Positions 1 through 64,000 of a stretch of DNA of 64,000 nucleotides are shown here, piece by piece. Within the stretch, counting starts at the first letter, position 1, and each line of letters begins with the position of its first letter. Below the pieces are notes generated by a model. The model was not told where the DNA came from. It saw nothing but the letters and a program-made list of their open reading frames with translations, and did no database searches. The position numbers were made by a program, and so were the translations under genes. This DNA is from Pistricoccus aurantiacus (GTDB lineage: Bacteria; Pseudomonadota; Gammaproteobacteria; Pseudomonadales; Halomonadaceae): assembly GCF_007954585.1 (NCBI RefSeq), contig NZ_CP042382.1:2728001-2792000 (forward strand), read 5' to 3'.

Positions 1-52
1 GGCGACTGAGATCGCCATGCTTTTTAGCATTAAAGATTCATAAGGATCTAGC

Positions 53-3000
53 ATGGCCCATCTGCTACGAATCGTGATGATCCACGGCCACCTCGAGGGC
101 GTGGTCGAACTCAGTGTCGACGGGCACACCAACATCTGCGGCACCAACGCCTCGGGCAAGACCACTCTGCAGCGATTGGTACCGGTATTCTATGGTGAGC
201 TCCCCAACAAGGTGGTGCCCAAGACGCGGATGAAGTTCGATGCCTTCTACCTGCCGCACCGTAATAGCTATCTGGTGTACGAGTATCGCCGCGAGGCGGG
301 CAATATCTGTCAGGCGGTGCTGACCCGCAAGAGCGAGGGTGGCGTGGAATACCGCTTCGTGGCGGCGCCCTACCGCCCGGAAAATTACCTGGTGGAGAGC
401 GATGCCGGCATGGCGGCGCTGGACTACAGCCAGTGGGCCAGCGGGCTGCGCCGCGAGGGGATCGGCGTGTCGTCCAAGCTGGGAGCCACGTCCGAGTACC
501 GTTCGGTGATTCAGAACGACTTCACCCAGCACCATGGCAGCAGAGGTGACGGCCTCAAACTGCGCCAGATCGCCGCCCAGTTCAGCCTGGTCAAGTCGGA
601 GCACCGCATCCGCCACATGGAGAAACTGGTCTCGGCGGTGCATGCCAAGGAGGGCAAGATGGACACCCTCAAGACCATGCTGGCGGCGATCTTCGAGGAA
701 GACGGCGTCGAACTGCCGGTTACCCGCATTCGCAATACCAAGGCCCGGGAGTGGATCGCGCAGATGCGCCAGTCCATGCGCCTCGAGCCACTGCAACAGA
801 TGCTGGGACGGTTGGATGATGTGGACAGGGAGATCGCCGACCTGGAGACGGCCCTGTGGCAGCTCAAGCCCCAGCTCGAGGCCGACCGCCATCGTGCCGA
901 ACGGACCCTGGCCGACGTCGAGGCGCGGCTGGGACGTCAGGAGTGCGAGTTCCAGGCCCAGGAGCAGGGCTACGTGAAGACACGGGATGCGCTCAACGAA
1001 CGCATCAGCGAACTGGACAGCGAGCTAGACCGTACTCGACGCGATCTCGACGATCTGCAAACCAGATACGAAGCATATGCCGAGGCGGACATGCCGGCGC
1101 TGGAACGCGATCTGAACGCCCTGCCCCAGTGGCGCGAGCAGTGCCAGCAGCTGCGTGAGCACCTTAGCGTCATACAACAGGCCGCCCAGGCCAGCCAGGC
1201 CCGGCTGGATGGCCGACTCAGGGAACTGGCCGACACCCTGGCCCGCCAAACCGAAGCGTCGCAAGGCCTGATCGACGGCCTGGGCGACGAGAAAACCACG
1301 TGCCGCGAGCGCCAGTGGGACGCCGAGCGCGCCCTGGACGAACGCTATCGCGCCGAGCACGCCGATCTGGACACCGCCTATCAGACCCGTATCGAGCAAG
1401 GCGTCGAGCGTCTGGCGGGACTCAAGGCACAGATGGCCTCCAGTGCCCAGACGCCGGAGGAGATCCAGGAAGCCGAGCTGGCCCAGGCGCGACTCGACCA
1501 GGCGCAAAGTGATCGCAATGCGGCTTCCACCTCTCTGCAGGGCGTGCGTGATGAGCACGAAACGCTGAAACGCGAGCGTGACGCCGCCGAACGTGGACTC
1601 GAGGAGGCACGCCATGAGCGTGCCCAGGCGGAGGGTCACCGCTATGCACTGTACCAGCAGCGCGACCCCGCCCAGGGCAGCCTGCGCCACTTTCTGCGCT
1701 ATCACCGCCCGGGATGGGAACAGCGGTTGGGCAAGGTGATCGCTCCCGAACTGCTGGAGCGCCGCGATCTCTCCCCCCAGCTCACGGAAGTGGAGCACGA
1801 CGCTCTCTTTGGCGTGACCCTCGATCTGGCCGCCATTTCGCTGCCGGATCATGCCCAGGATGAGGCGAGCCTGCTCGCGGCCATCGAGGCGGCCGAAGCG
1901 GCACACGCCCGGGCCGAGGGCAATGTTCAGGCCGCGGAAAAACGGCTCAAGGCGCGGCATGACCTTGTCAAGGAAGCCGACGAAACACTGCGGCAGTCGC
2001 GCAGCGCGTTCAAGCGTGCCGAGCAGGACGTGGAATACGCCACCCAGGCACGCAGCCAGCTGCAGGAGCGCCATACCCGGCAGCAGAAAGAGCGCCGCCG
2101 CGTCTGCGAAGAGGCGCTGGCAGCCGAGGAAGCGTCCCAGCAGGCATTACGCGATGAAAAGCGCGAGGCCTTGGAAACGCTTTCCGATACCCACCAGGCA
2201 CAGTTGCTGGAACTGAAGGCCGACGCTCAGAGCCAGCTGGATGGCCTCGACGCGCAAATCCGCCAGCACAAACGCCAACTCGACGACCTGAAGGCGGAGC
2301 ACCAGCGTCAGAAAGAAGAGCTGGAAGCCGCCTTCGATCAGGAACTGCAGGCGCAGGGGGTCGACGCGGTGACGCTGAAAGAGACCCGGTCACGCCTGAC
2401 CGCGCTGGAGGAACGTATCCGCACCACCGCGGCGCGCCAGGAGGAGCTCGAAGCCTACCTCCGCTTTATGCGCGTGGAGTGGGCTGAACGCAAGCCGCAG
2501 TTGGTGGACAAGGAGTCGACGCTTTCTCGTGACAAGCAGGCCGCCGAGCGGGAACGCGACCAGTGCCGGAACGACTTCCAGACGGCCAAGGCGAGACATC
2601 TGGAAACGGTCACTGAGCTGAAGGCCAAATGCGATGCCGAACAGCAGGTGATCGATGCCTTGAAGCCGCTGCTGACCCAGGTGGAGGGACTGGGACTGGC
2701 CGCCGCGCCCCAGCCGGTCGGCGAGGCGCCAGGCGATGTGCACGAGCGCATCGAACGTGCCCGCCAGGCAATGGAAAGCCGCAGCCGCGAACTCGAGACC
2801 CTGCGCAAGGGGTGTGAGCAGGTGGAAGGCGAATTGATCAAGGGGGGCAGCAGCGGCTTCGTCGAAACATTGGATGCCGAGCGGGCGAAGTTGACGGGGA
2901 ACGACGCCGAGCAGAACACCAGCCCTCGGCATCAGCTACTGCTGCTGCGCGGCATGCTCACGCTACTGGAGGACCAGCAGCAGCAGTTGATCCAGCAGGG

Positions 3001-3730
3001 CCGTAACCTCGGCGATGACCTGGACAAGTTCTTCACCGTCTTTCGCGACCTCAACCGCCGCATCAGCGCGCAGAGCCGCCGCCTTTCCGAGGAGGTTGCC
3101 GACGACCTGCGCCTCGAGGGAATCAGCAAGGCCGAGGTTCGCATCCAGTCCACCATCGACGAGCTGGGCTTCTGGGAGCCGCTGAAGCAGTTTGCCGAAT
3201 ACTTCCGGGCATGGCGCGGCGTGGGCCTCCCGAGTGACGACTATCTCAACGCCCTGGCCGATGTGGTGGATCTGCTGCGCAGCGACCAGCAGTACAGCTT
3301 CGAGAGTCTGCTGCGCTTGGAGCTGCAACTGAACGAGGGCGGCACCGATCTGGTGATCAAGAACGACCGCCAGTTGCTGGAGTCCTCCAGCCACGGCATG
3401 GCCTATCTGATCCTGTGCAAGTTCCTGCTCGCCTTTACCCGCTTGTTGCGCGGTCAGGCCGAGATCGCCATCCACTGGCCCATCGACGAGATCGGCACCC
3501 TGGCCTACCACAACGTGGAAAAGCTATTCGAGGCCTGCGACAGCAATCACATCCATGTCGTCGGAGCCTTCCCCAACCCCGAGTCGGATGTACTGCTGCT
3601 GTTCCACAATCGCTACCTGATCGACCGGGACGCAGGCCAGCCCAACCGTCGCCACCTGAAACGCATCGAGCCGCGCTTGAGCCGCCTGGCCCAACGCCTG
3701 CAGGCCCGCGCCGCCGAGGAGGTCTCCTGA
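53..3730 (+). CDS. jetC: Wadjet SMC-like ATPase JetC (MksB/MukB-like)
   Basis: Predicted motor subunit of a Wadjet/MksBEFG plasmid-defence condensin. In this family the SMC dimer extrudes DNA loops and the complex cleaves small circular DNA. The 1225-residue protein has a Walker A (GTNASGKTT, residues 30-38) in the N-terminal head. A very long Glu/Arg/Ala-rich coiled coil follows, interrupted around residues 540-610 by a non-coil stretch that may be the hinge. The C-terminal head has a signature-like SSSHGM (about 1111-1116) and a Walker B ending in D1145-E1146 (IHWPIDEIG). The start is the ATG after AAGGATCT. Its stop overlaps the start of the next gene (ATGA-type coupling). MukB is longer (about 1486 residues); this length suits JetC/MksB. 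The assignment to SMC-like is firm; the Wadjet assignment rests on the three partner genes. Confidence 0.88.
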   Translation: MAHLLRIVMIHGHLEGVVELSVDGHTNICGTNASGKTTLQRLVPVFYGELPNKVVPKTRMKFDAFYLPHRNSYLVYEYRREAGNICQAVLTRKSEGGVEYRFVAAPYRPENYLVESDAGMAALDYSQWASGLRREGIGVSSKLGATSEYRSVIQNDFTQHHGSRGDGLKLRQIAAQFSLVKSEHRIRHMEKLVSAVHAKEGKMDTLKTMLAAIFEEDGVELPVTRIRNTKAREWIAQMRQSMRLEPLQQMLGRLDDVDREIADLETALWQLKPQLEADRHRAERTLADVEARLGRQECEFQAQEQGYVKTRDALNERISELDSELDRTRRDLDDLQTRYEAYAEADMPALERDLNALPQWREQCQQLREHLSVIQQAAQASQARLDGRLRELADTLARQTEASQGLIDGLGDEKTTCRERQWDAERALDERYRAEHADLDTAYQTRIEQGVERLAGLKAQMASSAQTPEEIQEAELAQARLDQAQSDRNAASTSLQGVRDEHETLKRERDAAERGLEEARHERAQAEGHRYALYQQRDPAQGSLRHFLRYHRPGWEQRLGKVIAPELLERRDLSPQLTEVEHDALFGVTLDLAAISLPDHAQDEASLLAAIEAAEAAHARAEGNVQAAEKRLKARHDLVKEADETLRQSRSAFKRAEQDVEYATQARSQLQERHTRQQKERRRVCEEALAAEEASQQALRDEKREALETLSDTHQAQLLELKADAQSQLDGLDAQIRQHKRQLDDLKAEHQRQKEELEAAFDQELQAQGVDAVTLKETRSRLTALEERIRTTAARQEELEAYLRFMRVEWAERKPQLVDKESTLSRDKQAAERERDQCRNDFQTAKARHLETVTELKAKCDAEQQVIDALKPLLTQVEGLGLAAAPQPVGEAPGDVHERIERARQAMESRSRELETLRKGCEQVEGELIKGGSSGFVETLDAERAKLTGNDAEQNTSPRHQLLLLRGMLTLLEDQQQQLIQQGRNLGDDLDKFFTVFRDLNRRISAQSRRLSEEVADDLRLEGISKAEVRIQSTIDELGFWEPLKQFAEYFRAWRGVGLPSDDYLNALADVVDLLRSDQQYSFESLLRLELQLNEGGTDLVIKNDRQLLESSSHGMAYLILCKFLLAFTRLLRGQAEIAIHWPIDEIGTLAYHNVEKLFEACDSNHIHVVGAFPNPESDVLLLFHNRYLIDRDAGQPNRRHLKRIEPRLSRLAQRLQARAAEEVS

Positions 3731-4356
3731 TGATCGAACATGGCCCTTTGCTGGAACGGCTGTTGGCCGGGGAGTTCATCTGCGCGGTGAGCGACGAGAG
3801 CGCCTTTCGCCGGCTGGAGGATGAGCAAACCCGCGAGCAGATCGATACCTACCTGCGACCGCTCAACCGGCGATTGGCGTCCAACCCCGAGGGCAGCGTC
3901 TACTTCCTGGCCTGGCGGCAAATAAACGATAGCGCTCGCGACCAACTGTCACGTCAGCTCGGCGACACGCTGAACAGCCTGCTCCCCCTGCTGGAGTGGC
4001 TGCAGCTGGTTCAGGAAGCGCTGGGACGCGACGCCCTGCTCGCTCCCGGCGACGTGCTCAAGCCGGCGGAGTTCAGCGCCAAGTGCGAGGATAACCAGAG
4101 CCTGCGCGAGCGCTTGGAACGGCTGGCCACGGACAGTTTCTTCGGCTCCCAGAGTGAGCAGCTCGACGCCCAGATGAAGCAGGTCTTCAAGCGTCTAAAA
4201 GAGCACGGCTATCTGCTCCAGCCTCATGCTGAGCGCCAGGTTTATCTGGTTACCGGCAAGATCGACTACCTGGTAGACCTGGTGCGCTTCATCCGCGACG
4301 AGGAGAACCTGCCCGTCGACGAAGAGGGCCCGGCGACCCAGGAGGCCCTGTTGTGA
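3730..4356 (+). CDS. jetB: Wadjet JetB / MksE-like condensin subunit
   Basis: A 208-residue protein between the SMC-like ATPase and the kleisin-like gene, matching the position and size of MukE/MksE/JetB. In this family it is a winged-helix dimer that bridges kleisin and SMC heads. The sequence is charged and helical. The C-terminal part (residues about 140-185, with LKEHGYLL and RQVYLVTGKIDYLVDLVRFI) looks like a winged-helix module. The ATG at 3730 was chosen because it overlaps the jetC stop by one base and opens directly on MIEHGPLLERL; the upstream in-frame extension lies wholly inside jetC. No catalytic residues are expected. Confidence comes mainly from context. Confidence 0.8.
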   Translation: MIEHGPLLERLLAGEFICAVSDESAFRRLEDEQTREQIDTYLRPLNRRLASNPEGSVYFLAWRQINDSARDQLSRQLGDTLNSLLPLLEWLQLVQEALGRDALLAPGDVLKPAEFSAKCEDNQSLRERLERLATDSFFGSQSEQLDAQMKQVFKRLKEHGYLLQPHAERQVYLVTGKIDYLVDLVRFIRDEENLPVDEEGPATQEALL

Positions 4357-5612
4357 AAGGAGGAGTCGAGAGCGAGTCCCACGCTCTGGAGAGCCGCTTG
4401 ATCGCCACGGGTGTCGAGCGGATGGCATTGCTCGGCAAGCACGCCGATGCCTTGATGCAAGGCTATACCCGCGACGAGGTGCCGCTGGACACCTTGAGCG
4501 ACTCGGCGTTGCGCAAGCTGCTTGCAGCGCGCATCCTGTGGCGTCCCGATGAACACGGCGGTGTCAAGCTCGCCCCCAAGGTGCGCGAACTGATCGCCGA
4601 GATGCTCGCCGACGAGACCCGCCGCCATGTCAATGCGGATGTGGCCGAAACCCTGGAACTCCTGCGCGGCCTGGTGCAGAGCTATCGTGAGGCACGCAGC
4701 CACGGCGAGCACTGGCGACAGGAGCAGCAACTGCTGCGTCTGCGCCAGGAGGTGGATGACCTCAACGGCCGCTTTGCCGATGCCATCGACAGCCTCTGGC
4801 AGCGCTTCAACAGCGACTTCGGCTTCGTCAGCCGTCTCAACGACAAGATCCGCGAGAACGACCGGGCCCAGAAGCAGATCGTACGCTTGCTGGACGGACT
4901 GGCGCTGATCGACTTTGATGAATTGATCGAGCTGGTCGGCAGCGACGGTGCACTGCGCAAGCTGCTGATCAGTCAGCTGCAGCAGCAGCTCAGCCAGCAC
5001 TACACCAACCTGCGCGAAGTGCAGCACCGACTCACGGAACTGATGGCGCGTTTTCGCCAGCAGCAGTCGCGTAGCCGCCTGGTGGCGGGCATGGCCGCCT
5101 TCCTGCGCGAGCACCCCGGGTTTGTGCCCGGCAACTACGCCCGCCGCAGCGACGTTCCGGCACTGGTCAACCAGGCCACCCCGCTCATCGCCGCCGCCGC
5201 GCCGGCGCTTGACCGCCATCTGGATACTCAGGTACTCACCGAGCTGCTGCACCGGCTACCCGTGCCGGCACACAAGCCGCAGACGGTGGCTGCCGCGCAA
5301 CCCGCCGAGGCCCGGGAAGAAACCCTGGTCGCTGCCCGCCAGCAGGCCCTGAAGCAGGACGTGGAACGCTTCTACCTGACGGTGGTCGATCATCCCGACC
5401 GCGAGGGGATCAGTGCCCTGGCGTATCTGCACGCCGGCGATCTGGAGTGGGCGGATGAAATATGGCTATTCCAGGTGATCGCGGAATACCAGGGCCTGCC
5501 ACGCACCGAGCAGCGCGCCTTCCGCCTGCATCAGGAGGAGAGTCAGGCCAGCCGCTTCAATCACCTGCGGCTGATTCACGACGTCACGCTGCAGCTGGCG
5601 CTTCCAGCATGA
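4353..5612 (+). CDS. jetA: Wadjet JetA / MksF-like kleisin
   Basis: A 419-residue, largely alpha-helical protein in the place of the kleisin (MukF/MksF/JetA), which links the two SMC heads and binds JetB. The N-terminal 110 residues look like winged-helix segments (LRKLLAARILWRP). A helical, coiled-coil-rich middle follows (about 110-270). An Ala/Pro linker (about 310-330) leads to a C-terminal segment with LAYLHAGDLEWADEIWLFQ. It starts with GTG at 4353, overlapping the jetB stop (GTGA), and its own stop overlaps the next start (ATGA), so the operon is translationally coupled. Proteins like this are sometimes misnamed phosphoenolpyruvate carboxylase in databases; nothing here supports that enzyme. 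Confidence 0.78.
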   Translation: MKGGVESESHALESRLIATGVERMALLGKHADALMQGYTRDEVPLDTLSDSALRKLLAARILWRPDEHGGVKLAPKVRELIAEMLADETRRHVNADVAETLELLRGLVQSYREARSHGEHWRQEQQLLRLRQEVDDLNGRFADAIDSLWQRFNSDFGFVSRLNDKIRENDRAQKQIVRLLDGLALIDFDELIELVGSDGALRKLLISQLQQQLSQHYTNLREVQHRLTELMARFRQQQSRSRLVAGMAAFLREHPGFVPGNYARRSDVPALVNQATPLIAAAAPALDRHLDTQVLTELLHRLPVPAHKPQTVAAAQPAEAREETLVAARQQALKQDVERFYLTVVDHPDREGISALAYLHAGDLEWADEIWLFQVIAEYQGLPRTEQRAFRLHQEESQASRFNHLRLIHDVTLQLALPA

Positions 5613-6490
5613 CCCGCCCTCTCTCGCCCAGCGCTTACAGGCTATTGCGCTGCGTCGAGGAGACATTGCACCGTGTGCCCGCCGTGGGGAAACCGCGCAG
5701 TGGAAAGGCCCTGAAAGAGATCGAGGCCTGGTGCGCTCAGTACGACATAGACCTCGCTGTCTATCGCCAGGGCAATACGCTGCGCTTCGATCGCCGGCTG
5801 CTCGGCGAAATCAACGAGGTGCTGGACAGCCTGGGGCATCCGCCCCTCGATATCGCATTGAGTGGCCGCACGACCACGCAACAGGCCGAGCAAGGCGGGA
5901 TCGAGGCGAAGAGTGTACGCGAACGTCCCCGCACCAGGCGGGTACTGGCGAGCCTCCCAGCGCTGTCTCGGCCACCGTGGCTGGCCAGTGAATCCCGCGA
6001 GTACCGTGATCTCGATTGGCAGTCGCTGGATCTAGGCGGCTTCGACATCCTCATCCAAGTGGAAAATCTCGACAGCTTCTACGCCTTCACCCCCGATATC
6101 GAGGCCATCGACCGCTTTCGGCAGCCGCTGGTGATCTACCGTGGCGATCGCCACTACGGCGGGGGTTTCGCTGTGCTGGCCGAAACCTGGACGGCGACCG
6201 GCAAGCCGCACGTCTATCTGGGGGACTTCGATGCCGCCGGTATTACGTTTGCCATTGCCAGCCAAGCGACGCATTTGCTTCTGCCACCGCTGGAGTGGCT
6301 CATTCACCACGCCACCGCCGATCATCTGCCGGCCACTCAGATGAAGGCGCAAGCCTCGCTTCTTGAACACCGCGCAGCGCTGTCCAGCGACCACCCGTTG
6401 CGCGACTATCTGGCGATTATTCTCGACCGGCAGCGCGGACTCAGGCAACAGTGGTTTGGTGAGAGATTGGAAAGGGTGCCGCTTGGCTAA
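5609..6490 (+). CDS. jetD: Wadjet JetD / MksG-like Toprim nuclease subunit
   Basis: A 293-residue protein ending the coupled four-gene operon. JetD is the topoisomerase VI-like nuclease subunit that cuts DNA when the SMC complex stalls on small circles. The C-terminal half shows a Toprim pattern: an acidic residue after a hydrophobic strand (ILIQVENLDSF, E152), then YLGDFDAAG with D206 and D208 giving the DxD pair. The N-terminal 140 residues are basic and probably form the DNA-binding arm. It is shorter than the roughly 390 residues typical of JetD. The ATG at 5609 overlaps the jetA stop. Immediately after the stop lies an unrelated efflux-gene tail, so this is the right edge of the cassette. 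Confidence 0.82.
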   Translation: MTRPLSPSAYRLLRCVEETLHRVPAVGKPRSGKALKEIEAWCAQYDIDLAVYRQGNTLRFDRRLLGEINEVLDSLGHPPLDIALSGRTTTQQAEQGGIEAKSVRERPRTRRVLASLPALSRPPWLASESREYRDLDWQSLDLGGFDILIQVENLDSFYAFTPDIEAIDRFRQPLVIYRGDRHYGGGFAVLAETWTATGKPHVYLGDFDAAGITFAIASQATHLLLPPLEWLIHHATADHLPATQMKAQASLLEHRAALSSDHPLRDYLAIILDRQRGLRQQWFGERLERVPLG

Positions 6491-6491
6491 T

Positions 6492-6686
6492 GGTATCGCT
6501 CGGTTACTGGCTCTGTTCTTCGTCCCTGCACTGTATGTAACCTGGTTCCGTATCCATCGCGATGAGTCGGCATCTGCCGAATACGGAGGCAATATATTGA
6601 GAAATGCAAGCAATTACAGGCACGGCGACGGATACTACATTGCGGCTTCGCTTCCATTCCCCAGCCGCACATGCTGTTGGCATTAA
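6492..6686 (+). pseudogene. 3' remnant of an RND efflux permease gene
   Basis: Directly after the jetD stop, the + strand encodes ARLLALFFVPALYVTWFRI (about 6498-6554) in a frame different from jetD. This is the last transmembrane helix and cytosolic tail typical of HAE1/AcrB-type RND efflux permeases (LTLFFLPALYxxWFR in intact proteins). No other part of such a gene (about 3 kb) is present upstream, where jetD sits instead. The frame runs on without recognisable sequence to a TAA at 6684-6686. I read it as the truncated 3' end of a pump gene that the Wadjet cassette joined or replaced. The stretch is short, so homology rests on one motif. Confidence 0.6.
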
Positions 6687-6719
6687 ATGCAAAGAGGAAG
6701 CTATGTCAGGGATCGCTAA

Positions 6720-6830
6720 AACTCCGAATTCGCTATCTTCAAGCACATCGAAATCTTTTATAACCGAAAGAGAAGACACTCTGCTTTGAGTTATGTCAGT
6801 CCGGTGAAATACGAGCGCAGAGGCGCATAA
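6720..6830 (+). pseudogene. 3' remnant of an IS3-family transposase (OrfB)
   Basis: Reading from 6720, the + strand encodes IFKHIEIFYNRKRRHSALSY then VSPVKYERRGA, ending at TAA 6828-6830. This is the characteristic C-terminus of IS3-family OrfB integrases (YNxxRxHSxLxYxSPxxFE). A stop lies in frame just upstream (6717-6719), and no DDE core or OrfA is present, so only about 36 codons survive. The AT-richer text after it (CGTGAGTAGGACCA) may be the old right end of the element. It lies between the efflux-gene tail and the yefM-yoeB pair, in a stretch visibly AT-richer than its surroundings. Confidence 0.75.
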
Positions 6831-6863
6831 CCGAGTGTCTATTTTTCGTGAGTAGGACCAACA

Positions 6864-7136
6864 TTAGCGTTGGTCGTAGTGGCCACCGATGGCGAAAATA
6901 TAAATGTATCTTTCGTCGAACCGGTATATGAGCCTATCCCTCTGTGAAATACGCCTGGCCCATAAGCCCGACAGGCTGTGTTTAAGCGGCTCTGGTTTTC
7001 CGAGACCAGTTGATGGGTCTTCAGACCGAAGCATTTCTTTCAGCAGCTTGCAGAGCGCTTTGTGCAGGTTCTTGTCCTTCTCACGCATTTTTTCATACGC
7101 TTCCCAAGTGTTGCCCTCAAATACCAGTGATCTCAT
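6864..7136 (-). CDS. yoeB: YoeB-family toxin (ribosome-dependent mRNA interferase)
   Basis: A 90-residue Txe/YoeB family protein. The family cleaves mRNA in the ribosomal A site and is neutralised by YefM. The expected features are present: an early WEAYEKMREKDKNLHKALCKLL helix region, the middle GKPEPLKHSLSGLWARRI block, and the C-terminal DRLIYRFDERYIYIFAIGGHYDQR. The catalytic-type Glu (E72 region), Arg and the C-terminal His-Tyr pair are all retained, so the toxin looks intact. Its ATG lies inside the 3' end of the antitoxin gene (20-bp overlap), the usual YefM-YoeB arrangement. It lies between mobile-element remnants and is probably acquired. Confidence 0.92.
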   Translation of the reverse strand: MRSLVFEGNTWEAYEKMREKDKNLHKALCKLLKEMLRSEDPSTGLGKPEPLKHSLSGLWARRISQRDRLIYRFDERYIYIFAIGGHYDQR

Positions 7137-7389
7137 TCATCTGCTCGTCGGTGGGTGTGTACCCATGGCCACGGGTGTGGGTGTCGAGGGAGGCCGCAAT
7201 CTGTTGCATCAGATCCCGACTCTGAAGAACATGCAGTGTTTCCTGCTCTCTTTCCCAGTCCTCAGCACTCACGACCACAAATGCTGCTCCTGCGCGACGC
7301 GTCACCTTGAGGGGTTCATGCCTACTGACAACCTGCTCCACAAGACTTTTCAGGTTGTCTCTGAACTTGTTTACACTGATAACATCCAT
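7117..7389 (-). CDS. yefM: YefM/Phd-family antitoxin
   Basis: A 90-residue antitoxin upstream of and overlapping yoeB. It begins MDVISVNKFRDNLKSLVEQV, the Phd/YefM DNA-binding fold, and includes PLKVTRRAGAAFVVVSAEDW, the conserved strand pair of this family. The C-terminal acidic tail (residues about 60-90) would wrap the toxin. A longer in-frame start exists at 7422, but MDVISVN is the typical family start and the upstream extension covers the putative operator, so ATG 7389 was chosen. YefM normally represses its own promoter together with YoeB; a candidate operator lies just upstream. Confidence 0.9.
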   Translation of the reverse strand: MDVISVNKFRDNLKSLVEQVVSRHEPLKVTRRAGAAFVVVSAEDWEREQETLHVLQSRDLMQQIAASLDTHTRGHGYTPTDEQMNEITGI

Positions 7390-7403
7390 AATTTCACCAT
7401 TAC

Positions 7404-7451
7404 GTACGGAGATGCCGTACAACTATATCGCAATGCTCCCGACAAGACCAA
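7404..7451 (-). promoter_or_regulatory. Putative yefM promoter and operator
   Basis: Reading the minus strand, TTGGTC (7451-7446) is followed after 18 bases by TATAGT (7427-7422), a fair sigma-70 promoter. Immediately downstream is an inverted repeat, GTACGG (7420-7415) and CCGTAC (7409-7404), ending 14 bases before the yefM ATG. YefM-YoeB complexes elsewhere bind short palindromes with GTAC-like cores overlapping their promoter. The operator role is therefore a reasonable inference, not shown. Confidence 0.5.
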
Positions 7452-7533
7452 GCACAGCGACAGCTTTTGCGTTGCGGTTTCGTTGCTTATGTGGTTCGAG
7501 TAGCGGTGGATAATGCGCACCGATATACCCTAA

Positions 7534-8981
7534 TACTACGGTTGTAGATAAACGCTATACTTTGTTGGTCACCTAATCGTGAGTGAGGTATGCCATGCTG
7601 AATGACCTCCTGACCCCTGAGGGTCTGCGTGAGCAAGCCCATGTCTGGGAATCGGAACTGTCTTCCTGGGTGGCGGAACTGGGCGGTTATGTCAAGCGTG
7701 CCGAGGCAAGAGAACGCCTGGGTGCGTATCTGCGCGGCTTGCTGGGAGACATCGAACGACGCAACAGCTGGCAACTGGCCGAGCACCAGGGCGACACACG
7801 CCCCTACGGCTTCCAGCATCTGATCAACCGCGCTCGCTGGGACGAAGACGGGGCCCGCGATGCCGTACAACAACGCGTCTACCAGGCCTTGCGCGATGAT
7901 GATGGGGTGCTGGTGGTCGATGAGACGGGATTCCTCAAGAAGGGCCGGCATTCGGCAGGCGTCAAGCGCCAGTACAGCGGGACCGCCGGCCGGATCGAAA
8001 ACTGTCAGATCGGCGTGTTTCTCGGTTATGCCAGCTGCTGGGGTCAGGGCCTGATCGATCGCACTCTGTTCCTTCCTCGGGATTGGGCAGAGGATCGCAA
8101 ACGCTGCCGCCAGGCGGGCATTCCCGAGACGGTGGGTCACAAGCCCAAGACGGCACTGGCCCGGGACATGCTGGTCCATGCGCTGGACAGCGGGGTTACG
8201 GCCCGCTGGGTGACAGGCGATGCCGTTTATGGCGAGTCCTTTCAGCTACGCTGGGCCCTGGAGGAACGCGACCAGGGCTACGTGATGGCGGTCAGCCGCA
8301 AGACCCATGTGTGGCGGGGACTGGAGCAACGCAAGGTCGGTGATCTGCTGACGGTATTGCAGGAGAATGCCGAGTTCGACTGGACCCGGCTTAGCGCGGG
8401 CGCCGGGAGCCAGGGACCGCGGCTGTCTGACTGGGCGTTTCTGGCCATCAATCCGGGGCCATTCCAAGGGTGGTAGCGTGGGGTGTTGGTACGGCGCTCT
8501 CTGGAGGATAAGCGGGCGATGACGGCATACCTCACTTTCGCCCCCGAGGGCACGTCACTGGCGGATCTGACGTTGGCCGCCGGGGCGCGGTGGAATATCG
8601 AGCGCTGTTTCCAGGAGAGCAAGTCCCAACTGGGCCTGGATCAGTATGAAGTACGGACGTGGACAGGCTGGCATCGTCATATCACGCGGGTGATGGCCGC
8701 CTATGCCTTGCTGGTCACGCTGCGCCGTCGCCAGTTGAAAAAAAGCCTGTTGCTGAGCCTGGGTGGGCAAGGCCCGTGGTCCTCTCTCTGGCCGAAATGC
8801 GGCGATGGCTGTGTCTCACTGCCGTTGCCTGGCGACGACGAGGAATTGAGAGTGTCCTGCGCTGGTCCCTCTGGCGTCGGTGGCATCAGCGCATCGCCCA
8901 GTATCATCACTGGGTGAGACGACAGCGGGCAATAGGGACCGTGGTATCCATGCCGCTCAGCGATTATCTGCAACTGTAGTA
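7534..8981 (+). mobile_element. IS701-family insertion sequence, 1448 bp, transposase broken
   Basis: The ends are inverted repeats: TACTACGGTTGTAGATAA at 7534-7551 and TTATCTGCAACTGTAGTA at 8964-8981, matching at 16 of 18 positions. The element is flanked on both sides by CTAA (7530-7533 and 8982-8985). This 4-bp duplication fits the YTAR-type targets reported for IS701-family elements. Inside is one transposase gene on the + strand with a stop codon and a frameshift. The right repeat contains the transposase stop. The element lies between the yefM promoter and the AEC transporter gene. Confidence 0.88.
7583..8979 (+). pseudogene. IS701-family DDE transposase, disrupted
   Basis: The reading frame opens at ATG 7583 (MLNDLLTPEG) and shows the IS701/DDE motifs: VLVVDETGFLKKG (first Asp), WVTGDAVYG (second Asp) and ARWNIERCFQESKSQLGLDQY (Glu). 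It carries two lesions. A TAG at 8474-8476 stands between GPFQGW and RGVLVRRS in the same frame, where a Trp codon (TGG) would be expected. A frame change near 8775 follows: the frame before it reads LSLGGQGP and the one after reads VVLSLAEMRRWL, consistent with loss of one G. The C-terminus (SMPLSDYLQL) ends inside the right inverted repeat. The element is unlikely to move unless complemented by a related transposase. Confidence 0.87.
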
Positions 8982-9035
8982 CTAAAGCAAATGCGCCTCG
9001 GGTAGCATGCGTTTGTGCGGGATACCTGCCGGGTT

Positions 9036-9962
9036 TCAACCGGCCAACATGAGCCACAGCGGCAGGGTCAGCATCGCCAGCAGGGTTTGCCCGGTGATCA
9101 GCGCTGCCATCAGCTCCGCGTCGCCGCCCAGCTGGCGCGAGAGGATATAGGCGGAAGTCGCGGTGGGCAGGGCGGCGAACAGAAGCGCCACGTCACGACT
9201 TACTGGGTCGAGTTCGAACAGGGTGGCCAGGCCCAGCACCAGGGCGGGCATCAACAGAAGCTTGGTCAGGTTGGCGACCCAGACGCTTCGATCCAGGCGC
9301 AGCAGCGTCGCGGGCCGCAGCGCCACTCCCACCGCGACCAGTCCCAGGGGCAACGCCGCGCGGCCCAGCAGACTAACCGTCTCTTCGCTCCAGCCCGGTA
9401 GCCCCAGGCCACTCAGGTTGAGGGCGATGCCAAGCAGACAGGCCAGGATCAAGGGGTTGCGAGCCAGCGCGCCAAGACTCTTACGGATACTTGCCGTTCC
9501 CAGTGTGCCCGCGGCGACGAAGCTCGTCACGCAAAGCACGTTGACCACCGGCACCATCAACGCCACGGCCACCGCCGCCGCCGTGGCGCCCGCATTGCCA
9601 TGCAGGGCGGCTGCACCGGCGACTCCCACGTAGGTATTGAAGCGCAGCGACCCTTGAAAGACCGAGGTGAAGCCTGCGCCTTCGGGTTCGATCCGCCGGC
9701 GCAGCGCCCACAATAGACACGCAAAAACGATCATGGCCCCAAGCAGCGCCAGCGCCATGCGCGCCACTGGCAGTCGAGAAACGTCCGTGGTGGCCAGGGT
9801 GGCAAGCAGCATGGCGGGAAACAGCAGGAAGTAGATCAGCCGTTCAAGCCGCGGCCAGAAATCTGCGCCGGGCCAACGCCGCCAACGGAGCAGGGTACCG
9901 AGCAGGATCAGCAGAAACAGTGGACCCAGCGCGTCCTCGACGGCGCTCTCGGTGACGGTCAT
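9036..9962 (-). CDS. AEC-family (auxin efflux carrier-like) transporter
   Basis: A 308-residue integral membrane protein with about ten hydrophobic helices in two halves. It has the AEC/BASS-like pattern seen in bacterial malonate/auxin-type carriers: GPLFLLILLGTLLRW at the N-terminus, RFNTYVGVAGAAALHG in the middle and LPTATSAYILSRQLGGD near the end. The substrate cannot be told from sequence. The start MTVTESAVED was chosen because GGGAAGAG lies a few bases upstream on the minus strand; a longer form reaching 10028 would overlap the SulP gene. It lies 22 bp downstream of the SulP gene on the same strand, so the two are probably cotranscribed. Confidence 0.82.
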   Translation of the reverse strand: MTVTESAVEDALGPLFLLILLGTLLRWRRWPGADFWPRLERLIYFLLFPAMLLATLATTDVSRLPVARMALALLGAMIVFACLLWALRRRIEPEGAGFTSVFQGSLRFNTYVGVAGAAALHGNAGATAAAVAVALMVPVVNVLCVTSFVAAGTLGTASIRKSLGALARNPLILACLLGIALNLSGLGLPGWSEETVSLLGRAALPLGLVAVGVALRPATLLRLDRSVWVANLTKLLLMPALVLGLATLFELDPVSRDVALLFAALPTATSAYILSRQLGGDAELMAALITGQTLLAMLTLPLWLMLAG

Positions 9963-9984
9963 GGCATCTCTTCCCGATTCCCGT

Positions 9985-11706
9985 TCATGGTTGATCCGGT
10001 CGTGGACGCAGTTCCTTCCAGGCCGCATAGGTGCTCAGGAAGACTCGCCCGGTCAGGGTGTCGAGAAAATCGCTGTGCTTGAGGCGATCCATCACCGGCC
10101 CCTTGACCTCCGCCAGATGCAAGGTGACCTTCGAATCCTTGAGTCGAGCGTTGATGGCATACAGGCTTTCCAGGGCGGAAGCGTCTATGAGATTGACCGC
10201 GGAGCAGATCAGCACCACATGCTCGAGCTCCGGCCGGTTGGCGATCAAGTTGTAGAGGGTGTCCTCGAGATAGCGGGCGTTGGCGAAGTACAGGCTCTCG
10301 TCGATACGCAGAAAGGCGACGTGGCTGAGGGTTTCGACTTCATGACGGGTGACGCTGCGAAAATGCTCCGACCCTGCCATCAGGCCGACGACAGCGCTAT
10401 GCGGTCGGCTGGTGCGATACAGAAACAGAGCGATGGAAAGACTGACGCCGGCAACGATACCCGCCTCGACGCCTTCCAGTAGCGTCAGCAGGATGGTCAC
10501 CGCCATGGCGGCAAAGTCGCTGCGGGAATAGCCCCAGGCCAAGCGCAGCATACGGATATCCACCAGAGTCAGGATCGATACGGTGATCACGGCGCCCAGT
10601 ACCGCGATCGGCAGATGATAGAGCAGCGGCGTCATCAGCAGAGTGATCAGCGCCACGCCGCAGGCGGCGATACTACCCGCCGCGGGAGTCTGGGCACCGG
10701 CATCGAAATTGATCACCGTACGAGACAGTCCGCCGGTAACCGGCATGCCCCCGGAAAAGGCAGCCACCAGATTGGAGGCGCCCAGCCCCACCAGTTCCTG
10801 ATTGGGGGAAATGCGCTGGCGCCGCTTTGCTGCCAGCATCTGGCCCATGGAAACGGACTCCACGAAGCCCACTACGCTGAGCAGCAGTGCCGGTATCAAA
10901 AGCTGATGCCAGAGGGAGGCATCGAAAGCCGGCAGCGTCAGCGGCGGCAGCCCTTTAGGAATATCACCCACCACGGCGACGCCTAGGGTTTCCAGATCGA
11001 ATCCCCAGCTGATCAGGGTGGTGATGACCACCGCGAATACCGGTCCGGTCTTGGCGATCAAGCCCGCCAGGCCGTCGTTCAAGCCAAGTCGGCCCAGGGT
11101 CATCCGGCCCCAGCGGCGCATGACGACCAGAAGCATCAGGCTGCCTGCGCCAATCGCCAGAGTCACGAGATGAATCTTGTCAAGGCTTGTAATCAGACTG
11201 GGCACGAGCTCGATCAGGGTGTGGCCGCTGGCGGAGACGCCCAGCAGATTTCCCAGTTGGCTGGCGGTGATCAGAATGGCGGAAGCGCTGAGGAAACCGG
11301 AGATTACCGGGTGGCTCAGGAAGTTGGCGAAAAAGCCCAGCCGAAAAAGTCCCATGAGCACGAGTATCACGCCGGAAAGCAGCGCCAACACCAGCGCCGC
11401 CTGTAGATAAAGCTCGCTCCCCGGCGCGGCGATGGGAGATAAGGCCGCTCCGGTCATCAAGGCGAGAATCGCCACCGGTCCCACCGCTAGGGTACGGCTG
11501 GTGCCAAACAGGGTATAGGCCAATAACGGCAGGATGCTGGCGTAAAGTCCGACCACCGCCGGCAATCCCGCCAGGATGGCGTAGGCCAAGGATTGCGGGA
11601 TCACCATGATCGTGACGATGAGGCCTGCCAGCAGATCCGCACCGAACAGACGCGCGTTGTAATGCGGTAGCCAGGTGAGAATAGGCAGGTAGCGCTTCAG
11701 TAGCAT
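9985..11706 (-). CDS. SulP-family anion transporter with STAS domain
   Basis: A 573-residue SLC26/SulP permease. The N-terminal signature (LLAGLIVTIMVIPQSLAYAI, then GLPAVVGLYASILPLLAY) and repeated membrane helices fill residues 1 to about 430. A cytosolic STAS domain follows (about 450-560, with FLRIDESLYFANARYLE and LICSAVNLIDASALESL). Members carry sulfate, bicarbonate or dicarboxylates; the substrate here is undetermined. The gene sits between rarD (58 bp upstream) and the AEC transporter on the same strand. The ATG at 11706 has only a weak ribosome-binding site, but the protein aligns with the usual family start. Confidence 0.87.
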   Translation of the reverse strand: MLLKRYLPILTWLPHYNARLFGADLLAGLIVTIMVIPQSLAYAILAGLPAVVGLYASILPLLAYTLFGTSRTLAVGPVAILALMTGAALSPIAAPGSELYLQAALVLALLSGVILVLMGLFRLGFFANFLSHPVISGFLSASAILITASQLGNLLGVSASGHTLIELVPSLITSLDKIHLVTLAIGAGSLMLLVVMRRWGRMTLGRLGLNDGLAGLIAKTGPVFAVVITTLISWGFDLETLGVAVVGDIPKGLPPLTLPAFDASLWHQLLIPALLLSVVGFVESVSMGQMLAAKRRQRISPNQELVGLGASNLVAAFSGGMPVTGGLSRTVINFDAGAQTPAAGSIAACGVALITLLMTPLLYHLPIAVLGAVITVSILTLVDIRMLRLAWGYSRSDFAAMAVTILLTLLEGVEAGIVAGVSLSIALFLYRTSRPHSAVVGLMAGSEHFRSVTRHEVETLSHVAFLRIDESLYFANARYLEDTLYNLIANRPELEHVVLICSAVNLIDASALESLYAINARLKDSKVTLHLAEVKGPVMDRLKHSDFLDTLTGRVFLSTYAAWKELRPRPDQP

Positions 11707-11764
11707 CGTATCAGGGCGCCTTGATCAGAGCGGATTAGAGTGGGTTCGTGCCTGCCGATAAAGG

Positions 11765-12697
11765 CTATCTCGTCGGTGTCGCCGATGCTGTGGGGCGAGG
11801 GCGAGACTGCCAGGCAGACCAGATATACAGCAAAAGCCCGGTCCAGATCATCACGAAGCTTATCAGCTGGATTTGATTCAAGGGCTCCCGGAAAACGAAC
11901 AGGGCAATCAAGAACTGCAGCGTGGGATTGATATAGAGTAGAAAGCCCAGAGTCGACAGGCGCAGACGGCGAGCCGCGCCGGCAAAGGCTAGTAGCGGCA
12001 TGGCGGTGATCATGCCGCTGGCGATGAGCAGCCAGGTCTGGCGGGAGGTCTCACCGAAATGCGAGTTTCCGCTGGCGCTCAGCCAACCGAACGCCAACAG
12101 GCCCAAAGGCAACAGCAGCAGAGTTTCGACAAAAAGACCGGAAAGCCCGTCCAGCATGACCTGTTTGCGCAGCAGGCCGTAGCTGCCGAAGGTCAGCGCC
12201 AGGGTGAGCGAAATCCAGGGTAATTCTCCCAAGGCAACCAGTTGCACGACGATAGCGATGACCGCCAGGACGACGGAAGCTGTCTGCAGGGCAGTGATAC
12301 GTTCACGAAGTACCACCAGGGCCAAAGCGACATTGACCAGAGGCGTGAGGAAATAGCCTAAACTTGCCTGTAATACTTGATGGCTACTTACCGCATAGAT
12401 GTATAACCCCCAGTTGAAGGAAATCAGCAGCGCGCAGGCGAGTACTCGGCCTAGCCTTTGGGGCTCGCGCAGCGCGGCCTTCACCGGCGACCAGCGTTGC
12501 AGCAGGGTGATCACGATAGCCAGGAAGCCGCAGGCCCAGATGACCCGATGAATCAGCACCTCCCAGGCGGGCACGCCTTCGAACAAGGCGAAAAACAACG
12601 GAAAGCAGCCCCACATGAGATAGGCGCTTACTCCAAAGCCGACCCCCTTGAGCGCGCTTGGGTTCTGGTTTGAAGAGAAAAACGATAGGCTGCGCAT
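11765..12697 (-). CDS. rarD: EamA-family transporter RarD
   Basis: A 310-residue drug/metabolite-family transporter with ten predicted helices. The early segment KGVGFGVSAYLMWGCFPLFF and the following EVLIHRVIWACGFLAIVI are diagnostic of RarD (also called chloramphenicol-sensitive protein). FLLYINPTLQFLIALFVF and VMIWTGLLLYIWSA sit near the C-terminus. The natural substrate is unknown. The gene starts only 44 bp from the left end of the IS1380-family element, so its original promoter may have been split or replaced by the insertion. Confidence 0.88.
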   Translation of the reverse strand: MRSLSFFSSNQNPSALKGVGFGVSAYLMWGCFPLFFALFEGVPAWEVLIHRVIWACGFLAIVITLLQRWSPVKAALREPQRLGRVLACALLISFNWGLYIYAVSSHQVLQASLGYFLTPLVNVALALVVLRERITALQTASVVLAVIAIVVQLVALGELPWISLTLALTFGSYGLLRKQVMLDGLSGLFVETLLLLPLGLLAFGWLSASGNSHFGETSRQTWLLIASGMITAMPLLAFAGAARRLRLSTLGFLLYINPTLQFLIALFVFREPLNQIQLISFVMIWTGLLLYIWSAWQSRPRPTASATPTR

Positions 12698-12740
12698 CGT
12701 GACCTCGCGACTAAATAGCTCAATTTAGCATAACCGCTAG

Positions 12741-14313
12741 CCCGAAAATTGCACCAGACTGGCCAGCGACTCTTAGATACTGGGCTCGGTGAGGGTGATG
12801 GCTCTCACGGCCTGAAATTGGCTAGTTCTTGAACAATTTCATGGTCTCCGGGCGCACTTCCCCCTACCCCCTGTGTTTTCTGTGCCGGGGACAGCACGCC
12901 GCAGCGCTATCCCGGCACCAGCTTGCTGACCAGTTTCAGGAACAGGTCTTGTTCCGAGCACTGACTGTTCAACATCAGCCGGATAGTGCGGGTGTTGCGG
13001 GTGATGACGGCGCCGATCTTCAACAGCTTCAGGCGGATGGTATTGACCTGCGCCTGGGCGAAGGCGGTGCGCTTCAGGTAAATCCGACGCAGCCGCTCCA
13101 GCAGCAGGTAGGCGAGCCCCGAGAGCAGCAGGCGGTACTGGTTCGGCCACCACGCGTGGCAGCTGGTCCGGTCGGAGAACAGGAACTGCTGCTCCTTGAT
13201 CCGATTCTCCATCTCGCCCCGGGCGCAGTAGCGGTGGTCGTAGAGCCACTCGGCGCTGCAGCCGCGCAGGCTGGTGACCACATAGCGCGTGTTGAACCCG
13301 CGCCGGCTGGTCTCGGATTTGACGATCACCTTGCGTTGACGCGCGTTCCAGCTCTTGGCCGCGTACTCGATAAAGCCGAACACACGCTGCTTCTCCCAGC
13401 TCTCCTCAAAGCGGATGGCCGACGCGTAGTCGGTGTCCAATGCCCGCTTGGCCAGGCGCTTGTTGCCGGCGATGCCGATGATGTAATCGACATCGTGACG
13501 GTCACACCAGTTGAGGATCAGCGGGCGGCAGAAGCCGCTGTCACCGCGGAACACGATCCGTACCTCAGGCCACGCTTGACGCAGCCGCCGGACCAGCAGC
13601 GCCAGGACGGCGCCGGCATGATGGGCGGCATCCCGCGAGGCCGGGCGCAGATAGCTGGCCAGCAGCTGATCACCGCAGAACACGAACAGCGGCAGGAAGA
13701 TGTAGTGGTCGTAGTAACCGGAGAAGTGCCGCCCGAGCTGCTCGCCGTGCACGCGATCGTCGGTGGCATCAAAGTCGAGGTAGAGCGGCTTCTTGGGTGG
13801 CTTGCGGAAGGAACGGATGAACTGCTCGATGAGCTCCTCATGAATAGCCACCGCCCAGTCTCGGTTGGCCTGTTGCTCGAAGCGACACAGGGTGGACTGG
13901 CTGGCCAGCACGCCATCGGTATCGACGGCGGTCTGCAGAGCGACGTCATGGCGCAGCGCGTGGTGATCATTGAGATCTTCGTAGCCCAGGGCCAGGCCGA
14001 AGACACGCTGACGGACCAAGGTTTGCGTGCGGTGGTGGCAGCGTTGAGGATCACGCTCATCGGTCAGCCGGCGGGCCACGGCGCGTGTCAGGCTCATCTC
14101 ACGGTCGAGCTGACGCAACAACAAGATGCCGCCGTCGGAAGTGACATCGCCGCCATCGAAACTGGCGACGATCCGACGGCCTTTACAGCGTGGAAAGGAA
14201 GCGGAGGGCATGGTACATTTTGTCATGGCGGCTGAGTCGGCTGGTTCTTGTGTAGGAGCTTGAATTATAACCGATTTTCAGCCGTCTTTTTCATGTCTGG
14301 TGCAATTTTCGGG
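12741..14313 (-). mobile_element. IS1380-family insertion sequence, 1573 bp, apparently intact
   Basis: The ends are perfect inverted repeats of 19 bp: CCCGAAAATTGCACCAGAC at 12741-12759, with its exact complement at 14295-14313. Both sides are flanked by CTAG (12737-12740 and 14314-14317), a 4-bp target duplication as expected for the IS1380 family. It contains one full-length transposase gene on the minus strand. Identical ends and a clean duplication suggest a recent insertion. It lies in the divergent rarD/yafV intergenic region. Confidence 0.93.
12907..14226 (-). CDS. IS1380-family transposase
   Basis: A 439-residue DDE transposase filling the element. The N-terminus has the family hallmark VASFDGGDVTSDGGILLLRQL. 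The catalytic acidic residues appear in LYLDFDATDDRVHG, IVFRGDSGFCRP and CARGEMENRIKEQQ. The C-terminal NQYRLLLSGLAYLLLERLRR is also typical. The frame is uninterrupted and both element ends are intact, so it is probably functional. The opposite strand carries a long open frame (12829-14235) that is a composition shadow. Confidence 0.95.
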   Translation of the reverse strand: MTKCTMPSASFPRCKGRRIVASFDGGDVTSDGGILLLRQLDREMSLTRAVARRLTDERDPQRCHHRTQTLVRQRVFGLALGYEDLNDHHALRHDVALQTAVDTDGVLASQSTLCRFEQQANRDWAVAIHEELIEQFIRSFRKPPKKPLYLDFDATDDRVHGEQLGRHFSGYYDHYIFLPLFVFCGDQLLASYLRPASRDAAHHAGAVLALLVRRLRQAWPEVRIVFRGDSGFCRPLILNWCDRHDVDYIIGIAGNKRLAKRALDTDYASAIRFEESWEKQRVFGFIEYAAKSWNARQRKVIVKSETSRRGFNTRYVVTSLRGCSAEWLYDHRYCARGEMENRIKEQQFLFSDRTSCHAWWPNQYRLLLSGLAYLLLERLRRIYLKRTAFAQAQVNTIRLKLLKIGAVITRNTRTIRLMLNSQCSEQDLFLKLVSKLVPG

Positions 14314-14415
14314 CTAGAGCATTCCTTATGGCAACGGGAACTTTCCTGCTTCTGAAGCTGCGAATCGTCGGCGTCTCGTTTAGTCTGAAAGCTATGTAAT
14401 CCGCAGGAGTAAAAA

Positions 14416-15231
14416 ATGAGTGAACCGAGAACTACCGAACTGAGAGCGACCCTCGTGCAGTGTGATTTGCGCTGGGAGGATCCGGCGGCCAATCGCCAGC
14501 GGCTCGAAGAACTACTGGAAGGTATCGATCATACCGTCACGGATCTGATCCTGCTGCCGGAAATGTTCGCCACCGGTTTTACCATGAACTCCCGAGAAAT
14601 GGCGGAGTCGATGCAAGACAGCGCAAGTGTCGCCTGGCTACAGCAGCAGGCCAGGCAACGCGACTGCGCGATCATCGGCAGCATCGCCATCGAAGATCAA
14701 GGCAAGTATTACAACCGGCTGATCTGGGCGGATCCGGCGGGCATGATCTATAGCGACAAGCGGCATCTGTTTCGCATGGCAGGAGAACACGAGCGCTACG
14801 ACATGGGCAATGCGCGGGTGGTCGTCAATTACAAGGGTTTCAGGCTGCTGCTGACGGTGTGCTACGACCTGCGGTTTCCGGTGTGGCTGCGTCAGCAACC
14901 AAGCGAGGAGCGCCATTTCGAATACGATGCGCTGTTGTGTATCGCCAACTGGCCGGCTCCCCGGCGCCATGCCTGGCGGACTCTGCTGCAAGCGCGAGCT
15001 ATCGAGAATCTGTGCTACGTGATCGGTGTCAACCGGGTCGGCGAGGATGCCAAGGGCCTCGCCTACGCTGGAGATTCCATGCTGGTGGACTTCAAGGGCG
15101 AGCCGCTACTGGATCATCCTCGGGATAGCGCCTTCGTGGAAACCGTCAAGCTCGATCGTCAGGCGCTTTCTGATTTTCGCGACAAGTTTCCCGCCTGGCG
15201 GGATGCGGATCGCTTCGAGGTGTTCGGCTGA
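14416..15231 (+). CDS. yafV: Omega-amidase YafV (nitrilase superfamily)
   Basis: A 271-residue C-N hydrolase. YafV-type enzymes hydrolyse alpha-ketoglutaramate and similar omega-amides, a metabolite-repair and methionine-salvage role. The nitrilase triad is visible: Glu in LILLPEMFATGF, Lys in YSDKRHLF and Cys in LLTVCYDLRFPVWLR. The family sequence CIANWPAPRRHAWRTLLQARAIENL is also present. The ATG at 14416 follows AGGAG with good spacing. Its stop overlaps the start of rsuA by one base (TGATG), so the two are coupled. The IS1380-family element ends 102 bp upstream. Confidence 0.9.
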   Translation: MSEPRTTELRATLVQCDLRWEDPAANRQRLEELLEGIDHTVTDLILLPEMFATGFTMNSREMAESMQDSASVAWLQQQARQRDCAIIGSIAIEDQGKYYNRLIWADPAGMIYSDKRHLFRMAGEHERYDMGNARVVVNYKGFRLLLTVCYDLRFPVWLRQQPSEERHFEYDALLCIANWPAPRRHAWRTLLQARAIENLCYVIGVNRVGEDAKGLAYAGDSMLVDFKGEPLLDHPRDSAFVETVKLDRQALSDFRDKFPAWRDADRFEVFG

Positions 15232-15932
15232 TGCGTCTGGACAAGTTTCTGGGAGAAACCACGGAGTTGACCCGCAGCCTGGCCAAGAAGGCCTTGCACC
15301 GCGAGGAAGTGCTGGTGGGCGGAGTGCCGATCAAGAACCCGGCGGTTCAGGTCGATGAGCACAGCGTAGTGACCTGGCAAGGACAGCGGCTTGAGTTGGT
15401 GGGGCCGCGCTACCTGATGCTGTACAAGCCTGCCGGGGTGGAGTGCACCGGCCGGCGAGGGCGCTACCCGCTGGTGACCGACTTGATCGATCTACCCAAG
15501 GTGGAGCGGTTGAAAGTCGCAGGTCGCCTAGACGTGGACACCACGGGACTGGTACTGCTGACAGACGACGGTCAATGGATTCATCGAGTCACCTCGCCCC
15601 GTAAGCAATGCCCCAAACTTTATGAAGCGACCCTGGCGGAACCCTTGGAAGGCGCCGCCGCGCAGCGTGCTATCGAAATGTTCAGCCAAGGGCTGCAACT
15701 GGAAGGCGAGGAAAAACCTACACGGCCCGCGATTCTCGAACTATCAACGCCTTGTCAGGTTAGGCTGACTATCGAGGAAGGCAAATACCATCAGGTAAAA
15801 CGCATGTTCGCGGCCATCGGCAATCGGGTGGAGCGGCTGCATCGCAGTGCAATAGGCGGGCTGACACTCGATCCGGCGCTAGCGCCGGGAGAGTGTCGAA
15901 CGCTGACCCGGGAAGAAATAGCCAGCTTCTAG
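15231..15932 (+). CDS. rsuA: 16S rRNA pseudouridine(516) synthase RsuA
   Basis: A 233-residue RsuA-family pseudouridine synthase. An N-terminal S4 RNA-binding domain (MRLDKFLGETTELTRSLAKKAL, residues 1-60) precedes the catalytic domain. The catalytic Asp is in AGRLDVDTTGLVLLTDDGQW. The family motifs YLMLYKPAGVECT and EGKYHQVKRMFAAIGNRVERLHR follow. RsuA modifies U516 of 16S rRNA. It is translationally coupled to yafV. A copy of the 17-bp interspersed repeat begins at the base after its stop codon. Confidence 0.92.
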   Translation: MRLDKFLGETTELTRSLAKKALHREEVLVGGVPIKNPAVQVDEHSVVTWQGQRLELVGPRYLMLYKPAGVECTGRRGRYPLVTDLIDLPKVERLKVAGRLDVDTTGLVLLTDDGQWIHRVTSPRKQCPKLYEATLAEPLEGAAAQRAIEMFSQGLQLEGEEKPTRPAILELSTPCQVRLTIEEGKYHQVKRMFAAIGNRVERLHRSAIGGLTLDPALAPGECRTLTREEIASF

Positions 15933-15949
15933 ATTTATACCGTTATCTT
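15933..15949 (+). repeat. 17-bp interspersed repeat, copy 1
   Basis: ATTTATACCGTTATCTT lies immediately after the rsuA stop, in the gap to the convergent outer-membrane protein gene. Identical copies occur at 47590-47606 and 61201-61217, all outside coding sequence. Function unknown. Confidence 0.8.
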
Positions 15950-16002
15950 GTGTATGCTAATAAATATGGCGTTGAAATAAGTAGCAATAGGATTATCGAT
16001 TA

Positions 16003-16587
16003 TCAGAACTGATAGGTAATGCTGGCGGTGGCCATTTTCAGATGCTCAAGCTCCCGAGTATCGATGTACTCGTATTCCAACTGACCGAGCATGCCGGAAA
16101 ATCGCATGCTGGCGCCAAGACCGTAAATGGGCGCGGTGCCGCCCAGCGAGTCCTTGTCGCGTCCGGCGTCGTTGATGAAATCCCCTTGCCATTGAGCCAG
16201 CCCGGATTTGGCGAAGACTCCTACCATGCCGATACGCAATCCGGCCAGCAGGGCGCCGTTCAAGCTGGTGGTGTTCATGATGGCCTGGCTGCCATTGACG
16301 GAGGTGGGAATATCGTCGCTTTGCAGATAGCTGATTTCCGCGCCAAGTTCGATGCTGGGTATTTGAGGCATGAGATAGGCTCCGAGCAGGCGAAAGCCTG
16401 AGGTGAAGCCGTCCGCGGATACGACCTCATTGCCGCCTAACAGCATTCGTTCATCTACCTCCACTTGCACGGTATCCGCATTGGCATAAACCAGTTGTCC
16501 GGTATCCGCCATGGCAAGAGGCGACGCACCGAGCATCAGGCATGCCGGTAAGGAGATCCAGCCAAAGTGGAAAGTCGAATTATTCAT
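16003..16587 (-). CDS. Outer-membrane beta-barrel protein
   Basis: A 194-residue secreted protein. It has an N-terminal signal peptide (hydrophobic ISLPACLMLGASPLAMA, cleavage expected after AMA). Alternating amphipathic strands follow, and it ends with ITYQF, the terminal-Phe signature of outer-membrane barrels. Segments such as FRLLGAYLMPQIPSIELGAEISYL and GLGASMRFSGMLGQLEYEYI fit an eight-stranded OmpA-like/porin-type barrel. The start MNNSTFHFG was chosen because it directly precedes the signal peptide; upstream in-frame codons to 16677 lack a leader. Role unknown. Confidence 0.75.
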   Translation of the reverse strand: MNNSTFHFGWISLPACLMLGASPLAMADTGQLVYANADTVQVEVDERMLLGGNEVVSADGFTSGFRLLGAYLMPQIPSIELGAEISYLQSDDIPTSVNGSQAIMNTTSLNGALLAGLRIGMVGVFAKSGLAQWQGDFINDAGRDKDSLGGTAPIYGLGASMRFSGMLGQLEYEYIDTRELEHLKMATASITYQF

Positions 16588-16818
16588 GCCAGCTGTTCCC
16601 GAATTACAAGGAGAGGTGTAAAGCATGACCCGATTCAAAGCCTTTCTAGCGTAGTCGCCAAACTGCGACAGGGTCAATATAAAAGAATCGTGAACACGTG
16701 AATGCCTGGCGAAAGCCGCGTGGGACCATTGAAAACGCTATACTCTTGTCATTTTCCAATCGCGTTTATTTTCATCGCGTGATGATTTCTTTCACTATTT
16801 TTCCAGGCAGGATTATCC

Positions 16819-17859
16819 GTGAACGAACTGCGTATTACCCAACCCGACGACTGGCACCTGCATTTACGTGACGAAGATGCATTGAAAGCGGTGCTGCCGT
16901 ATACCGCTCGCCAGTGCGGGCGAGCCATCATCATGCCCAACCTGACCCCGCCGGTGACGACGCTTGAAGCTGCCAGTGGTTATCGCGAAAGGATCCTTGC
17001 CGCCTTGCCGGAAGGCAGCGATTTCGAACCGCTGATGACGCTCTACCTGACGGATCACACCGGCGCCGATGAAGTAGAAAAAGCCTGGCAAAGCGGCATC
17101 GTTCATGCGGTGAAACTCTATCCTGCCGGCGCCACCACCAATTCCGCCTCAGGGGTGACGAACATTCGCCATTGCGACGCGGCCTTGAGCGCCATGGAGG
17201 CGCTCGGTATGCCGCTTCTGGTGCACGGCGAAGTCACCGCGCCCGGGGTCGATATCTTCGATCGTGAAGCGGTATTCATCGAAGAGGTCATGGAGCCATT
17301 GCTTGAGCGTCATCCGAATCTCAGGGTGGTGTTCGAGCATATCACCACCGTTGACGCAGTCGCGTTCGTCGAGCGGGCGCCGGCGAATATTGGGGCGACG
17401 ATTACCGCGCATCACCTGCTGTTCAACCGCAATCACATGTTGGTAGGGGGCGTTCGCCCGCATTATTTCTGTTTGCCGATCCTGAAGCGGGAAACCCATC
17501 GCGCCGCCCTGCTCAAGGCCGCCACCAGCGGTTCGCCGAAGTTTTTCCTGGGCACCGACAGCGCTCCTCATCGTCGGCAGGACAAGGAAGCCGCCTCTGG
17601 CTGTGCCGGTGCCTTCACCGCGCCAGCCGCCATCGAGCTTTATGCTACCGCCTTCGACCAAGCGGGAGCCCTGGACAAGCTCGAAGGATTCGCCAGCCAT
17701 TTCGGCGCGGATTTCTACGGTCTGCCGCGCAACTCGCGAACTTTGACCCTCCGGCGGGAATCCTGGCGCATGCCGGAGACGCTGGCCTATGCCGGCGATG
17801 ATTGCATCGTTCCCTTGATGGCCGGTGAGTCCATTCCCTGGAAGCTGGTGCAGGACTAG
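16819..17859 (+). CDS. pyrC: Dihydroorotase (class II)
   Basis: A 346-residue PyrC, the third step of pyrimidine synthesis (carbamoyl aspartate to dihydroorotate). The zinc-binding HLHLRD is at residues 14-19, the carbamylated lysine motif is HAVKLYPAG, and FEHITT and [12 protein letters not shown] carry further metal ligands. The last Asp ligand is in FLGTDSAPH. The start is a GTG at 16819 after CAGGCAGG. Intact and of normal length. The next gene starts 11 bp downstream and may be cotranscribed. Confidence 0.95.
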
Positions 17860-17870
17860 GAGCATTTTCC

Positions 17871-18668
17871 ATGAAGTCTCGAAGCCAGGCACGCCCCGCC
17901 AAGGCAGATGAAGACCGGCTGAACGCGGCTGGCCTGTCCCTCAAGCGCAAGGTGGTGTCCGTCCTGGCCGCTGCCTTTCTGACGGCACTGGCTTTCGTTT
18001 TTCTGTTTACCGGTTATCTGGAGGGAGGGGCCTTCGTCAGCATGTTGACTCTGGCCTTTGGCACCGGCCTGGTCTTGCTGGTGTGGAACCGTATAGAGCA
18101 GTTCACCTTGTTCGGTAGCGAGATCAAGCTGCGCCGCCTGGCCCACCAAGCGGAAGACATGCTGTCCGGGCTTGATGAAAGTCGCGTCGATGTCTATCGC
18201 ACCATGCTGCGGTTGACCGACGGCGCGTTGGAAACCCAGTCGCCGGGGGTGAAGATTCCCGCCGAGACTTTCCGGGTTGACGCTATACAGGATGAACCGA
18301 TTCAGGCATTGGTCGGCCTTTTGCGATCCATCGAGCGTGCCGAATTGATCGATCGGCTCGCCGATGACATCGCTGATGTTGCCGACAAGGCGATTGAACG
18401 GACGACGGATTCGTTGAAGCAGCGCGATGGGCATTTTCGTCAAGCTCTTGATGACGCTCGCATCGAGAATTCGCCAGGAGAGATCGCGGGGTTTTATACA
18501 CGCTGGGCGCGAAGCGGTATCGGAAATGGCGAAGCCGACTCTTCGCGGGCTCATGGCTTGATGGCTGGCCCCCTGGACCGCTCGGTGGCACTAACGCAAT
18601 TAGAGGAGTTGTTGCGATACCGAGAAATGGCGAAAGCGCTGCGTAAAAGTCCACCCGAATCGTCATGA
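17871..18668 (+). CDS. Membrane protein of unknown function
   Basis: A 265-residue protein. After a basic N-terminus come two transmembrane helices (about residues 24-45 and 52-72: VVSVLAAAFLTALAFVFLFT and FVSMLTLAFGTGLVLLVW). A long cytosolic helical region rich in Glu, Arg and Leu follows (ADDIADVADKAIERTTDSLKQ). No family motif is recognised. It follows pyrC by 11 bp. A strong hairpin terminator lies 48 bp after its stop. Confidence 0.65.
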   Translation: MKSRSQARPAKADEDRLNAAGLSLKRKVVSVLAAAFLTALAFVFLFTGYLEGGAFVSMLTLAFGTGLVLLVWNRIEQFTLFGSEIKLRRLAHQAEDMLSGLDESRVDVYRTMLRLTDGALETQSPGVKIPAETFRVDAIQDEPIQALVGLLRSIERAELIDRLADDIADVADKAIERTTDSLKQRDGHFRQALDDARIENSPGEIAGFYTRWARSGIGNGEADSSRAHGLMAGPLDRSVALTQLEELLRYREMAKALRKSPPESS

Positions 18669-18715
18669 CCTCGAGGTCGTCTGCCAGACCATCAGATCGA
18701 GAAAGACCAACAACG

Positions 18716-18754
18716 AAAAACCGCCACGTCGGATCGTCCCGAGTGGCGGTTTTC
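18716..18754. terminator. Bidirectional intrinsic terminator
   Basis: AAAACCGCCAC and GTGGCGGTTTT flank a 15-base loop region, with A and T tracts on the two sides. The hairpin can end transcription of the upstream membrane-protein gene on the + strand and of tRNA-Pro on the minus strand, where it lies 10 bases past the CCA end. Confidence 0.8.
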
Positions 18755-18763
18755 TTGTGTTTT

Positions 18764-18840
18764 TGGTCGGGGCGATAGGATTCGAACCTACGACCTCTGC
18801 AACCCCATTGCAGCGCGCTACCAAGCTGCGCCACGCCCCG
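18764..18840 (-). tRNA. tRNA-Pro (anticodon GGG)
   Basis: The minus strand folds as a 77-nt tRNA. The acceptor arm CGGGGCG (18840-18834) pairs with CGCCCCG (18774-18768), followed by the discriminator A and an encoded CCA. The D arm contains GGCGCAGCTTGGTAGCGC. The anticodon stem CTGCA/TGCAG encloses the loop ATGGGGT, with anticodon GGG. The T arm carries GGTTCGAATCC. The gene stands alone between converging neighbours; a terminator follows. Confidence 0.95.
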
Positions 18841-19005
18841 TACCGTGTTTTCGGTCAGCGGTGTGCCCGAGAACGAGGCGTATACTACCTCGGGCTTGGA
18901 GAAATGAAAAGAGCTTTGTGCTTTTCCATCAGTCGCTTGCCACCGATAGGTCGGTTTCCTCAGATTCGGATAAAATAAACATTTTGTCTCATTAAGGGGC
19001 GTTTC

Positions 19006-19371
19006 ATGCCATTGATTGCAGGAATGAGTCTGTTGCTGATTTGTCAGTTTCTGGGGGAGCTGGTGGTTCGAAGCTTCGCATTACCGGTACCGGGGCCGGT
19101 GATGGGAATGCTGATTCTATTGATCGGCCTGATGATCAACGGTCGAGTGCCTGATTCGCTGCGTAAGGCCGGTGAGGGGCTACTTCGCTATCTCACGCTG
19201 CTATTCGTACCCGCTGGCGTGGGGGTCATGGTGCACTCTGATCTGATACGCGCGGATTTCTGGACGCTGGTCATTACTCTGATTCTCTCTACGGCGGTGA
19301 CTCTGGGGGTCACCGGGAAGGTCATGAATTGGCTGGTCAAACGGCTCGAATCCAGAGGAGGGCGACCATGA
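19006..19371 (+). CDS. CidA/LrgA-family membrane protein
   Basis: A 121-residue holin-like protein with four hydrophobic helices. The family motif LPVPGPVMGMLILLIGL is at residues about 26-42, and RYLTLLFVPAGVGVMVHSD follows. LrgA/CidA proteins act with LrgB/CidB partners in murein-hydrolase control or pyruvate uptake in other bacteria; the role here is not known. RBS AAGGGG is correctly spaced. Its stop overlaps the start of the next gene (ATGA). Confidence 0.9.
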   Translation: MPLIAGMSLLLICQFLGELVVRSFALPVPGPVMGMLILLIGLMINGRVPDSLRKAGEGLLRYLTLLFVPAGVGVMVHSDLIRADFWTLVITLILSTAVTLGVTGKVMNWLVKRLESRGGRP

Positions 19372-20096
19372 ACATCGTCGTGCTGGATCAGCTGTGGGTT
19401 TATCTTTCCGGTAATCCGCTCCTTTCCCTGCTGGTTACATTGCTGGCTTTTCTACTGGCAAGTCATGTCAATCGCTGGAGTGGCGGCTCGACGTTATTAC
19501 ATCCGGTGATCGTTTCCGTGGCGCTGCTGATTCTGTTTTTGCTCGCCACTGGTATCGATTACGCCACCTATTTCAAAGGCGCCCAGTTCATTCACTTTTT
19601 ACTGGGGCCGGCGACGGTGGCTTTGGCAATCCCTCTCTACGACCATAGGGAGCGAGTGCGTAAGCTGCTGTGGCCAATTTTGATCAGCTGTGTAGCAGGG
19701 GTCGTTACTGCCTCGCTTTCCAGCCTGGGTATTGCGTTGTTGATGGGCGCCAGTCGCGAAACCCTGCTGAGCCTGGCGACCAAATCCGTGACGTCGCCCA
19801 TTGCCATGGGTATCGCGGAGCAGTTGGGAGGGATTCCGGCGTTGGCGGCAGGGCTTGTGCTGTTGACCGGTTCCGTCGGTTGCGCCCTCGGCCCTTGGCT
19901 GTTTCGGTGGCTCGGGATTCGCGATCCGGCGGTCAGGGGGTTCACTATGGGGCTGGCGGCGCACGGGTTTGGCACCGCTTATTGCTTTGCATCCATCGGT
20001 GCGGTGGCAGGCGCTTTTGCCGGACTTTCCATGGGGCTGACCGGGCTGCTTACCGCATTTGTCCTGCCGGTGCTCGTCGGCATGCTGAACATATAG
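19368..20096 (+). CDS. LrgB/CidB-family membrane protein
   Basis: A 242-residue polytopic membrane protein and partner of the preceding LrgA-like protein. Family sequences are clear: FIHFLLGPATVALAIPLYDH, TKSVTSPIAMGIAEQLGG, VLLTGSVGCALGPWLFR and AAHGFGTAY. The start MNIVVLDQLW at 19368 overlaps the upstream stop. It is separated from coxB by about 190 bp that contain a nested inverted repeat. Confidence 0.9.
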   Translation: MNIVVLDQLWVYLSGNPLLSLLVTLLAFLLASHVNRWSGGSTLLHPVIVSVALLILFLLATGIDYATYFKGAQFIHFLLGPATVALAIPLYDHRERVRKLLWPILISCVAGVVTASLSSLGIALLMGASRETLLSLATKSVTSPIAMGIAEQLGGIPALAAGLVLLTGSVGCALGPWLFRWLGIRDPAVRGFTMGLAAHGFGTAYCFASIGAVAGAFAGLSMGLTGLLTAFVLPVLVGMLNI

Positions 20097-20100
20097 TGCA

Positions 20101-20145
20101 TGACTATAACCTAACGTTTGTCAAGCAGACTAACGTTGATAGTCA
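20101..20145 (+). promoter_or_regulatory. Nested inverted repeat between lrgB and coxB
   Basis: TGACTAT (20101-20107) and ATAGTCA (20139-20145) form outer arms around two copies of CTAACGTT (20111-20118 and 20130-20137), whose AACGTT core is itself palindromic. No T tract follows, so this is not an obvious terminator. It could be a regulator site for coxB, whose ATG is 141 bp downstream. Function inferred only. Confidence 0.4.
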
Positions 20146-20285
20146 TTCTCCAAGAAAGCTCCTACCTTGCATTAAGGGAAGCGAATTTTGCTTCGGCCTG
20201 GGAAATTGCGACAAGGACGTCGTGGCTATCGGAAATACAACAATTCGAGTGATGGAAGCACCCGGTTTAGAGAGAGGAGGAGGCA

Positions 20286-21401
20286 ATGCACAAACGGCTT
20301 GCCTGGGGGATTGCGGTTACCGGTGGCATGAGTCCGGCTTCCATTACACTTGCCAGCGGTTGGAACATGCCGGTGGGGGTGACGGAGGTCAGTCGAGAAA
20401 TTTATTCCTTGCATATGCTGATCTTCTGGATCTGCGTGGTCATCGGCGTCTTGGTGTTCGGCGTGATGTTCTATTCCCTGTATCGCTATCGCCGCTCCAA
20501 GGGCGCCAAAGCGGCGAATTTTCACGAAAATACCGTTGTGGAGATATTCTGGACCGCCATCCCCCTGCTGATTCTCGTGGCGATGGCCGTGCCGGCGACG
20601 GCAACGCTGAAAAAAATGTATGACGCCTCGGAGTCCGAGATCGACATCATGATTACCGGACATCAGTGGCGCTGGCAGTATGCCTATCTCAATAATGAAG
20701 TGGATTTCTTTTCCAATATCACTACCCCTGCGGAACAGATTTCCGGTACCGAGAGCAAGACCGAACATTATCTTCTCGAGGTCGATCAACCCTTGGTGCT
20801 ACCGATAGATCGCAAGGTAAGACTCTTGATGACGTCCGCGGATGTCATTCATTCCTGGTGGGTACCCGAACTCGGCATCAAGAAGGATGCGGTGCCAGGA
20901 TACGTCAATGAGGCCTGGGTGCAGATAGACGAGCCGGGTATCTATCGCGGCCAATGCGCCGAGCTATGCGGCAAGAATCACGGTTTCATGCCCGCGGTGG
21001 TCAAGGCGGTCGAGCAGGAGGAATTCGAAAGTTGGTTGGCGGCACGAGAAGAAGAAACCGCTGCTGCGAGCAGTGGTATCGATCGTGAGTGGGGGTTGGA
21101 TGAATTGATGGAGCGTGGCGAACAAGTCTACAACTCGGTTTGCGCCGCTTGCCACATGCCGGATGGAACCGGCAACCCGCCGACGTTTCCGGCACTGGCA
21201 GGAAATACCGAGCTGATGAACGATTTGGATCGGCATATCAATACGGTACTCAACGGAGTATCCGGCTCGGCGATGCCGGCTTTCGCGGGAAACTTCAATC
21301 CGATTGAGCTGGCGGCGGTCATTACCTATGAGCGTAATGCCTGGGGTGAGGCCTCTGGCGAGGTGATACAGCCAAAGGATATTCAAGCATTGCTGAAATA
21401 A
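20286..21401 (+). CDS. coxB: Cytochrome c oxidase subunit II with fused cytochrome c domain
   Basis: A 371-residue subunit of a caa3/aa3-type terminal oxidase in the cytoplasmic membrane. A signal or helix region precedes two transmembrane helices (about 38-60 and 80-105). The periplasmic cupredoxin domain carries the CuA ligands ([12 protein letters not shown] and [14 protein letters not shown]). An extra C-terminal class I cytochrome c domain has CAACH (heme binding) and an axial Met in SAMPAF. RBS GAGGAGGAGG is strong. First gene of the oxidase cluster. Confidence 0.94.
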
Positions 21402-21456
21402 CCGGCGATACGACACAGATTTGCCTCGGGCCAACTCTATTATCAGGAGGTCTCCA

Positions 21457-23094
21457 ATGACTCCCAAGCTTCCTCCCCGACCGACGCTCGAGCATAGCCA
21501 GGGTGCTACCGCTGCGGGTACCGTCGATACTCACGAGCGCCACTATACAAGCGGTCCGCTACGCTGGTTGCTGACGACGAATCACAAGGAAATCGGCACC
21601 TTGTATCTGCTGTTTTCCCTGACTATGTTCTTTGTCGGTGGCATCATGGCAATGCTGATTCGCGCGGAACTCTTTCAGCCCGGGCTGCAGTTGATCGAGC
21701 CGGAATTCTTTAACCAAATGACCACCATGCATGGGCTGATCATGATTTTCGGCGCGGTCATGCCTGGATTCGTGGGTCTGGCCAACTGGATGATACCGCT
21801 GCAGATAGGTGCGCCGGACATGGCGCTGCCGAGGCTCAACAACTTCAGTTTCTGGCTATTGCCGGTGGCCTTCCTGCTGCTGCTTTCCACTATGTTCATG
21901 CCTGGCGGTGGCCCCAATTTTGGCTGGACTGCCTACGCGCCTCTATCCACCACCTATGCGCCGCCTTCGACGACTTTCTTCATTCTGGCCCTGCATATCG
22001 CGGGCATCAGTTCCATTCTTGGCGCGATCAATATCATCGCCACCATCCTCAATCTGCGTGCGCCGGGCATGCGTCTGATGGACATGCCGATGTTCGTCTG
22101 GACCTGGTTGATCACCGCTTTCCTGCTGATTCTGGTAATGCCGGTGCTGGCCGGGGCGATTACCATGCTGCTGCTGGATATCAACTTCGGCACCAGCTTC
22201 TTCAGTGCCGCGGGAGGAGGTGATCCGGTCCTGTACCAGCATCTGTTCTGGTTCTTCGGCCATCCGGAGGTCTATATCATGATCCTGCCTTCTTTCGGCA
22301 TCGTGTCCGCTATCGTGCCAACCTTCGCGCGCAAACCCTTGTTCGGTTATGCCTCGATGGTGTACGCCACTGTCGCCATCGCATTACTGTCATTTCTGGT
22401 ATGGGCGCATCACATGTTTTCCGTCGGTCTGCCGCTGGCGGCGGAGCTATTCTTCATGTACACCACCATGCTGATCGCCATACCCACCGGGGTCAAAGTA
22501 TTCAACTGGGTTACCACGCTGTTTCGTGGCTCGATCACCTTCGAAACCCCCATGCTTTTTGCCTTGGCGTTTATCGTGCTATTCACTATCGGCGGGTTTT
22601 CCGGCTTGATGCTGGCGATCGTGCCGGCGGATTTCCAGTATCACGATACCTATTTCGTGGTGGCGCATTTTCATTACGTTCTAGTGCCCGGAGCGGTCTT
22701 TTCGATCATGGCGGCGGCTTATTACTGGCTGCCTAAATGGACCGGCCACTATCCTGACGAACGCTTGGGCCGCTGGCATTTCTGGCTTTCGGTCATCGGC
22801 GTCAATCTCTTGTTTTTTCCCATGCATTTTGCGGGACTGGCGGGTATGCCAAGACGCATTCCGGATTACGCGTTGCAGTTTACCGACTTCAACGTGGCGG
22901 CAAGCCTGGGTGGCTTCCTGTTCGGGGCGTCACAGCTATTATTCGTGTGGGTGGTCATAAAATGTGTGCGGGGCGGCGTGAAAGCGCCGGCCAGGGCGTG
23001 GGAGGGCGCCCATGACCTGGAGTGGAGTGTACCGAGCCCAGCGCCGCTGCACACCTTCGAAACCCCACCCAAGTTTCAGCGCCAGCACCATTGA
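21457..23094 (+). CDS. coxA: Cytochrome c oxidase subunit I
   Basis: A 545-residue heme-copper oxidase catalytic subunit with about 12 transmembrane helices. [14 protein letters not shown] opens the domain, TMHGLIMIF holds the low-spin heme His, [15 protein letters not shown] the CuB His and cross-linked Tyr, WAHHMFSVG the other two CuB His, and [14 protein letters not shown] the heme a3/a His pair. The start [10 protein letters not shown] was chosen for the AGGAGG seven bases upstream. It oxidises cytochrome c and reduces O2 to water while pumping protons. Confidence 0.96.
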
Positions 23095-23116
23095 TGAAAA
23101 AACGGGGAGATTGGCG

Positions 23117-23704
23117 ATGACGTCGGTCAACAGGACGGTCCTGAAGCTGTTGCTTGTGCTGGTTGCCATGAGTGTTTTTACCGTGGCGCTGGTGCCGCTA
23201 TACAATGTGTTCTGCCAGATCACCGGGCTCAACGGTAAAGCCGCCAGTCAACCGCAAGGGCTGGTGCAGGAAAATATCGATGACGCCCGCTTTGTCACGG
23301 TGCAGTTCATCGCCCGTACCGGCCAGGGACTGCCCTGGAAACTGGTGCCTATGAATCCGCAGGTGCGTGTCCATCCCGGCCAGGCTTACGAGGTGAATTT
23401 CGCCTTTACCAACTATGGCAGCCAGGCCCGCTATGGCCGTGCGGTGCCGAGTGTCAGCCCGCCGGAGGCTTCGCTGCATCTGCGCAAGGTCACTTGCTTC
23501 TGCTTCGCGGAACAGCGGCTGGAAGCCGGGGAGCAGCTTGAGTTGCCGTTGGTGTTCCAGCTTTCCAAGGATCTGCCGGACAGCATTCATACCGTGACTC
23601 TGGCTTATACACTTTACCCCAGCCATTCTTACACAATGACGGAAACATCCGACCTGTCGACAATCTCCTATGCAGCCGAATTACCCAAAATAACAGCGCT
23701 TTAA
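23117..23704 (+). CDS. ctaG: Cytochrome c oxidase assembly protein CtaG/Cox11
   Basis: A 195-residue copper chaperone that builds the CuB centre of subunit I. It has a single N-terminal membrane anchor (VLKLLLVLVAMSVFTVALVPL) and a periplasmic immunoglobulin-like domain with the copper-binding KVTCFCFAEQ motif. YNVFCQITGLNG near the anchor is conserved in Cox11. The start at 23117 was chosen for GGGGAGA upstream; it lies 22 bp after coxA. Confidence 0.93.
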   Translation: MTSVNRTVLKLLLVLVAMSVFTVALVPLYNVFCQITGLNGKAASQPQGLVQENIDDARFVTVQFIARTGQGLPWKLVPMNPQVRVHPGQAYEVNFAFTNYGSQARYGRAVPSVSPPEASLHLRKVTCFCFAEQRLEAGEQLELPLVFQLSKDLPDSIHTVTLAYTLYPSHSYTMTETSDLSTISYAAELPKITAL

Positions 23705-23724
23705 ACAGGTTCAGGAGGTGACAT

Positions 23725-24585
23725 ATGAGCGGCAGCTATTACGTGCCCGCAAGCAGCAAGTGGCCGGTTCTAGCAGGAGTGGCGCTTGGCATCCTGATGT
23801 TCGGCATCGCCAGTTGGCTGGTGTTCGGTACTTTCGGCTCGGTGTTTTTCGCGCTAGGCGTGCTGTGCTTGCTCACCGTCATGGGCTTCTGGTTTCGCGA
23901 TGTGATACGCGAATCCAAGCGTGGGCTTTACAGCGCTCAAATGGACCGCTCCTTTCGCTGGGGCATGGCCTGGTTCATCATCTCCGAAATTATGTTTTTT
24001 GCCGCCTTCTTCGGTGCCTTGTTTTACGTGAGGGTCTTTGCCGTTCCCTGGCTCGATGGAGAGGGGGAAAAGGGGGTTGCCGCTTTGCTATGGCCGGATT
24101 TCACCGCCAGCTGGCCTTTGATGAATCCGCCGGATAGCGCGGTACAAGGCCCCCGAGAGGTGGTCAGTCCTTGGCAGTTGCCTCTGGTCAATACGCTGTT
24201 TCTGGTGACTTCCAGTATTACCTTGACGATTGCTCATGAGGCGCTGAAAGAGGGTTACCGCAAGACCGCCCGCCATTGGCTGTTGGGTACGGTATTGCTC
24301 GGGGGGTGTTTTCTACTGGTTCAGGGGTTTGAATACTACGAGGCTTATCATCATTACGGCATCACCCTGCAGGCGGGAATCTATGGTTCGACATTCTTTC
24401 TTCTCACCGGCTTTCACGGGGCGCACGTGACCATCGGTGCCATCATTCTGACGATCATGCTCATCCGTCTGACCCGAGGCGATTTTTCGCCGGAGCAGCA
24501 TTTCGGTTTCGAGGCCGCTGCCTGGTATTGGCATTTCGTGGACGTGGTATGGCTGGGGCTGTTTATCTTCGTCTATGTCGTATAG
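23725..24585 (+). CDS. coxC: Cytochrome c oxidase subunit III
   Basis: A 286-residue seven-helix membrane protein. Characteristic segments are WGMAWFIISEIMFFAAFFGALFY, FEYYEAYHHYGITLQAGIYGSTFF, GFHGAHVTIGAIILTIML and AAWYWHFVDVVWLGLFIFVYVV. Subunit III stabilises proton pumping by subunit I. RBS AGGAGG precedes the ATG at 23725. It closes the coxB-coxA-ctaG-coxC block and converges with a small membrane-protein gene. Confidence 0.95.
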   Translation: MSGSYYVPASSKWPVLAGVALGILMFGIASWLVFGTFGSVFFALGVLCLLTVMGFWFRDVIRESKRGLYSAQMDRSFRWGMAWFIISEIMFFAAFFGALFYVRVFAVPWLDGEGEKGVAALLWPDFTASWPLMNPPDSAVQGPREVVSPWQLPLVNTLFLVTSSITLTIAHEALKEGYRKTARHWLLGTVLLGGCFLLVQGFEYYEAYHHYGITLQAGIYGSTFFLLTGFHGAHVTIGAIILTIMLIRLTRGDFSPEQHFGFEAAAWYWHFVDVVWLGLFIFVYVV

Positions 24586-24593
24586 GCAGGTTC

Positions 24594-24785
24594 TTACTGA
24601 CCGAGACCCGCCCAGAAGAATCCATAAAAAAGTGTCAGGAGCAAAGCGGCGGCCAGGCTTACCCGGACTTTCAATGAGGTCAGCAAGCGACGAGAAGAGC
24701 TGTCGTCCTTGATGAGAAAACCGGCGCCGGCCATCAGGCTGATGAACATGGCGATAAATAGCAAGATGATAAGTGCCTTTAACAT
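24594..24785 (-). CDS. Twin-transmembrane protein, DUF2909 type
   Basis: A 63-residue protein with two helices: ALIILLFIAMFISLMAGAGFL and VSLAAALLLTLFYGFFWAGL, joined by a short charged loop (KDDSSSRRLLTSLKVR). This matches the small DUF2909 twin-transmembrane proteins found beside cytochrome oxidase genes in Pseudomonas and Halomonas relatives. It is convergent with coxC and divergent from the SURF1 gene. Function unknown, probably linked to the oxidase. Confidence 0.8.
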   Translation of the reverse strand: MLKALIILLFIAMFISLMAGAGFLIKDDSSSRRLLTSLKVRVSLAAALLLTLFYGFFWAGLGQ

Positions 24786-24896
24786 GAGTGTTTCCTGGCC
24801 AATAGATTAAGTAAGCATAGTTGAAACACGATAGTCTCAAAGAAACCGTGTACCAATAAAGCAAGTTTCGATAGGCCGTATCCAGGTGAAGACTTC

Positions 24897-25589
24897 ATGA
24901 TGGTCAAACGGCATTTTTTCTGGTGGTTGGGCTGGTGCCTGCTCATCCTGCTGGGAACAGGATTAGGGAGCTGGCAGTGGCAGCGTGCCGTGAATAAGCA
25001 AGCGTATCTGATGCAGTTGGAAAGTGCCCCGTCGCTGGATACGCCGAAACGGTTGCCGGTTCAAGGCGCCGAGATTCTGCTGAGGGGGCGCTATCTTGCG
25101 AATGGCACCCTATGGCTCGACAATCGTGTTCACGATGGCCGCCTTGGTGTCGCGGCACTGACGCCTTTTCAAAGTCATGACGGACGTCTGTGGCTGATCG
25201 AGCGTGGTTTTGTCGCCACAGGCCCGGTACGAGAGGATCCCATGATTGAAACGCCGTCCCGGCAGGTCAGGATTCGTGGTCGCTGGCAATCCGCCGAAAG
25301 CGCGCCTTGGGTCTATGATGATCGGCGCGTCGGTGATCGGCTGCAGCGTATCGACCTGGCGGCCTGGTCTTCTCTAGGAAACTTTGCCTTTGCCGGATGG
25401 ATTCATCTCGAGAAGGGACCGGGCCGCCTGATTCCCTGGTGGAAACCTAATGTCATGCCGCCCAGCCGTCATCGTGCCTATGCGTTTCAGTGGTGGGGAT
25501 TGGCACTAGCCGCGCTGATTGTCATGTTGGCGGGTGTCAGACGCATGAGGCGTGAGCCGGCGGGCTCGTCGCCAAGGAGCCGCTTATGA
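24897..25589 (+). CDS. SURF1-family oxidase assembly protein
   Basis: A 230-residue inner-membrane protein with a helix at each end (FFWWLGWCLLILLGTGLGSW and WWGLALAALIVMLAGV) and a periplasmic domain, the SURF1/Shy1 layout. GLGSWQWQRAVNKQAYL and RLIPWWKPNVMPPSRHRAYAFQWW are family sequences. SURF1 assists heme a insertion into subunit I. The next gene overlaps it by four bases. Confidence 0.9.
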   Translation: MMVKRHFFWWLGWCLLILLGTGLGSWQWQRAVNKQAYLMQLESAPSLDTPKRLPVQGAEILLRGRYLANGTLWLDNRVHDGRLGVAALTPFQSHDGRLWLIERGFVATGPVREDPMIETPSRQVRIRGRWQSAESAPWVYDDRRVGDRLQRIDLAAWSSLGNFAFAGWIHLEKGPGRLIPWWKPNVMPPSRHRAYAFQWWGLALAALIVMLAGVRRMRREPAGSSPRSRL

Positions 25590-26107
25590 CGTTTCGCAAT
25601 CGGCAGCGATTGAAGCTGATGGTTCTGATCGCGGTTTTTTTTCTGCCGTTACTTGGCGCCTGGGGGATGCTGCACTGGCAGGCCGGAATACCCGCTGGGC
25701 GTACTGCTCACGGCCAGCTTATGCCACCCGTACCACCGTTGAGCGAATGGCCCCTGGCTGACAAATTGCCGATATCGGACGGACAGGCCTGGTGGCTGGT
25801 ATTCGACTGCGAGGCTGATTGCAAGAAGCGAGCGGATCAGTGGTGGCGCATGCATCGTGCATTAGGGCGCCAGGCGGATCGCGTTACCCGTCTTCGTATA
25901 GGTGGCAATGCCGAGGCGCTTCCCGGAGGGAATACTACAAGATGGTCGGCCTTGCCGGACTGGCGAGACTCATCGGTTTTGTGGATATTAGACCCCCAAG
26001 GAAGGGTGGTGCTTGCCTATCCTGAGAGTATCGAGCCCGCAGCGGTACTCGAGGATATGGAGCAGCTTTTGAAAGTAAATCCAGGGATGGAGCGTCATGG
26101 AACTTGA
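25586..26107 (+). CDS. Membrane-anchored protein of the oxidase assembly cluster
   Basis: A 173-residue protein with one N-terminal helix (LMVLIAVFFLPLLGAWGML) and a periplasmic part. WWLVFDCEADCKK carries a C-x3-C pair (C75, C79) like the copper-binding cysteines of SCO proteins, and SSVLWILDPQGRVVLAYP looks like a thioredoxin-fold strand. It is overlapped by SURF1 upstream and ctaA downstream, so it is translationally coupled to both. It may be a degenerate SCO/thioredoxin-like assembly factor; this is inferred from context and the cysteine pair. Confidence 0.7.
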   Translation: MTFRNRQRLKLMVLIAVFFLPLLGAWGMLHWQAGIPAGRTAHGQLMPPVPPLSEWPLADKLPISDGQAWWLVFDCEADCKKRADQWWRMHRALGRQADRVTRLRIGGNAEALPGGNTTRWSALPDWRDSSVLWILDPQGRVVLAYPESIEPAAVLEDMEQLLKVNPGMERHGT

Positions 26108-27161
26108 TGATGTGCAGAAGCGAGCGCTGAAATGGCCATTGATACTGAGCCTGGTTGGGGCGGGATTCGCAATCACCGTGATTCTTGCAGGTGCCTGGAC
26201 CCGCCTGATGGACGCGGGCCTGGGATGTCCGGACTGGCCGGGGTGCTATGGGCGTCTGGTCGTGCCGCCACAGGGTGAGGCCTTGGCGCATTCTCCATTG
26301 ATACCGCTGGAGCCACTCAAGGCCTGGCTGGAAATGATACATCGCTACATGGCAACCGGCCTAGGTCTGCTGGTGCTGATACTGGTCGGGTTCGGTCTCA
26401 AGCTGCGCCGACGAGCGAGTTATCCTTGGCGACTGAGCCTGGGTATTCTGGGCCTGGTGATTCTGCAGGGGGCATTCGGGGCTTATACCGTCACGCTAAA
26501 GCTATGGCCACAGGTCGTGACCCTTCATCTACTCGGCGGGCTTGGCGTCATGCTGTCATTGCTTTGGCTACATTTGCGCTTGCGACGCGTTGCGTTTTCA
26601 ACAGACGAAAAAAAACCGTCTGGTGCACCGCAGCCTGCTTTTTGGTGGGGGGCCGCCGCCTTCTTGTTGCTGATCCAGATTGCCTTGGGCGGCTGGACAT
26701 CGAGCAATTACGCTGGTGTCGCCTGTCAAGGTTTTCCAACCTGTAACGGTCAATGGTGGCCTGAACAGGACTGGTATGAAGGTTTCAACCTGTTGCAGCA
26801 AATAGGCCCCAACTATCTCTATGGTCAGCTGCATGCGCCGGCACGAACCGCGATTCACCTTGCACACCGCCTGGGTGCCTTGATGCTGGGGCTGAGTCTG
26901 TTGCTACTCGCGCTACGCTATTGGTCCTTGCGGAGTTTACGGCCGATGCTGCTAGCGCTTCTTGCCACCTATTTTCTGCAACTGACCCTGGGCATTGCCA
27001 ACGTTCTACTGGCATTACCCCTCTGGCTAGCGCTCATGCACACCTTTGGTGCCATCCTGCTGGTGTCGACTTTCACGCTAAGCTATTGGCGGATGCGTAC
27101 CCTTGCCGACCCTTCTTCACCGACGAACCAGATCACGAACAAGGAGTGGGCACATGCGTAA
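26097..27161 (+). CDS. ctaA: Heme A synthase (COX15/CtaA)
   Basis: A 354-residue eight-helix membrane enzyme converting heme O to heme A for the aa3 oxidase. TRLMDAGLGCPDWPGCYG near the N-terminus, EMIHRYMATGLGLLVLI (heme His) and AIHLAHRLGALMLGLSLLL (second heme His) are family landmarks, as is GWTSSNYAGVACQGFPTCNG. It overlaps the preceding gene by 11 bp and the following ctaB by 8 bp. Confidence 0.94.
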   Translation: MELDDVQKRALKWPLILSLVGAGFAITVILAGAWTRLMDAGLGCPDWPGCYGRLVVPPQGEALAHSPLIPLEPLKAWLEMIHRYMATGLGLLVLILVGFGLKLRRRASYPWRLSLGILGLVILQGAFGAYTVTLKLWPQVVTLHLLGGLGVMLSLLWLHLRLRRVAFSTDEKKPSGAPQPAFWWGAAAFLLLIQIALGGWTSSNYAGVACQGFPTCNGQWWPEQDWYEGFNLLQQIGPNYLYGQLHAPARTAIHLAHRLGALMLGLSLLLLALRYWSLRSLRPMLLALLATYFLQLTLGIANVLLALPLWLALMHTFGAILLVSTFTLSYWRMRTLADPSSPTNQITNKEWAHA

Positions 27162-28080
27162 TGCGGTCATGGAACATGCCGGAAGCCATGCCGCGCGTCG
27201 CTGGAAATGGCGGGACTTTCTGGCGCTGTGCAAGTTTCGAGTGGTAACAGTTCTGCTGGTCTGCGCCCTGGTAGGCATGGCACTAGCAACGCCCCTTGCG
27301 CCGCCTCTACACGCCATGCTGTATGGTCTTCTGGGGATCGGGCTTTCCGCCAGCGGCGCCGCGGCGTTCAATCATATCCTGGATCGGCGCATAGACGCGC
27401 TCATGCGGCGAACCGAGCGGCGTCCTTTGGCGACCCAGCGACTTCCTACCGGCTATGCCTTGAGCTGGGCGTCATTTCTCAGTGTGACGGGAGTCGGACT
27501 TTTATGGTGGCAGGTCAACCCGCTCACGGCGATGCTGACTCTCGCGTCACTACTGGGTTATGCGTTGATCTATACCGCCTTTCTCAAGCGCGCGACCCCC
27601 CAGAATATCGTCATTGGCGGGGCGGCGGGAGCCGCGCCTCCCTTGCTAGGCTGGACCGCCATCAGCGGTGAGATTACCGCCGAACCACTGCTGCTGGTAC
27701 TGATTATCTTCGCCTGGACTCCGCCGCACTTCTGGGCGCTGGCGTTACATAAATGCGATGAGTATGCCAAAGCCGGGGTCCCGATGTTGCCGGTTACCCA
27801 TGGCAAGGAATTCACGCGACTGCAGATATGGCTGTATACCTGGCTGACTGTGGCATCCACGCTGTTGCCTTTTGTCATAGGCATGAGTGGCGTGTTTTAT
27901 CTGATTGGCATCGTCGCGCTTAACGCCCGTTTTGTCTTCTGGAACTGGAAGGTGTGGCGGGGTCGCGATGATCGAGCGCCGATGGGTGCTTTCTTGTTTT
28001 CCATCCGCTACATCTTGGCGGTATTCGCCATTCTACTAGTGGATCATTACGTTCCTTTCTATCTTGGCACTTTTTCATAA
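27154..28080 (+). CDS. ctaB: Protoheme IX farnesyltransferase (heme O synthase)
   Basis: A 308-residue UbiA-family prenyltransferase (CtaB/CyoE) that farnesylates protoheme to heme O, the step before CtaA. AAAFNHILDRRIDALMRRTERRPL carries the DxxxD Mg-prenyl-diphosphate motif, and NIVIGGAAGAAPPLLGW and FAWTPPHFWALAL are conserved. The start MRNAVMEHAG at 27154 has AAGGAG upstream and overlaps the ctaA stop. Confidence 0.94.
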   Translation: MRNAVMEHAGSHAARRWKWRDFLALCKFRVVTVLLVCALVGMALATPLAPPLHAMLYGLLGIGLSASGAAAFNHILDRRIDALMRRTERRPLATQRLPTGYALSWASFLSVTGVGLLWWQVNPLTAMLTLASLLGYALIYTAFLKRATPQNIVIGGAAGAAPPLLGWTAISGEITAEPLLLVLIIFAWTPPHFWALALHKCDEYAKAGVPMLPVTHGKEFTRLQIWLYTWLTVASTLLPFVIGMSGVFYLIGIVALNARFVFWNWKVWRGRDDRAPMGAFLFSIRYILAVFAILLVDHYVPFYLGTFS

Positions 28081-28157
28081 TGCGCTAGATACATGCGTAT
28101 ACTGACCGCCTCAATGACGAACTCGATAATGCAATCTATTCCGAAGGCGACGTATTG

Positions 28158-28625
28158 ATGAATGTAGTGATGGCTTGGGTATTGGGCGGGGTGGCCCTGT
28201 TGACTATCGCGGGCCTGGCGTTTTATGCCTATCGGCTGTGGAGAGAAGTAAAACGACGAGAAGCGTTCAAGCTCGATGAGGTCAGGCGTGCTCACGAACA
28301 GTGCCTTACGAGTCTGGAAATCATTGCCAGGGCAATGCTCGAAGGTCAGATGGATCTGATCGAAGGGGCGTTGCGTTGCAAAGTGTTACTTGAAATCATC
28401 GATCCGGCGCTGATCCAGCGCCGGTCGTTCAATGTATTCTACGTGGTTTATTCTCGCACGACCCACTTGCATACCCATTCCGCTCGCAAGGAATTAACCT
28501 CCGAAGCGCGCCGCCAGGAAGATCGCGAGCGACAGACAGTGGCCGAGGAGTTTGCTTCACCGCTTGCAAGCGCTGCCAGGGAGATACTTGTTTTCAAACA
28601 AGAGTGGCCCGCCAGTCTGCACTGA
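28158..28625 (+). CDS. DUF2489-family membrane protein
   Basis: A 155-residue protein with one N-terminal helix (VLGGVALLTIAGLAFYAYRLW) and a cytosolic helical domain. It contains HEQCLTSLEIIARAMLEGQMDLIEGALRCKVLLEIID and FNVFYVVYSRTTHLHTHSARKEL, matching the DUF2489 family of gammaproteobacteria. Function unknown. ATG 28158 is preferred to TTG 28155. Confidence 0.75.
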   Translation: MNVVMAWVLGGVALLTIAGLAFYAYRLWREVKRREAFKLDEVRRAHEQCLTSLEIIARAMLEGQMDLIEGALRCKVLLEIIDPALIQRRSFNVFYVVYSRTTHLHTHSARKELTSEARRQEDRERQTVAEEFASPLASAAREILVFKQEWPASLH

Positions 28626-28943
28626 ATCCACCTGGCTGGAGAAAAATCACACATTTGCGGTGGCGATAGCGTTGATCGGCATCAACATATCGCAGACTTA
28701 TCGTCGATCCGTTACACTCAGGGTACGTCATTTGATTGCACGGCTGCTGCCAAGGCAATGTGGATGATGGTAATGCTACTTTGTCGACAACTAAAATTTC
28801 GGACTGCAAGTACTAGCCGAATTGCGGTAAATATGCTTTCTTTTCGATAGCGAGGCCGACACTTGCTCAATAATCGACATGTGTCGATAAACTGCTGTGT
28901 GACAATATGTTACGACTGGCATTGTGTTAAGAAGGAGTCTTAC
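28626..28943 (+). other. 318-bp intergenic region before the OmpA lipoprotein gene
   Basis: AT-rich leader without a convincing reading frame. It holds a perfect 16-bp palindrome (28873-28888) and ends with the AAGGAG ribosome-binding site of the OmpA-family gene. No clear sigma-70 promoter, RNA gene or riboswitch was recognised. Confidence 0.6.
28873..28888. promoter_or_regulatory. Perfect 16-bp palindrome upstream of the OmpA lipoprotein gene
   Basis: ATCGACATGTGTCGAT reads the same on both strands and lies 55 bp before the ATG. Its position and perfect symmetry suggest a binding site for a dimeric regulator. No known factor was matched. Confidence 0.45.
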
Positions 28944-29810
28944 ATGAAGAAATCGACTACTGGATTGCTGATTGGTTCCGCTATAGCGGTTGGCCTTTCC
29001 GGCTGCGCCAGCTCAGCATCGCAGTCATCCTCTCAGAGTTCGGCTTCCAGCGACGCCTGGTATCAGCATCCGCTGGTCTGTGGTGTGGCGGGCAGCTTGA
29101 TTGGTGGCGGTATCGGTTATGCCACCAGCAGCGATTCCGATGAGGATAAAGGTGCTTCTATCGGTGCCGTTCTGGGCGCGCCTATCGGTGCCATGCTGTG
29201 TGCCGATACTTCGCCTAAGAAAGCTCAGCAGTGTCCGACCTATCAGGGTGACATTCCTGCCGGTGTCGCCACCGATGCCCAGGGCTGCCCGCTGGATTCC
29301 GACGGCGACGGCGTGCCGGACTTCCGCGATCAGTGCCCGGGTACTCCCGCCGGTGTCCAGGTCGATGCAAGCGGCTGCCCGCTGGATTCCGACGGCGACG
29401 GCGTGCCGGACTACATGGACCAGTGCCCGAACACCCCGGCAGGTGCCGAGGTCAACGCCCTGGGCTGTGAAGCCGACCTCGTGCTGCGCGACGTTACCTT
29501 CGAGTTCGACTCCGCCAAGCTGACCTCTCAAGCGGAGCGTATACTTGACGATGTAGCCGATAAGCTGCGCGGTAACGAGAACGTGCGCGTGCGTATCGAA
29601 GGGCATACGGATTCCATCGGCGATGCCGAGTACAATCTGCGGCTGTCTCAGAACCGCGCGGATTCCGTGGCGGAATATCTGGCTAGCCAAGGTATCTCAG
29701 TCGACCGCATGAAGACGGTTGGCTACGGTGAGCAGCAGCCGGTTGCCACCAACGAAACCAAGGCAGGTCGTGCGGAGAACCGTCGTGTCGAACTGGGCGA
29801 GTGGAAATAA
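28944..29810 (+). CDS. OmpA-family lipoprotein with glycine zipper and TSP3-type repeats
   Basis: A 288-residue outer-membrane lipoprotein. The lipobox is LSGC (Cys about residue 22). A Gly-rich zipper-like segment (CGVAGSLIGGGIGYATSS) follows, then two calcium-binding TSP3-like repeats with DSDGDGVPD, encoded by a 90-bp direct repeat. The C-terminal OmpA peptidoglycan-binding domain has VTFEFDSAKLTSQAERILDD, IEGHTDSIGDAEYNLRLSQNRA and GRAENRRVEL. It probably ties the outer membrane to the wall. The start at 28944 was chosen for AAGGAG and the lipoprotein signal. Confidence 0.92.
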   Translation: MKKSTTGLLIGSAIAVGLSGCASSASQSSSQSSASSDAWYQHPLVCGVAGSLIGGGIGYATSSDSDEDKGASIGAVLGAPIGAMLCADTSPKKAQQCPTYQGDIPAGVATDAQGCPLDSDGDGVPDFRDQCPGTPAGVQVDASGCPLDSDGDGVPDYMDQCPNTPAGAEVNALGCEADLVLRDVTFEFDSAKLTSQAERILDDVADKLRGNENVRVRIEGHTDSIGDAEYNLRLSQNRADSVAEYLASQGISVDRMKTVGYGEQQPVATNETKAGRAENRRVELGEWK

Positions 29811-29862
29811 TCTGTTAAGGCCCGTTCACAAGCGGCGTATATAGTCTCCTATCGTGTTATCC

Positions 29863-29890
29863 AAGGGGCGCCAGTCTGGCGCCCCTTCTC
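29863..29890 (+). terminator. Intrinsic terminator after the OmpA lipoprotein gene
   Basis: GGGGCGCCAG and CTGGCGCCCC form a very stable hairpin with flanking AA and TTCTCTCT, 53 bp past the stop codon. It separates this gene from thrS. Confidence 0.8.
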
Positions 29891-29961
29891 TCTATTACTC
29901 ATTCAAGCCTCGCGCATGTCGTCCCTGGTATGGATGACCACTGCGTTCAAGGAAGTCTTAA

Positions 29962-31860
29962 ATGTTAACCGTTACCTTGCCTGACGGCAGTCAAAGATCT
30001 TTTGAAGCGCCCCTCTCGATCATGAATATCGCCGAATCCATCGGCCCCGGTCTGGCCAAGGCCTGCGTGGCGGGCAAGATCGATGGCGCCCTCGTTGATG
30101 CGGCGGATATCATCGAGAATGATGCCCGAGTAGCCATCGTCACCGCCCGGGATCCGGAAGGTCTGGATATCATTCGCCATTCCTGCGCGCACCTGATCGG
30201 CCATGCGGTCAAGCAGCTTTATCCGGAGGCCAAGATGGCCATCGGCCCGGTGATCGAAGACGGCTTCTACTACGATATCGATTTCGGGCGCTCGATCACG
30301 CCGGAAGATCTGGCAACGATCGAGGAGCGCATGAAGGCGCTGATTGACGAGCAGTACGACGTGGTGCGCGAATACGTCGATCGCGACAAGGCCATGGTGA
30401 CCTTCCTGCATCGCGATGAGCCTTACAAGCAGGAAATCATTCGCGACATTCCCGAGGATGCCACCATTCGGTTGTATCACCACAAGGAATATGTCGACAT
30501 GTGTCGCGGGCCTCACGTGCCCAATACCCGTCATCTCAAGTCGTTCAAGTTGACCAAGCTGGCCGGCGCTTATTGGCGTGGCGATGCGGAAAACCCCATG
30601 CTGACCCGCATCTACGGCACCGCCTGGGGCGACAAGAAACAGCTCAAGGCCTATTTGAAGCGCCTCGAAGAAGCCGAGAAGCGTGATCATCGCAAGCTTG
30701 CCCGCAGGCTGGATCTTTTTCACCTGCAGGAAGAGGCGCCGGGCATGGTGTTCTGGCATCCCAATGGCTGGACGATCTACCAAGCCCTCGAGCAGTACAT
30801 GCGTCGGGTTCAGCGTGAGCACGGCTATCAGGAGATCAAGACCCCCCAAGTGGTGGATCTTTCCCTGTGGAAGAAGTCCGGTCATTGGGGACATTACAAC
30901 GATTTGATGTTCACTACGGAGTCGGAAAAGCGCGATTATGCTATCAAACCCATGAATTGCCCCTGTCACGTTCAGGTGTTCAATCAGGGCTTGAAAAGCT
31001 ATCGCGATCTTCCTTTGCGTCTGGCAGAATTCGGCAGTTGCCACCGCAACGAGCCTTCCGGTTCCCTGCATGGATTGATGCGGGTCCGCGGCTTTACTCA
31101 GGACGACGCTCACATCTTCTGCACCGAACAGCAGATCCAGTCCGAGGCGGAAGCCTTTATCGCCTTGACCATGCAGGTCTATAAAGACCTTGGCTTCGAG
31201 GACGTTGAACTCAAGCTTTCCACCCGACCCGATGATTTCATGGGCGAAGCCAAGCTCTGGGACCAGGCTGAGGCTGGGCTTGAAGCCGCGCTCGACGCGA
31301 CCGGGCTCGAATGGGATTTACAGCTCGGAGAGGGCGCTTTTTACGGACCCAAGATCGAGTTCGCGCTGCGCGATTGCCTCAATCGAGTGTGGCAGTGTGG
31401 TACGCTGCAGCTTGATTTCAATCTCCCTGGGCGTCTGGGGGCCCAGTTCGTCGATGAAGACGGCGAGCGCAAGACACCGGTCATGCTTCATCGTGCGATC
31501 CTGGGATCCTTCGAGCGCTTCATCGGCATCTTGATCGAGCATTACGCCGGCGCCATGCCCCTGTGGCTGGCACCCCAGCAGGCGGTGGTGATGACCATTA
31601 CCGACGCTCAGCAGGAATACGCCCGGGAATTGGCCCAACGCATGCAAAAAAACGGTCTGCGCGTCAAGGCGGACTTGAGGAACGAGAAAATCGGCTTTAA
31701 AATCCGGGAGCATACGTTGCAGAAGGTTCCTTATCTCCTGGTGGTGGGAGACAAGGAAGTCGAAGCGGGAGAAGTGGCGGTAAGAACTCGCAGTGGCGAA
31801 GATCTCGGCACCATGACGATCGACGGCCTTCTCGCTCGTCTCGAACGAGAATTGAGCTGA
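29962..31860 (+). CDS. thrS: Threonyl-tRNA synthetase
   Basis: A 632-residue class II synthetase. The N-terminal TGS domain (residues 1-61) precedes the editing domain with [18 protein letters not shown] (about 72-90). The catalytic core contains [18 protein letters not shown], the zinc Cys in [30 protein letters not shown] and [24 protein letters not shown]-terminal anticodon-binding domain follows. First gene of the thrS-infC-rpmI-rplT-pheST-ihfA series. Confidence 0.97.
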
Positions 31861-31891
31861 CGACAACGCTAATCAACACGGAGTAGTCACG

Positions 31892-32431
31892 ATCAAGAGA
31901 AGCAATCCACGGGGTCGCCCTCAGGAAAAGCGCCCACCAATGAACGAGCGTATCAGCGAAGCACAGGTACGGCTTATCGGTAGCGATGGCGAACAGCTCG
32001 GCATCGTGCCGACGCCGGAAGCCATCGAACAGGCTGAAGCCGCTGGTATGGATCTCGTACAAATCTCCAATGCCGATCCTATTGTCTGCAAGATCATGGA
32101 TTACGGCAAATTCGTCTTCGAGCAGAAGAAGCAGAAAGCGGCTCAGAAGAAGAAGCAGAAGCAGATTCAGGTCAAGGAAGTCAAATTCCGGCCTGGCACC
32201 GACGAAGGGGACTATCAGGTGAAACTCAAGAACCTGGTGCGTTTCCTCGAAGGTGGCGACAAGGGCAAGGTCACGCTACGTTTTCGCGGTCGCGAGATGG
32301 CGCATCAGGATATCGGCCGCAGGCTGATGGAGCGGATCGCCGGTGATCTCGACGAACTGGCGAATGTGGAGTCCTTCCCGAAAATGGAAGGGCGTCAGAT
32401 GATCATGATTCTTGCCCCCAAGAAGAAGTGA
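31892..32431 (+). CDS. infC: Translation initiation factor IF-3, probable AUC start
   Basis: IF-3 of 179 residues. It prevents subunit joining and rejects non-canonical start codons. The first ATG in frame (31940) would give a short form, [21 protein letters not shown]. An ATC at 31892 lies eight bases after GGAG and adds the residues [15 protein letters not shown]. infC in E. coli starts with AUU and is autoregulated through that rare codon, so an AUC start is expected behaviour. Family sequences include [27 protein letters not shown] and [12 protein letters not shown]. Confidence 0.88.
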
Positions 32432-32516
32432 TCCAACGGCAATCAAACGGGTTCATGGCGCCAAGCGTCCGAGCCGGCCTTGGGTTTTCTAAAAAACATC
32501 GAGCGGAGTTCATCTC

Positions 32517-32711
32517 ATGCCGAAGATCAAGACAAACAGGGGCGCCGCCAAGCGCTTCAAGAAGACGGCTAACGGCTTCAAGCACAAGCAGTCGTTTCGT
32601 AGCCATATCCTGACCAAGAAGTCCACCAAGCGTAAGCGTCAGTTGCGCGGGATGAAGCAGGTTCACGATGCGGACAAGGCATTGGTCGCTCGCATGCTGC
32701 CCAATCTTTAA
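32517..32711 (+). CDS. rpmI: 50S ribosomal protein L35
   Basis: A 64-residue L35: [20 protein letters not shown] is typical, followed by [24 protein letters not shown]. It lies 85 bp after infC and 36 bp before rplT, the standard order, in which L20 represses the operon in E. coli. Confidence 0.97.
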
Positions 32712-32747
32712 TCGCTGGTCGACCTTATTTAACGTCAGGAGAAAGTT

Positions 32748-33101
32748 ATGACTCGTGTCAAGCGTGGCGTCGTGGCACGTCGCCGTCACAAGAAGATTCT
32801 CAAGCAGGCCAAGGGCTATTACGGCGCTCGATCTCGTGTGTTTCGCGTCGCCAAGCAGGCGGTCATCAAGGCAGGTCAGTATGCCTACCGTGACCGTCGT
32901 CAGCGCAAGCGCCAGTTTCGCGCGCTGTGGATCGCCCGTATCAATGCCGCGGCGCGTCAGAACGGTCTGTCTTACAGCCGTTTCATCGCTGGCTTGAGGC
33001 AAGCGGGTATCGAGATCGATCGCAAGGTGCTAGCGGATCTCGCCGTTCACGAAAAAGCAGCCTTTGCCGCCATCGTCGAGAAGGCTAAAGCGGCTCAGTA
33101 A
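32748..33101 (+). CDS. rplT: 50S ribosomal protein L20
   Basis: A 117-residue L20 opening [20 protein letters not shown] and containing [19 protein letters not shown] and [21 protein letters not shown]20 is an early assembly protein and, in other proteobacteria, a translational repressor of its operon. A strong intrinsic terminator lies about 50 bp downstream, before pheS. RBS CAGGAG precedes the ATG. Confidence 0.97.
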
Positions 33102-33116
33102 GTGAACCGACCATGA

Positions 33117-34232
<1,116 letters not shown>

Positions 34233-34256
34233 GACGTACAAGAGACAGGATTTGCC

Positions 34257-36638
34257 ATGAAATTTTCCGAACAGTGGCTGCGCGAATGGGTGTCACCGCA
34301 GCGCTCGACCCAGGCCTTGGCCGATCAGATCACCATGGCGGGTCTCGAAGTTGATGGGCTGGAGCCGGTGGCCGCTGCGTTCAGTGGTGTCGTGATCGCG
34401 GAAGTCGTCGATAAAATGCCACATCCGGACGCGGACAAGCTCAGTGTCTGCCAGGTCGAGGACGGTAGCGACGAGCCGGTTCAAGTGGTATGCGGCGCGC
34501 CCAATGTGGCGGTGGGTCAAAAGGTCGCTTTTGCTCGAGTCGGCGCGGTACTGCCTGGGGATTTCAAGATCAAGAAGGCCAAGCTGAGGGGCATGCAGTC
34601 CAGAGGCATGATCTGTTCCGCCTCGGAACTTGGACTCGAGGAAGGTGTTTCTGAGGGCATCCTCGAGCTCGATGCCGCAGCACCGGTGGGCCAGGATTTT
34701 CGTGAGTGGATGGGACTTGACGACGTTGCCATCGAAATTGATCTGACGCCCAATCGCGGTGACTGCTTGAGCGTCAAGGGGGTAGCTCGGGAGGTGGGGG
34801 TACTCAATCGACTGCTCTTGCAGGAGGCACCAGCCTTTGCCGTGGAAATCGTTCACGACGAAGAGTTTCCCATCGAAATAAAGGATTCGACGCACTGCCC
34901 GCGCTATTTGGGCCGCGTGATCAAGAACGTCAACCTCAAGGCGGAAACGCCGTCCTGGATGGTAGAACGCCTGCGGCGCAGCGGCCTGCGCTCCATCGAT
35001 CCGGTGGTGGATATCACCAATTACGTGATGCTCGAACTCGGGCAACCGTTGCATGCCTTCGATCGCGCCAACCTCCAGGAGCGCATTGAGGTGCGGCTAG
35101 CCCGGGAAGGCGAGCGCCTGGTATTGCTGGACGGCCAGGAGATTACCTTGAACGGCGATACCCTGGTGATCGCGGATGCGGGCGGGGCGCTTGCCATTGC
35201 CGGTGTCATGGGCGGCGAGCATTCCGGCGTCACCGCGCAGACTCGGGATATCTTTCTGGAAGCGGCCTTTTTCACACCCCTGGCGGTAGCGGGGCAGGCG
35301 CGTACTTACGGATTGCACACGGATGCGTCTCATCGTTTCGAGCGTGGTGTAGATCCTGAATTGCCTCGTCAGGCCATGGAGCGGGCCACTGGCCTGCTGC
35401 TGTCGATTACCGGCGGTGACCCCGGCCCCATCAGCGACGTGACCGATTGCCAGGCGCTGCCGTCTGTTGCTTCCATCACCCTGCGCGCCGAACGCCTCGA
35501 ACAAGCCTTGAGCATGGCGCTTGGCAGCGATGAGGTCGTGGATATTCTCGAACGCCTGGGCATGGATGTCAGAGATGATGGCTCGACTTGGCAGGTCGAA
35601 GTGCCGAGCTGGCGTTTCGACCTGCGCATTGAAGAAGACCTGATCGAAGAGCTTGCGCGCATCTACGGCTATAATCGTCTTCCGGTGCGTCGTCCCAGTG
35701 CGCGTCTCGAGTTACGTCCGGATAATGAAAGTCGCCGCCCCTTGAAACGTTTGCGTCGCCAACTGGTGGCGCGAGGCTATCAGGAAGCCATCACTTACAG
35801 CTTTGTCTCCTTCCAATGGCAGGAAACGCTGTTGCCGGAAGCCGTTTCGCCGGTATTGGCCAATCCGATTTCCAGCGATATGGCGGTCATGCGGGCCAGT
35901 CTGTTCCCCGGGCTTCTCAAGGCGCTGGAGTATAATCTCAATCGCCAGCAGAATCGCGTACGCCTGTTCGAGACCGGACTGGTCTTTCGCGGTGACCTCG
36001 ATGATCTCGAGCAGATCCCGATGCTGGGTGCCTTGGCCTGCGGCTTGAGGGAACCGGAAGGCTGGGCGGCTAACCGGGAGACAGTGGATTTCTTCGACCT
36101 CAAGGGAGACCTGGAAAGTTTGCTCGGCGTCAATCGAGGCGACGTCAGCTGGCGTTTCGAGCCGGCGCTTCATCCGGCGCTTCATCCGGGGCAGACCGCG
36201 CGACTCTTGTATCGCGGCCAGGAGGCCGGCTGGATAGGCGCCCTGCACCCGGCGATTCGAGACAAGCTTGGTTTCAAGGCGGATGCACTGCTGTTCGAAG
36301 TGCGTCTGGAGGCGCTTGCCCAGGGCCGGCTGCCGGCCTTTTCCGCGCTTTCCCGCTACCCCGAGGTGCGTCGCGATCTGGCGCTTCTGGTCAAGGAAGA
36401 CCTGCCAGTTCAGGATTTGCTGGATTGCCTGCGGGAACAAGCGGGCGAGTGGCTGACGGATATTACGCTGTTCGACGTCTATCGGGGTAAGGGAATCGAG
36501 CCGGGCAGCAAGAGTCTTGCCCTGGGCTTGACCTGGCAGCATCCTTCGCGCACGCTTAATGACGATGAAATCAACCAGTTAGTCAATGTCATCATCACTG
36601 AATCGGAGCAGCGCTTTGGGGCCAGGTTGAGAGGCTAG
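34257..36638 (+). CDS. pheT: Phenylalanyl-tRNA synthetase beta subunit
   Basis: A 793-residue beta subunit. The domains in order are a tRNA-binding EMAP-like domain (about 40-150, VVCGAPNVAVGQKVAFA), the B3/B4 editing domain (about 210-380), B5 (about 400-475), a catalytic-like core, and the C-terminal ferredoxin-like anticodon-binding domain (about 700-793, FSALSRYPEVRRDLALLV). A tandem 12-bp duplication at 36162-36185 repeats the residues PALH in frame. It forms the alpha2-beta2 enzyme with PheS. Confidence 0.96.
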   Translation: MKFSEQWLREWVSPQRSTQALADQITMAGLEVDGLEPVAAAFSGVVIAEVVDKMPHPDADKLSVCQVEDGSDEPVQVVCGAPNVAVGQKVAFARVGAVLPGDFKIKKAKLRGMQSRGMICSASELGLEEGVSEGILELDAAAPVGQDFREWMGLDDVAIEIDLTPNRGDCLSVKGVAREVGVLNRLLLQEAPAFAVEIVHDEEFPIEIKDSTHCPRYLGRVIKNVNLKAETPSWMVERLRRSGLRSIDPVVDITNYVMLELGQPLHAFDRANLQERIEVRLAREGERLVLLDGQEITLNGDTLVIADAGGALAIAGVMGGEHSGVTAQTRDIFLEAAFFTPLAVAGQARTYGLHTDASHRFERGVDPELPRQAMERATGLLLSITGGDPGPISDVTDCQALPSVASITLRAERLEQALSMALGSDEVVDILERLGMDVRDDGSTWQVEVPSWRFDLRIEEDLIEELARIYGYNRLPVRRPSARLELRPDNESRRPLKRLRRQLVARGYQEAITYSFVSFQWQETLLPEAVSPVLANPISSDMAVMRASLFPGLLKALEYNLNRQQNRVRLFETGLVFRGDLDDLEQIPMLGALACGLREPEGWAANRETVDFFDLKGDLESLLGVNRGDVSWRFEPALHPALHPGQTARLLYRGQEAGWIGALHPAIRDKLGFKADALLFEVRLEALAQGRLPAFSALSRYPEVRRDLALLVKEDLPVQDLLDCLREQAGEWLTDITLFDVYRGKGIEPGSKSLALGLTWQHPSRTLNDDEINQLVNVIITESEQRFGARLRG

Positions 36639-36703
36639 GCTGATTTTAGAACCAGGCCGGTCAATCTGGCGAAAGCATTGCGAGTGGGCACGAGGAGCGG
36701 GGT

Positions 36704-37009
36704 ATGGGTGCGTTGACCAAGGCTGAACTTGCCGAACACCTGCATGTGGAGCTTGGCTTCTCCAAGCGCGAAGCCAAGGTGATGGTCGAGACGTTTTTCG
36801 ACGAGATACGGTCCTGCTTGCGAGAGAACGAACAGGTCAAGTTGTCCGGTTTTGGCAACTTCGACCTTCGTGACAAACGCGAGCGCCCGGGACGCAATCC
36901 CAAGACTGGCGAGGAGATTCCCATTTCCGCTCGCCGTGTCGTTACCTTTCGTCCGGGTCAAAAATTGAAAAGCCGTGTCGAGGATTACAAAGGAGAGGCG
37001 CAGCTTTAA
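36704..37009 (+). CDS. ihfA: Integration host factor subunit alpha
   Basis: A 101-residue HU/IHF-family DNA-bending protein. [31 protein letters not shown] and the DNA-binding arm [23 protein letters not shown] with [12 protein letters not shown] identify IHF alpha. Its place after pheT is conserved in gammaproteobacteria. RBS GAGG-type sequence precedes the ATG. Confidence 0.96.
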
Positions 37010-37085
37010 GTCTTTCTTGTCGACACGTTGCTTTTATTGACGCCACTTTGCCAAGGGAGAGTGGCGTTGCATTTTGTGTTGGATG

Positions 37086-37292
37086 CTAGATTCCGCCTTG
37101 TTCCAGAAAATACGTGATGACCACCTTGGCCACATAACCCAGCATGCCGGCGCCGAGCACCAGGAAGAGCATCAGGGTGCCGAATCGGCCAGCCCTGGAC
37201 TTGCGCGCCAGGTCCCAGATGATGAAGCACATGAACACAATCAACCCACCGATCATGATGGGGGTAATCCAGGCGTTGAAGGTGGCTTCCAT
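37086..37292 (-). CDS. DUF2788-family small membrane protein
   Basis: A 68-residue protein with two helices (WITPIMIGGLIVFMCFIIWDLA and LMLFLVLGAGMLGYVAKVVITYF) separated by RKSRAGRFGT, matching DUF2788 of Pseudomonas and Halomonas relatives. The start MEATFNAW was chosen for AAGGAGTCAGC just upstream. Convergent with ihfA. Function unknown. Confidence 0.82.
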   Translation of the reverse strand: MEATFNAWITPIMIGGLIVFMCFIIWDLARKSRAGRFGTLMLFLVLGAGMLGYVAKVVITYFLEQGGI

Positions 37293-37483
37293 GCTGACTC
37301 CTTGAAATGACCTGTCCAAAACAGTGAATTATAACGCAGTGGTGGCTTCTTAATAATGTAGTGGCGGCTTCAGTTTCTTCTCTTGCCTTTCCGCTGGCGG
37401 CCCTTTCCCAGCTCCTTGTCAAAATATGGCGGTCGGACCGGGTATGCTAATATCGGCGCAAATTTTTCAAGCAAGGCAGTCTT

Positions 37484-37954
37484 ATGTCGATGTTGAAGAT
37501 CTTCGTAGGCACCATGTACGGTGGCGCCTTGGATGTGGCGGAGCAGGTCAAGCCGCTTTTCGAAGAGGCGGGTTTCGATGTTGAAATCCTCGAACAGCCG
37601 GAGCTCGCGGATTTAACGGAGCCTATGCCGGAACTGGCTTTATTCTGTGTCTCCACCACGGGGAGCGGCGACTATCCGGGTAATTTCGTGCCTTTCGCCC
37701 GCGCTATTGAAGAACTGGGCCCGGATCTTGGCGCGCTACGCTACGGCCTGATCGCCCTGGGCGATAGTTCCTACGGCGATACCTTCTGCGGCTCCGGTCG
37801 CGCCTTGGATACCTTGTTGAGGGAATACGGCGCTACTCGGCTGGGAGAACGCCTGGAGGTCGATGCCATGGAAACTTTCATGGCGGATGATGCGGCCATT
37901 CCTTGGGTAGAAGAATGGATCGAAAGCCAGCAGCTCAAGGGAGACAAGACATGA
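37484..37954 (+). CDS. Flavodoxin (MioC-like)
   Basis: A 156-residue flavodoxin-fold electron carrier. The FMN phosphate loop is GTMYGGALDVAEQV (residues about 9-22), and the flanking loops VSTTGSGDYPGNFVPFA and LGDSSYGDTFCGSG are typical of MioC/sulfite-reductase-type flavodoxins. It overlaps the next gene (ATGA). Confidence 0.88.
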   Translation: MSMLKIFVGTMYGGALDVAEQVKPLFEEAGFDVEILEQPELADLTEPMPELALFCVSTTGSGDYPGNFVPFARAIEELGPDLGALRYGLIALGDSSYGDTFCGSGRALDTLLREYGATRLGERLEVDAMETFMADDAAIPWVEEWIESQQLKGDKT

Positions 37955-38322
37955 CGCTGACCCCCAGCGTGGAACGTTTGTGCATCATGTTGAGCCTGGT
38001 AGCGGTCATTCTGGCGACCCTGCCGCGTTATCTCATCGGTGAGCATAATGAACGTTTGATTCTGATCGTGCTGGCGGCACTCGCATTGGCGGTGGTCAGC
38101 GCCGTTCAGTGGTATCAGCTGTCCAGCGCGCATCGGCGCCGGCTGCCCGGTCTGTTGGGCCGTTTCGGCGCTTGCGTGGTGGTTGGTATCGTCGTGATGA
38201 GCGGTTGGCAGTTTCTTGCCCGGGGCGGCATCGACATGGCCATCGCGCTTTCCCAGGGCGCCACGCTGGGCCTGTTGCTATACGTCTTGGGCCTCTGGCT
38301 ACGGAAAAAGCCGGCGCAATAA
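37951..38322 (+). CDS. Small membrane protein coupled to flavodoxin
   Basis: A 123-residue protein with four probable helices (CIMLSLVAVILATLPRYLI, LILIVLAALALAVVSAVQWY, GACVVVGIVVMSGWQFLA and LGLLLYVLGLWL). It begins at ATG 37951, overlapping the flavodoxin stop. No family is recognised. The coupling suggests a joint role, which is not established. Confidence 0.65.
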   Translation: MTLTPSVERLCIMLSLVAVILATLPRYLIGEHNERLILIVLAALALAVVSAVQWYQLSSAHRRRLPGLLGRFGACVVVGIVVMSGWQFLARGGIDMAIALSQGATLGLLLYVLGLWLRKKPAQ

Positions 38323-38368
38323 AGCCCACGAAAATAGCCGTCAGGCACCTGGCGGCTTACAGACTTTT

Positions 38369-39733
38369 TTATGTCAATGTATAACAGGGCACATAGTCAC
38401 TGCCCGGTAGTTTCATGCGCCCCTGCACGACGAAGGAGTCGAGCAGTTCATCCAGACGTGTCATCAGTTCCGTTTCCGCATGCAGTTGAAAAGGCCCGTG
38501 GGTTTCGATGGCCTGAATACCATCTTCCTTGACGTTGCCGGCGACGATTCCCGAAAAAGCGCGACGCAAGGTGGCGGCCAGTTCGTGAACCGGTTGCTGG
38601 CGATGTAGCGCCAGGCTCGCCATGGCCTCATGCGTCGCTTCAAAAGGCTCCTGAAAGCCTCGCGCGATGTTCAAGTGCCAGTTGTAGTAGAAGGCATCAT
38701 GCTTGGCGCGGCGAAACTCCGTCACTGCATCGATCCCGTCTCGCATGGTGCGTGCCACCTGAACCGGATCGTCGATGATGATTTGGTAGCACTGGCGAGC
38801 TTCCTCGCCCAACGTATAGACCAGGAATTCGTCGATACGCTTGAAGTAGTCTGCCGCGTCGGCAGGGCCAGTAAATATCACCGGGAGCGGTGTATTGCGA
38901 TTGTCCGGATTTAGCAAGATACCCAGCAGGTAGAGAATCTCTTCCGCAGTACCGACGCCCCCTGGAAAGACGATGATGCCGTGACCCACACGCAGGAAGG
39001 CTTCCAGGCGTTTTTCGATATCCGGCATGATCACCAGTTCATTGACGATCGGGTTGGGCGCTTCCGCGGCGATGATGCCAGGTTCGGAAATACCCAGATA
39101 GCGACTTTCCGTACGGCGCTGTTTGGCATGAGCGACGTTGGCACCTTTCATGGGGCCTTTCATGGCGCCTGGACCGCAGCCGGTACAGATGTCCAGATTG
39201 CGTAGTCCTAGATGGTAGCCGACGGATTTCGAATAGTCGTATTCTTCTCGGGAAATCGAATGGCCGCCCCAGCAAACCACCAGGCTGGGATCAGCCGACG
39301 GCTTGAGCACGCCTGCCTTGCGCAGTATATGAAAGATGGCATTGGTGGTGCCTTCGCCGGTGCTCAGATCAAAACGGGATTGGTTCTGAATCTCGTTATA
39401 GACATAAACGATGTCGCGCAATACCGACGACAGAAGCTGGCGGGTACCGCGAATCATCTCTCCGTCGACGAAGGCGTCCACCGGGGCGTTGGTCAGCTTG
39501 AGACGGATACCGCGATCCTGTTGCAATACCTGGATATCGAAATCGTGGTAGGTCTCCATGATCGCGCGGGCATCGTCGCTGGTATTGCCGTAATTGAGCA
39601 CCGCCAGGGCGCAGCGGCGCAGCAGTCCGTGCAGGCCGTTGGCGGAAGTATCGCGCAGACGCGATACCTCGTGCTGGGAGAGCACTTCCAGACTGCCTTC
39701 CGGTGAAATGGTCGTGGTAATTTTTTTAGGCAT
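38369..39733 (-). CDS. ppnN: Pyrimidine/purine nucleotide 5'-monophosphate nucleosidase PpnN
   Basis: A 454-residue PpnN (formerly YgdH), which splits nucleoside monophosphates to base and ribose 5-phosphate and is stimulated by (p)ppGpp in E. coli. The Rossmann LOG-type core has VCWGGHSISREEYDYSKSVGY, CTGCGPGAMKGPMKGANVAHA and the catalytic FPGGVGTAEEILYLLGIL. The N-terminal domain begins ITTTISPEGSLEVLSQHEVSRL. AAGGAAG lies before the ATG. Confidence 0.93.
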   Translation of the reverse strand: MPKKITTTISPEGSLEVLSQHEVSRLRDTSANGLHGLLRRCALAVLNYGNTSDDARAIMETYHDFDIQVLQQDRGIRLKLTNAPVDAFVDGEMIRGTRQLLSSVLRDIVYVYNEIQNQSRFDLSTGEGTTNAIFHILRKAGVLKPSADPSLVVCWGGHSISREEYDYSKSVGYHLGLRNLDICTGCGPGAMKGPMKGANVAHAKQRRTESRYLGISEPGIIAAEAPNPIVNELVIMPDIEKRLEAFLRVGHGIIVFPGGVGTAEEILYLLGILLNPDNRNTPLPVIFTGPADAADYFKRIDEFLVYTLGEEARQCYQIIIDDPVQVARTMRDGIDAVTEFRRAKHDAFYYNWHLNIARGFQEPFEATHEAMASLALHRQQPVHELAATLRRAFSGIVAGNVKEDGIQAIETHGPFQLHAETELMTRLDELLDSFVVQGRMKLPGSDYVPCYTLT

Positions 39734-39809
39734 GTCAGGCTTCCTTGTTTCGATATCGACACTTGGACGGCGATTCGCGGGCGGGGCTGATAAAAGAGAG
39801 AACGTGGAA

Positions 39810-40100
39810 TCAGGCTGCGTCCGCGAGTTGACAGGCTTCGAGCCATAGCATCAGGATCTGTCCCCGATCCTGAGGACTCATGGCATCCTCGGCGAAAGTA
39901 CCTTCTAGCCATTCCGCGAAAAGAGCGTCGAAATCCTCCGGCTCCACGTTTTCCGGCTCGTACTCCGCCATTTCCATGACCAGCGGCACCTGGGGGATCA
40001 GATATCCCAGGGCAAAGAGCTGATCCTCGTCGGCGTGGTTTTCCATGTGCCGCAGCGCTTCATGAATGGCCGCGGCGCGATCGGCAAGTGGATCGGTCAT
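39810..40100 (-). CDS. YfcL-family protein
   Basis: A 96-residue acidic protein. MENHADEDQLFALGYLIPQV and MSPQDRGQILMLWLEACQ resemble E. coli YfcL (DDELFASGYLRGH and LSPRDQALVTDMWE). Function unknown. The start MTDPLADRAA was chosen for GGGAGA upstream; an in-frame extension to 40178 lacks a site. It is in line with ppnN, 76 bp upstream of it. Confidence 0.75.
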   Translation of the reverse strand: MTDPLADRAAAIHEALRHMENHADEDQLFALGYLIPQVPLVMEMAEYEPENVEPEDFDALFAEWLEGTFAEDAMSPQDRGQILMLWLEACQLADAA

Positions 40101-40252
40101 AGTGTCGTGATCTCCCGTGTCTTGGAACGAAATCTTAACATGGCGGATGATGGGCTCGCAGCGCTGCGGATGGCTCATAAAACTGATAAGCTTATGTCTT
40201 GTAAACTTTATTTAATCATTCTTCAAAATGCGCCCGAGTGAAATGCTGCGTC

Positions 40253-41140
40253 ATGTTCAACGCCCAGTACTTTCGTACCTTCATTACGCTGGTGGAAACC
40301 GGTAGCTTCACCGAAACCGCCGGACGTCTGAACATGACTCAGCCCGGGGTCAGCCAGCACATCAGAAAACTCGAGCGCTACCTTCAAAAATCCTTGCTGA
40401 CGAGACACGGACGGCGGTTTACGCTTACCGAGAGCGGACGTCGTGCCTACGACTATGCGCTTAGGCTATTCGCTGAGCACGAGCAGTTTCGCCATTCGCT
40501 GGATGACGACTCACTGGACAGCGGCGAATGTCGTATTGCCTCACCATCCAGTATCGGCCTGATGCTTTATCCCTTTATGCTGGGCTATCAGCAGATGCAT
40601 GCGGGCATCACCGTCAGCTACCACTTTGCCTCCAATAACGAGATTGCCAAGGATCTCGTCGCCGGGCGCTACGACCTGGGAATCGTCACTGAAACCGTCA
40701 AGCACCCGAAGCTGAATTATCAGCTTTGGCATCAAGAGCCGCTTTGTCTGGTGGTGCCGGCGGATTTTGTCGGCACGGGGCTGAGCGATCTGCTGGGGCT
40801 TGGAATGATTCACCACCCGAACGGTATCAATAATGCCAGCGGTCTGTTGAAAGCCAATTTTCCCGACGAGTTTCGTTCCCTGGATCATTTTCCTCGTCAG
40901 GGGTTTACCAACGAGGTGTCCCTGGTGCTGGATGCGGTAGCGCGAGGGTTGGGATTTTGCGTCGTTTCCCGGCTGATTCTCGAGACATCGCCGTGGCAGC
41001 GTCAGGTCAGAGCGCTAGCACTGTCGCGGCCGGTCTATGAACACCTCTATTTGGCGATGCCCAGCGAAGTGGAAATGCCCCGTCGCTATACCCGCCTGCT
41101 CGAAGAATTTCGCGAACAACGCAGTCTCGCCTCCCAGTGA
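40253..41140 (+). CDS. LysR-family transcriptional regulator
   Basis: A LysR-type activator or repressor of 295 residues. The N-terminal helix-turn-helix spans residues about 1-60 (FITLVETGSFTETAGRLNMTQPGVSQHIRKLERYL). The effector-binding domain follows (CRIASPSSIGLMLYPFML, RYDLGIVTETVKHPKL). The true start is uncertain: ATG 40253 gives MFNAQYFRTF, and a GTG at 40238 adds five residues; neither has a strong site. The target and ligand are unknown. Its 3' end converges on gcvP through a shared terminator. Confidence 0.88.
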   Translation: MFNAQYFRTFITLVETGSFTETAGRLNMTQPGVSQHIRKLERYLQKSLLTRHGRRFTLTESGRRAYDYALRLFAEHEQFRHSLDDDSLDSGECRIASPSSIGLMLYPFMLGYQQMHAGITVSYHFASNNEIAKDLVAGRYDLGIVTETVKHPKLNYQLWHQEPLCLVVPADFVGTGLSDLLGLGMIHHPNGINNASGLLKANFPDEFRSLDHFPRQGFTNEVSLVLDAVARGLGFCVVSRLILETSPWQRQVRALALSRPVYEHLYLAMPSEVEMPRRYTRLLEEFREQRSLASQ

Positions 41141-41155
41141 TGTCTTTCTCATAAA

Positions 41156-41188
41156 AAACACCTCCGGCTTGTTATGCCGGAGGCGTTT
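41156..41188. terminator. Bidirectional terminator between the LysR gene and gcvP
   Basis: CCTCCGGC and GCCGGAGG form a stem around TTGTTAT, extended by AAAC/GTTT outside one mismatch. It lies between two converging genes. Confidence 0.8.
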
Positions 41189-41218
41189 ATCGATGACGTG
41201 ACTAGTCGGCTTTGAACG

Positions 41219-44113
41219 TCAATCTCGATACTCGTCGATACTAGGACAGGAGCAGATCAACTGGCGATCGCCGAATACATTATCCACCCGGTTGACCGCC
41301 GGCCAGTACTTCGCCGCCTTGACCGCCTCGGTAGGGAAGGCGGCGACTTCACGAGAATAAGGATGCTCCCATTGCTCGGCCATCAGATCCGCCATGGTAT
41401 GTGGTGCATTCACCAAGGGATTGTCCTCGCCGCTCCAGTCGCCGCTTTCCACCCGAGCGATTTCCTCACGAATCGCGATCATCGCGTCACAGAAACGATC
41501 GATCTCGAACAGGGATTCGGACTCCGTAGGCTCCACCATCAAGGTACCGGGTACCGGAAAGGACATGGTAGGCGCATGAAAGCCGTAGTCCATCAGGCGC
41601 TTGGCGATATCTTCCTCGCCGATACCGGAAGCGGACTTCAGTGGGCGAATGTCTATGATGCATTCGTGGGCCACGGTACCGTTGATACCCTTGTAAAGCA
41701 CCGGGTAGTGCTCTTCGAGACGCTTGGCGATGTAGTTGGCGTTGAGAATCGCAAGCTCCGTGGCTTCCCTGAGTCCTCTGGCGCCCATCATCTTGATATA
41801 GCCCCAGGAAATCGGCAGGATCGAGGCGCTGCCGTAGGCCGCCGCTGAAACCGCCCCGCAGTTTTCCTCGACCCCGGGGATCGGCGTGACCACGTGATTG
41901 GAAACGTAGGGTGCCAGGTGCGCCTTGACCCCGATCGGCCCCATGCCCGGCCCGCCGCCTCCGTGCGGGATGCAGAACGTCTTGTGCAGGTTGAGATGGG
42001 AAACGTCGCCGCCGAAATCTCCTGGACGGGCAATTCCTACCTGAGCATTCATGTTGGCGCCATCGATATACACCTGGCCACCGTGACCATGAACGATATC
42101 ACAGGCTTCCTGCACGCCCTCCTCGAATACCCCATGAGTGGAAGGATAGGTCAGCATGATCGCGGAAAGCTCTTGGCTGTGTTTCTCTGCCTTGGTCTTT
42201 AGATCCGCCAGATCGATGTTGCCATCCTTGTCGCATTCCACCACCACCACTTTCATCTGCGCCATCGCAGCGGAAGCCGGGTTGGTTCCGTGGGCGGAGC
42301 TGGGAATCAGGCAGATGTTGCGGTGGCTCTCGCCTTCGGCCTCCTGGAAACGGCGAATGGCCAACAGGCCTGCGTATTCCCCTTGGGCGCCGGAGTTGGG
42401 CTGCATGGAAATATGATCATAGCCGGTGATTTCCTGCAGGAAGGCGGATAGCTCGTCGATGACCTGCTTGTAACCGGCGACCTGATCCCGGGGCGCGAAC
42501 GGGTGCACGTCGGCGAATTCCGCCCAGGTGATGGGAATCATCTCGCTGGTGGCGTTGAGCTTCATGGTGCATGAGCCCAGCGGAATCATTGCGTGGGTCA
42601 GGGAAAGATCCTTGTTTTCCAGCCGCTTGAGATAGCGCAGCATCTCGGTTTCGCTGCGGTAGCGCTGAAAGGTAGGATGCGTCAGGAAATCCGAGCTGCG
42701 CTGACAGGCGTCGGGAATGCCACTGATGCGCTGATTCAGAATCTCTTCATCGAGACTTGCAATGGAAAGATCATGTTCTTCTCCCAGCAGGATATCGAAC
42801 AGCACCACCAGATCCGCAGCAGTGGTAGTTTCGTTCAAGCTGACGCCGATATCGCCATTATCGAAGTAGCGCAGGTTGACGTCGTGAGTCAGGGCGCGCC
42901 CGTAAATCTTGCCCGCATCCAGGTTCGTGAGCCGCAGGGTATCGAACCAGCTGTCATGCACGAGGCTGACGCCCTTGCGCTTGAGGCCTTGCGCCAGGAT
43001 ATTGGTCAGGCGATGGATGCGCCGGGCGATGGTGCGCAGGCCCTCCGCGCCGTGATAGACCGCATAGAAACCGGCGATGTTGGCAAGAAGCGCCTGGGCG
43101 GTACAGATATTGGAAGTCGCCTTTTCGCGGCGGATATGCTGTTCCCGCGTCTGCATGGCCATGCGAAGTGCCTGGCGTCCATGGCTGTCCCGGGAGACGC
43201 CGATGATGCGGCCGGGAATCGAGCGCTTGAGCTTGTCCGTGGTGGCGAAGAAAGCGGCGTGGGGGCCGCCGAAGCCCATGGGTACACCAAAACGCTGGGT
43301 GTTGCCCACCACGATATCCGCCCCCAGGCTGCCAGGCTCCTTGAGCAGCACCAGGCCCATGATGTCTGCCGCCACGCAGGTCATGACGCCGGCATCCCGG
43401 GCCTTGTCCAGCAGCGGTGCCAGATCGCGAATCTGGCCGCTCTCGCCGGGATACTGCAGCAAAGCGCCGAACACTTCCTGGTCCGTCAGGTTGTCCGCCG
43501 GCGCGACGATCAGCTCGAAGCCGAAATAATGCGCGCGGGTACGCAGCACGTCCAAGGTCTGTGGCAGCACATCGTCGGCAACGAAGAACGTCTGGCTCTT
43601 GATCTTCTTGTTGGCCCGCCGGCAGAGAGCCATGGCTTCCGCGCTGGCGGTAGCTTCATCCAGCAGCGAGGCGTTGGCCAGTTCCATGCCGGTGAGGTCC
43701 ATGACCATCTGCTGGAAATTGAGCAGACCTTCCAGGCGGCCCTGGGAGATCTCCGCCTGATAAGGCGTGTAAGCGGTATACCAGCCCGGGTTTTCCAGCA
43801 CGTTGCGCTGAATGACCGCGGGTAGGTGAGTGTGGTGATAGCCTTGACCTATATAGGTCTTGAAGACCTTGTTCTGGCGCGCCAGGCGTTTCAGGTAGTC
43901 GAGCGCCTCGGCCTCGCTGCGCGGCGAGTCCAGATCGAGCTCACGCTTCAAGCGAATGCCCGGTGGTACGGTTTTCTCGATAAGCGTAGGAAGGCTGTCG
44001 ATGCCCAGCGTCTCGAGCATGGTGGCGACATCGTCGCTGCCGGGTCCGTTATGACGTTGCAGAAACGCATCGTGACTGGCCAGCTCCGCCAGACGTCGAT
44101 TCTCTAGTGCCAT
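41219..44113 (-). CDS. gcvP: Glycine dehydrogenase (decarboxylating), P protein
   Basis: A 964-residue single-chain PLP enzyme, the decarboxylating component of glycine cleavage. [21 protein letters not shown] opens the N-terminal half. The PLP lysine is in [23 protein letters not shown] in the C-terminal half, and [17 protein letters not shown] is conserved. The start [11 protein letters not shown] was chosen for AGGGTG upstream; a TTG at 44143 would extend it without a good site. gcvH lies 88 bp upstream on the same strand. Confidence 0.96.
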
Positions 44114-44201
44114 GAAACACCCTGTAGGAAATAAGGGAGCCAATCGCTCCGTAAGAACAAGAATCGGGCGGGGGTCATTCCCGCCCTGATGCGACCGTCA
44201 A

Positions 44202-44597
44202 TCAGTCCTCGTCTGCCTCGGCTACCTTGGTATAGGCGTCCGCGTCCATCAGCTTTTCCAGCGAATCTTCGTCGCTGAGCCGAAGTTTGGCGATCCAGCC
44301 ATCTTCGTAGGGCGACTCGTTGATGGTTTCCGGAGAGTCTTCCAGGGCTTCATTGATTTCGACCACTTCGCCGGCCAAGGGAGCGTAGAGATCCGACGCC
44401 GCCTTGACGGATTCGATGACGCCAAATTCATCACCGGCGTCCATCTCGCGCCCGATTTCCGGAAGCTCAACGAAAACCACGTCGCCCAAAGCTTGCTGGG
44501 CATGATCGGTGATACCCAGAGTGACGGTGCCATCACCGTTGTCTAGCACCCACTCGTGGCTTTCGGTGTAGCGAAGATTGGCTGGAATATTGCTCAT
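44202..44597 (-). CDS. gcvH: Glycine cleavage system H protein
   Basis: A 131-residue lipoyl carrier. YTESHEWVLDNGDGTVTLGITDHAQ begins the domain, and the lipoylated Lys is in FGVIESVKAASDLYAPLAGEV. The C-terminal ESPYEDGWIAKLRL is typical. First gene of a gcvH-gcvP unit. No glycine-riboswitch pattern was recognised in its leader. Confidence 0.96.
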   Translation of the reverse strand: MSNIPANLRYTESHEWVLDNGDGTVTLGITDHAQQALGDVVFVELPEIGREMDAGDEFGVIESVKAASDLYAPLAGEVVEINEALEDSPETINESPYEDGWIAKLRLSDEDSLEKLMDADAYTKVAEADED

Positions 44598-44885
44598 CTC
44601 GTTTTCCTATACGAAGGGGTTTCCGATTCGATGAATTCTAACGCTATCCATGACGTTTCGCGAATTATGTCGACACTCGATGCTCCGCAAGGCTGGCATC
44701 GAAACGATTCGGTCAGCGCAGGAGACAGCTGACTCGAGGAATCAGGAAAACGTTGAATAATCGAGTTTCCAGGCGAGTACTGTTAGAAAAGCGTTTCTGC
44801 GAAAGTACAGTAGAGTGTAATGGAAACAATCCGCTATGGTACGCGGGTGCGCAAGTAATAAAAAACCGATCAAGGGGTAACTCAA

Positions 44886-46274
44886 GTGGAAACATTGACG
44901 AGTATCTTTACAGCGATCAACGGCGTGGTGTGGGGACCATTGATGCTGATCCTGCTGCTGGGGGTAGGGATTTATCTGCAGGCGGGACTCAAGATCATGC
45001 CGATTCGCAAGCTCGGCATGGGCTTCAAGCTGTTGTTCCAGAAGCGCCCGGCGGGCATGGGAGAGGAGAAGGAAGGGGAAATCTCGCCCTTCAACGCCCT
45101 GATGACGGCACTTTCCGCCACCATCGGCACCGGCAACATCGCCGGGGTGGCCACGGCCATCGCACTGGGTGGACCTGGCGCGATCTTCTGGATGTGGATC
45201 ACCGCTCTGGTGGGAATGGCCACCAAGTTCTCGGAAGCAGTGCTGGCGGTACGCTTCAGGGAAACCGACAGCCTTGGCTACCATATCGGCGGGCCGATGT
45301 ACTACATCAAGAATGGCCTGGGGCGAAAGTGGATCTGGCTGGGGGGCGCCTTTGCCTTCTTCGGCGCGGTAGCCGCCTTCGGCATCGGCAATACGGTGCA
45401 GTCGAATTCCGTGGCGGACGCTCTGGAATCCAGCTTCGGCGTTCCGCACTGGATCACGGGCCTGGTGATCATGGTGCTGGCCGGGGCGGTGATTCTGGGC
45501 GGTATCCGCCGCATCGCCAAGGTGGCGGGCAAGCTGGTGCCGATCATGTCTGTCGCCTACATCATTGCCGGCATCATTGCCCTTGCCGCCAATATCGATC
45601 AGATCGGCACCGCCTTTGGCAATATCTTCTATTATGCCTTCAATCCTCATGCAGCAGTGGGCGGATTCGCCGGCGCCGCTGTCATGGCGGCGATACGCTT
45701 CGGGGTGGCGCGGGGTATCTTCTCCAATGAAGCCGGCCTGGGCAGCGCCCCTATCGCCCACGCCGCGGCCCAGACCAAGAACCCGGTACGCCAAGGCTTG
45801 ATCGCGATGCTGGGAACCTTCATCGATACCATCATGGTCTGCACCATTACCGCCCTGGTGATTCTGACCGCGCCTATCTGGGAAACCGGCGAGGCGGGCG
45901 CTTCCTTGACGGCGCTGTCCTTCGACAACGCTCTCCCGGGTGGCGGTCTGGGTGAGGCGATCGTTTCCATCGCGCTCTCTGTCTTTGCCTTCACCACGAT
46001 TCTCGGCTGGTCCTTCTATGGTGAGAAATGCTGCCAGTTCCTGTTTGGCGTGCGCTCCATCATGCCTTACCGAGTACTCTTCGTGCTGGCGATTCCGGTA
46101 GGAGCGCTGGCTCAGCTGGGCTTCATCTGGCTGATGGCGGATACCTTCAACGCCTTGATGGCGATTCCCAACCTGATCGCGCTGGCGCTGTTGTCGCCGA
46201 TCGTCTTCAAGCTGGCCAAGGATTTCTTCGCCGGCAAGGATGTCTTGCCCGGTGAGGAACTCGATCATTTTTAA
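44886..46274 (+). CDS. Sodium:alanine/glycine symporter (AGCS family)
   Basis: A 462-residue transporter with about 11 helices. Family motifs include ALSATIGTGNIAGVATAIALGGPGAIFWMW, FREGxY-like GGPMYYIKNGLG and FSNEAGLGSAPIAHAAAQT. AGCS carriers take up alanine or glycine with Na+. Its place between gcvHP and gcvT suggests glycine supply to cleavage (inference). The start is GTG 44886 after AAGGGG. Confidence 0.93.
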   Translation: METLTSIFTAINGVVWGPLMLILLLGVGIYLQAGLKIMPIRKLGMGFKLLFQKRPAGMGEEKEGEISPFNALMTALSATIGTGNIAGVATAIALGGPGAIFWMWITALVGMATKFSEAVLAVRFRETDSLGYHIGGPMYYIKNGLGRKWIWLGGAFAFFGAVAAFGIGNTVQSNSVADALESSFGVPHWITGLVIMVLAGAVILGGIRRIAKVAGKLVPIMSVAYIIAGIIALAANIDQIGTAFGNIFYYAFNPHAAVGGFAGAAVMAAIRFGVARGIFSNEAGLGSAPIAHAAAQTKNPVRQGLIAMLGTFIDTIMVCTITALVILTAPIWETGEAGASLTALSFDNALPGGGLGEAIVSIALSVFAFTTILGWSFYGEKCCQFLFGVRSIMPYRVLFVLAIPVGALAQLGFIWLMADTFNALMAIPNLIALALLSPIVFKLAKDFFAGKDVLPGEELDHF

Positions 46275-46296
46275 GCGACTTGCTTGAGGAAGGACC

Positions 46297-46334
46297 AAGG
46301 GGCGGCTGATAGCGAATACTATCGGTTGCCCCTT
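46297..46334 (+). terminator. Long hairpin after the AGCS symporter gene
   Basis: AAGGGGCGGCTGATAG pairs with CTATCGGTTGCCCCTT through 16 base pairs, some G-U, around CGAATA. The following T tract is weak. It lies 23 bp after the symporter stop and before gcvT. Confidence 0.6.
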
Positions 46335-46419
46335 ATAGGTTTAGCCTCATGGCGTTACACTCGCATCGTTCATAGTCGTTCCAGGACGATTCATCGCAAC
46401 CATGAGGGAGACCAAAGGC

Positions 46420-47532
46420 ATGGGTGAACTCGACAAGACCCCCTTATACGAGCTGCATGTGGAATGCGGCGGCAAGATGGTGCCCTTTGCCGGTTATTCC
46501 ATGCCGGTACAGTTTCCGCTAGGCGTCAAGAAAGAGCATGAGCACGTTCGCAACGCTTGCGGGCTATTCGACGTTTCTCACATGGGACAAGTGATTGTAC
46601 GCGGTCAGGAACCGGCAGCAGCGCTTGAAACTCTCGTGTCCGCGGATATCGTCGGATTACCGGAAGGCATGCAGCGTTATGCGCTATTCACCAACGACGA
46701 AGGTGGCATCCTCGATGATCTGATGGTCAGCAACGCCGGGGATCATTTCTATCTGGTCGTCAACGCGGCCTGCAAGGAACAGGATATTTCCTACCTGCAT
46801 ACCGGCTTGGCCGGCGAATACGAGATCGAGGTGCTGGATCGCGGTCTGTTGGCGCTGCAGGGGCCGCAGGCGGCCACCGTCATGCAGCGGCTGTGTCCCG
46901 AGGCCTGTGACTTGACGTTCATGCATCACGGTCGTTTCGAGATCGATGGCATTCCGGTGTGGATCAGTCGCAGCGGCTATACCGGAGAAGACGGCTTTGA
47001 AATCTCCGTGCCGGTGGAGCAGGCGGAAGCGCTGGCGCGCTTGCTGCTGGAGCAGGATGAAGTCGAACCGATCGGGCTCGGGGCGCGAGATTCCTTGCGT
47101 CTTGAAGCCGGGCTTTGCCTCTACGGCCACGATATCGATACCACCACGACGCCGGTGGAAGCTGGACTGATCTGGGCGGTCGGCAAGCCGCGTCGTCATG
47201 GCGGGGAGCGGGCGGGAGGTTTTCCCGGTGCGGATATCGTATTGCATCAGATCGATGCCAAGGACCATACCCGCAAGCGGGTCGGCCTGCTGGGTGAAGG
47301 GCGAGCGCCGGTGCGGGAAGGGACCAAGCTGTACGATCAGGACGATAAGCATATCGGCGAGGTAACCTCCGGCGGTTTCGGACCCAGCGTGGGCAAGCCG
47401 GTGGCGCTGGGCTATGTGGATGTCGCTCATGCGAATCTGGATACGCAGGTCTTTGCCGAAGTACGTGGCAAGCGCTTGCCTATGACGATCAGCAAGACGC
47501 CTTTTGTCACGCCGCACTACTATCGCGGGTAA
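46420..47532 (+). CDS. gcvT: Glycine cleavage system aminomethyltransferase (T protein)
   Basis: A 370-residue folate-dependent T protein that releases ammonia and forms methylene-tetrahydrofolate from the H-protein intermediate. TPLYELHVECGGKMVPFAGYSMPVQF, CGLFDVSHMGQ and ISRSGYTGEDGFEISVP are family landmarks. ATG 46420 was chosen because GGGAG lies nine bases upstream; an ATG at 46402 adds six residues and contains that site. It is on the opposite strand from gcvHP. Confidence 0.94.
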   Translation: MGELDKTPLYELHVECGGKMVPFAGYSMPVQFPLGVKKEHEHVRNACGLFDVSHMGQVIVRGQEPAAALETLVSADIVGLPEGMQRYALFTNDEGGILDDLMVSNAGDHFYLVVNAACKEQDISYLHTGLAGEYEIEVLDRGLLALQGPQAATVMQRLCPEACDLTFMHHGRFEIDGIPVWISRSGYTGEDGFEISVPVEQAEALARLLLEQDEVEPIGLGARDSLRLEAGLCLYGHDIDTTTTPVEAGLIWAVGKPRRHGGERAGGFPGADIVLHQIDAKDHTRKRVGLLGEGRAPVREGTKLYDQDDKHIGEVTSGGFGPSVGKPVALGYVDVAHANLDTQVFAEVRGKRLPMTISKTPFVTPHYYRG

Positions 47533-47589
47533 AAAGAGCGGATATCGTGGCAAGAAAGCCAGGCGTTTTCGGCTCTATTCTCTTGTTAT

Positions 47590-47606
47590 ATTTATACCGT
47601 TATCTT
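47590..47606 (+). repeat. 17-bp interspersed repeat, copy 2
   Basis: A second exact copy of ATTTATACCGTTATCTT, in the gap between the converging gcvT and alkB-like genes, 28 bp before their shared terminator. Confidence 0.8.
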
Positions 47607-47634
47607 TCTTTATATTTGACAAGCTGAAACATAG

Positions 47635-47667
47635 AAATCGCTCGATTATATCGAGCGATTTTTTTAT
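47635..47667. terminator. Bidirectional terminator between gcvT and the alkB-like gene
   Basis: AAATCGCTCGA and TCGAGCGATTT form an 11-bp stem around TTATA, followed by a T run. The T run overlaps the stop codon of the minus-strand gene (47664-47666). Confidence 0.85.
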
Positions 47668-48323
47668 TGGCGGAGAAAAACATGGCGGAACGTCAGGTTG
47701 ATACGTAAACCATGAGATTTCTTGAGCAACAGGGCATGTTCAAGTTCATGCTGAACGCCAGGCCCCATGAGCAGCAGGCTGCCGTGAGGCAGCCAGATAT
47801 TGAAAGAAGGCCTCGACCGGTCTCGAAAACGAAAGCGCAGCGGCCGCTCCGCGCCAAGGCTGACAGAGGCAATCACCGGATCCGGCCCCAGTTCCGGCTC
47901 GTCGTCACGGTGCCAGCCCATGCGTTCGTTGCCATCCGTGTAGCGATTGATCAGGACGCTATTGACGTTCATTTGCTTGATAGCTTGAGAATCCTGCAGG
48001 CCCTTGGGCAAATACCGGGTCGTCAGACAGTCCTTGATACGTCGTGCTAGAAAGGCAATAGCGGGATGCCAGGGTTCGGAAGTAAAAGTCTGCCCCGAAT
48101 AGCGATAGCGGATGCCTTCATCGCCCATCCAGACCTGCTGACGCGGGATAAGATGGGTGCGGCCATACAAACGAAGACTGGGGCGTTGCCAGGGAAGTTC
48201 ACGGTCAAGTTCATCCAGCAGCGAATTTGCCTGTTCGCTGTCCACGAAGCCGCGGGCCAATACCAGACTAGGGCGCTCGAGCAAGGTTTCCCACGTCCAC
48301 GACTGGTCGCGATGTGATGTCAT
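47664..48323 (-). CDS. AlkB-like 2-oxoglutarate/Fe(II) dioxygenase
   Basis: A 219-residue AlkB-family protein, members of which repair alkylated bases by oxidative demethylation. The iron ligands appear in MGWHRDDEPELG (HxD) and VQHELEHAL (distal His), and the 2-oxoglutarate Arg is in GLRINLTFR. RYSGQTFTSEPWHPAIAFL and NSVLINRYTDGNERM fit the ALKBH2/AlkB group. The start MTSHRDQSWTW avoids overlap with the next gene. Substrate inferred from family. Confidence 0.87.
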   Translation of the reverse strand: MTSHRDQSWTWETLLERPSLVLARGFVDSEQANSLLDELDRELPWQRPSLRLYGRTHLIPRQQVWMGDEGIRYRYSGQTFTSEPWHPAIAFLARRIKDCLTTRYLPKGLQDSQAIKQMNVNSVLINRYTDGNERMGWHRDDEPELGPDPVIASVSLGAERPLRFRFRDRSRPSFNIWLPHGSLLLMGPGVQHELEHALLLKKSHGLRINLTFRHVFLRQ

Positions 48324-48324
48324 G

Positions 48325-49272
48325 TCAGCGTAGTACCCGTCTTGGATTGATGGGTTTTCCCCCCTGGCGTAGATCAAACAGCAGCTCAGGGCTCGAACCG
48401 TTCGAGGCCACCCGACATAGAATTTCGCCTTGGCTGACTCGCTGGCCATTTTCGACGCTCAGGCTATCGCACTGGGCATAGACGCTCTGCATGTTGTCCG
48501 AGTGATGAACAATGACCACCTTGCCAAGCTTGCGCATGCTGCCTGCGAAACGTACCTCGCCGCTTGCTACCGCGCGGGCATTGGTGTCGCCATCGAGCAG
48601 CATGGGTTGCAGCGTGCCGCGGCCGTCCGGGCCAAATTCCCGTATCACGCGATGATTTGCCAGGGGCCAGGGCCAGTCCTTGGCGGAGCCGGGCAGTGAG
48701 GTGCTGGCCGGCTTGGACGAGGGGCGGCGCTTGACAGCGCTGGGACTCGAAGCACTCGATTTTGTCGCATCGCTCCTTGCCATACTGGATCCTGCGGTAC
48801 TGGCGGCGTAGAGAGGCACCTGGATCAACTGACCGGTACGTAGATCCTGAGGGTCAAGGCGGGAATTGGCCGCCTGAATGCGACTGGCCTGGGTGCGAAA
48901 GTGTCTGGCAATCGAGGAAAAGGTGTCTCCGGGACGAATCTGATAGCGATAGGGCCCACCGGAAGGAGCGCGCTCGCGAGTCGTCGGTACCAGCAGGCGC
49001 TGCCCTACCGCCAGATGGCGAGCACGAACGCCAGGATTGAAGCGCTGCAACCGAATCAGCGGCACGTGCGCGCGTCTGGCAATCTCGCCCAGGGTGTCAC
49101 CACGCTGCACGCTGATCCAGCGACCGCCGATGTTTTCGGTGCGGGTGGCGCTACCGGCACAGCCCGCCAGCACGCTGACTATCAGCAGGGTCACGAACCA
49201 CCAGCGAGCGCTTGACCTCAGCCGATGGCATCGAGCCGGCGATCCTTTTGTTGCCATAGTTCGTTGAGCCAT
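48325..49272 (-). CDS. LysM lipoprotein with degenerate LytM/M23 domain (NlpD-like)
   Basis: A lipoprotein of about 315 residues. A signal ends in a lipobox (VSVLAGC). Two LysM motifs follow (ISVQRGDTLGEIARRAHVPLIRLQRFNP and YQIRPGDTFSSIARHFRTQASRIQAAN), then a Ser/Pro linker and a C-terminal M23-like domain. The metal-binding His/Asp positions are absent (QPMLLDGD, SVYAQCDSL), so it is probably an amidase activator like NlpD/EnvC, not a peptidase. The start is uncertain between ATG 49272 and 49257; both overlap the acyltransferase gene. Confidence 0.82.
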   Translation of the reverse strand: MAQRTMATKGSPARCHRLRSSARWWFVTLLIVSVLAGCAGSATRTENIGGRWISVQRGDTLGEIARRAHVPLIRLQRFNPGVRARHLAVGQRLLVPTTRERAPSGGPYRYQIRPGDTFSSIARHFRTQASRIQAANSRLDPQDLRTGQLIQVPLYAASTAGSSMARSDATKSSASSPSAVKRRPSSKPASTSLPGSAKDWPWPLANHRVIREFGPDGRGTLQPMLLDGDTNARAVASGEVRFAGSMRKLGKVVIVHHSDNMQSVYAQCDSLSVENGQRVSQGEILCRVASNGSSPELLFDLRQGGKPINPRRVLR

Positions 49273-50090
49273 GCCTGAAAGCGTTCCTTGAAATGTGAAT
49301 CCTGATGATAGTCGCCGTCTACCATCCACTCCGGTACCGTCAGTTGCCGGGCTTCGAGGCTAATCGATCCTTCACGACCACACAGGAAATCCCAGAAGTT
49401 CGGAGAGGGGCTGGCATAGCTCAGGGTAACATCGAGAATGCCGCTCAGCCGCTGGCCGAGCAGGCTGATCACCTGAGCGGTACCGCCCGCCTTGGGTCGC
49501 AAAAGATGCCGGTAAGGGCTTTGCTGGGCCGCTCGCTTGCTTTCGGTAAAACGCGTGCCTTCAACGAAGTTATAGATGGCGACGGGAATTTGCTGGGCGC
49601 GTTCGCACATCAGGGCGGTGGAGGCATGATCGCGTTCCGCCAGCCTGGGGTTGCGTTCGAGCTGTTCGCGGCTATAGCGGCGCATGAAAGGAAATTCCAA
49701 CGCCCACCAGGCAAGGCCGACGATGGGTACCCAGATAAGCTGACGCTTGAGGAAGAAGCGTGGCATTGGGATGCGGCGGTGCAGTGCCATCTGCAGCACG
49801 AAGATATCCGTCCAACTGCGATGATTGGAGATCACCAGCCACCATTGCTGAGGGGAAGGCGTCTCAGGCACATCAAGACTGAGCTTTGGTTTCAGCCAGT
49901 GGCGCATCCACCATAGGTTGAAGCCGATCCAGTTCAAGGCGATGGCGTTGAGTCCCTTGAGTATGCCAAGACGCAGGCGCCGCCCCGGGGTGATCAGTTT
50001 CACCAGGGTCAAGAAAATCAGGGGAATCCCCCAGAACAGTGTATTGAACGTCAGTAACAGCAGGCTAACGATCCCTTTCAGGGATGACAT
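49218..50090 (-). CDS. Acyltransferase, PlsC/YihG type
   Basis: A 290-residue membrane-associated acyltransferase. The N-terminal hydrophobic segment (GIVSLLLLTFNTLFWGIPLIFLTLV) precedes the catalytic NHRSWTDIF (HxxxxD) and YNFVEGTRFTESK (glycerol-phosphate binding) motifs. This fits the LPA acyltransferase superfamily and most resembles YihG. RBS AGGAG is well placed. It overlaps the following lipoprotein gene. Confidence 0.85.
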   Translation of the reverse strand: MSSLKGIVSLLLLTFNTLFWGIPLIFLTLVKLITPGRRLRLGILKGLNAIALNWIGFNLWWMRHWLKPKLSLDVPETPSPQQWWLVISNHRSWTDIFVLQMALHRRIPMPRFFLKRQLIWVPIVGLAWWALEFPFMRRYSREQLERNPRLAERDHASTALMCERAQQIPVAIYNFVEGTRFTESKRAAQQSPYRHLLRPKAGGTAQVISLLGQRLSGILDVTLSYASPSPNFWDFLCGREGSISLEARQLTVPEWMVDGDYHQDSHFKERFQAWLNELWQQKDRRLDAIG

Positions 50091-50316
50091 TTGCGCTCCT
50101 TCAGCGACTTGGCAGCGAGAATCTGGCGCTAATGCTACTGCAAGTCCAGGAGCCTGCCCAGCCGGGAAAAAGCGTCGATGATGGTTGTTTTACCTGTCCG
50201 ATCATTTATTGTTGAATGTGATCAGACAATAAGAAAACTGTAATTAACAATGTATCGAACGGCATGACGCTGGTTAATGCCACAACACCACTTACACCTT
50301 TGATCGAGGCAACGAT

Positions 50317-51018
50317 ATGGCCGGGTTTGACAAGCGAGTATCTTCCTACGAAGAAGCGATGGCGGGCATCGAGGATGGCATGACGGTGATCGCCGGTGGC
50401 TTCGGTCTATGCGGCATTCCCGAAAATCTGATCCAGGAGATCAAGCGTCGGGGTGTCAAGGGTCTCACCATCGTCTCCAATAACTGCGGCGTGGACGGCT
50501 TCGGGCTAGGCATCCTGCTCGAGGATCGCCAGATCAGCAAGATTCTGGCCTCCTACGTGGGCGAGAACGCCCTGTTCGAACGCCAGATGCTGGACGGCGA
50601 GATCGAGGTGGTGCTGACTCCTCAAGGAACCTTGGCGGAGAAGATGCGTGCCGGTGGCGCAGGCATTCCGGCGTTCTATACCGCCACCGGCTACGGCACG
50701 CCGATCGGCGAAGGCAAGGAAGTGCGCGAGTTCAACGGCAAGCATTGCATTCTCGAAGAAAGCATTGTCGGCGATTTTGCCATCGTCAAGGGCTGGAAGG
50801 CGGATCACTACGGCAACGTGATCTATCGCCATACGGCGCAGAACTTCAACCCCATGGCCGCCACCGCCGGGCGCATCACCGTCGTCGAAGTCGAGGAGAT
50901 CGTCGAGCCGGGGGAGTTAGAGCCGAGCCAGATTCACACCCCCGGCATCTACGTGGATCGCCTTATCCAGGGCACCTTCGAAAAACGTATCGAGAAGCGC
51001 ACCCTGCGTGAAGGTTGA
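50317..51018 (+). CDS. scoA: 3-oxoacid CoA-transferase subunit A
   Basis: A 233-residue family I CoA-transferase A subunit. [70 protein letters not shown] and [17 protein letters not shown] are typical of succinyl-CoA:3-ketoacid (or acetoacetate) CoA-transferases. With the next gene it forms the active enzyme for ketone-body or polyhydroxybutyrate-derived acetoacetate use. Confidence 0.93.
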
Positions 51019-51071
51019 TTCAAGCAACTGATCCGACGATTTCGATCTTAACGACAAGAGGTAGACATACC

Positions 51072-51734
51072 ATGGCACTTACGCGGCAACAGATGGCTCA
51101 GAGAGTGGCTCAGGAATTGGAAGACGGGTTTTATGTCAACCTCGGCATCGGCATTCCGACCCTGGTGGCCAATTATATTCCCGACGGAATCGAAGTGATG
51201 CTGCAATCCGAGAACGGCTTGCTGGGCATGGGCGCCTATCCCACCGAGGAACAGCTCGACCCGGACATGATCAACGCCGGCAAGGAAACCGTGACCGCGA
51301 GTATCGGGGCGTCGATCTTTTCCTCCGCGGAATCCTTCGCGATGATTCGCGGCGGACATGTGGATCTTACCGTGCTCGGTGCCTTCGAGATCGACCAGAA
51401 CGGCAATATCGCCTCCTGGATGATTCCCGGCAAGCTGATCAAGGGCATGGGGGGAGCCATGGATCTGGTGGCAGGTGCCGAGAACATCATCGCCATTACC
51501 ACCCACGCTTCCAAAGATGGCACGCCAAAGCTACTCAAGGAATGCACCTTGCCGCTGACGGGCATGGGCTGTATCGGTCGCGTGCTGACGGACCTGGCCT
51601 ATCTCGAGATCAAGTACGGCAGTTTTATTCTCAAGGAGCGGGCGCCGGGTGTGAGCATCGAGGAAATCGTCGAGAAGACCGATGGCAATCTGATCGTGCC
51701 GGACGATGTGCCGGAAATGCGGCTGGCCGTGTAA
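51072..51734 (+). CDS. scoB: 3-oxoacid CoA-transferase subunit B
   Basis: A 220-residue B subunit. MAQRVAQELEDGFYVNLGIGIPTLV starts it, and the catalytic Glu is in LQSENGLLGMG. GGHVDLTVLGAFEIDQNGNIASWMIPGK and PLTGMGCIGRVLTDLAY are conserved. ATG 51072 was chosen because it follows AAGAGGT; it lies 53 bp after scoA. Confidence 0.94.
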   Translation: MALTRQQMAQRVAQELEDGFYVNLGIGIPTLVANYIPDGIEVMLQSENGLLGMGAYPTEEQLDPDMINAGKETVTASIGASIFSSAESFAMIRGGHVDLTVLGAFEIDQNGNIASWMIPGKLIKGMGGAMDLVAGAENIIAITTHASKDGTPKLLKECTLPLTGMGCIGRVLTDLAYLEIKYGSFILKERAPGVSIEEIVEKTDGNLIVPDDVPEMRLAV

Positions 51735-51877
51735 ACCAGCAAGAACTGAGCGAGGGTGGTGAAAAACTGAGCAACCCTCCTGCAAGGCTCCTGCCGACAC
51801 GAATGACGAAAATCGGTTAGGGGCTTTGCACAGCGTTATCCACAGAAAATGTGCATAACCTCAGGGCGATAGGGGGG

Positions 51878-52645
51878 TCAGCCGATGACGCAGCGCGTGT
51901 GCTGCGGCAGCAGTAGCTGGGCGCTACGGGTGGTGCTACCGGACAGGCATTTCTGCACCAGGGCGATCCCGCCCAGGGACAGGCGGTGTTCGTCGCCGCC
52001 GGCAAACGCCAGGCGCCTGCTGCAACCAGGATAGAAACGATATTCGAGCAGGGTGGAAACCGGCAGCACGCCGTGGTATCGATCCTCGCTTGCCACAATA
52101 CCCGCCGCATTCAGTAGACCGTCGAGGGTCGGCAGGTCGCTATTCAAGCGGTCACAGTCAAAGCCGACGTGGTGAAGCCGCGGTCCCATAACCGCGAGCC
52201 AGGCAGCCAGGGGATGCATCTTTTCCAACTGACGGAAAGTCTCCCAATCGGGCATCGGCCAAGGTCGCCCGCGACACAGCAGATTCTGGCCTTGACCATC
52301 CCAAGGGTGGGTCTGTTCGATCAGAATCTTCAACGCCTCGCGCGTCTTGCGCAGCAGCGATCCCAGCTGAAGCTCCGCCAGCACCAGCCAGGTACCATCG
52401 TCGGCAGGGGCAAGCTGAGTGACAAGTAGCCCCCGGTCCGCCATGGCGTGCCGGCTTAACCGCTTATATCCCAGGTGCTGTAGCGCCGGTATCAGGCGTT
52501 CCGCCGCGAAAGAGCCGTGATTCAGAGTGACAAGAACAAAATACTCCGGCGCCTGAAGCGACGTCCAGAGCGGCAGAGCGCCAAGTTCAGGATGCTGATA
52601 AATATAGTCGAGTTGCAGTTGCTGCAGGAATTCTTCCCGTTGCAT
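51878..52645 (-). CDS. DUF1338-like protein
   Basis: A 255-residue protein with LVTLNHGSFAAERLIPALQHLGYKRL, WLVLAELQLGSLLRKTREALKILI and LHHVGFDCDRLNSDLPTLDGLLNAAG. The layout resembles DUF1338 (VOC-fold, 2-oxoadipate dioxygenase-related) proteins, but it is shorter than the roughly 460-residue HglS-type enzymes and the metal ligands could not be placed with confidence. The start MQREEFLQQL was chosen for GAAGAGG upstream. Function unresolved. Confidence 0.55.
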   Translation of the reverse strand: MQREEFLQQLQLDYIYQHPELGALPLWTSLQAPEYFVLVTLNHGSFAAERLIPALQHLGYKRLSRHAMADRGLLVTQLAPADDGTWLVLAELQLGSLLRKTREALKILIEQTHPWDGQGQNLLCRGRPWPMPDWETFRQLEKMHPLAAWLAVMGPRLHHVGFDCDRLNSDLPTLDGLLNAAGIVASEDRYHGVLPVSTLLEYRFYPGCSRRLAFAGGDEHRLSLGGIALVQKCLSGSTTRSAQLLLPQHTRCVIG

Positions 52646-52837
52646 GCCGTGTCCTCTTCCCTGTCGCACCCGAATGGCTCGACGCCTGGAAGAGTATAGA
52701 AGCTGGGGAGGAGGAGCTATTCAACGCCAGTGATACGCTTTCTCAAGGGAATAAACGAGCGACTCAAAAAAAGACACCGCCCTTGTAGAGCGGTGTTGCT
52801 AATGCAGAAAACGAACCTGAACCCAGGTGGACTGCAT

Positions 52838-53113
52838 TCAGCTAGGCAGACTTTCTGAAAGCAGCGCCTTGTCCTTGACGTATTGATTGAACTCGGTAAA
52901 ACCGCCGATATGCGTCTGATCAACAAAAATCTGGGGCACCGTTTCCACCGGCTTGCCGATGGTCTTTTCCATATCCGCCTTGGTGATACCTTCGGCGTGA
53001 ATGTCGATATAGCGATAGCCTTCAATGGCCTGTGCCTCTTGCAACTGTTCCGCGAGTTCCTGTGCACGCACACAGAACGGGCATCCGGGGCGTCCAAAAA
53101 TCACTACCATCAT
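52838..53113 (-). CDS. grxA: Glutaredoxin (GrxA-like)
   Basis: A 91-residue glutaredoxin with the CPFC active site at residues about 11-14 (VIFGRPGCPFCVRAQELAEQL), the cis-Pro loop ETVPQIFVDQTHIGGFTEF, and a length like GrxA. It reduces disulfides with glutathione, including those of ribonucleotide reductase. AAAGGAG lies seven bases before the ATG. Confidence 0.93.
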   Translation of the reverse strand: MMVVIFGRPGCPFCVRAQELAEQLQEAQAIEGYRYIDIHAEGITKADMEKTIGKPVETVPQIFVDQTHIGGFTEFNQYVKDKALLSESLPS

Positions 53114-53175
53114 GCAACATCTCCTTTAAAAGGAAAGACTTGTTTAGGTTGAATTGAAGCAATGTGAAATCGTGG

Positions 53176-53205
53176 GATACATTGTCTCTCAAAGCGCTGT
53201 GTCAA
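53176..53205 (-). promoter_or_regulatory. Putative grxA promoter
   Basis: On the minus strand TTGACA (53205-53200) is followed after 18 bases by TGTATC (53181-53176), 63 bases before the grxA ATG. The -35 is perfect and the -10 is weak, which suits an activator-dependent promoter; no activator site was identified. Confidence 0.4.
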
Positions 53206-53331
53206 GCCAATAGAGTCTAACTACGTGGCTTATTGCAGTGCACTATTCAGCAATTCATTATTCAGCAGAGAGTCCATGAGGTAATTGTATAAATTATCGC
53301 TGCTTGTGGCTTTCGAAGATATTTTCCTTCG

Positions 53332-54186
53332 CTACTGACCGTCTCGTGAATCCGTGTCCGCCCGTATCAACAGCTCCGACAGGCGCTGGTATAGATCCGG
53401 AGCACAAGCGATGACATTTTCGCCGTATAGATCCGTCGGAATACCGGTGGGGCAGTCGTAAAGGTGACCGGTACGCGCTCCAGCTTCACGAGCGATCAAC
53501 ATGCCTGCGGCGAAATCCCAGGGAGAAACGCTTTCGTAATAGGCATCGAGTCGGCCACAGGCGACATCGCACAAATCCAAGGCGGCAGAGCCGTTGCGGC
53601 GCAGATCCTGACAGTGCTCCAGCACATGATAGAGCCGCCGGATCAAGGGGGCGCGTCCCTCGCGGCGATAGGGGAAGCCGGTGGCCACCAAGGCGCGAGC
53701 CAGACTGGTCGCACAGCTTACGCGAATACGCTGTGGATTCTCGCCCTGTCTATCTTTGCCGGATTCATCATGACGCCAGGCGCCGCCGCCGCGCAGAGCG
53801 CTGAAGGTCTCGCCAAGGAAAGGCGCGTGCACGACACCCAGTTCGGTGTGGCCATCTTTCATCCAGGCGATGGATACCGCCACGTGGCTGAGGCCGTGGG
53901 CGAAATTGACGGTGCCGTCGATGGGGTCAATGATCCATAGCGGCCCCTGCTGATCGGTAATCGATTCATCCGGGGAAAGCTCCTCCGTCAGCCGCGGCTC
54001 GTCGCCGAACTGTTCGTCGAGCCGCCTGGCGATCAACTCATCCACGGCGACATCCACATCCGTCACTAGCTCGCTACCTTTCTTGTAACGATGGCTGAAA
54101 TCCTGATTTCGACGCGCCTCGACAATGGCTCGACCGGCTTCCCTGGCAATCTCGATCGCTATCGCTAAACGTTCGGCGTGTGGCAT
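53332..54186 (-). CDS. Inositol monophosphatase-family phosphatase
   Basis: A 284-residue Mg-dependent phosphatase. The metal-site sequences are RLTEELSPDES (Glu), WIIDPIDGTVNFAHG and VSPWDFAAGMLIAREAGA. Members act on inositol phosphates or 3'-phosphoadenosine phosphates; the GTVNF motif is closest to SuhB/inositol monophosphatase. The start at 54186 has AGGAG upstream. Confidence 0.88.
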   Translation of the reverse strand: MPHAERLAIAIEIAREAGRAIVEARRNQDFSHRYKKGSELVTDVDVAVDELIARRLDEQFGDEPRLTEELSPDESITDQQGPLWIIDPIDGTVNFAHGLSHVAVSIAWMKDGHTELGVVHAPFLGETFSALRGGGAWRHDESGKDRQGENPQRIRVSCATSLARALVATGFPYRREGRAPLIRRLYHVLEHCQDLRRNGSAALDLCDVACGRLDAYYESVSPWDFAAGMLIAREAGARTGHLYDCPTGIPTDLYGENVIACAPDLYQRLSELLIRADTDSRDGQ

Positions 54187-54273
54187 GCAAGCTCCTGAAA
54201 AAGGGAGATGATAAGCTTGAGTCTAACAGTTGAGGGGCGGATTCGCTTATCACCGACTTTCAAGGAAACCCGT

Positions 54274-54696
54274 ATGCAGTCCCTGACATCGGAACAGTAT
54301 CTAACGCTGGCACAGCTCACCGAGCGTTATCGGCAGCACCATGATCGTGATTTCAAGCTAAGTCCTCGGCGAAATCCTCAAATGACGGTAGATATGCTGT
54401 GTTTCCAGGTCTGGGAGGATGTGCTTTGCGGCGTGTTGTTGACACCGATTGCTCTGTCCGCGGCCTTGGTGCCGGCTATTTCCATGACTCCACCGGCTCA
54501 TGGCGAGCAGCGGCTGATGGATCTACCTGGCGGACGCTATCCTTTCGTTGCCGAAGTCATCGACTCGGAAACCTGGCTGTGGCGCTGCGAACTCCTCGAT
54601 GATCTGAGCGACCTGACGTCCCTGGAAGAGGCCAACCGGCTGGCGCAATATCTGGCGAATCGCGTCATGACGTCTTCGAAAAGCGAAGAGCCATGA
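54274..54696 (+). CDS. HybE-family protein
   Basis: A 140-residue protein. QVWEDVLCGVLLTPIALSAALVPA, RLMDLPGGRYPFVAEVIDSE and WLWRCELLDDLSDLTSLEEANRLA match the [NiFe]-hydrogenase chaperone HybE family pattern. No hydrogenase genes are present nearby, so the role may differ. ATG 54274 was chosen because AAGGAA lies nearby upstream; a longer frame from 54208 lacks support. It converges on regA with a 7-bp gap. Confidence 0.7.
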   Translation: MQSLTSEQYLTLAQLTERYRQHHDRDFKLSPRRNPQMTVDMLCFQVWEDVLCGVLLTPIALSAALVPAISMTPPAHGEQRLMDLPGGRYPFVAEVIDSETWLWRCELLDDLSDLTSLEEANRLAQYLANRVMTSSKSEEP

Positions 54697-54703
54697 ACCG
54701 GCG

Positions 54704-55267
54704 TCAGCGCCGCACTGGATGCTTCTGCAGCTTGCGCTGCAAGGTACGTCGATGCATGCCCAGCGCACGGGCAGTGGCGGAAATATTGCCGTCGTGCTCC
54801 TGCAGAACCTTCTGGATATGCTCCCAGGTCACGCGATTGACGGAGGGTGGGTTTTCCGCCAGCCGGGTATCCGGGTTGCCTTCCTGCCGGTTCAGGGCGG
54901 CGATGACTTCATCCGCGTCTGCGGGCTTGCACAGATAATTGACCGCGCCGAGCTTCATCGCCTCAACGGCGGTAGCGATACTCGAATAACCGGTCAATAC
55001 CACCACGCGGCATTCGGGAGTGATCGCCAGCAGTTCCGGCAACAGCTTGAGCCCGGATTCGTGCTCCAGCTTGAGATCCAGGGTGGCGAGATCCGGCATG
55101 GATTGGCGTGCCAGGGCCAGCGCCTGATCCGCTTCCCGGGCCACCATGACCTCGAATCCGCGTCTCAGCATGGCGCGCTGCATCACATGACAGAACATTT
55201 CGTCATCATCAACGATCAGTATGCGCTGCTTCCTCTGCGGATCTTGCGACTTGTGCTGATCTTTCAT
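54704..55267 (-). CDS. regA: Response regulator of the RegA/PrrA/RoxR type
   Basis: A 187-residue response regulator. The receiver domain (residues about 16-128) has acidic DDDE, the phosphorylated Asp in LATLDLKLEHESG, the Thr in VVLTGYSS and the Lys in YLCKPADADE. A short Fis-type helix-turn-helix completes it (HIQKVLQEHDGNISATARALGMHRRTLQRKL), the RegA hallmark. It pairs with the upstream regB. In relatives this pair controls respiratory oxidases by redox state. Confidence 0.93.
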   Translation of the reverse strand: MKDQHKSQDPQRKQRILIVDDDEMFCHVMQRAMLRRGFEVMVAREADQALALARQSMPDLATLDLKLEHESGLKLLPELLAITPECRVVVLTGYSSIATAVEAMKLGAVNYLCKPADADEVIAALNRQEGNPDTRLAENPPSVNRVTWEHIQKVLQEHDGNISATARALGMHRRTLQRKLQKHPVRR

Positions 55268-55307
55268 GTCGTCCTCGGGAATGGTTTCAGTATTATTTGT
55301 TTCAGTA

Positions 55308-56576
55308 TCATTTGGATGCTTGTCGCGGGAGCTTGACCTCTGTCAGGGTACCGCCTTCTTCATGGTTGTACAGGCTGACGCCGCCGCCGAAGCGATTGAT
55401 AGTGGCGTGGGTCAGGAAAAGCCCTATACCCATACCCTTGGACTTCGTGGAAATAAAGGTTTCTCCCAGACGATCGGCGATGGACATGGCAACGCCAGGC
55501 CCGTGATCGCGAATGTCGATCACCACCTCGTCCGCGTTCCAGTCGAGGCTGATCGCAATGCTCTCCGGGTTGGCGTCCGCGGCGTTGTTGAGCAGGTTCA
55601 TCATGGCCTGATCCAAGGTAGTATCCACCCCCAGATGAGGGGTGCCGCGTCGACCGACGATTTCCAGGGTATGACTGACATCCGGGCGCAATACCAGCCA
55701 GCGCTGAAGAATACCGCTTAGCCATTCTCGAGCCGGTTTGATTTCCGGCTGGGCCAGGCGGCGTCGGTCCGCATTGGACACCAGCTGCTGCAAATGCGAC
55801 TTGCAGGTATCCACCTGGACACGCAGCAGGTCGATATCCTCCAGCAGCATGGGATGGTCGAGGGCGTCTTCGCGCATTTCCTTGAGCAGCACCGCCATGG
55901 TGGAAAGCGGCGTGCCTAGTTCGTGAGCGGTGCCCGCTGCCTGGGTCGCCACCGCCAGCACCTGCTCGTTGCGCAGCGCAGCCTCGCGAGTGCGGGAAAG
56001 CGCCTGATCTCGGCGCCGCAGCGTATGCGCCATCTGAAAGATGAAGAAGGTCACCAGTCCGGTGGACAGGCCGAAATTCAACCACATGCCCAGCACGTGC
56101 AGGCTGATGCCGTTGCCTACCGTGATCTGGCCGAGCTGGGGCACCGGGTCAAAGAACAGCATCAGAAAGGTGTAGCCCGCCAGCGCCCCACAGGCGACGA
56201 TCCAGGCGTATAGCCAGGTCAGAGTAGCGGCGGCGATCACCACCGGAATCAGATAGTAGGAGATGAAGGGATTGGTCGAGCCGCCGGTGAAATAGAACAG
56301 CAGGCTCAAACCCACCAGTTCCGCCAGCAGATGGAACAGATATTCCCGGTCCGTTACCGCACGAGGACGCTCCAGGCGCCACCAGGTAGCGACATTGAGA
56401 AGGCCCATCCCCAATATGACCAGTATCACCGGCAAGATGCGTAATTCGAAATGCAGCGCCTCGATACCGAAGAATATCGCTAACAGAAAACCGGTCCAAC
56501 TGATGCCGCGCACGATAGTCAGACGTACCAGATTGCGATTGGGAGTGGAAAGGGGAAACGGCAAGGCGGTTTGCAT
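55308..56576 (-). CDS. regB: Redox sensor histidine kinase of the RegB/PrrB/RoxS type
   Basis: A 422-residue kinase with six N-terminal helices and the quinone-associated GGSTNPF motif (residues about 98-104). The phospho-acceptor H218 is in GTAHELGTPLST. C258 in VDTCKSH lies 40 residues after it, matching the H225/C265 spacing of the redox-active cysteine in Rhodobacter RegB. The ATPase domain has NLLNNAADAN and DHGPG and ends GMGIGLFLTHATINRFGG. The start MQTALPFPL was chosen for GGGAG upstream. regA follows by 40 bp. Confidence 0.93.
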   Translation of the reverse strand: MQTALPFPLSTPNRNLVRLTIVRGISWTGFLLAIFFGIEALHFELRILPVILVILGMGLLNVATWWRLERPRAVTDREYLFHLLAELVGLSLLFYFTGGSTNPFISYYLIPVVIAAATLTWLYAWIVACGALAGYTFLMLFFDPVPQLGQITVGNGISLHVLGMWLNFGLSTGLVTFFIFQMAHTLRRRDQALSRTREAALRNEQVLAVATQAAGTAHELGTPLSTMAVLLKEMREDALDHPMLLEDIDLLRVQVDTCKSHLQQLVSNADRRRLAQPEIKPAREWLSGILQRWLVLRPDVSHTLEIVGRRGTPHLGVDTTLDQAMMNLLNNAADANPESIAISLDWNADEVVIDIRDHGPGVAMSIADRLGETFISTKSKGMGIGLFLTHATINRFGGGVSLYNHEEGGTLTEVKLPRQASK

Positions 56577-56706
56577 CAAGACTCCCGTCAGAGAATAGAA
56601 TTCGCGGCGCGGATTGGGCCGCAGAGCCCGGGCTGCTAGAATAACGTCCATTTTACCGGACTGCCCGTCGTTTCGACGGTGCCTTATCCTTCCAGCGACG
56701 GAATTC

Positions 56707-58290
56707 ATGAGCGAATTAGACACCCAGGTAGAACTGCGCCGCACTTTCGCGATCATCTCCCACCCGGACGCGGGCAAGACCACCATCACCGAAAAGATGC
56801 TGCTGTTCGGCAACGCCATTCAGCTGGCGGGGTCGGTGAAGAGCAAGCGCGCGGAGCGTCATGCCACCTCCGACTGGATGAAGATGGAGCAGGAGCGGGG
56901 CATCTCCGTCACCACTTCGGTGATGCAGTTTCCCTACGGCGGGCGCATCGTCAACCTGCTGGATACCCCCGGACACGAGGACTTCTCCGAGGATACCTAT
57001 CGCACCCTGACCGCAGTGGACTCCGCCCTGATGATGATCGACGGGGCCAAGGGGGTCGAGGAACGCACCATCAAGTTGATGGAGGTCTGCCGGCTGCGTA
57101 CCACGCCTATCCTGACTTTCATCAACAAGATGGACCGGGATGTCCGCGATCCCATCGAGGTGATGGACGAGGTCGAGACGGTGCTGAATATCCAATGCGC
57201 GCCGATGACCTGGCCCATCGGCATGGGGCGTCACTTCAAGGGCGTCTATCATCTCTACAACGATGTGATTCATCTCTACACCCAAGGCCAGGGCAGTCGT
57301 ATTCCTGAGGACAAGCGTATCGAAGGTCTCGACAACCCCCAGGTCGACGAGCTTCTCGGTGAAGAGCAGGCGGAAGAGCTGCGCATGGAAGTCGAACTGG
57401 TGCGTGGCGCCTCTCATGAGTTCGATCTCGAGGCCTATCGGCGCGGCGAGCTGACGCCGGTGTATTTCGGTACCGCCATGGGGAACTTCGGGGTGCGCGA
57501 AATGCTCGACGGCTTCGTTGAGTACGCTCCGCCGCCGCAGCCTCGAGAGACGGATTTGCATGTAGTGGAACCCAAGGACGAGCGCTTTTCCGGCTTCGTG
57601 TTCAAGATTCAGGCCAACATGGACCCCAAGCATCGGGATCGGGTAGCTTTCCTGCGGGTGTGTTCCGGCAAGTACGAGAAGAACATGAAGATGCGCCACG
57701 TGCGGATCGGGAAAGACGTCAAGATCGCCGATGCCCTGACCTTCATGGCCTCGGATCGCGCCCAGGTGGAAGAAGCCTGGTCCGGGGATATCATCGGTCT
57801 GCACAATCACGGCACCATCCAGATCGGCGATACCTTCACTCAGGGCGAGGACATGCGTTTCACCGGCATTCCGCATTTCGCCCCGGAACTGTTCAAGCGA
57901 GTGCGCCTCAAGGATCCGCTGAAGATGAAGGCGCTGCAGAAAGGCCTGCAGCAGCTCTCGGAGGAAGGTGCCACCCAGGTCTTCATGCCCCTGGACAACA
58001 ATGATCTGATCCTGGGCGCCGTGGGCACCCTGCAGTTCGACGTTGTGGCCCACCGGCTCAAGGAGGAATACAAGGTGGATTGCCTCTACGAAGGCGTCAA
58101 TGTGCAGACCGCCCGCTGGGTCTATTGCGACGACGCCAGGAAGCTCGAGGAATTCCGACGCAAGGCCAGTGCCAACCTGGCCCTGGATGGCGGTGGCTAT
58201 CTCACCTATATCGCCCCGACCCGGGTCAATCTGCAGATGACCCAGGAACGCTGGCCGGAGGTGCGCTTCAGCGCCACCCGGGAGCATTGA
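56707..58290 (+). CDS. prfC: Peptide chain release factor 3
   Basis: A 527-residue GTPase that recycles RF1/RF2. G1 is [18 protein letters not shown] (residues about 17-34), G2/G3 lie in [13 protein letters not shown] and [17 protein letters not shown], and G4 is FINKMDRD. The C-terminal half contains [20 protein letters not shown]. The start [14 protein letters not shown] is the usual RF3 start. It is divergent from regB. Confidence 0.96.
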
Positions 58291-58367
58291 AACGCTTCCA
58301 GGCGGCTTGCCTGACCGGCTCGAGTCGTCGATGATGAATCCATTTTCACGGTAGGGAAAACCCGGGC

Positions 58368-58853
58368 ATGGCTTCGAAATTTCTCAAGGAATTCCGCGAG
58401 TTCGCCGTCAAGGGAAACGTCGTCGATATGGCGGTGGGGATCATCGTCGGCGCCGCCTTTACTTCCATCGTCAACAGCCTGGTCAAGGATATCTTCACCC
58501 CCTTGATCGGGCTGATGACCGGGGGGCTGAATTTCAGCAATCAGTTTCTCGTGCTGCGCCATGGAAGTGGAGAAGGCACCTACAATACGCTGGAGCAGGC
58601 TCAGGCCGCCGGCGCGGTCACACTGAATTATGGACTGTTCGCCAACGCGGTAATGTCCTTTTTGATCGTCTCTTTCGCGGTCTTCATCCTGGTGCGCAAT
58701 ATCAATCGCCTGAAGAATCTGGCGCATCCGCCGGAAACCGCCGCTAACCCGACGGTCAAGAGCTGTCCCTACTGCATCAGCAAGATTCCGCTTGAGGCGA
58801 CCCGCTGCCCGAGCTGCACCTCTCACCTGTCTGCCGAGCCGGAAACTGCCTAG
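58368..58853 (+). CDS. mscL: Large-conductance mechanosensitive channel with C-terminal zinc ribbon
   Basis: A 161-residue MscL, an emergency osmotic release valve. KFLKEFREFAVKGNVVDMAVGIIVGAAFTSIVNSLVKD and VMSFLIVSFAVFILVRNINRL are the two pore helices. The C-terminus carries CPYC-x10-CPSC (C133, C136, C147, C150), a zinc-ribbon-like addition beyond the usual E. coli-type helical bundle. Relevant for a halophile, but the tail's role is unknown. Confidence 0.94.
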   Translation: MASKFLKEFREFAVKGNVVDMAVGIIVGAAFTSIVNSLVKDIFTPLIGLMTGGLNFSNQFLVLRHGSGEGTYNTLEQAQAAGAVTLNYGLFANAVMSFLIVSFAVFILVRNINRLKNLAHPPETAANPTVKSCPYCISKIPLEATRCPSCTSHLSAEPETA

Positions 58854-58876
58854 GTAACGCGACGAAGGGTTCTCTC

Positions 58877-59656
58877 ATGCTGATCGACGCTCACTGTCAT
58901 CTGGATTTCGCGGATTTCGACGACGATCGCGACGCCATGTTCGCTCGGGCCCAAAAGGCGGGAGTCGGGCATTTCGTGGTGCCGGGAACGACGCGAGAAT
59001 GCTGGCAAAAGGTGCTGGCGCTGGGAGAGCGTCCGGAGGTGGACATCTGTCTGGGACTGCATCCCTACTTCATCGGCGAGCATCGGACTGGCGGAGAAGA
59101 CAGCGATCTGCAGGCGCTGGAAGCGCTGCTGGATGGGCATCCGGAAGCGGTGGCGGTGGGGGAGTGCGGTATCGATGCCCGCTTCCGGGAAAGTCTGGAC
59201 GCCCAGTGGACGCTATTCGACGCTCAACTCAGAATCGCCAAGAAACGTGAGTTACCGGTGGTGATTCATTGCGTGCATGCCAACGACGAGGTGGCCAAGC
59301 GGCTCAGGCAGTTGAATTTGCACAGAGGCGGGCTGATTCATGCTTTTTCCGGTAGCCCGGAGCAGGCGGAAAGATTTCTCGATCTGGGGTTCTGGCTGGG
59401 GCTGGGTGGCGCCACCACCTATGATCGCGCCAAGCGGCTGCATCGCGCGGTTCAGCAGGCGATACCGGATGACGGCTATGTGCTGGAAACCGATAGCCCG
59501 GATATGCCCCTCAGCGGCTATCGGGGCCAGCGCAACGAACCGGCGCGAGTCGCGCTGGTAGCCAAACACCTGGCCGGGTTGCGTAACCAGTCAAAGGAAA
59601 AAATCGCTGAACACAGTACCGCCAACGTGCGACGTTTGTTCGGTCTCGACGTCTAG
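58877..59656 (+). CDS. TatD-family metal-dependent hydrolase (YjjV-like)
   Basis: A 259-residue TatD-type TIM-barrel nuclease/hydrolase. The metal ligands are visible in IDAHCHLDFADF, AVGECGIDARF, VIHCVHAND, LIHAFSGS and VLETDSPDMPL. It most resembles YjjV. Its TAG stop overlaps the stop of the convergent ygfZ at the shared bases CTAG. Confidence 0.9.
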   Translation: MLIDAHCHLDFADFDDDRDAMFARAQKAGVGHFVVPGTTRECWQKVLALGERPEVDICLGLHPYFIGEHRTGGEDSDLQALEALLDGHPEAVAVGECGIDARFRESLDAQWTLFDAQLRIAKKRELPVVIHCVHANDEVAKRLRQLNLHRGGLIHAFSGSPEQAERFLDLGFWLGLGGATTYDRAKRLHRAVQQAIPDDGYVLETDSPDMPLSGYRGQRNEPARVALVAKHLAGLRNQSKEKIAEHSTANVRRLFGLDV

Positions 59657-60690
59657 CCCTGAGCGGCAAGCTCCTCCGGATCGACCCGCTCCAGCGCATA
59701 AGGCAGTTTCAGCCGCTTGAACCGCAGGCCATTGACCGTCAGCGGCTCCGCCAGCGCCTTGGTCGTCAGCACCGCCAGTATTTCCACCTGACCGTAGGCG
59801 TCCAGCTGTGCCTTGAATACCTCGCCCTGGCGCTTGCCTTGGGCATCGTTCACCGCATCGCCGATGGCAGGCAGGGCATCGCCCTCAAGCTGCGCGCGTG
59901 CCAGGCGTTTCTTGACCTGGCCGCGGAAATGCGCCCGAGCCACCACTTCCTGACCGGTATAACAGCCTTTCTTGAAGCTGATGCCGCCCAAGGCCTCCCA
60001 ATTGATCATCTGCGGAAGATAGGTATCTCGCTGGGAGGCGCTCAGCCAGGCAAGCCCTGCCTTGATATCCTGCAATTCCCATACTCCAGGATCCACTGGG
60101 GTCGCCTGGTTTGCCAAAGTTTCCTTAATGGCGTCCTTCGAAGCGGCAGCCAGGCAGATCAGCAGGCGCGGGCGCGGCCCGGGGTGGCGCAATACCTGAA
60201 TACGATCGTTGCCCGCCTGGCGCCAGAGTGTCGGCGGCACGATATCCAGTCGCGATTCCACCAGCAGCGGCGCGTTGTTACCAATCAGTCCCAGCAGGGC
60301 GAGATCGTCTCGGGGCTGTATCTCCACCTTGTAGAACACGGCGAACTTGGCGAGATGATTCTTCAATTCCTCTCTCAACTCTCGGGGCATGATCAACCAC
60401 AGGCGACCCTCTTCCACCCGCATGAGCTGAGCGTTGGCCAGCATTCGTCCCTTGGGAGAACAGAAACAGGTGAGCGGGGCAAAGTCGCCGTCCGCCAGCG
60501 TCACCTGGGCGCTAGTCTGCCCCTGCAGAAATTTCGCTGCATCCGTACCGGATATCTCGAGCACCCCAAGCTGTTCGAGCTCCATCGACACCGTGTTATC
60601 CAAAGCCAGCCGAGCCTGCGCCTGAGGACTGATAGGCGCGGAAGGTGCATCGGAAGCATCCCGAGCCGCCGGCGTGTATGAATCGTGCAT
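59653..60690 (-). CDS. ygfZ: Folate-binding Fe-S maturation protein YgfZ
   Basis: A 345-residue GcvT-like protein with the YgfZ signature FKKGCYTGQEVVARAHFRG. It supports repair or assembly of [4Fe-4S] enzymes using folate. The first 40 residues are a Ser/Pro-rich extension absent from E. coli YgfZ. The start MHDSYTPAARD was chosen for GGAG five bases upstream; an alternative reaching 60762 lacks a site. Confidence 0.9.
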   Translation of the reverse strand: MHDSYTPAARDASDAPSAPISPQAQARLALDNTVSMELEQLGVLEISGTDAAKFLQGQTSAQVTLADGDFAPLTCFCSPKGRMLANAQLMRVEEGRLWLIMPRELREELKNHLAKFAVFYKVEIQPRDDLALLGLIGNNAPLLVESRLDIVPPTLWRQAGNDRIQVLRHPGPRPRLLICLAAASKDAIKETLANQATPVDPGVWELQDIKAGLAWLSASQRDTYLPQMINWEALGGISFKKGCYTGQEVVARAHFRGQVKKRLARAQLEGDALPAIGDAVNDAQGKRQGEVFKAQLDAYGQVEILAVLTTKALAEPLTVNGLRFKRLKLPYALERVDPEELAAQG

Positions 60691-60898
60691 GATCGCTCCA
60701 TCAAATAAACGGAATACTGTTGATGAGGTGGGGCTTGGATCATCGATTGCAAGGCAGGTCACTAGACTGGGACCGACTCTTTAGCGTTATCCTGGTAGTT
60801 TTCTTTGCCTATAGTGTTCTTTCCTGTCAGGGAAGCTGTGAAATCCTATAATGTGAATGGTCGATCTTTCTGAACATCATTCAACAAGAAGAGTTTTT

Positions 60899-61090
60899 AT
60901 GAGTCGGGTATCTCTGACCTTCAAGGGAGTCGACAGCGCCGAGTTGATCAATCGCATTACCACGGCACTGATGATGGTAGAGGGTGTAGATAGCGCGGAA
61001 GTCGGCCGTCATGGGGCGGAAGTTGAAGGTCGCGTGCGCCGGGAAGCCTTGGTCGAAGCCGTGAAGAAACTGGGCGTGGAAGTGCAGTGA
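60899..61090 (+). CDS. Small HMA-like protein without CxxC
   Basis: A 63-residue protein (MSRVSLTFKGVDSAELINRI, then MMVEGVDSAEVGRHGAEVEG and VEAVKKLGVEVQ). The pattern of a GV.G..SA.V element with a final KKLG resembles heavy-metal-associated ferredoxin-like domains, but the metal-binding CxxC is absent. It may be a degenerate or regulatory HMA protein. RBS AAGAAGAG precedes the ATG. Confidence 0.65.
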   Translation: MSRVSLTFKGVDSAELINRITTALMMVEGVDSAEVGRHGAEVEGRVRREALVEAVKKLGVEVQ

Positions 61091-61091
61091 C

Positions 61092-61190
61092 ATGTCCACT
61101 CTACTCATCAGCGAACGAGACACTGAACTGCTGCAGCGTATTGGTATCGAATGGCCTGTAAATATCGTTCCGAAAAGGCACAAGCTGTAG
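61092..61190 (+). CDS. Possible 32-residue protein upstream of uvrB
   Basis: An open frame MSTLLISERDTELLQRIGIE then WPVNIVPKRHKL, beginning one base after the stop of the HMA-like gene with GGAAG about ten bases upstream. It has no recognised family and may be a translationally coupled small gene or a chance frame. The length and spacing are the only support. Confidence 0.3.
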   Translation: MSTLLISERDTELLQRIGIEWPVNIVPKRHKL

Positions 61191-61200
61191 CAAAGATAAT

Positions 61201-61217
61201 ATTTATACCGTTATCTT
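61201..61217 (+). repeat. 17-bp interspersed repeat, copy 3
   Basis: A third exact copy of ATTTATACCGTTATCTT, 21 bp before the uvrB ATG. Here AAGATAA just upstream (61193-61199) can pair with the TTATCTT end of the repeat. Confidence 0.8.
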
Positions 61218-61238
61218 ATATGAAATTTAGAGAATGCA

Positions 61239-63263
<2,025 letters not shown>

Positions 63264-63270
63264 TCGCGGG

Positions 63271-64000
63271 TCAAAAACGCTCCGCGCTGGCCGCCTCCCA
63301 TAGTACCCGGTAGGATTCGGGAATATGACCATCGAGCAGCTGACGCGGTTCTAGCGGTTCCATCGGCAGGCTGAGCGGGACGGCTCTGGCATATTCATTG
63401 CGATGATAGATCATGTCCGGAACCAGCTTGCTCGGATGATCGACCCCCATGGCCCCGGTCAGTTCGCGAAACGCCTTCAGGGTATTTTCCTGATAGTGCT
63501 TGACCCGCCAGGCCTTGTGATCCACGTCGATGGCCTTGTTGCGCCTGGGGTCCTGGCTCGTTACCCCGGTGGGACACTTGTTGGTATGACAGCGCCTTGC
63601 CTGAATGCAGCCCACGGAAAACATGAAGGGCCGGGCGGCGTTGAACATGTCCGCGCCCAAGGCGGCCTTGGTCACCAGATCGAACCCCAGCGCCACCTTG
63701 CCGCTGGCGATCAGGCGCAGATCGTCCCGCAGGCCGGTACCGATCAGGGACTGATGAACGAAGGGCAGGGCTTCGTTGATATAGTTGCCGAGGCTGTCGG
63801 AAAACTCCTGGGGCGCCGCGCCGGTGCCACCCTCCGCGCCATCGATGGTGATGAAGTCCGGGCGAATGCCGGTTTCCAGCATGGCCTTGCAGATGCTCAG
63901 AAACTCGCTGCGCTTGCCCAGGCACATCTTCATGCCCACCGGCTTGCCGCCGCACAGCTCTCGCAAATGCACGATGAACTCCAGCAGGCCGATAGGCGTG
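63271..64000 (-). CDS. FMN-binding glutamate synthase-family protein, partial
   Basis: The 3' part (about 243 codons) of a gene running off the right window edge. FITIDGAEGGTGAAPQEFSDSLG is the FMN-binding signature of the glutamate synthase large-subunit domain. DLVTKAALGADMFNAARPFMFSVGCIQARRCHTNKCPTGVTSQDP carries the Cys residues of the 3Fe-4S-like site. The C-terminal region matches the stand-alone, membrane-associated GltB-domain proteins of proteobacteria. The upstream residues TPIGLLEFI continue to base 63999, so the start lies outside. Confidence 0.88.
   Translation of the reverse strand, partial: TPIGLLEFIVHLRELCGGKPVGMKMCLGKRSEFLSICKAMLETGIRPDFITIDGAEGGTGAAPQEFSDSLGNYINEALPFVHQSLIGTGLRDDLRLIASGKVALGFDLVTKAALGADMFNAARPFMFSVGCIQARRCHTNKCPTGVTSQDPRRNKAIDVDHKAWRVKHYQENTLKAFRELTGAMGVDHPSKLVPDMIYHRNEYARAVPLSLPMEPLEPRQLLDGHIPESYRVLWEAASAERF

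Follow-up and report, generated by a model that had tools for sequence, protein, structure and literature searches.

The question raised by this locus of Pistricoccus aurantiacus is what kind of machine is encoded by a Wadjet-like operon whose core genes run in reverse. In the window (the whole stretch of 64,000 nucleotides that was analysed), four same-strand genes at positions 53–6490 are arranged in the order C-B-A-D and joined by overlaps of 1–4 bases (Table 1). The view taken in the preliminary description, that these are four coupled genes with their key motifs intact, is upheld by Pfam matches for three of the proteins and by the invariance of the ATPase and Toprim residues among related loci. 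The overall explanation that we favour, with a probability of roughly 0.7, is a divergent Wadjet/MksBEFG extruder–nuclease whose core would also have a function that is independent of JetD.

Table 1. Genes and catalytic motifs of the C-B-A-D operon, with positions in the window.
Feature	Positions	Strand	Basis or conservation
jetC/mksB-like SMC ATPase (DUF3584), 1225 aa	53..3730	+	PF12128, 761.6 bits, full length; hhalign
Walker A GTNASGKT, residues 30–37	140..163	+	G30, N32, G35, K36 invariant in 69/69 loci
ABC signature SSHGM, residues 1112–1116	3386..3400	+	S1113, G1115 invariant in 69/69 loci
Walker B D-E, residues 1145–1146	3485..3490	+	invariant in 69/69 loci
jetB/mksE-like KITE subunit, 208 aa	3730..4356	+	PF21980 MksE, 36.3 bits (cut-off 27); hhalign
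jetA/mksF-like subunit, probable kleisin, 419 aa, GTG start	4353..5612	+	position; weak type I JetA match
jetD/mksG-like Toprim nuclease, 293 aa	5609..6490	+	PF23947 DUF7281, 41.3 bits (cut-off 27); hhalign
Toprim E152-N153	6062..6067	+	invariant in 51/51 JetD proteins
Toprim DxD, D206 and D208	6224..6232	+	invariant in 51/51 JetD proteins

The operon has the features of the Wadjet/MksBEFG group, namely SMC motifs, a KITE subunit and a Toprim nuclease with E and DxD residues. In profile–profile comparisons with hhalign, type I JetC pairs with the JetC of the C-B-A family at a probability of 98.6, type I JetB with the family KITE at 89.4, and type I JetD with the family JetD at 96.3 across the Toprim core, whereas unlike subunits (pairs off the diagonal) stay below 5. 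Profile searches give the same picture, as the type I JetD profile reaches JetD proteins of the C-B-A family with E-values down to 4.6e-10, and the family JetC profile reaches type I JetC with E-values down to 3.8e-11. TOP6A/Spo11 Toprim matches are observed for 2 of 10 JetD family members, and the sole plausible match of the JetD profile in the PDB is the Toprim domain of Topo VI A (E 0.1), no solved Jet subunit being reached by any family profile in the copy that was searched. The assignment to Jet/Mks profiles holds for the SMC, KITE and JetD proteins by Pfam and hhalign, and weakly for the third protein, for which the hhalign probability against type I JetA is low, at 20.6 (E 0.0011). Neither a convincing Pfam family nor a PADLOC family is found for the third protein of the window, and profile searches in both directions return no JetA match for the third subunit of the family. 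Its gene occupies the same position in 69/69 loci, and gene position together with the low profile match makes this subunit a probable kleisin, the weakest of the four assignments. AlphaFold2 models of JetD and JetA, built on two-sequence alignments (the window and L001), are poor, with pLDDT values of 39.8 and 43.9, respectively.

The reversed core order that had been noted at this single locus is borne out, being kept in all 69 fetched loci. The accompanying statement that JetD stays last holds for 51 of these, where the gene directly follows the core, and fails for the 18 from which JetD is missing. JetD had also been described as short, and its 293 residues in the window are typical of the C-B-A family (274–334 aa, median 291, n = 50), in contrast to a type I comparison set (375–439 aa, median 400, n = 13) in which JetD is longer by ∼110 residues (medians), chiefly at the N-terminus. 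JetA spans 402–460 aa in the family versus 472–577 aa in the type I set. L116, a JetD-bearing locus with a split jetA, was excluded from the JetA protein sets and length counts, L141 (G038) was excluded because its contig starts just before JetD, and genomes with weaker DUF7281 matches (G009, G150, G151, G209 and G233) lie outside the locus set. A short JetD is not tied to the reversed order, since the 285-aa JetD of Persicobacter (Bacteroidota, L208) belongs to an operon that runs A-B-C-D; the two traits are thus separable. The L208 proteins match the C-B-A-family profiles with 367.5 (SMC), 50.3 (JetD) and 37.6 bits (KITE), whereas its kleisin-like protein is unmatched.

Within the Halomonadaceae, JetD is missing from 10 of 42 loci with the core conserved, and at least six changes of JetD state are counted on the family tree. 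Three JetD-less loci exhibit jetD-sized gaps with collinear flanks relative to close JetD-bearing sisters (L086/L083, L090/L084 and L094/L093), and the upstream flanks of these pairs are mostly 91–97% identical, with the nuclease in one member only. An assembly gap is ruled out as the cause by single-contig assemblies (G765, G791) and contiguous flanks, and a JetD encoded elsewhere by a profile search that is negative in 18/18 JetD-less genomes and detects 5/5 JetD-bearing controls. As several loci keep jetD stubs (L090, L091, L094 and L088), the changes are read as deletions, that is, as loss and not gain of JetD on the basis of stubs and position. Horizontal regain is opposed by the stubs, by the correlation of JetC with JetD distances (Spearman 0.83) and by L093, the nearest relatives of which are L083 and L105 for both proteins; yet JetC and JetD share their nearest neighbour in no more than 30 of 50 loci, and in the window JetD is nearest to L001 but the SMC to L085/L082/L084. 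JetD is thus only partly congruent with the core, and some exchange of the nuclease may have occurred.

A readily lost JetD is also what would be expected if the operon chiefly encoded an MksBEF-like chromosomal condensin, with the nuclease as an accessory and plasmid defence secondary or absent in Halomonadaceae. We consider this unlikely, while acknowledging that several observations favour it. The KITE profile matches 45 of 121 Halomonadaceae genomes (of the 44 other than the window genome, 40 were fetched, G779, G777, G785 and G767 being left out), and the operons lie at common chromosomal sites with shared flanks, an upstream kinase-like gene being common to the window genome and 8 relatives. 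In the window genome, the operon adjoins metabolic genes and not a defence island. In addition to the losses themselves, JetD dN/dS lies above that of the core in 9 of 10 JetD-bearing pairs (the exception, L082-L085, is nearly identical), and the MksBEF of P. aeruginosa acts in chromosome organisation according to passages of PMC7485682. Against a condensin stands the retention of JetD in most loci with its Toprim residues invariant, and an SMC is already present in all 40 genomes tested. The absence of a match from 76/121 Halomonadaceae genomes further implies that the operon is not essential. Large plasmids also carry the operon, as does a Tn7-like element in which it adjoins a WYL gene, and this fits defence. 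Of 45 plasmid records, 15 were inspected, and 12 carry C-B-A-D (one with a broken jetC), one a jetC fragment, and two (Bacteroidota) the order A-B-C; a tblastn search of plasmids with the window JetD gave no match. Scans of viral contigs returned one jetC-like fragment, and two further scans found no relatives.

The absence of JetD, the 76 genomes without a match and the split jetA of L116 might alternatively reflect decay, such that the JetD-less loci would be non-functional defence systems en route to loss. This is improbable in light of the state of the core, as full-length C, B and A with ATPase motifs are present in 18/18 JetD-less loci, and such cores span deeply diverged genomes (L127–L132). 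Of 9 JetD-less pairs, 5 were unsaturated, and in these the dN/dS of C, B and A is 0–0.07; the two pairs with a common breakpoint give 0.03–0.07 at dS 0.24–0.40. The apparent repeated deletion of jetD, together with strong purifying selection on what is left, suggests that the C-B-A core of the favoured extruder–nuclease has a function without JetD, presumably in chromosome or replicon organisation. Purifying selection as such leaves the nature of the core's role unspecified.

With respect to the known Wadjet types, a further explanation is that the operon belongs to one of the ordinary types (I, II or III) and has merely had its genes shuffled, and the same four subunit kinds as well as weak PADLOC matches to JetC1, JetC3, JetD1, JetD2 and JetD3 are in its favour. 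The likeness to type I extends to the Toprim catalytic residues and to the profile–profile matches of SMC, KITE and nuclease. However, in the PADLOC check that had been proposed (2.0.0 protein models), the window and family proteins match marginally. The best JetC1 match in the window amounts to 19.1 bits over residues 1–42, compared with at least 733.8 bits for 8/8 type I JetC proteins; the window KITE and kleisin-like proteins have no Jet match among these models, nor do the kleisin-like proteins of 10/10 family members. Judged by the size and position of the genes, type I runs A-B-C(-D) in 19/19 compared loci in which three core genes can be seen, and the operon lacks this A-B-C-D order, a full-length JetC1 match and a 375–440 aa JetD with a DUF3322 N-terminus, no DUF3322 match being found in the window JetD or in 10 family members. 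In the JetC tree, the C-B-A loci also form the separate group that had been anticipated, lying to one side with type I apart across long branches (SH-aLRT 81, not starred). Types II and III were compared through PADLOC profiles only, and weak JetC3, JetD2 and JetD3 matches occur in 2–3 of 10 members each (best 7e-07 for JetC3, 1.6e-06 for JetD3 and 2.6e-05 for JetD2), with no strong match to JetC2/C3 or JetD2/D3 among the 10. A scan with the JetC3 model matched 97/319 genomes, the highest score being 36.1 bits for a match that spans part of the model; these matches are taken for coiled-coil background. A merely shuffled Wadjet is accordingly doubtful; because the PADLOC models match only marginally, the operon is, as judged from sequence, a divergent Wadjet/MksBEFG branch and not type I, with types II/III compared by profile only. 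Finally, a Lamassu/Rad50-like system instead of an SMC–kleisin–KITE complex is scarcely credible and was dismissed, since the LmuB models that match the window SMC about as weakly as JetC1 also match 7/8 type I JetC proteins (24–38 bits), which looks like ATPase/coiled-coil background, and MksE-like and Topo VI-type Toprim subunits are present.

For the divergent extruder–nuclease, JetC (SMC), JetB (KITE) and JetA (the probable kleisin) would constitute an ATP-driven DNA loop extruder, to which the JetD Toprim nuclease would be coupled in order to cut DNA. In type I Wadjet, cleavage of small circular plasmids follows when extrusion has run to completion (PMC10586767, PMC12287153), and by analogy the most likely target of JetD would be small circular plasmids after extrusion completes. 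All catalytic motifs are intact, so the complex encoded in the window probably works as an active plasmid-restricting machine, retained at an ancestral location in the chromosome. The 18 JetD-less loci resemble MksBEF (P. aeruginosa) and MukBEF in having an SMC–KITE–kleisin core without nuclease, the kleisin identity being weak. They differ in that several are close sisters of JetD-bearing loci, and the mukFEB order of E. coli is recorded as kleisin–KITE–SMC, the reverse of the C-B-A family.

Because the PADLOC 2.0.0 protein models barely detect the family, counts of plasmid defence in proteobacteria may be incomplete. A section of the review PMC10586767 proposes that MksBEF/MukBEF condensins arose from Wadjet by loss of JetD, and here such loss appears to have taken place between sister species. 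More tentatively, at somewhat below even odds, the nuclease may be a detachable effector in a new Wadjet branch whose core has its own chromosomal function, with several independent turns from defence to condensin within one family. If this is true, the family would supply natural pairs of near relatives in which to study that transition. The three pairs with matching upstream flanks make the JetD-loss proposal directly testable between sister species.

Neighbouring genes of the window operon overlap by 1–4 bases on a single strand (table), and the operon holds the single DUF3584 match in the whole P. aurantiacus genome (one contig, 3.78 Mb). Among the PADLOC defence-system models, JetC1 matches the window SMC (19.1 bits, 42 residues) and JetD3 reaches 16.9 bits, sizes that are near background, as the same SMC gets 20.3 bits from an LmuB model. 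The reversed core order of the preliminary description is real, as C-B-A is found in 69/69 loci with recognisable jetC, jetB and jetA (the window, Halomonas sp. LBP4, 8 plasmids of 107–904 kb from Gamma- and Betaproteobacteria, and 59 genome loci). These loci were recruited by matches to the window proteins, a KITE profile from C-B-A loci, DUF3584 or DUF7281, so that relatives with other gene orders could escape detection. By annotation, 4 further plasmids exhibit the same four-gene pattern, one with a broken jetC. The KITE profile matches 45/121 genomes of the family Halomonadaceae and 9/369 of the class, and DUF3584 exceeds its cut-off in 18/349 genomes of the phylum. The score of the jetC fragment of locus L023, and the 211 residues that it covers, are shared by at least 13 enterobacterial plasmids.

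Coordinates of the operon genes and of neighbouring or related features (L-numbers are individual fetched loci)
Sequence	Feature	Position	Strand	Remark
Window	jetC (SMC)	53-3730	+	PF12128 (DUF3584), 761.6 bits, full length
Window	jetB (KITE)	3730-4356	+	PF21980 (MksE), 36.3 bits (cut-off 27)
Window	jetA (kleisin-like)	4353-5612	+	Third gene of operon; no Pfam match over cut-off
Window	jetD	5609-6490	+	PF23947 (DUF7281), 41.3 bits (cut-off 27)
Window	Two short overlapping ORFs	6864-7422	-	90 and 101 aa; resemble a RelE/YoeB-type toxin with its antitoxin
Window	Repeated segment	7530-7600		End of the queried segment; found again twice elsewhere in the genome (99% and 81%)
Window	Transposase-like reading	7583-8917		Broken into two ORFs
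L001	jetD	7995-8870		
L023	jetC fragment	6989-7654		221 aa; adjoins IS630-type element
L029	jetC N-terminus	1190-3763		Viral-collection contig; continues in frame into helicase-like sequence
L116	jetA	8717-9989		Two ORFs; other three operon genes intact
L208	Persicobacter plasmid system	6272-12556		Bacteroidota; JetD 285 aa
L210	C-B-A-D operon	8983-16733		Tn7-like element, IncC plasmid of Enterobacter hormaechei; adjoins WYL gene; jetC interrupted by IS256-type element (annotation)
L212	Kinase-like gene	10132-12009		43 bases upstream of jetC; precedes the operon in 8 relatives

Wadjet types I–III differ in operon organisation, as stated in part of PMC12647877, and a passage of PMC10123090 describes the mksFEBG order as conserved in Gram-negatives such as Pseudomonas. 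A search with JetC1 (PDLC00504) matched 49/229 class genomes, many weakly, and 26 places were compared (20 from this search, 4 from the JetD3 search and 2 plasmid loci). The three core genes, assigned by size and position or, in the two plasmids, by annotation, are visible in 19, all of which run A-B-C(-D), the kleisin-MksE-SMC-nuclease order given for JetABCD/MksFEBG operons in the preliminary description; PADLOC confirms type I status for 8 JetC proteins and 1 further JetC/JetD pair. In the SMC tree, a branch with SH-aLRT 81 (not starred) sets off 33 C-B-A proteins, which the Persicobacter protein joins, a second branch (SH-aLRT 99) sets off 21 type I proteins, and E. coli MukB lies between both on a long branch, its position being unsure. 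Profile–profile comparison of the two families gives 98.6 for SMC, 96.3 for JetD, 89.4 for KITE and 20.6 (E 0.0011) for the probable kleisin, with every off-diagonal and control pair below 5, and plain profile searches across both sets match SMC and JetD, KITE in two proteins, and JetA in none. The C-B-A-D operon represents a genuine and conserved, though divergent, branch of a type of system already known. JetD is short, as had been proposed, with a median of 291 aa versus 400 aa in type I, and its aligned Toprim core begins at about profile position 139 rather than 254, so that the absent part is mainly N-terminal. A short JetD can occur apart from the reversed order, as the Persicobacter system runs A-B-C-D; it matches the C-B-A profiles for SMC, KITE and JetD, and is hit by the PADLOC models only marginally. 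In Bacteroides finegoldii, kleisin-sized and KITE-sized genes likewise precede the SMC gene, KITE and SMC being matched by profile search. The literature searched, which excluded most subscription papers and all preprints, yielded no description of the C-B-A family; the clade may already be included in the operon list of PMC7617805, a survey of the Wadjet group which reports several members without MksG/JetD.

Halomonadaceae loci have upstream flanks in common in groups of 12, 10 and 8, and downstream flanks in groups of 10, 9 (including the window) and 7. Upstream of the window lie, judging by the translations, putative transport and dehydrogenase genes and, 43 bases before jetC, a kinase-like gene that also precedes the operon in 8 relatives, 3 of them without JetD. 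Because these flanks and the kinase-like gene are common to relatives, the operon appears to be chromosomal and vertically inherited in this family; elsewhere it is carried on large plasmids. With or without the operon, SMC exceeds its cut-off in 40/40 genomes tested, and MukB in 0/40.

That JetD stays last holds for the 51/69 loci in which it directly follows C-B-A, but it is missing from the other 18 (10/42 Halomonadaceae loci, plus 8 belonging to other families). Searched with a JetD profile, these 18 genomes gave no match elsewhere, and 5/5 JetD-bearing controls did match. In 9/10 Halomonadaceae loci lacking JetD, the DNA beyond the gap matches that beyond jetD of a JetD-bearing relative; L112 has no flank in common with the relative compared. 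L086 is 97% identical to its sister L083 in the final 60 bases of jetA, the match resumes at 92% just beyond jetD of the sister, and 6 kb upstream are collinear. Stubs of ∼40 jetD codons are retained in L090 and L091, and shorter ones in L094 and L088. Outside Halomonadaceae, where L124, L127, L129, L132 and L134 were compared, only L124 has a downstream flank in common with the JetD-bearing relatives used. Trees do not separate gain from loss; the more careful of two trees, limited to Halomonadaceae (41 rows, of which 10 lack JetD), implies 7 changes of JetD state, 6 forced by starred branches (6–7 over bootstraps), and a quick tree of all 69 rows, with a long-branch warning, implies 10, 9 of them forced. 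Loss is favoured by the stubs and the shared position. JetC–JetD distances correlate (Spearman 0.83; JetC–JetA 0.93), yet nearest neighbours agree in only 30/50 loci, and the window JetD is nearest to that of L001 and its SMC to L085, L082 and L084, hinting that JetD may have been exchanged between loci.

Invariant positions of the Walker A, signature and Walker B motifs are conserved in 69/69 SMC proteins, including the 18 from loci without JetD. For the JetD-less pairs L087–L092 and L090–L091, each with a common breakpoint (common deletion was judged from breakpoints, and the tree agrees only in part for L087, L088 and L092), pairwise Nei–Gojobori dN/dS is 0.054 and 0.068 for JetC, 0.030 and 0.043 for JetB, and 0.033 and 0.036 for JetA, inside the range of JetD-bearing pairs; saturation left 4/9 JetD-less pairs without a ratio, and JetD itself gives 0.13–0.24. 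On this evidence the C-B-A core remains under selection. What stands out most is not gene order but that a motor complex, intact and under selection, repeatedly lacks its nuclease, for which deletion is the best reading.
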